From a virus: a DNA stretch of 22,250 nucleotides. Shown piece after piece: positions 1-22,250 of the stretch (position 1 is its first letter; every line of letters starts with the position of its first letter). The stretch lies in IMG/VR virus record IMGVR_UViG_3300028844_003739, positions 1 through 22,250 of that record; one strand, given 5' to 3'. Below the pieces are notes generated by a model. That model saw only the letters and a list, made by a program, of their open reading frames with translations, was not told the DNA's origin and made no database searches. The translations under genes and the position numbers were made by a program.

Positions 1-2328
1 TATGCTAGAGGAAACTACTCCGTTGCTGTTGGATATGAAGCTGGTGACCATGCAACTGGTTCTTATAACACTTTTGTAGGTGGTTACGCTGGACAAGGCG
101 GAACAACATCCGCTCCGTTTAGTTCAGGTGAGAATAATACTGCTCTTGGATACCAAGCTCTTGATGGTTTCACAACTGGTAATAACAATGTTGCTATTGG
201 AATGAGTGCTGCTGGTGCTCTAACAACAGGAGTTCAGAACGTAGCTATCGGTAGGGATGCTATGTTATCTGCTACAACAGTTCAAAAGGTAGTCGCTTTA
301 GGTTATAGAGCTGGTTATAGTCTTTCAACAGGCGACCAAAGGTCTGTATATCTCGGTGAGGATACAGGCTTTTACAATCAAACTGGTATTTACAATACAT
401 ATGTTGGGTATAGGTCTGGATTTGGAGTTAGTGGTAACTCAAATAGTTATAATGTTGGTTTAGGATATAATAGTTTAAATGGTATCTCAACAGGTACACA
501 AAATACTGCTGTAGGTTATCAAGCAGGTAAAGGTATAACCACTGGAACAGAAAATGTTGCTATCGGTTCTGAAGCTGGAAAGAGTCTAGCTGATGTTGAT
601 GATGCAGTTCTTATAGGAAGATTAGCTGGTACATCAATAAATTCAGCAGACGCAGACGGAACAGTTGCTGTTGGAACTTTTGCTTTAAGATATCTTACAG
701 ATGGTCAGTATAATACCGCTATCGGTTTTGGTGCTTTAAATGTTAACAAAAGAAATGACTATAATACTGCCGTTGGATATCGTGCTTTAGTTAACTACTC
801 AGGTTCAGCTGCTGGGACAGGTGGAAATACCGCCGTTGGTTCTTGGTGTGGTGATAGTTTACAGACTGGTACTCATAATACTTTAATGGGATTTTATGCA
901 GGACAATCTTTAACGACTGCTGGTGGTAGTGTACATATTGGTTCTCAAGCTGGTTATTATACTACTACTGGTACATATAATACTGTTATTGGTAATGAAG
1001 CTCTTTACAGAAATGTTGTTGGTAGTTTCAATACAGTTATAGGACATAAAGCTGGTCAGTATGCGACAGGAAGTAATAACACATATATAGGATTTTATAG
1101 TGGTCAAGGTGCATCAAACTCTGCTCCGTTTAGTTCAGCTAATCAGAATACTGGTGTTGGAATGTACACAATGCAACTCGTAACAACAGGTGGTAATAAT
1201 ACTGCTCTTGGATATGGTGCTATTAATAAAAATAGTACTGGAACTGATATTGTAGCAATAGGAGCATCTGCTGGATACTATGCCACAGGTTCCAATAACA
1301 CATTTGTAGGTAAAAGTGCTGGTCGAGGTGGAACAACTTCTGCTCCTTATAGTTCAGGTGAGTATAGTACCGCCGTTGGAAGTGAGGCTCTTTATAGTTT
1401 CACAACTGGTGGTAGTAATGTAGCAGTTGGTTACAGAGCTATGTATGCTGTTACTACAGCAAATAATAATATTGCTGTTGGAAATAATGCTATGAGATAC
1501 CTCACAACAGGAACGTACAACGTTTCAATTGGTAAAAACTCAGGTCCAAACGCAATGGGTAGCAGAGTAGTCGCTATCGGAGAACTTGCTGGTAGAATGA
1601 ATAAAGGATTAGGAAATGTACATATAGGTTATCGTGCAGGTTTTTACGTTTCTGGTAGTCATAATATTACCATCGGATACCAAGCAGGATATGGTGGAAC
1701 ATCATCAGCTCCGTATAGTACAGGTACATATAATGTTGCTCTTGGATACAATGCTCTTAGTTCTTTCACAACAGGATATAATAATGTTGCAGTAGGTGGT
1801 GGTGCAGGTGATTCCATAAACACAGGATATAATAATACCATAATGGGATCGTCTGCTGGAACTAATCTAACCACTGGATTTAATAACGTAATCATCGGAA
1901 GGGTTGCTGCTTACGCTTCAACCGATGTGGATAAAGCCGTAATAATCGGTGAACAGGCAGCTTATACTGGTAATATGACTTCTGCCGCAGATGGTACTAT
2001 TTCCATAGGTAATAATGCTGGTAAAAATGTAACATCAGCAGAGGCAAGTACGTTTGTCGGCTCTGGTGCTGGTGCAAATGTAACAACTGGAGACCACAAT
2101 ACAGCTTTTGGAAAAAGTGCGGGTAGTCAGATAACCACTGGTGGAGAAACTGTTACGGTTCTGAAGCAGGTAAAGGCGGAACAACCTCTGCTCCTTATAG
2201 TTCAGGTCAGTATAGTGTTGCTGTGGGTACTGAGGCTCTTTCTAATTTCACTACTGCTGAAGGTAATATTGCTATTGGCTACCAAGCTGGAAATGATATC
2301 ACAACAGGAGGTAATAACGTTTTCATAG
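1..2328 (+). CDS. Long repetitive tail fibre, upstream part (5' end outside window; frame lost near 2150)
   Basis: The frame is open from base 1, so the gene starts left of the window; the ATG at 202 lies inside the repeats and is not the real start. The protein is a chain of short repeats of the type N-x-A-[VIL]-G-x-x-A-x(3-5)-T-T-G. This resembles the YadA-head beta-roll repeat of trimeric adhesins and is also known from phage fibres. No signal peptide or enzymatic motif is visible. The expected role, from family knowledge, is a trimeric host-contacting fibre. The repeat pattern stops at about nt 2150 and is replaced by a hydrophobic out-of-frame tail ending at 2328, while the same repeats resume one frame back (see 2223-3458). 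The two parts are very probably one gene with a 1-nt frame disruption. Confidence 0.85.
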   Translation, partial: YARGNYSVAVGYEAGDHATGSYNTFVGGYAGQGGTTSAPFSSGENNTALGYQALDGFTTGNNNVAIGMSAAGALTTGVQNVAIGRDAMLSATTVQKVVALGYRAGYSLSTGDQRSVYLGEDTGFYNQTGIYNTYVGYRSGFGVSGNSNSYNVGLGYNSLNGISTGTQNTAVGYQAGKGITTGTENVAIGSEAGKSLADVDDAVLIGRLAGTSINSADADGTVAVGTFALRYLTDGQYNTAIGFGALNVNKRNDYNTAVGYRALVNYSGSAAGTGGNTAVGSWCGDSLQTGTHNTLMGFYAGQSLTTAGGSVHIGSQAGYYTTTGTYNTVIGNEALYRNVVGSFNTVIGHKAGQYATGSNNTYIGFYSGQGASNSAPFSSANQNTGVGMYTMQLVTTGGNNTALGYGAINKNSTGTDIVAIGASAGYYATGSNNTFVGKSAGRGGTTSAPYSSGEYSTAVGSEALYSFTTGGSNVAVGYRAMYAVTTANNNIAVGNNAMRYLTTGTYNVSIGKNSGPNAMGSRVVAIGELAGRMNKGLGNVHIGYRAGFYVSGSHNITIGYQAGYGGTSSAPYSTGTYNVALGYNALSSFTTGYNNVAVGGGAGDSINTGYNNTIMGSSAGTNLTTGFNNVIIGRVAAYASTDVDKAVIIGEQAAYTGNMTSAADGTISIGNNAGKNVTSAEASTFVGSGAGANVTTGDHNTAFGKSAGSQITTGGETVTVLKQVKAEQPLLLIVQVSIVLLWVLRLFLISLLLKVILLLATKLEMISQQEVITFS

Positions 2329-2940
2329 GAAAGCTTGCGGGTGATTTACTAACCACAGGAACAAATAATGTAGTTGTTGGTAGTGGAGCGTTAGGAACTG
2401 CTGATGGAAATGAAAGAGAAAATATTGCTATTGGTCAAGGTGCTGCTGGTGGTATAAACAATGACTCTGCTATACGAAATGTTTTTATAGGAGAATATGC
2501 TGGATATGGTGGAACTGGTGCTTTAAACTACTCTGTTGCTATTGGGTATGACGCACTTAAATCTACAGGAACCAGCGGTGATGCATCTGGAACGGTTGCT
2601 ATCGGTTATCAAGCTGGAAAAGCGATTACTTCAGGTCAACAAACAGTTCTTGTTGGGTATTTAGCAGGACATAAAGCTACAACTGGAGATTCCGAAACTG
2701 CTGTTGGTTATAAAGCGTTAGGTGGTGACCAAACTGGTAATTTAACTGGTAATGCAAATACCGCAGTTGGTAGATATGCTATGGCAAAGGCATATGATTC
2801 TGCAACTAAAAATACTTCTATGGGTAATCAATCATTAGAGTCACTTACAAATGGTAGTTTTAATGTTGCATTTGGTGCTTACGCTGGAGATAATTTAACA
2901 ACTGGAGCAGGAAATACTTATCTTGGATATTATGCTTTAC
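1..2940 (+). repeat. YadA-head-like beta-roll coding repeats with five larger 'SAP' super-units
   Basis: Dozens of degenerate short repeats encode x-A-[VI]-G-x-x-A and TTG-x-x-N motifs. Superimposed on these is a longer unit with the core GG-T-x-SAP-[YF]-S-[ST]-G, starting at about 91, 1102, 1321, 1687 and 2169. Each is followed by similar SxTTG-NN-VAVG text. The copies differ at many synonymous positions, so these are old protein repeats rather than recent DNA duplications. The frame break lies just before the fifth super-unit. Confidence 0.85.
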
Positions 2941-3458
2941 CATCAGCCGTAGATATAACCGATGAAATACTAATAAAAGCTGGTACTGGAACAAGTATGA
3001 CTGGCGGTGGAACAGAAACAGTAAGAATAGGTGTAGACTCTGATTACATAACAAACGACTTTGGTGAAAATGCTACTTGGACACACTCTTCAGATAGACG
3101 AGTTAAGAAAAACATTGAAGACAACGATTTAGGATTAGGGTTTATAGAAAAACTAAGAACACGAAAGTTTCAAAAGAAAGCCCCAAGTGAATATCCTGAA
3201 GAATTTGACCAACATAACTCAGATACTACAGAGAGAAAAAATCCTGATAGGATACATTATGGATTTGTAGCACAAGAAGTTAAAGAAGCTATGGACTCTG
3301 TAGGACACTCAGAGTTTCCTGTTTGGAAAGAAAACAGAGATGGAATGCAGGAATTGGGTGAAACAGAATTGATTACACCTCTTGTAAAAGCAGTTCAGGA
3401 ACTAACAGAGATGGTAAAAACTCAACAAAAAGAGATAGAAGAGTTAAAAAAGAAATAA
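2223..3458 (+). CDS. Tail fibre, downstream part, with C-terminal peptidase S74 intramolecular chaperone
   Basis: This is the continuation of the upstream fibre in another frame, which is open from 2127; the ATG at 2223 is internal to the repeats and not a true start. The beta-roll repeats continue to about nt 2940. A short linker follows (TVRIGVDSDY), then an S74 domain: SSDRRVKKN at its start, LGLGFIEKLRTRKF, and YGFVAQEV. S74 domains trimerise fibres and then cut themselves off at a Ser of this SD-x-R-x-K motif. Cleavage would release about 120 residues. The C terminus (LVKAVQELTEMVKTQQKEIEELKKK region) is a predicted coiled coil, as usual for this chaperone. Function is assigned from the domain; receptor specificity cannot be read. 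Confidence 0.9.
   Translation: MGTEALSNFTTAEGNIAIGYQAGNDITTGGNNVFIGKLAGDLLTTGTNNVVVGSGALGTADGNERENIAIGQGAAGGINNDSAIRNVFIGEYAGYGGTGALNYSVAIGYDALKSTGTSGDASGTVAIGYQAGKAITSGQQTVLVGYLAGHKATTGDSETAVGYKALGGDQTGNLTGNANTAVGRYAMAKAYDSATKNTSMGNQSLESLTNGSFNVAFGAYAGDNLTTGAGNTYLGYYALPSAVDITDEILIKAGTGTSMTGGGTETVRIGVDSDYITNDFGENATWTHSSDRRVKKNIEDNDLGLGFIEKLRTRKFQKKAPSEYPEEFDQHNSDTTERKNPDRIHYGFVAQEVKEAMDSVGHSEFPVWKENRDGMQELGETELITPLVKAVQELTEMVKTQQKEIEELKKK
3087..3095 (+). other. Predicted autoproteolytic site of the fibre chaperone (Ser-Ser-Asp)
   Basis: The codons at 3087-3095 read Ser-Ser-Asp and begin the SD-R-R-V-K-K segment. In characterised S74 chaperones the Ser preceding Asp and a nearby Lys are needed for self-cleavage, and the cut falls next to that Ser. 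The exact bond is inferred by analogy. Confidence 0.55.
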
Positions 3459-3473
3459 AAAATCGTATTTCGT

Positions 3474-3483
3474 ATACTTATAT
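3474..3483 (+). promoter_or_regulatory. Candidate late-promoter element ATACTTATAT before the 102-residue gene
   Basis: The 10-mer ATACTTATAT lies 41 nt before the ATG at 3525, in the 66-nt gap after the fibre gene. Close versions occur in four other intergenic gaps of this window. Assigning promoter function is inference. Confidence 0.4.
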
Positions 3484-3524
3484 GATATATATTAATGTTA
3501 ACAATAAATTAAGGAGTTATTAAA

Positions 3525-3833
3525 ATGGCTGAAGAAATTAAATTTAGTGAAGAGGAATTAAAGTCTCTTCAAGAATTAAGTCAAAGTTATCAAAGCATTC
3601 AAGCTTCTTTTGGACAAATGAAAGTTCAGAAGATTCTTAATCAACAACAAGCTGATGCTTTAGAAGAAGCTGAAGTAAAAATGGATGCTGATTATAAGGA
3701 TATTCAAGACAATGAACGTAAGTTAGTTGAAGAGTTGAATGAAAAGTACGGTCCTGGTCAATTAGACCCACAAACTGGAGTATTTACACCGGCGCCTAAA
3801 GAAGAAGTTGCTGAAGAAGTAGAAGAATCTTAA
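3525..3833 (+). CDS. Small acidic coiled-coil protein, function unknown
   Basis: This encodes 102 residues, with ATG preceded by AAGGAG (seen just before TTATTAAAATG). The N-terminal two thirds are rich in Glu, Gln, Lys and Ala with heptad-like spacing (ELKSLQELSQSYQSIQ, LEEAEVKMDADY), which predicts a long helix or coiled coil. A short LDPQTGVF segment and an acidic tail (EEVAEEVEES) follow. There is no catalytic motif, signal peptide or membrane segment. It sits between the fibre and the tail sheath, with its own candidate promoter upstream, so a role as a minor virion protein or assembly factor is plausible. I do not recognise a named T4 homologue. Confidence 0.75.
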   Translation: MAEEIKFSEEELKSLQELSQSYQSIQASFGQMKVQKILNQQQADALEEAEVKMDADYKDIQDNERKLVEELNEKYGPGQLDPQTGVFTPAPKEEVAEEVEES

Positions 3834-3871
3834 ATAAATCCTTAATCGGTTGTATTTTGAAAATTTTCTTT

Positions 3872-3881
3872 ATATTTATAT
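3872..3881 (+). promoter_or_regulatory. Candidate late-promoter element ATATTTATAT before the tail sheath gene
   Basis: This lies in the 96-nt gap before the sheath gene, 48 nt upstream of its ATG. The extended 15-mer TTTATATTTATATAT at 3869-3883 is repeated exactly at 6526-6540 before the tube gene. Two identical 15-mers in front of the two most highly expressed tail genes suggest a shared promoter. AT richness is the main caveat. Confidence 0.5.
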
Positions 3882-3929
3882 ATAATGAATTTTCATATTA
3901 ATTTTTTAAACCTTTAAAGGAGAAAACAC

Positions 3930-6407
3930 ATGGCAGAGAGAATAGTCAGTCCAGGTGTATTCACTCGTGAGAGAGATTTATCTTTTTTACCTCAAGGAGT
4001 ATCTGAAATAGGTGCAGCTATTGTAGGACCGACAGTAAAAGGTCCTTCATTCGTACCAACAGTAGTCAGAAACTTTGAGGAATTTGAAAGTATTTTTGGA
4101 ACTTACAATAGTGATTATTACACACCCTTTACAGTTAAGAACTACTTAGATAGTGCTGGAACTGTAACAATAGTAAAAGTAGGATATCTTGGTGGATACA
4201 AGGTATCGGGCTTCAATTTAGTAGTTAGTGGTTCGGGCGCAACAAAGTTTGTTGTAGCTCAATTTTTACCAGCAGAACCAAATAATAGTGGTGAGGGACT
4301 AATAAGTGGTTCTTTGTCAGGAGATCCTACCTCAGAAGCTAGTAACTTTGCTTTGAAGATTAACGGAGCTAATGCAACTGCTAGTGTTTCAAATTTGACA
4401 TTATCAGAAAAAGGTTCAGCTACAGGTGATTTATCAAGTGCTTCCTCTAATTTTATTGGAAAGCAATTTCCTACTGCTCCTGGTGCTCAAAAGATAGGTT
4501 CAACAGATGCACCAGCGTATATGTATAAGTTTTTTAGAACTGCATTAAGTGCCTCTTTTTCAAATGGTACTCTTACTGCTAACGCTTCAATGTCCATAGA
4601 AAACTTTGCTGATAATGGAATTGATTTTGCTAGTGGAACTGAATCTGTAGATACTTCAGATGGTAACTATATTAGTACTATTTCAGGTAACTCAGATGCA
4701 GCTTCTGCAAGAACACCATTTATCGTATCCCAAGATTCTACTGAATTATTTAGAATATACACGAGAGCTGATGGTACTGAAACTAATAATCATTACGCAG
4801 TAATTCGTGATGTAAAAAGACCACAAAACTCTAACTCAAGTCCAGATTATGCTGAGTTTGGTTTAGCAGTTTACACTGCAGATGGAAGTCTTGTTGAAAC
4901 TTACAGTAATTTAAACTTAGATCCAACTTCGGGTAACTATATAGTTAAGGTAATTGGAGATGAGTTTCAAACTGTAAATAACGATGGTGAAATCACTGTT
5001 TATGGTGATTATCCTAATGCTTCAAGACACATTAGAGTTGGTGATTACAAAGAAAGTACATTTGAAAGTAATCCTAATTTACAGCCAATGGGATATTCTG
5101 CTGTATTAGACCCAATTAAATCTACTGCAAGTGTACCGACTGCATCTTTTAATCGTAGTCAGGTAATTCCAACTGTAGATTCTAATACATATAAAGAGGA
5201 CTTACCATACGGATTTAAGATAGACCCTCGTTTTGGTGAAAACGAATTAGCTGATAACAAAGCTTACTTATCTCCTATTCCTAAGAGTGAGAATGCAGGA
5301 AGTAACGTTGACTTTCTTCTTACAAATATGAAGGGATTTGGAGCAGCTGGTAGTTCTGAATCAAGCAAATATACTAATTTTGCTATATCAACTCAAAATC
5401 TAAATATATCATCTTCAACTCAACAGTTGAAGTTTGCTGTACCATTTCAACATGGTTTTGATGGTATTAATCCGTCACACCCAAAACATACTGGTACATC
5501 AATTAGTTCTGCTAACACAAGTGGATTTGATATTAGTAGTGCTACTGCTAGTGGTTCTATAGCTTACAAAAGAGCTATAAACGCTGTTAGTAATCCTGAT
5601 GAGTATGATATTAATATGTTGGTAACTCCAGGTATTATTCATAAACATCATAACATTATCAGTAACCACGCTATAGACAAGGTAGAAGCTAGAGCTGATG
5701 CTTTCTATGTAATGGATGGTTCTGATATTGATGATAATGTCGCTACAGCAGTAAATAATGTGGCTAGTTTAGATACTAATTATGTAGCTACTTATTACCC
5801 TTGGGTTAAAATGGATGATATTTCAAAAGGTTCAGGTACAGTATTAGTACCACCATCGGTAGTAATACCAGGCGTAATTGCTTTCACAGACAGTGTAGCT
5901 CACGAATGGTTTGCTCCTGCTGGACTAAACAGAGGTGGATTAACAAATGTTCGTATGACTCAGAAGAAACTTACTCATACAGACAGAGATACGCTTTATG
6001 AAGGTAGAGTTAATCCTATCGCATCCTTTCCAGGTCAAGGTGTAGTTGTTTTCGGACAGAAGACATTACAGGCTAGACCATCTGCTCTTGATAGAATCAA
6101 TGTAAGAAGATTATTAATCAGATTGAAGAAGTTTATTGCTTCCTCAAGTAGATTCTTAGTATTCGAACAGAATGATAGTTCTACAAGAAGTAGATTCTTA
6201 AATATAGTTAATCCGTTCTTAGAATCAGTTCAATCCAATAGTGGTTTGAGTGCATTCAAAGTTGTAATGGATGATTCTAACAATACACCTGATGTCATAG
6301 ACAGAAATCAGTTGGTTGGACAGATATTCATACAACCTACAAGGACTGCTGAGTTTATTGTATTAGACTTCTCAGTACTTCCAACGGGTGCTGCATTTCC
6401 TGAATAA
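3930..6407 (+). CDS. 18: Contractile tail sheath protein (gp18-like)
   Basis: This 825-residue protein polymerises around the tail tube and contracts to drive it through the host envelope. The N terminus (MAERIVSPGVFTRERD, then GAAIVGPTVKGP and a FGTYNSDYYTPFTVKNYL stretch) is the typical start of T4-type sheath subunits. The C-terminal part, from about residue 640 (GLNRGGL, then INVRRLLIRLKKFI, and FIQPTRTAEFIVLDF near the end), matches the conserved domain that forms the inner sheath layer. The middle, about residues 85-480, is Ser/Thr/Asn-rich and probably surface-exposed. It is longer than T4 gp18 (659 residues), consistent with extra surface insertions. The start is fixed by AAAGGAG 8-9 nt upstream. 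An intrinsic terminator follows. Confidence 0.95.
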   Translation: MAERIVSPGVFTRERDLSFLPQGVSEIGAAIVGPTVKGPSFVPTVVRNFEEFESIFGTYNSDYYTPFTVKNYLDSAGTVTIVKVGYLGGYKVSGFNLVVSGSGATKFVVAQFLPAEPNNSGEGLISGSLSGDPTSEASNFALKINGANATASVSNLTLSEKGSATGDLSSASSNFIGKQFPTAPGAQKIGSTDAPAYMYKFFRTALSASFSNGTLTANASMSIENFADNGIDFASGTESVDTSDGNYISTISGNSDAASARTPFIVSQDSTELFRIYTRADGTETNNHYAVIRDVKRPQNSNSSPDYAEFGLAVYTADGSLVETYSNLNLDPTSGNYIVKVIGDEFQTVNNDGEITVYGDYPNASRHIRVGDYKESTFESNPNLQPMGYSAVLDPIKSTASVPTASFNRSQVIPTVDSNTYKEDLPYGFKIDPRFGENELADNKAYLSPIPKSENAGSNVDFLLTNMKGFGAAGSSESSKYTNFAISTQNLNISSSTQQLKFAVPFQHGFDGINPSHPKHTGTSISSANTSGFDISSATASGSIAYKRAINAVSNPDEYDINMLVTPGIIHKHHNIISNHAIDKVEARADAFYVMDGSDIDDNVATAVNNVASLDTNYVATYYPWVKMDDISKGSGTVLVPPSVVIPGVIAFTDSVAHEWFAPAGLNRGGLTNVRMTQKKLTHTDRDTLYEGRVNPIASFPGQGVVVFGQKTLQARPSALDRINVRRLLIRLKKFIASSSRFLVFEQNDSSTRSRFLNIVNPFLESVQSNSGLSAFKVVMDDSNNTPDVIDRNQLVGQIFIQPTRTAEFIVLDFSVLPTGAAFPE

Positions 6408-6432
6408 TAAGGAGGTGTAAAACAATAGAAGA

Positions 6433-6456
6433 GGGGAACAATAGTTCCCCTTTTTT
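6433..6456 (+). terminator. Intrinsic terminator after the tail sheath gene
   Basis: A perfect 7-bp stem GGGGAAC / GTTCCCC (6433-6439 and 6444-6450) with an AATA loop is followed directly by six T. A-T pairing of flanking bases can extend the stem. It lies 25 nt after the sheath stop codon and is the only strong intrinsic terminator seen in the window. Confidence 0.9.
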
Positions 6457-6528
6457 ATTATATCAAAAAACTATGAAAAAACTATGAAATAATAACTCAA
6501 TATTCTGTATCGATTTTTCAGTTTGTTT

Positions 6529-6538
6529 ATATTTATAT
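6529..6538 (+). promoter_or_regulatory. Candidate late-promoter element ATATTTATAT before the tail tube gene
   Basis: It lies between the sheath terminator and the tube ATG at 6573, 34 nt upstream of the start, inside the 15-mer 6526-6540 that is identical to the one before the sheath gene. Because a terminator precedes it, the tube gene should need its own promoter, which strengthens the call. Confidence 0.55.
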
Positions 6539-6572
6539 ATGAAAGAATTAAACACTTATTAGGAGAACTGAA

Positions 6573-7061
6573 ATGGCAGATATAATCGATCCTTCAGAAA
6601 TTATGTTTACACCCTTTGAACCGAAAGTTAAGAATCGGTTTATTATGTACATAGAAGGAATCCCTGCATACCTTATTAGAGCTGCTGCTCGACCAACTAT
6701 TACATTCGAAGAAATAGAATTAAATCATATCAACGTTAAAAGATATGTTAAAGGAAAAGGTTCTTGGGAACCATTGGAAATCACTCTTTACGATCCTATT
6801 GTACCATCAGGTGCACAGGCAGTTATGGAGTGGGTTCGTTTACACAAAGAATCTGTTACAGGTAGAGATGGATACTCAGACTTTTACAAGAAAGATGTTA
6901 CTTTCAACGTATTGGGTCCTGTAGGAGATAAAGTAGAAGAATGGACACTAAAAGGTTCTATGATTCAATCTGCTAACTTTGGTGACATGAACTTTGAAAC
7001 CAATGAACCTAATGAGATTACATTAACACTAAGATACGATTACGCTATCTTACAATTCTAA
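6573..7061 (+). CDS. 19: Tail tube protein (gp19-like)
   Basis: This 162-residue protein forms the inner tail tube through which DNA passes, and size and sequence fit the T4 gp19 family. Visible family features are an N-terminal FEPKVKNRFIMYIEGIPAYLI, the RPTITFEEIELNHINVKRYVKGKGSW strand pair split by ARP, W-EPLEITLYDPI, and the C-terminal NEITLTLRYDYAIL strand. It directly follows the sheath gene, as in T4. The start is supported by AGGAG 8 nt upstream. A terminator and candidate promoter upstream suggest transcription separate from the sheath. Confidence 0.94.
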   Translation: MADIIDPSEIMFTPFEPKVKNRFIMYIEGIPAYLIRAAARPTITFEEIELNHINVKRYVKGKGSWEPLEITLYDPIVPSGAQAVMEWVRLHKESVTGRDGYSDFYKKDVTFNVLGPVGDKVEEWTLKGSMIQSANFGDMNFETNEPNEITLTLRYDYAILQF

Positions 7062-7070
7062 GAGGATAAT

Positions 7071-7280
7071 ATGAGTTTTTTAAGAGAAATGCTTTCTAGT
7101 GATGCTAAAATCTCTAGTAAAAGATTTGTCGGTTTTATGGCTTTCTTTATGCTGATTTGTAGTTGGGGTGCTGATACCTTTTCTACATTTGAGGTCAAGG
7201 ACAAGATATTGGAATGTTTTATGTACATTTCAGTAGTTGGACTTGGTGTTACAGCGGCTGAGAAGTTCGGTAAAAAATAG
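7071..7280 (+). CDS. Small two-helix membrane protein, holin-like
   Basis: This encodes 69 residues. A short polar N terminus (MSFLREMLSSDAKISSKR) leads into hydrophobic helix 1 (about 19-33, FVGFMAFFMLICSW), a charged loop (EVKDK), hydrophobic helix 2 (about 46-62) and a Lys-rich end (EKFGKK). This size and two-helix layout is typical of class II holins and related phage membrane proteins, and an SSKRFxG start is a pattern I associate with such proteins. No lysis enzyme is seen beside it, so the function stays tentative. It begins 9 nt after the tube gene with a GAGG site and appears co-transcribed with it. Confidence 0.65.
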   Translation: MSFLREMLSSDAKISSKRFVGFMAFFMLICSWGADTFSTFEVKDKILECFMYISVVGLGVTAAEKFGKK

Positions 7281-7313
7281 TTATAGTTCAAAACTAAATC
7301 ATAGGAGTCAAAT

Positions 7314-8057
7314 ATGGCTGAAGTCAAATTCCCTACAGAAGTAGTGGATTTGCCGTCTAAGGGTTTACTATATCCAGAAGGTAGTCCCCTATCATCTGGT
7401 AAAATAGAAATCAAATACATGACGGCAAGAGAAGAGGATATTCTAACATCTGCTAACCTTATCAAAAAAGGTGTGGTTGTAGAGAAGTTATTAGAGTCAC
7501 TTATAGTGGATAAATCAATTAAGGTAGATGATTTACTGATTGGTGATAAGAATAGTATTTTAATCGCATCAAGAATACTTGCATATGGTAAAGAATATGA
7601 GGTAGAGATAGATGGTAGAAAGATAGAGGTTGATTTGACCACATTGAAAGATATTCCATTAGATGAGAGTATAACATCAAAAGGTTCTAACGAATTTGAA
7701 TTTGAATTGCCTGCAACGAAAAGAAAATTGACATTTAAACTGCTTACATCCGGTGATGAAAAAACTATAGCTGAAGAAGTTAGAGGTTATGAAAAAATTG
7801 ATGGTATCGGTTACGAATTAACCACAAGATTAAAACATAGTATTATTTCTATAGATGGTGACACTAAAAGAGCTAGTATTAATTCGTTTGTAGACAATGA
7901 ATTTTTATCAAGAGATTCAATCGCTTTCAGAAGTTATGTAGCAGAAATTCAACCAGATGTAGATATGACATCAACATATACGGATAATGAAGGTAACGAA
8001 AAGGAGTTTACGGTCCCGATGACCGTTACGTTTCTTTGGCCTACCCTTGGATTATAA
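7314..8057 (+). CDS. 26: Baseplate hub protein, T4 gp26-like
   Basis: This 247-residue protein has the N-terminal signature FPTEVVDLPSKGLLYPEGSPL followed by KYMTAREEDILTSANL, which I associate with the T4-type baseplate family that includes gp26. The middle (VDDLLIGDKNSILIASRILAYGKEY) carries the conserved LLxGDKN segment. In T4, gp26 is a baseplate hub component or assembly factor. The start is fixed by AGGAG before TCAAATATG. The C terminus (TVTFLWPTLGL) overlaps the next ORF by 11 nt. Its position upstream of the tape measure gene mirrors tail-chaperone positions in other phages. Confidence 0.7.
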   Translation: MAEVKFPTEVVDLPSKGLLYPEGSPLSSGKIEIKYMTAREEDILTSANLIKKGVVVEKLLESLIVDKSIKVDDLLIGDKNSILIASRILAYGKEYEVEIDGRKIEVDLTTLKDIPLDESITSKGSNEFEFELPATKRKLTFKLLTSGDEKTIAEEVRGYEKIDGIGYELTTRLKHSIISIDGDTKRASINSFVDNEFLSRDSIAFRSYVAEIQPDVDMTSTYTDNEGNEKEFTVPMTVTFLWPTLGL

Positions 8058-8256
8058 ACCACAACTACACGAACAACTCTTTCAAATAAGTTTTAACTCA
8101 CAAGGTATGTTTTCTTTTTCAGAGGTATACAACATGCCTATATATCTCCGTACATTCTACTTTAAGAGACTACAAAAACATTTTAAGGATGAAGCTGAAG
8201 AGGTCAAGAAAGCTCAACAAAGTAACAAATCATCTATTCCATCTTATAAAAAATGA
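8047..8256 (+). CDS. Small tail assembly chaperone-like protein (possibly gp51-like), TTG start or frameshift product
   Basis: This encodes 69 residues with the hallmark EVYNMPIYLRTFYFKRL. The pattern 'xxYxMPxxLRxFY' is common in small proteins encoded just before tape measure genes in T4-like phages. The tail is basic (Lys/Gln/Ser). The only plausible start before the conserved part is TTG at 8047, with no Shine-Dalgarno sequence nearby; the frame is open from 8023. It could therefore be made by coupled re-initiation at TTG as the upstream ribosome terminates at 8055-8057, or as an extension of the gp26-like protein by a +1 (or -2) shift within 8023-8057. An internal ATG (residue 21) would drop conserved sequence. 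Confidence 0.65.
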   Translation: MDYKPQLHEQLFQISFNSQGMFSFSEVYNMPIYLRTFYFKRLQKHFKDEAEEVKKAQQSNKSSIPSYKK

Positions 8257-8264
8257 TAAATGTG

Positions 8265-8274
8265 ATATTTATTA
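8265..8274 (+). promoter_or_regulatory. Candidate late-promoter element ATATTTATTA
   Basis: This lies in the 59-nt gap before the 55-residue gene, 41 nt upstream of its ATG. Its first eight bases match the element before the sheath and tube genes. It would drive the small gene and the tape measure. Confidence 0.4.
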
Positions 8275-8315
8275 TTGAATAATTCCACACAAAAATAATC
8301 TAATGGAGAACCAAA

Positions 8316-8483
8316 ATGGCTGGTAGAGAAGGTTTAATTTACAAATTCTTTGAGAAATGGAAAAACAAAAAGCTTAATAAATTTGCTAAAGATTTACTGA
8401 AGAAAGATCCTAAACTCAATAAAAACTTAGAAGATTTAGCAGACAGTTTTAGAGAACTTGAGAAGAGGTTAGATAAGAGATAG
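8316..8483 (+). CDS. Small basic helical protein (55 residues), function unknown
   Basis: The ATG at 8316 is preceded by GGAG with good spacing, and the stop TAG is at 8481-8483, 2 nt before the next start. The product begins MAGREGLIYKFFEKWKNKKL and ends FRELEKRLDKR. It is rich in Lys, Leu and Glu and should be almost all helix, perhaps a short coiled coil. Good start signals and tight spacing on both sides support a real gene. Its place directly before the tape measure suggests an assembly role, which is inference only. Confidence 0.7.
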   Translation: MAGREGLIYKFFEKWKNKKLNKFAKDLLKKDPKLNKNLEDLADSFRELEKRLDKR

Positions 8484-8485
8484 CA

Positions 8486-8980
8486 ATGGCTGATGATAAA
8501 AAATATACATCTGATGATTTTAGAACGTTAAAAGGTATAAAGCAAAATTTAGAAGATATTGTTAAACTAGAAGAAAAAGGTTTTAAGAGTGCTGTTGATA
8601 AGAACAAATTAAAAAAAGAACAACTTCAGTTTCAATCGCGTGGTTTAGATATTGAAAAGAAAATAGATTCTATACAAGACAGTGTTGTAGGAAAATTATT
8701 AAAACAAAAAGGTGTTGAGAAAGAGCTTTTAAGTTTAGGTAAGTTATCAGAAAAAGGAACTAAAAAAGAACAAGAAGACGCACAGAAAATTTTACAACAT
8801 GTGGAACAATTTGCTAAAGGACAGATAGATAATGTTGAACTAACAAGTCGTCTTGCTGAAAATTATGGTGATTTAGACGATATTGCTAATAAATTTGGAA
8901 AAACAGTTGCTGATAGTGGAAAAGATTTAGAAGATACCGTTAAAACCAGCGCAAAACTATTGATATTGAAGAAACATTAA
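8486..8980 (+). CDS. Tail tape measure protein, N-terminal part (frame ends early)
   Basis: This gives 164 residues, charged and helical (LEDIVKLEEKGFKSAVDKNK and similar), ending in an odd LLILKKH. The adjacent frame is open from 8944 and reads KTIDIEETLSFAGVLAAVGS straight into the next ORF. The two fragments therefore look like one protein of about 561 residues, close to T4 gp29 (590), interrupted near GCAAAACTA at 8951-8959. One extra A in the AAAA run would restore a single frame. A -1 slip on the A run is the alternative. The upstream spacing is 2 nt and the ribosome site is weak (GAGATAG), so translation is probably coupled to the 55-residue gene. Confidence 0.75.
   Translation: MADDKKYTSDDFRTLKGIKQNLEDIVKLEEKGFKSAVDKNKLKKEQLQFQSRGLDIEKKIDSIQDSVVGKLLKQKGVEKELLSLGKLSEKGTKKEQEDAQKILQHVEQFAKGQIDNVELTSRLAENYGDLDDIANKFGKTVADSGKDLEDTVKTSAKLLILKKH
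8951..8960 (+). other. Likely frame-change site within the tape measure gene
   Basis: The upstream frame reads Ser-Ala-Lys-Leu and the downstream frame reads Lys-Thr-Ile-Asp across GCAAAACTAT. The shift must lie between 8944 (last stop of the downstream frame is at 8941-8943) and 8977. It equals one missing base or a -1 slip. The AAAA run makes an undercalled base the simplest cause. Confidence 0.7.
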
Positions 8981-9018
8981 GTTTTGCTGGTGTATTAGCA
9001 GCAGTAGGCTCTTTCATA

Positions 9019-10170
9019 ATGCAAGCTAAAGAGGTAAGAAAAGAATTAGGTACTAGTGTTGGTGAATCTGCTAGATTAGCAGGTAATATGAAATTAGCTT
9101 CCTTTCAGGCTTTTTTACTTGGTGGTGATACAGAACAAGCGGCTCAAGCAGTTACAGCTTTAAATAGAGAGTTCGGTAGTTTAGGTGCAGTAACACCTCG
9201 TGTTGCTAAACAGGCTGCTTCGATAACTGCTCAGTTTGGTATAGGTGGAGAAAATTTAGGTAGACTTACAAAACAGATGTCTGTTCTAAATGGTGCATCT
9301 TTAGAAACCAATTTAAATACGTTAGAAACTGTTGGTAACTTAGCTAGAGCAGAAAGAGTAGCGCCTGCTGATGTCTTAAATGATATGGCAGAAAGCACAG
9401 AAACTTTTGCTAAATTTTCAATGGAAGGTGGGAAGAATTTAGCTCGAGCCGCTATAGAAGCTAGAAAATTAGGATTAAATTTAAGCGCTGTTGATAAGAT
9501 AGCTGAAAGTATATTAGACTTTGAAACTTCAATAGAAAAACAGATGGAAGCTTCTGTCATGTTAGGAAGACAACTTAACTTAGATAGAGCTAGACAATTA
9601 GCTATAGAGGGTGATTTAGAAGGAGTATTGGCTGAGGTTAAGAACCAAGTTGGTGGTGCAGAAGCTCTTAGTAGAATGAATGTTATACAGAGAAAAGCAT
9701 TAGCAGATGCGGTAGGATTAGAAGTTTCAGAATTATCTAAGTTAGCTGCCGGTCAAGAAAAAGTTACATCTTTGATTAGTGACCAAAATATGCAATTACT
9801 TTCTAGTTTCGGAAAATTTGTAGGTATAGGTGCTGTGTTGGGGGCTATTATAGGTATGATAACACTCGGTGCGGCCACTTCTGCTATGGCTGGTGGTGCA
9901 TTGACAGGTGGGTTGATTGGTGCAGCAGCTGGAGCCACTGGATTCCTCGCGATGAAGGGTGCACAAAAGATGAACATAATACCAAAAGCCCAAACTGGTG
10001 GTGTGGTAAGAGAAACCGGTATGGCTGTGGTACACAAAGGTGAGTCAATAGCTGGAACTCAGTTCGGTGGTAGAGAGAGTAATAACTTACTAAAAGAATT
10101 AATTAAACAAAACTCAACATTAATGAATAGACTAACAAACAAGGTTGGTGACTTAGCATTAAGTTCATAG
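9019..10170 (+). CDS. 29: Tail tape measure protein, C-terminal part (gp29-like)
   Basis: The frame is open from 8944, so ATG 9019 is probably not the true start. The 383-residue segment is mostly helical and Ala/Leu/Glu-rich. It has a Gly/Ala-rich hydrophobic stretch at about residues 265-320 (GIGAVLGAIIGMI, GGLIGAAAGATGFLAM), as in tape measure proteins that later insert into the host membrane. It ends with AQTGGVVRETGMAVVHKGES, a motif typical of tape measure C termini, then a polar helical tail. The protein sets tail length and is ejected with the DNA. Position between tail chaperone-like and baseplate genes fits. Joined to 8486-8980 it makes about 561 residues. Confidence 0.8.
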   Translation: MQAKEVRKELGTSVGESARLAGNMKLASFQAFLLGGDTEQAAQAVTALNREFGSLGAVTPRVAKQAASITAQFGIGGENLGRLTKQMSVLNGASLETNLNTLETVGNLARAERVAPADVLNDMAESTETFAKFSMEGGKNLARAAIEARKLGLNLSAVDKIAESILDFETSIEKQMEASVMLGRQLNLDRARQLAIEGDLEGVLAEVKNQVGGAEALSRMNVIQRKALADAVGLEVSELSKLAAGQEKVTSLISDQNMQLLSSFGKFVGIGAVLGAIIGMITLGAATSAMAGGALTGGLIGAAAGATGFLAMKGAQKMNIIPKAQTGGVVRETGMAVVHKGESIAGTQFGGRESNNLLKELIKQNSTLMNRLTNKVGDLALSS

Positions 10171-10180
10171 GAGATAAGAA

Positions 10181-12796
10181 GTGGCTTTAGAAAAAATGGT
10201 ATCAGATTTATCTAACTTCAAAACCAAAGGTGATGTTGCATACGATAAACTAGACCCACAGATAGAGAATGGTGTGGATTACTTTCCTAATCATGACGCT
10301 CCTGGTTTTACTCCTAAAACAGATTTGGAGTCTCTTTACAAAAAAGCTAATTCTGCTGTACCGGCTAATGCATCAGGTTTTGTACCAGCTTCTGATGGAC
10401 AATTAAGTCAAACATGGGGTAGTGACTTCCCTACACAATTTAAAAATGGATTTTTTCCAATAGCTAACGCTGTTAGTAATTATAATCCACCAGCAAACGA
10501 ATCATTGACTTTTAATATAGGTGATTTTAGTTTCAACAATGTTCCTAAAGTTCCAAGCGCAGATGGTAGTGATTTTATGACTACACCATTAGCTAACTTT
10601 GTTAGCATGTTTAAAGTACCATATAACTCTCAGGTATTTGATGTTCAACAACATATTTCTTCAGGTCCTACTCAGTTTAATATTGAACCTTTTGATAATA
10701 CACCATCGGTTCCAAATGCACATGGTGGTGATTTTATGACCACGCCAATAGCTAGTTACAACAGTAGATTTTCATTATCAACACCTTTGGGTGCGGGGAC
10801 TAAAACACTTAAAGTTAGAAAAGAGGCTTTTAGAAAAGTAGAGGATGAATCTCCATTTGATAAATTTGTAAAACCATTTTCTGTAGAAACAACAAAAAAC
10901 ATTTACGGAGATAGCGACTATATAAAAGATTTATTTGAGTTTAGAAAAGATGGTAGGGATACATTTAAAAACGTTCCAAATGGAGTGGATGGTAATGGTT
11001 TATTCAGTACTGCTGATTTTAGAAAGGTAGCTAACAAAGGCCCATTTGATGGTAACAACACTCATCCAATTATATTAAGAAAACCCGGTTCAAATTGGGA
11101 TAATGTTTTAAATGAGAGTGCTATCGGTGGAACTGCTGGTAATGTGGTTGCTGGTGCTTTAGGAGTTGTAGGTTTATTAACTAGAACTTCAGTTGGGTTA
11201 GCTGATAAGGCTAGGGTATTTAAGTTTATGATATCAGGTAAGGGTATATCTTTTGTAGCTAAACAATTTGCTTTTCAAGCTCTTAATCCTACCTTAGAAA
11301 GTAAGATATACAATCCTCTTTCTACTTTAGGAATAGCTGGGGCTAGTGATTTATTACAAGGTGATTTAAGTGGATTATTAAGAGCGGCTGGTTCTTTTCT
11401 ATTTCCAACACATGTAGAAAGACATTTAGGTGGTATAAAATATGAAGATGTTAATCCACTTGATAGATTAGAAGGAGATAAAGGACTTGGTAAAAAGATT
11501 AAATCAATACCTGTTGTAGGAAACACTCTTTTTAATAAGATAAATGATAAGATAGATGAAGTAGGTGGTTTTAGTAGATTAGGTGCACAAGCTTCTATGG
11601 AGATAGCTGGTGTTGAGATACCTCTTAAAGATAGAATGTTAATGATGAATCCAAATAAGTATCTATTCCCTATTTCATCAGCTCCAATGTCTGTGGTTAA
11701 TGGTGTTCCTCATTTTACTATTGAAGCTGGTAGTGGTAACGGTTCTGCAGCCAAAGCTGAAGCTGATAAAGCAGAGAGTAAAGATGGTGGTACATTTAAC
11801 GATTTGACAGCACGAAGACACTCTACACTTGAATATGATAGATTAAATAGTGATTCGGGATATGATGCTAACAATCCATTATCACCATCAGAAGCAAATA
11901 GATATGTAGATGGGAGTAATACAGAAATAGATGATTTCAATCTTACGGATAGATTTTTAAGAGCAAGGGTGAATAATGACATTGGTAGAGAAAATAGAAG
12001 TTTAGAAATAACTAACAATCCTGTATTGGGTACAATCAAAGGAGATATGCTGTCTTCTAATGTTGATAAGGTTAATATGACTCCATATGGAGCATCCGTA
12101 GATGGAGAAAGTATTAATGTAAACGATAGTGTTACAACAAAAGATTTCATAAAGTTTAGATTCAAAGATGTGATAAATGATAAGTTTTTAATATTCAGAG
12201 CTATACTAGAAGGAATCACAGATACAGTAACACCTGAATATGCAGAGGATAGATATATAGGAAGACCAGATAAACTATTTGTGTATCAAGGTGTAGATAG
12301 AAGTATAGCCTTTACATTCAGTCTTTATCCTAAGACGAAACAAGAGTTACCGATATTAATGGAAAAGTTAAATTACTTAGTAGGACTATGTTACCCATCT
12401 TATACAGAGGGTGAAAGAATGGTTTCACCTTTTATAGAATTAACTATGGGTGATATGTTTGTGGAGACTCCAGGTATACTAAGTTCTCTAACTGTAACGG
12501 TAGAGGAACAATCTACTTGGGAATTAGATGAGGGACTACAATTTCCACATTTCATAAAAGCAGCTTGTGAGTTTAGACATATAGGAGAATATGCACCAGC
12601 AACAAAAGGAAAACATTATGATTTAAATTGGATTGAATCTGATGGAAGTTCTTACGAAGTAGCAGGTGCTCCTAACAAAAACATATACACAGATAAGAGC
12701 GAATTAGGATTTCCTCTTTATCCTGAGAGAGATGAAGCTTGGAGAAAGAATGTATTTGAACAATTAGGTCAAGGTAAGGTAGGAGCTGAACAATAA
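10181..12796 (+). CDS. Baseplate-tail tube junction protein (gp48/gp54-like)
   Basis: This 871-residue protein starts at GTG, backed by AGGAG overlapping the previous stop. The C-terminal third (about 640-850) contains DFIKFRFKDVI, LIFRAILEGITDT, YIGRPDKLFVYQG, AFTFSLYPKTKQELPILMEKLNYLVGLCYP split into strands and helix, and a late HIGEYAP. This resembles the tube-like fold domain of T4 gp48/gp54, which cap the baseplate and start tube assembly. Residues 310-430 are hydrophobic and Gly/Leu-rich. The N-terminal 300 residues hold an internal duplication (see 10550-10756) and look extended and repetitive. It is far longer than T4 gp48 or gp54 (about 320-365 residues), so the N-terminal part is an addition or a fusion. 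The end overlaps the next start (TAATG). Confidence 0.6.
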   Translation: MALEKMVSDLSNFKTKGDVAYDKLDPQIENGVDYFPNHDAPGFTPKTDLESLYKKANSAVPANASGFVPASDGQLSQTWGSDFPTQFKNGFFPIANAVSNYNPPANESLTFNIGDFSFNNVPKVPSADGSDFMTTPLANFVSMFKVPYNSQVFDVQQHISSGPTQFNIEPFDNTPSVPNAHGGDFMTTPIASYNSRFSLSTPLGAGTKTLKVRKEAFRKVEDESPFDKFVKPFSVETTKNIYGDSDYIKDLFEFRKDGRDTFKNVPNGVDGNGLFSTADFRKVANKGPFDGNNTHPIILRKPGSNWDNVLNESAIGGTAGNVVAGALGVVGLLTRTSVGLADKARVFKFMISGKGISFVAKQFAFQALNPTLESKIYNPLSTLGIAGASDLLQGDLSGLLRAAGSFLFPTHVERHLGGIKYEDVNPLDRLEGDKGLGKKIKSIPVVGNTLFNKINDKIDEVGGFSRLGAQASMEIAGVEIPLKDRMLMMNPNKYLFPISSAPMSVVNGVPHFTIEAGSGNGSAAKAEADKAESKDGGTFNDLTARRHSTLEYDRLNSDSGYDANNPLSPSEANRYVDGSNTEIDDFNLTDRFLRARVNNDIGRENRSLEITNNPVLGTIKGDMLSSNVDKVNMTPYGASVDGESINVNDSVTTKDFIKFRFKDVINDKFLIFRAILEGITDTVTPEYAEDRYIGRPDKLFVYQGVDRSIAFTFSLYPKTKQELPILMEKLNYLVGLCYPSYTEGERMVSPFIELTMGDMFVETPGILSSLTVTVEEQSTWELDEGLQFPHFIKAACEFRHIGEYAPATKGKHYDLNWIESDGSSYEVAGAPNKNIYTDKSELGFPLYPERDEAWRKNVFEQLGQGKVGAEQ
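10550..10756 (+). repeat. Internal duplication in the junction protein N terminus
   Basis: Two 48-nt segments, 10550-10597 and 10709-10756, are exactly 53 codons apart. They encode VPSADGSDFMTTPLA and VPNAHGGDFMTTPIA, each followed by a short Phe/Tyr/Ser-rich stretch. Similar but weaker text occurs near residues 55-100. This suggests an ancient tandem duplication of a roughly 50-residue unit. Confidence 0.7.
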
Positions 12797-13089
12797 TGCG
12801 TTATAGAAATAATTTAGTAAAAAAAGACAAAGATAATAAAAGATACTACAAACCAACGATTGTACCAAACATACCAATCAAAGATACTGATATCTTTGTT
12901 TATCCGTTATACGGTGATAGGTTTGATACTTTGGCACAACGTTACTATGAAGATCCTACACTTTGGTGGATTATCGCAAAAGCTAACGAAATTAACAATG
13001 GAAAGATATCACCAGATCCAGAAGTAAAACTTAGAATACCAACACGAATAGATGATATATTGGAATCTGTGATTAAATCAAACTTCTAA
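12796..13089 (+). CDS. 53: LysM-type baseplate wedge protein (gp53-like)
   Basis: This 97-residue protein contains a LysM-like fold at about residues 33-85: DIFVYPLYGDRFDTLAQRYY, then EDPTLWWIIAKANEI, ending in a KLRIPTRI strand. Small LysM proteins of this kind (T4 gp53, P2 gpX) bind at the baseplate or tail-tip core of contractile systems. The W-W-I-I-A-x-A-N segment is the usual second half of the domain. The ATG overlaps the previous stop as TAATG and AGGAG lies about 10 nt upstream, so it is co-translated with the junction protein. The N-terminal 25 residues are basic and probably an attachment arm. Confidence 0.8.
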   Translation: MRYRNNLVKKDKDNKRYYKPTIVPNIPIKDTDIFVYPLYGDRFDTLAQRYYEDPTLWWIIAKANEINNGKISPDPEVKLRIPTRIDDILESVIKSNF

Positions 13090-13090
13090 A

Positions 13091-16000
13091 ATGTTTACAA
13101 AATTCATATCAAAAAATATACAAGAAAAGATGAAGGCTAAGGAAAGAGCTTTAGCCAGAAAGGTTAGCTCTAATAATCCTAACGAACATCTTTCAATAAA
13201 AGACATGGCTACTAGAACTCCGTTTGTAAGGATGGCTTCTAATAAATCAAATGTAAGACATAATAAATTGATAGAGGGTGGTTTGAGAGATGGTAATTTT
13301 GAAAACAAACAATTTGGTTTTAGCAAAGCTTATGACGATGGAAAATTTGGGGGTGAAATAAAACCTTTACCTGGCATTAAAAGTATTGAGTGTTCATATA
13401 AAGGTGGATTTAAAGCTATCAGAGAGTGTACAGTTAGTTGGGTTGTTCCTCATATAGATATGTTAAATGAATTAACTCCACACTTCTTTACAGTTGGTAA
13501 AACGGTTGTTGTAGATTGGGGTTGGGTTTATGGTAATAAAAAAATAGATAGTCAACTGGTTGATACGTTTATTTACTTTGGAAACGATGTGGTTACTAGT
13601 AGAGTAAACGGACAAAATGTGGATAATGATATAAGGAACGTTCTTATAGATCCAAACATATTCAATAATCCACAAGATTTGATATTAAAAAAAGATGGTG
13701 ATTATGATGCTATAGGTGGACAGATTACAAATTTTGAGTATAATTTGAGAGAAGATGGTGGTTTTGATTGTGTCACAAAAATAATTGCTATGGGAAATTC
13801 TTTATTTAAGAAACCAATAGATAGAGGTGGTAATCAGGCTGGTTTGAAAATTAGTGGAAAAGACGCTAAATCCACACCACCTGACAGTTTAATAAATTGT
13901 ATTCTTAATTTAGAAAACATAGTTAAGTTTAATGTTTTTAAAGCTAAATCATCTGTGAATGGTGAGGTAGCCAATATATACCAAGTAGAACAGGATATAA
14001 GAAATGGGTATGAAAACTTAGCTCCTGTTCAAGATGCTAAAGGTAAAAAAGTGTCTGGATATGGAATTTTTGCAGACACTATTCCAAAAAAGACTTTTGG
14101 TCCAACTATTCCGACTAAAGAAATAAATTCTGCTAATAATAAAGGTAGACCTGATGTCATATACACAATTAGAGATCATCAAAGAGATATTTTTGTAACT
14201 TGGGGATGGTTTGAAGATAATATAGTTAACAGATATATTTCTTTTGAGGCTGGTGATACAAAAGATATAAAGCTTACGATGAGAAGTATAGATTCAGTTT
14301 TAGATAATGAAGGAAAACCAATACCAACTAAAGATTTAAGTGAAGATATAATAACTGAATATGAAAAAAAATATGATATAGATTTAGAAAATTTATCAGA
14401 GTATAATGAATTTGTAAAAAGAGATAGTCTGATAAGAAATCCTCCAGGAATGGTTCCTGTTAATCCTTTCAAATTTTTTATAGCTGAAAAAAGCAGTACT
14501 GATTTTATTGATGGCTCTCAACAAGATTTATCTATACCTCTTTTATCTTATATGGGTGTTACTATTCTTAAATATAAAAGTCCAAAAGGCTTAACATCTA
14601 TGGAACAATTTTATAGTAAATTTACTACTTTAGGAACTAATTTAAAAAGATTTCAATCAAATACAAAAATAGGCTTTGGTAAATTGAGAAACATATATGT
14701 AAATATAAAAGAAATACAAAACGCTTTTGGTATAAGAGACGCAAATTCAAAAGATACTTCAAGTAATAATATAAATCCTCCAGGAACTATTGAAACTGCA
14801 ATTAACAATTTGCTAACAAATTTAAATACAAATTTTCATAATGTTTGGGATTTTGAACTTTGTGTAGATCCATATAATTCTACTAATATAAAAGTCATCG
14901 ACAAGTCAGATACAGAAGAAAAGAATCCACAATACACCACATATCAAGAAAACAGCAATTTGGTAAAAGATGATGGTGGTGGAATATTTCAATTTCCTGC
15001 TTTTAAGGTTGGAAGCTTTGTTAAGAATCAAAGCTTAACATTTAAAATACCAGATGCTCAGGCAATCACAATACTTTATGGTTCTAATAAACAAAAAGGT
15101 GACAATGATCCTGAATTTGCTAATGGTCAGTTAGATAAATTATTTAGAAATGATAAAACAAGTGAGTTCGATGATGCTTACCTTAAAAATATGAAATCAT
15201 CTCATCAAAACAGTGCTGGTCAAAATGGAGTTATAAAGACAAATGTTGGTAGTGAGGATGTTAATCCTAATACTCCAATATCTACTGCAGACGGATTTGG
15301 TTTAAATATTAATCCTAAAGCTTCAAAAAGTTGGTGGAAACAATGGACACCCGATGTAGAAACATCATCTAATAAAACATCAGGAGGAAATTCAAAAACA
15401 GAGCCAGAGGGTTATTTTGAAGTTATACAAACTCCAAATGGTCCTAAAATTGAATTTATTGGTATAAAGAGTAGAGATAAAAATCCAGTTATGTATTCAG
15501 TCAATGAGAAAAAAGAATTAGTTTTAAATCCTAAAATTCAATATACACTTAACTCTTATCTTAATTCAAATTCGCCAGTTCAACAATTTGATATGAGTAA
15601 TCTAATACCAGCAGAACTAGGCTTAGAGATAGATGGTACGGGTGGTATAATCCCTTTTGATTTAATTCATACGGAGTATATAGAGGAAAAATATAAATCA
15701 GAATTGATTAGTTATGCTTATTTAAGTTCTGATGAGAGTAGGGAAGCAGGAATTAACGAAGGACCTGAACAAGATGGTGAATCTGAACTATCAGATGCGA
15801 ATATTGATATTATTACATCACAACCACCTAAAGAAGAATTGGGTCCTTTAACTTACTTTCAATTATTCGATGTTACTCATAAGGTTGATGAAACAGGATG
15901 GAAAACGGAACTTAACTCTAAGATGAGAATAAATCACATACCTCGTGATGACTTTGTTACTTTTGTAAAAGAAGAAGAGGCACCACCTCCTGAGAGACCA

Positions 16001-17092
16001 TTTATTTCAGTACCAATGGAGGACGAGGACATAGTGGGTGACCAAGAATTAGAAGATTTAGATTTTGAAGATATTCCGGAGTTTCAAGAAATACCAGCTC
16101 CAGTGAGTAGGACAAACCTCCCTGTAAACACCTCCACCGATGTAGATATAGAAGGTGATGTTGATTTAGAAGATTTAGATTTTGACGATATACCACCTTG
16201 GATACCACCACCCTATCCATCTACATTAGCTTTGAGAAGAGCTAAAACTGAGATAGAAAATCAACCAGAAAGAGTGCCTGATGTATCTCCACCTGGTCCT
16301 CCTTTATTAGATGTCGGTCCTGTGTTGGGTCCTGATGAGATAGATAAACTCATAGCAAATGCTATTACTAACGGAACCGCTGTAAATAATAATACTGATT
16401 TAGTAGAGTACCCACCTGAACCAGACCCAAGGGTAGAACCGGTTTTACCATCTCAACCAATAAGAAGAGGTGGTGATTATGGTAACCTAAATCCATTATC
16501 TTTACTTGACCAAATAAAGTCACAGAAGATTATTTATGTTCAACCAGCTCCTGAGCTAACCAATGAAACTGGAGAAGTTCAGAAACCACAAAGGTTTGAA
16601 GCACCACAAGTAGAAGAGCTTAACTTTGAAAGTCCTGTTGAGGCTACGATTGCTGTAAATGAAAATATTAAGAAAGAGTTACCAAAGGAGATAGTGGTTG
16701 CAACTCCACAAGAGTTGAACTTCATCGAAAAGAAATCTACATATAACTTCAGTCTTGACCATAATCGAATACTTTACAATCTAAGAGAGGATTGGAGACC
16801 TTTATACAAAAAAACTAATGGTAGTTTGACCGGTGCTAGATTTTCAGGTAAAGGTGAGGATAGGGTTGAGAATACATTGGTCAGAAGTGGACAACCAAAA
16901 GAGATAAGACAAGCTTATTGGGATGCTTATATAGAGGGAAAGAATGAAAGTGGTAAATCACAAACTAAATTTGTGGATAAGGATAATTTTACAATATTTC
17001 CTCCTGTACAACCAACAGGTGATTTATTAAGAAGAGAAAGAGATACTTATTGGTATGGGGAGTGGAATCCAGGATATACTCCACCATCATAG
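13091..17092 (+). CDS. Giant baseplate hub protein (gp27-like) with acidic/proline-rich C-terminal extension
   Basis: This gives 1333 residues against 391 for T4 gp27. Residues 85-240 (GIKSIECSYKGGFKAIRECTV, VGKTVVVDWGWVYGN, GGQITNFEYNLREDGGFDC in short blocks) and the region near 925-945 (LFDVTHKVDETGWKTEL) look like the barrel and closing strands of hub proteins of contractile tails. The middle has Asn/Lys-rich insertions. From about residue 945 to 1180 the chain is acidic and Pro-rich, with a tandem acidic motif (LEDLDFEDIP, LEDLDFDDIP). The last 150 residues form a new, aromatic-rich, recognisable but unassigned block (RILYNLREDWRPLYK, RRERDTYWYGEWNPGYTPP). There is no Shine-Dalgarno before ATG 13091, which lies 1 nt after the previous stop, so coupling is likely. 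No lysozyme motif was found. Hub assignment is moderately certain. Confidence 0.6.
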   Translation: MFTKFISKNIQEKMKAKERALARKVSSNNPNEHLSIKDMATRTPFVRMASNKSNVRHNKLIEGGLRDGNFENKQFGFSKAYDDGKFGGEIKPLPGIKSIECSYKGGFKAIRECTVSWVVPHIDMLNELTPHFFTVGKTVVVDWGWVYGNKKIDSQLVDTFIYFGNDVVTSRVNGQNVDNDIRNVLIDPNIFNNPQDLILKKDGDYDAIGGQITNFEYNLREDGGFDCVTKIIAMGNSLFKKPIDRGGNQAGLKISGKDAKSTPPDSLINCILNLENIVKFNVFKAKSSVNGEVANIYQVEQDIRNGYENLAPVQDAKGKKVSGYGIFADTIPKKTFGPTIPTKEINSANNKGRPDVIYTIRDHQRDIFVTWGWFEDNIVNRYISFEAGDTKDIKLTMRSIDSVLDNEGKPIPTKDLSEDIITEYEKKYDIDLENLSEYNEFVKRDSLIRNPPGMVPVNPFKFFIAEKSSTDFIDGSQQDLSIPLLSYMGVTILKYKSPKGLTSMEQFYSKFTTLGTNLKRFQSNTKIGFGKLRNIYVNIKEIQNAFGIRDANSKDTSSNNINPPGTIETAINNLLTNLNTNFHNVWDFELCVDPYNSTNIKVIDKSDTEEKNPQYTTYQENSNLVKDDGGGIFQFPAFKVGSFVKNQSLTFKIPDAQAITILYGSNKQKGDNDPEFANGQLDKLFRNDKTSEFDDAYLKNMKSSHQNSAGQNGVIKTNVGSEDVNPNTPISTADGFGLNINPKASKSWWKQWTPDVETSSNKTSGGNSKTEPEGYFEVIQTPNGPKIEFIGIKSRDKNPVMYSVNEKKELVLNPKIQYTLNSYLNSNSPVQQFDMSNLIPAELGLEIDGTGGIIPFDLIHTEYIEEKYKSELISYAYLSSDESREAGINEGPEQDGESELSDANIDIITSQPPKEELGPLTYFQLFDVTHKVDETGWKTELNSKMRINHIPRDDFVTFVKEEEAPPPERPFISVPMEDEDIVGDQELEDLDFEDIPEFQEIPAPVSRTNLPVNTSTDVDIEGDVDLEDLDFDDIPPWIPPPYPSTLALRRAKTEIENQPERVPDVSPPGPPLLDVGPVLGPDEIDKLIANAITNGTAVNNNTDLVEYPPEPDPRVEPVLPSQPIRRGGDYGNLNPLSLLDQIKSQKIIYVQPAPELTNETGEVQKPQRFEAPQVEELNFESPVEATIAVNENIKKELPKEIVVATPQELNFIEKKSTYNFSLDHNRILYNLREDWRPLYKKTNGSLTGARFSGKGEDRVENTLVRSGQPKEIRQAYWDAYIEGKNESGKSQTKFVDKDNFTIFPPVQPTGDLLRRERDTYWYGEWNPGYTPPS
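16049..16194 (+). repeat. Tandem acidic motif repeat in hub protein extension
   Basis: Two near-identical 29-nt blocks, 16049-16077 and 16166-16194, lie 117 nt (39 codons) apart in frame. They encode LEDLDFEDIP and LEDLDFDDIP inside a Pro/Asp/Glu-rich linker. The DNA similarity is high for this gene, so the duplication may be fairly recent or under strong constraint. Confidence 0.75.
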
Positions 17093-17102
17093 GAGATAAA
17101 GA

Positions 17103-17891
17103 ATGAGTGTTCAACTACAAGAATTTTTAGAAAAAAGAAGTAATAAGCTACCAAAAGTATCTCCTGCTATATCTGCTATACACGAAAATACGGACAGAGT
17201 AGAAAAGAATAAGGTTGCTAAAGAGAAAGAATTTTACTCTAAAAGAGGAAAGTATATTTCAAAAGGATCTCTTTATCATGTACACTATACAAAAGATTTA
17301 GAGGTTCATTATATGACTGGTGGAGAACACAACGAAAGAACTCAGTTGATATTTAGAAAGAGTATTTTTGATAGCGACTTTGATTACTACAATACTTTAA
17401 ACAAACAAGAGGTTGTACAATTAAAATCAACATCTAAACCACCAACCGAAGATGATTACAAGAATGGTACGATGACTAGATACTTTGCTAAAAAAGCTAA
17501 CGATACAAGGTCACCAGCATTCGAAGTTTCAGAAGATGATTTTGAATCATCACCTATGTACAACTTTGTATCATTACGCTGGTATATTAGAGGAAATAAG
17601 ATTAGGGTTACCAAATCAAATCAGAGAGAGATAACAGTTGCTTCAATAAAGATATCTAACATTGGTAAGCTGCTACCTATTCTACAATACTATCGTTCAG
17701 ATTCTAAAGTTGGTGTTAGACAATCGATAATCGATAGGTTAGGAATTACAGGTCAACAAGGTGATGCACAACAAGAAACTACCACAACAACACAAACAAC
17801 AAATCCAAAAACTACTAACACACAACAAAGTGCACCATCTGGTCCTCCACCAGGAGTAATGGCAGGTGGAGCTGGTGGTGGTTCATATTAA
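17103..17891 (+). CDS. Putative virion structural protein with Thr/Gln linker and glycine-rich tail
   Basis: This encodes 262 residues. The N-terminal helix region (about 1-50) is charged. Residues 50-215 form a mixed domain (GKYISKGSLYHVHYTKDLEVHYMTGGEHN in part, SPMYNFVSLRWYIRGNKIRVTKS, TVASIKISNIGKLLPILQYY). The last 45 residues are low complexity: a Thr/Gln/Asn run, then SGPPPGVMAGGAGGGSY. A flexible linker and Gly-rich tip suggest an exposed virion part, which is inference. The start is backed by AGGAG overlapping the hub stop codon. It closes the baseplate block before thyX. I do not recognise a T4 counterpart; I associate the folded domain with conserved proteins of marine myoviruses. 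Confidence 0.7.
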   Translation: MSVQLQEFLEKRSNKLPKVSPAISAIHENTDRVEKNKVAKEKEFYSKRGKYISKGSLYHVHYTKDLEVHYMTGGEHNERTQLIFRKSIFDSDFDYYNTLNKQEVVQLKSTSKPPTEDDYKNGTMTRYFAKKANDTRSPAFEVSEDDFESSPMYNFVSLRWYIRGNKIRVTKSNQREITVASIKISNIGKLLPILQYYRSDSKVGVRQSIIDRLGITGQQGDAQQETTTTTQTTNPKTTNTQQSAPSGPPPGVMAGGAGGGSY

Positions 17892-17915
17892 TTTACATTT
17901 TGGGTTATCTATATA

Positions 17916-17925
17916 ATACTTATAT
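17916..17925 (+). promoter_or_regulatory. Candidate promoter element ATACTTATAT before thyX
   Basis: The same 10-mer as at 3474-3483 lies in the 51-nt gap before thyX, 17 nt upstream of its ATG. The spacing is shorter than at the other sites, leaving a leader of only about 10 nt if it acts as a -10 element. Confidence 0.4.
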
Positions 17926-17942
17926 ACAAATAGAGGTTACAT

Positions 17943-18644
17943 ATGAAAAGTAAAGTTTTAGACAAAGGCTTTATTGAGGTTATTGATTCGTTAGGAAACG
18001 ATTTAACAGTCGTCAATTCAGCTAGAGTATCATTCGGTAAAAGAAAAACAAAGTTCGATAAGTCAGACGAAAGACTTGTTCGTTATCTTGCTAAACATAA
18101 ACACTATTCTCCATTCAGGCATTTACAAGTTCAGTTCCATCTAAAGGCACCTGAATTTGTAATGAGACAATGGTATAAGCATGTAGTTGGAATAGAGACA
18201 ACATCCAACTCATCTACCAAAGACCATGCTTGGAATGAGATTAGTGGTAGGTATGTTGAGTATGATGAGTTTTACGAACCAACCATTTACAGAAAACAAT
18301 CTGATGATAACAAACAAGCATCGGAAGGTCAGTTCGAAGGTCAATCCGAAATAGCAATAGCTGCTAATTGGAAACAAGCACATAGTATGACTTTGACTGC
18401 TTACAAAAATATGATAGATGCTGGTATGGCTAAAGAACAAGCTCGTTGTATATTACCACTTACATTATACACAGAGGTATATTGGACAGCTTCCTTTCAG
18501 GCCGTAATGAATTTTATTGAGTTGAGAAACGAAAAGACTGCACAGATAGAGATACAAGATTATGCTAAGGTTCTATTAGATTTAATGTTAGAGGTTTATC
18601 CGATGACAACTAAACTATGGGCTGAGGCACACGATTGGTTATAG
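17943..18644 (+). CDS. thyX: Flavin-dependent thymidylate synthase ThyX, variant signature
   Basis: This enzyme makes dTMP from dUMP using FAD, NAD(P)H and methylenetetrahydrofolate. At 233 residues it has normal family length. Family features seen: NSARVSFGKRK near residues 25-35, HYSPFRHLQVQFHLKAP (54-70, in parts), FVMRQW, NEISGRY (98-104), and the C-terminal ARCILPLTLYTEVYW with FIELRNEKTAQIEIQDYA. The usual RHRxxSxNxxSxRY signature is altered: RHR becomes KHV (79-81), the following Ser position is Ile, and about 12 residues are inserted before NE-x-S-x-RY. The enzyme may still be active because the second half and C-terminal Arg/Gln motif are intact. GAGG precedes ATG 17943. The end overlaps the polymerase start. 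Confidence 0.92.
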   Translation: MKSKVLDKGFIEVIDSLGNDLTVVNSARVSFGKRKTKFDKSDERLVRYLAKHKHYSPFRHLQVQFHLKAPEFVMRQWYKHVVGIETTSNSSTKDHAWNEISGRYVEYDEFYEPTIYRKQSDDNKQASEGQFEGQSEIAIAANWKQAHSMTLTAYKNMIDAGMAKEQARCILPLTLYTEVYWTASFQAVMNFIELRNEKTAQIEIQDYAKVLLDLMLEVYPMTTKLWAEAHDWL

Positions 18645-19939
18645 TAGAAACAAAGAAAGAGTATAAAAAGTTTGCTAGGGTATTCAGTAAAGTAGATTCC
18701 ATAGTTATACCAATCGAATGTGATTTTAATAAACATCCAAGAAGTACTAGATTGTGTATACTCTATGTAAAAACTATGGATAAAGATTCTAAAGAATACA
18801 TCTTACCATTTAGACATTCAGATACTCTTAACTTAGAAGAGCATATCATTGATAGTCTTTGGACTCCCAAAAATGTTTACACTCACGATAAGAAGAAGCT
18901 ACTACATTTCTTTGATTGGAAGAACACACATGATGTACAGATGAATCATTACTTAGAAAAGAACGAACCATTGTCCATAGATAATATATTAACAAATGCA
19001 CATGAATACTTTTATAGAAAGTATTATGGTAAGTCTAATATAAATTGTGTGATACCAATCATGAAGCATTTAGAATGGTGTAGGAATGTGGTAGAGGTTC
19101 TAAAGGTAGCTGGTATCATTGGACTGAAAGAAACTCAATCGGTGTATAACATTTATAATGAGGATGTATTGGAGAACCTACAAAAGATAGAATCAAATGG
19201 ATTACAGACTGTAGATGGTATGGTATATTCAGAGTATAATCCTTACACCGCTACAGGCCGCCCATCAAATAGATTCGGTGGTTTAAACTTTGCTGCTCTT
19301 AATAAAAAGGACGGTAGTAGAAAGAAGTTTGTAAGTAGATATGGTAAAGAGGGAATGTTGGTAGAGATGGATTATGATGCTTATCATCTAAGATTGATCG
19401 GTGAGGTGGTAGACTATCAGTTTCCAAAAGGTTCGGTACATAATCATATGGCTAAATTATATGATACCGATTATGACGAAGCAAAGTCTTTATCATTTCA
19501 ATTTTTGTATGGTCATATACCTGATGAGGTGATAAAAAGTAATCCATTTTTTGCTAAAGTTCAAGTATATATAGATGAGGTTTGGAGTCAATATAAATCA
19601 ATGAATTTCATAGAATCTGATATTTATAATAAGAGAATATATAAGAAAAATCTGTCTGATATGAACAAAAATAAGGTATTTAACTATCTTATACAGTTGA
19701 TGGAAACAGAGAATAATATGAAGATACTAACAGAGCTTCTACCTAAAATAAATGGTTATAAAAGTAAATTAGTTCTGTATAGTTATGATTCATTTTTATT
19801 TGACTTTTACCTGCCAGATGGATTAGATTTTCTACAGAAGGTAAAAGGTATTATTGAACAAAAAGGTAAGTTTCCAGCCAAGGTTGGTAAAGGGTGGAAC
19901 TACCATGAAATGGAAGATATAACGAGGAAGTTTAAATGA
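18635..19939 (+). CDS. Compact family-A DNA polymerase with decayed exonuclease domain
   Basis: This encodes 434 residues, starting at TTG 18635 with GAGG 7 nt upstream and overlapping thyX by 10 nt; the next Met (residue 48) would remove part of the N-terminal domain. Residues 20-105 resemble a DEDD 3'-5' exonuclease, but the first motif reads IPIECD instead of DxE and the second lacks its Asp, so it is probably inactive. Palm motifs are present: TATGRPSNR (205-213); motif A EMDYDAYHLR with Asp246; motif B AKSLSFQFLYG with Lys284, Phe288 and Tyr292; motif C YSYDSFLF with Asp385. Both catalytic Asp are kept. Odd points are His in place of the motif A Glu, no motif B Arg, and Tyr for the motif C His. 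It may be a phage replicase or an auxiliary polymerase. The end overlaps the next gene (ATGA). Confidence 0.85.
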   Translation: MVIVETKKEYKKFARVFSKVDSIVIPIECDFNKHPRSTRLCILYVKTMDKDSKEYILPFRHSDTLNLEEHIIDSLWTPKNVYTHDKKKLLHFFDWKNTHDVQMNHYLEKNEPLSIDNILTNAHEYFYRKYYGKSNINCVIPIMKHLEWCRNVVEVLKVAGIIGLKETQSVYNIYNEDVLENLQKIESNGLQTVDGMVYSEYNPYTATGRPSNRFGGLNFAALNKKDGSRKKFVSRYGKEGMLVEMDYDAYHLRLIGEVVDYQFPKGSVHNHMAKLYDTDYDEAKSLSFQFLYGHIPDEVIKSNPFFAKVQVYIDEVWSQYKSMNFIESDIYNKRIYKKNLSDMNKNKVFNYLIQLMETENNMKILTELLPKINGYKSKLVLYSYDSFLFDFYLPDGLDFLQKVKGIIEQKGKFPAKVGKGWNYHEMEDITRKFK

Positions 19940-21894
19940 TTACAGATTTAAATGAAATATTAGTAGAGTGGTCTTATCGTACAAGCGATGGTAAGCCAGA
20001 TGTAAAGAATAGTGCTAAGTTGATAATATTAGAGTCAGTACTGAATGACTTTGGTTGGAGTAAGGAAGCTAGGGCTGAGTTGTTAAATACGTTGATGGTG
20101 GAAATAGATTTTAAGAATCAAGCTGCTTTTGACGCTTACAATAAAAAGCATAAGATGAGAAAGACAACTAAGGTTACGATAGGTGATGAAGAAACGACAG
20201 TAGGTGATGCTGAAGGAGATGGTAAAGGAGAACCTAAAGATGAAAAACCAGAAGATAAAAAAGTTAAAAAACTAAATCAAGAAAAAGCAAACAACGCAAC
20301 AAGTGAATTTAATGAAGGACAATTATCAGAAGATGGTGTTTCTGATGAGGAATTTGAAAACAACCCAATAATTCAGAAAGTCGGAGATGAAATATCTATT
20401 GATGAATTAGAAAAACATTTACCTAAACCACTACCATTTCCTAAAAAATATTTAAAAGTTTTGCATAGAATGTTGAATACTAAAAAAACTGGTGGTGTAA
20501 AGATAAGCGACTTTACAGATTCAGCTGGTGGTGGGACTATATCATCTACAGCCGGTGAGATTATGACTATGATGATTACATCCATTGACGATGATAATGA
20601 AGCAAATGCTTTATTAGATAAACTTGATGAACATACTAAAAATAAAAATAACAAAGGTGGTATAATCGATAAGAGTTGGGTAAAGTCTGCTAAAGAGGTT
20701 AGGAAAAATATTAGAAAAAGGTATGACAATCAATTTGGTGAGGGTAATTGGAAGTTCAAAAATGCTGCTTGGGATATAGAAAATGAAGTAGAGGCTTTGG
20801 GTATGGAAGATTACAAAAGAGATAAAGGGTTTAGTACCGATGTTTATTTTACTGTTGAAGTTGATGGTGAGACTTTAATAGATGAAGTTTCTTTGAAAAA
20901 AGATAAGTTAGCTAACTTACTAAATGCTACTACAGGAAGAGTTCCTGATATTATTGTAAGAGGAAAAGCTAGTTCAGAAGATTTACAAGAATATGATAAA
21001 TTGGTTACGGTAGTGGATAGCTTAAAGGGGGTAAAAGGTTCTGATGCAAAAAGAAAAAGAGATGAAGCAAATAAAAGGATAAAAGAAATTCAGAATAAAT
21101 ATAACGCTGGTGTTCCTGATAATGTTGATGTCGAGAAAGTAAAAAGAAAACAAGCACAGCTTCATCGTGAATCACTAAAAGAAAACAATGACGAGATAAA
21201 AGATGCTGTAAATAATTTTAATTCAATGAGTGAAGAAGAACAGTTACGAGTACTAGAAAGTGTCAGAAAAAAATTAAATCAAAAACCAGGTTGGGCTGAA
21301 GCTAATTTAGAAAAGATAAAAAAGTTATTGTCAGATACACCAGATGGGGAACTTAGTTTAGATGTTGTAAAACAGATGATGGGTGGAAAAGGAGACTTGA
21401 GGTCAGTTCAGAAAAACTCTATGATTTTACAATCAATAGCAGCTGAACAAAATCCAGATGGTGGTAGTTCTAAAGCTATTGGTGGGATAATAAGTAACTC
21501 TCATGACCATGCTAAAGCAGTTGCTGACCATTTGCTTAGTGACGATTCTGCTAAACAAGGATTGTTAAAATCTATTAGAGAGGACTTTCCTTTGAAATCT
21601 CTGATGAGAGGTGAAGAGAATATGGCGCTCGGAGATTTGAGTGCTGACCAGCAAACTCTTAGAGATATTTTTGGAGTAAGTTCATTTGAAGAAGTAGAAG
21701 AGAATCTAAAAGTTAGAGATGAACCACCACCCTCTTCAATAATATACTCTGTAGATGGTGGAGAAGATATAGAAGTCGCTGTAATAAACACTAGACCTGA
21801 TGGAATAGGATATGGGACTAATTGGAAATTAGAAATGAAGTTGCATCCAGAGTTAGCCAATAGAATGGAAGCATTAAAGGATGTGGATAGATAA
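19936..21894 (+). CDS. 652-residue conserved phage protein with possible PD-(D/E)xK-like domain
   Basis: The N-terminal module (about 1-55; LNEILVEWSYRTSDGKPDVK, then LESVLNDFGW) is of a type I associate with proteins of marine T4-like phages. A charged linker (80-140) follows. Residues 150-235 are helical (LEKHLPKPLPFPKKYLKVL, STAGEIMTMM). Residues 275-335 hold WDIENEVEALGM, KGFSTDVYFTV and DEVSLKKDKLANLLN. The Asp302 ... Glu317-x-Ser-Leu-Lys321 arrangement across a beta hairpin resembles restriction-endonuclease-like folds, which is a hypothesis only. The C-terminal half is helical and charged. ATG overlaps the polymerase stop, indicating coupling with a replication gene; a virion role is the alternative. 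Confidence 0.7.
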   Translation: MITDLNEILVEWSYRTSDGKPDVKNSAKLIILESVLNDFGWSKEARAELLNTLMVEIDFKNQAAFDAYNKKHKMRKTTKVTIGDEETTVGDAEGDGKGEPKDEKPEDKKVKKLNQEKANNATSEFNEGQLSEDGVSDEEFENNPIIQKVGDEISIDELEKHLPKPLPFPKKYLKVLHRMLNTKKTGGVKISDFTDSAGGGTISSTAGEIMTMMITSIDDDNEANALLDKLDEHTKNKNNKGGIIDKSWVKSAKEVRKNIRKRYDNQFGEGNWKFKNAAWDIENEVEALGMEDYKRDKGFSTDVYFTVEVDGETLIDEVSLKKDKLANLLNATTGRVPDIIVRGKASSEDLQEYDKLVTVVDSLKGVKGSDAKRKRDEANKRIKEIQNKYNAGVPDNVDVEKVKRKQAQLHRESLKENNDEIKDAVNNFNSMSEEEQLRVLESVRKKLNQKPGWAEANLEKIKKLLSDTPDGELSLDVVKQMMGGKGDLRSVQKNSMILQSIAAEQNPDGGSSKAIGGIISNSHDHAKAVADHLLSDDSAKQGLLKSIREDFPLKSLMRGEENMALGDLSADQQTLRDIFGVSSFEEVEENLKVRDEPPPSSIIYSVDGGEDIEVAVINTRPDGIGYGTNWKLEMKLHPELANRMEALKDVDR

Positions 21895-22250
21895 TGAAAA
21901 CTCAGCTACTCTGCACATTCACTCAAAAAGAAAATCTAAACGATATTCTTGACCTAATCATCTTATGTAATGATATACTCTACGATAAGATATATGTATT
22001 CCAGAATGGTAAAGACCACAACCAACTAATCTGTACTTACAATGTTGAGTACGATGCTGATAATCATCCTGATGATATTCCAAATACCATCTCATTACAT
22101 AGAAAAAAACAAAGCAACACACTCTACACAATCAACGCACTCAACGAAGTTATCAGAGAACTAAATGGTGGTGTGCTTGATAAAAGATTTCCTATACCTT
22201 GGGATGACTACTATAATAGTTTACTGTTAACAAATGAAGACGGACTAAAT
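21894..22250 (+). CDS. Conserved phage hypothetical protein (3' end outside window)
   Basis: ATG at 21894 overlaps the preceding stop as TAATG, and the frame stays open to the window end (119 residues seen). It begins MKTQLLCTFTQKENLNDILD and contains DKIYVFQN, LICTYNVEYD, NTISLHRKKQSNTLYTINALN and a late LLLTNEDGLN. I recall similar small proteins in many marine T4-like phages, with the ISLHRKK-x-x-NTLYTINALN segment as hallmark, but no known function. No membrane segment or catalytic motif is evident. Most of the protein is probably present. Confidence 0.75.
   Translation, partial: MKTQLLCTFTQKENLNDILDLIILCNDILYDKIYVFQNGKDHNQLICTYNVEYDADNHPDDIPNTISLHRKKQSNTLYTINALNEVIRELNGGVLDKRFPIPWDDYYNSLLLTNEDGLN

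Follow-up and report, generated by a model that had tools for sequence, protein, structure and literature searches.

Related tail fibres and gene content of the window

Among described phage proteins, the closest counterparts of the tail fibre considered here are fibres and spikes capped by a C-terminal Peptidase_S74 chaperone domain, such as the putative tail fibre of Pelagibacter phage HTVC112P (MN698246), whose C-terminal S74 domain scores above the Pfam cut-off. Fibre exchange between phage lineages is also known, for example in Alteromonas phages A5 and V22, for which PMC10579305 describes one fibre on diverged phage backbones, with a chaperone that is separate from the fibre. The DNA that we analyzed, a 22,250-base IMG/VR virus record from a marine phage (hereafter, the window), has its 5′ end within a repeat-rich tail-fibre gene, the start of which lies outside the window, and continues into genes for further tail proteins (Table 1). 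Its fibre likewise carries a C-terminal Peptidase_S74 domain above the gathering score (43.5 bits versus 22), and is in itself an ordinary repeat-rich, S74-capped fibre; when intact, it would consist of a long shaft of repeats that assembles as a trimer, assisted by the C-terminal chaperone. The 461-aa fibre stretch of a near-identical contig (locus L006, described below) aligned over 97% to the HTVC112P putative tail fibre with 33.1% identity. Unlike S74 fibres such as that of HTVC112P, the window copy is interrupted by a gap of 52 bases.

Set beside S74 fibres, the repeats of window 1-2121 (707 aa) matched no Pfam family up to E 10 and had no relative among solved structures (E up to 1). They may resemble those of YadA; in terms of Pfam, window 1-2121 contained no YadA repeat family that would mark a YadA-type head repeat adhesin. 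The only PDB match of the L006 fibre was weak (E 0.2, a transhydrogenase) and was taken as chance. For the tail sheath, the nearest named phages were Microcystis phage Mel-JY01 (44.8%) and the Flavobacterium phages immuto (38.2%), all of them distant, and at the DNA level no phage record matched window 1-8000 at 80% or more, all 11 records found lying at 60-80%. Overlapping the end of the baseplate-hub-like gene is a short TTG-started frame (window 8047-8256) that resembles a TTG-started 65-aa ORF in locus L019 (12593-12790), and is probably a small gene missed by ORF length limits.

Table 1. Features of the window discussed in the text (L numbers denote loci of other IMG/VR contigs)
Feature	Position	Strand	Basis
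Tail fibre gene, 5′ part, repeat-rich, frame 1	1..2156	+	Open frame; PHROG virion structural / tail spike families
Fibre junction, 52 bases absent (= L006 35-86), frame changes to -1	2156..2157	+	Comparison with L006
Tail fibre gene, 3′ part: fifth SAP super-repeat, more repeats, C-terminal chaperone	2157..3458	+	One frame with 5′ flank in L006 3-1388
Peptidase_S74 (chaperone of endosialidase)	about 3090..3305	+	PF13884, E 3.9e-11; computed from residues 322-393 of the frame beginning 2127
Tail sheath	3930-6407		Phage_sheath Pfam families
Probable tail tube	6573-7061		Match to gene annotated tail tube in Microcystis phage Mel-JY01
Baseplate-hub-like gene	7314-8057		phrog_150
Tape-measure-like gene, 5′ part	8486..8959	+	Stop at 8978-8980; L086 4823-6547 intact, 574 aa
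Second junction, 40 bases of L086 absent, same frame-shift direction	8959..8960	+	Comparison with L086
Tape-measure-like gene, 3′ part	8960..10170	+	Separate ORF listed from 9019

Interruption of the fibre gene

Frame 1 of the fibre gene is open from position 1 to a stop at 2326-2328, with a repeat pattern that stops at ...TTGGETV (near 2154); from 2157 the -1 frame takes up the repeats again, as GSEAGKGGTTSAPYSSG; this frame follows the TAG at 2124-2126 and stays open from 2127 up to a stop at 3456-3458. The preliminary description had placed a frame change just before the fifth SAP super-repeat, and this was confirmed, with frame 1 in use to 2156 and the -1 frame from 2157. It had also confined the chaperone to the second frame, in agreement with the Pfam search: PF13884 was found only there (E 3.9e-11), and the first frame had no Pfam family at E 0.001. 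Five SAP copies are present in the window, with the unit upstream of them complete in four and incomplete in the fifth.

We compared this site with L006 (IMGVR_UViG_3300025892_000234), a near-identical IMG/VR contig. L006 begins 34 bases left of the junction, and these bases are the same as window 2123-2156 without a difference; right of the junction, 878 bases (window 2157-3034) are identical. Between 2156 and 2157, L006 holds 52 additional bases, equal to 17 codons plus one base, and its fibre stretch, to the extent that L006 covers the gene, reads as one uninterrupted 461-aa frame with an S74 domain of 43.4 bits. Another locus of the L006 contig has the same letters at the site. Shaft and chaperone, which are not in one frame in the window, are in one frame both in L006 and in L019 1480-7995; the earlier suspicion of an in-frame version elsewhere proved right. 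The frame break is real in this contig and beyond chance, as L006 has exactly 52 bases more. An undercalled A run at 2146-2150, which had been proposed as its cause, is refuted by the same comparison: L006 has the same GAAAC in frame, and the 52-base difference lies a few bases further on.

The 52 missing bases code for the unit located ahead of SAP super-repeats. This unit precedes all four of the other copies in the window and 27 of the 28 copies scored in other loci, which are related loci and not independent; the single copy scored without it, in L019, looks like a variant of the unit. Because the unit is nearly always present, we conclude that the window lacks sequence, rather than that L006 carries an insertion, with the intact state backed by one contig at each of the two gap sites and, on the left side of the fibre site, by 34 bases only. 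DNA patterns from the left and right flanks of the fibre junction each matched only the L006 contig, and no second contig with the junction appeared in this search, which may omit records very near the window. One end of L006 falls 34 bases before the junction and a further contig (L007, IMGVR_UViG_3300009435_000503) starts 30 bases after it, and assembly may tend to end or go wrong at this place.

A second gap in the tape-measure-like gene

A second gene in the window is broken in a similar manner. We call it tape-measure-like, an assignment that we base on its position and content; it matched neither Pfam nor PHROG families at E 0.001. In the window, it is split into ORFs 8486-8980 and 9019-10170. 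All 6,635 bases of L086 (IMGVR_UViG_3300028829_000842) align to window 3664-10258, the only differences being a single substitution at 5891 and a single gap of 40 bases at 8959/8960. Apart from this gap the gene is identical in both contigs, but it is one uninterrupted ORF in L086, while the window is without the 40 bases, equal to 13 codons plus one base. An A run had been suspected at this break at first, and L086 shows the 40-base gap instead. The fibre gap was what prompted the search; the tape-measure gap was not.

In L019, at 59% identity over 100 residues, the segment is present and ungapped, and L152 has four residues fewer just after it. The pattern from the left flank of the tape-measure gap matched only the contig of L086, again in a search that may omit records very near the window.

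Sequence properties of the junctions

Neither junction has homology above background. The ends of the fibre junction match at 12 of 40 positions at offset 52, where the mean is 10.4 (sd 2.1), and those of the tape-measure junction at 7 of 40, where the mean at the same offset is 10.3 (sd 2.7), and unequal recombination or slippage at both sites was therefore rejected, these matches being at background level. In L006, two successive VG motifs are 48 bases apart, with 18 of 40 matches at offset 48. Recombination between repeats that left an indel, another of the causes proposed in the preliminary description, holds up in part: an indel is indeed present, but in-register recombination or slippage does not account for it, as the register is 48 and not 52 and the junction match is that of background. 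Direct repeats do occur near the junctions, but none has a spacing of 52 or 40.

No inverted repeats were found in L006 1-400. By comparison, L086 5100-5500 contains four imperfect inverted repeats, two of which have arms flanking the 40-base stretch (5288-5298 / 5354-5364 and 5221-5239 / 5359-5377, with the gap at 5297-5336). Predicted folds of the missing stretches and flanks (n=6) had z values from -0.25 to -1.94; the best relative to shuffled sequences was that of the 40-base stretch (z -1.94, with 13 of 200 shuffles as good), and the others ranged from -0.25 to -0.97. That a polymerase skipped over a structured stretch is weakly possible at the tape-measure gene and unsupported at the fibre. 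Overall, there is little at the junctions to suggest a natural mechanism.

Gaps in near-identical contigs and in the rest of the window

Gaps between near-identical sequences were surveyed in loci of different contigs with at least 95% identity over at least 1000 columns (108 HSPs, 1,006,036 columns), a set that is partly redundant and in which some contigs are counted repeatedly. With the pair of L086 and the window excluded, gaps of at least 10 bases were found in four of 107 HSPs, at three sites: a repeat collapse with 81-base homology, a 17-base gap that separates two contigs from a third, and a cluster of gaps. The sizeable gaps outside repeats in this comparison lay in L144 (about 1239-1341) and in L222 relative to L163 and L166 (about 6385 in L166). 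In the window, the roughly 7.5 kb compared with near-identical contigs contain two gaps, and, given how rare gaps were in the survey, this points to a cause specific to this contig.

Over 10181-22250, the ORFs of the window abut without evident frame break. Searches with window 1474-2121, 13091-17089 and 19936-21891 as queries gave no near-identical contig. For further gaps, ten window genes were compared with relatives (HSPs below 40% identity dropped, at most 12 targets each). No insertion of six or more residues was seen in relatives of six of the ten genes, and such insertions occurred for the other four, namely the sheath gene at 3930 and the genes at 10181, 13091 and 19936. In gene 10181-12796, at about residue 544-546, L087, L161 and L150/L208 have 13-16 more residues, which may reflect natural variation (44-55% identity) or an in-frame third gap in the window. 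Stripped scaffold Ns were considered as a source of the gaps; the window contains no Ns, and Ns are present in two of 231 loci, all of them single, a result that speaks neither for nor against such stripping.

Sharing of the fibre among phage backbones

The 3′ part of the fibre gene (window 2157-3458; L006 87-1388; L007 from 1) is common to two diverged backbones. L007 and the window have one difference there in bins up to 3299, and in later genes the window matches L006 and L007 only at about 72-75%. L006 and L160 share 100% identity over L006:1281-7385, and L006:932-7358 is 98.9% identical to L012 and L010, which have another fibre upstream. Phage lineages may have exchanged the fibre recently, or the contigs may be chimeric. 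One fibre on diverged backbones is as described for Alteromonas phages A5 and V22; unlike the separate chaperone described there, the chaperone here is part of the fibre protein (PMC10579305). The contig of L019 (IMGVR_UViG_3300030012_003299) has two adjacent repeat-rich fibre-like genes, 1-1479 and 1480-7995, the second of which encodes 2171 aa with an S74 domain, and L026, from the same contig, has further related repeats.

Origin of the two gaps

Based on these sequence comparisons, the frame change is the mark of a 52-base gap in one contig, which very probably arose from a fault of assembly or library making. Pieces may have been joined across a short unassembled stretch, or chimeric molecules may have formed. 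Such a fault best explains why an otherwise near-identical contig has two gaps of its own, both blunt and frame-breaking and each in a different structural gene, and we infer it in preference to a real defective genome. Near-identical ungapped sequence exists, and the junction is in no other record of a search that may omit those very near the window. Against an assembly fault, the shared word at the junction that is the usual signature of repeat collapse is missing, the ORFs over 10181-22250 have no evident frame break, and the 40-base gap is accompanied by inverted repeats and a fold somewhat better than that of shuffles.

The same observations bear on real deletions, in which the phage genome, of one particle or of a minor defective variant, would truly be without the 52 and 40 bases and would form no tails unaided. 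The accuracy of the window elsewhere (one substitution in 6.6 kb versus L086), the lack of assembler-type shared words at the junctions and the inverted repeats around the 40-base gap are consistent with this, but two independent frame-breaking losses in structural genes would be needed within one 22-kb piece, neither junction was found in another contig, the spaced direct repeats are lacking, and such gaps are rare between near-identical contigs; we judge this explanation unlikely. Breaks in the fibre and in the tape measure should both prevent tails from forming, and a thriving lineage is therefore unlikely. That both gaps are real and mark a circulating defective phage, spreading only where intact siblings in the same cell supply the tail proteins, is a much fainter prospect.

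Very improbable in turn is phase variation, in which a repeat unit, reversibly lost and regained, would switch the fibre between off and on. The break does coincide with one repeat unit of a fibre gene rich in repeats, yet its length is 52 rather than the in-register 48, its junction homology is about that of background, L006 1-400 lacks inverted repeats, and the same type of gap occurs in a gene of unrelated function. The real on/off switch raised in the preliminary description is left without support by these findings, by the lack of a heptamer slip site in the overlap, and by flank patterns that gave no second contig with the junction.

Programmed decoding, with a ribosomal -1 shift joining both fibre frames and both tape-measure frames, can be set aside almost entirely. 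The same direction of shift would be needed at both breaks, and under relaxed criteria the scan had a single half-fitting site, at 2172, though this is past the fibre frame change; neither overlap contains an X XXY YYZ heptamer in the zero frame, both proteins are in one frame in near-identical contigs, and a shift would still omit the missing 17- and 13-codon segments. Equally little speaks for a split gene, with a separate short chaperone-bearing protein starting inside the second frame: GTG 2223, the sole start codon in that frame between 2127 and 2500, opens a 411-aa ORF, but a loose scan found no Shine-Dalgarno-like motif before it, in contrast to 10 of 12 other window starts tested, and L006 is continuous.

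Interpretation of the record

The record should be annotated with one fibre gene at 1-3458, which lacks its 5′ end, and one tape-measure-like gene at 8486-10170, both of them gapped. Real gaps would make the contig the genome of a defective phage. A striking "broken fibre" can be the fault of a single contig, and such a fault can be told by comparing near-identical contigs and by seeking a second, unrelated break.
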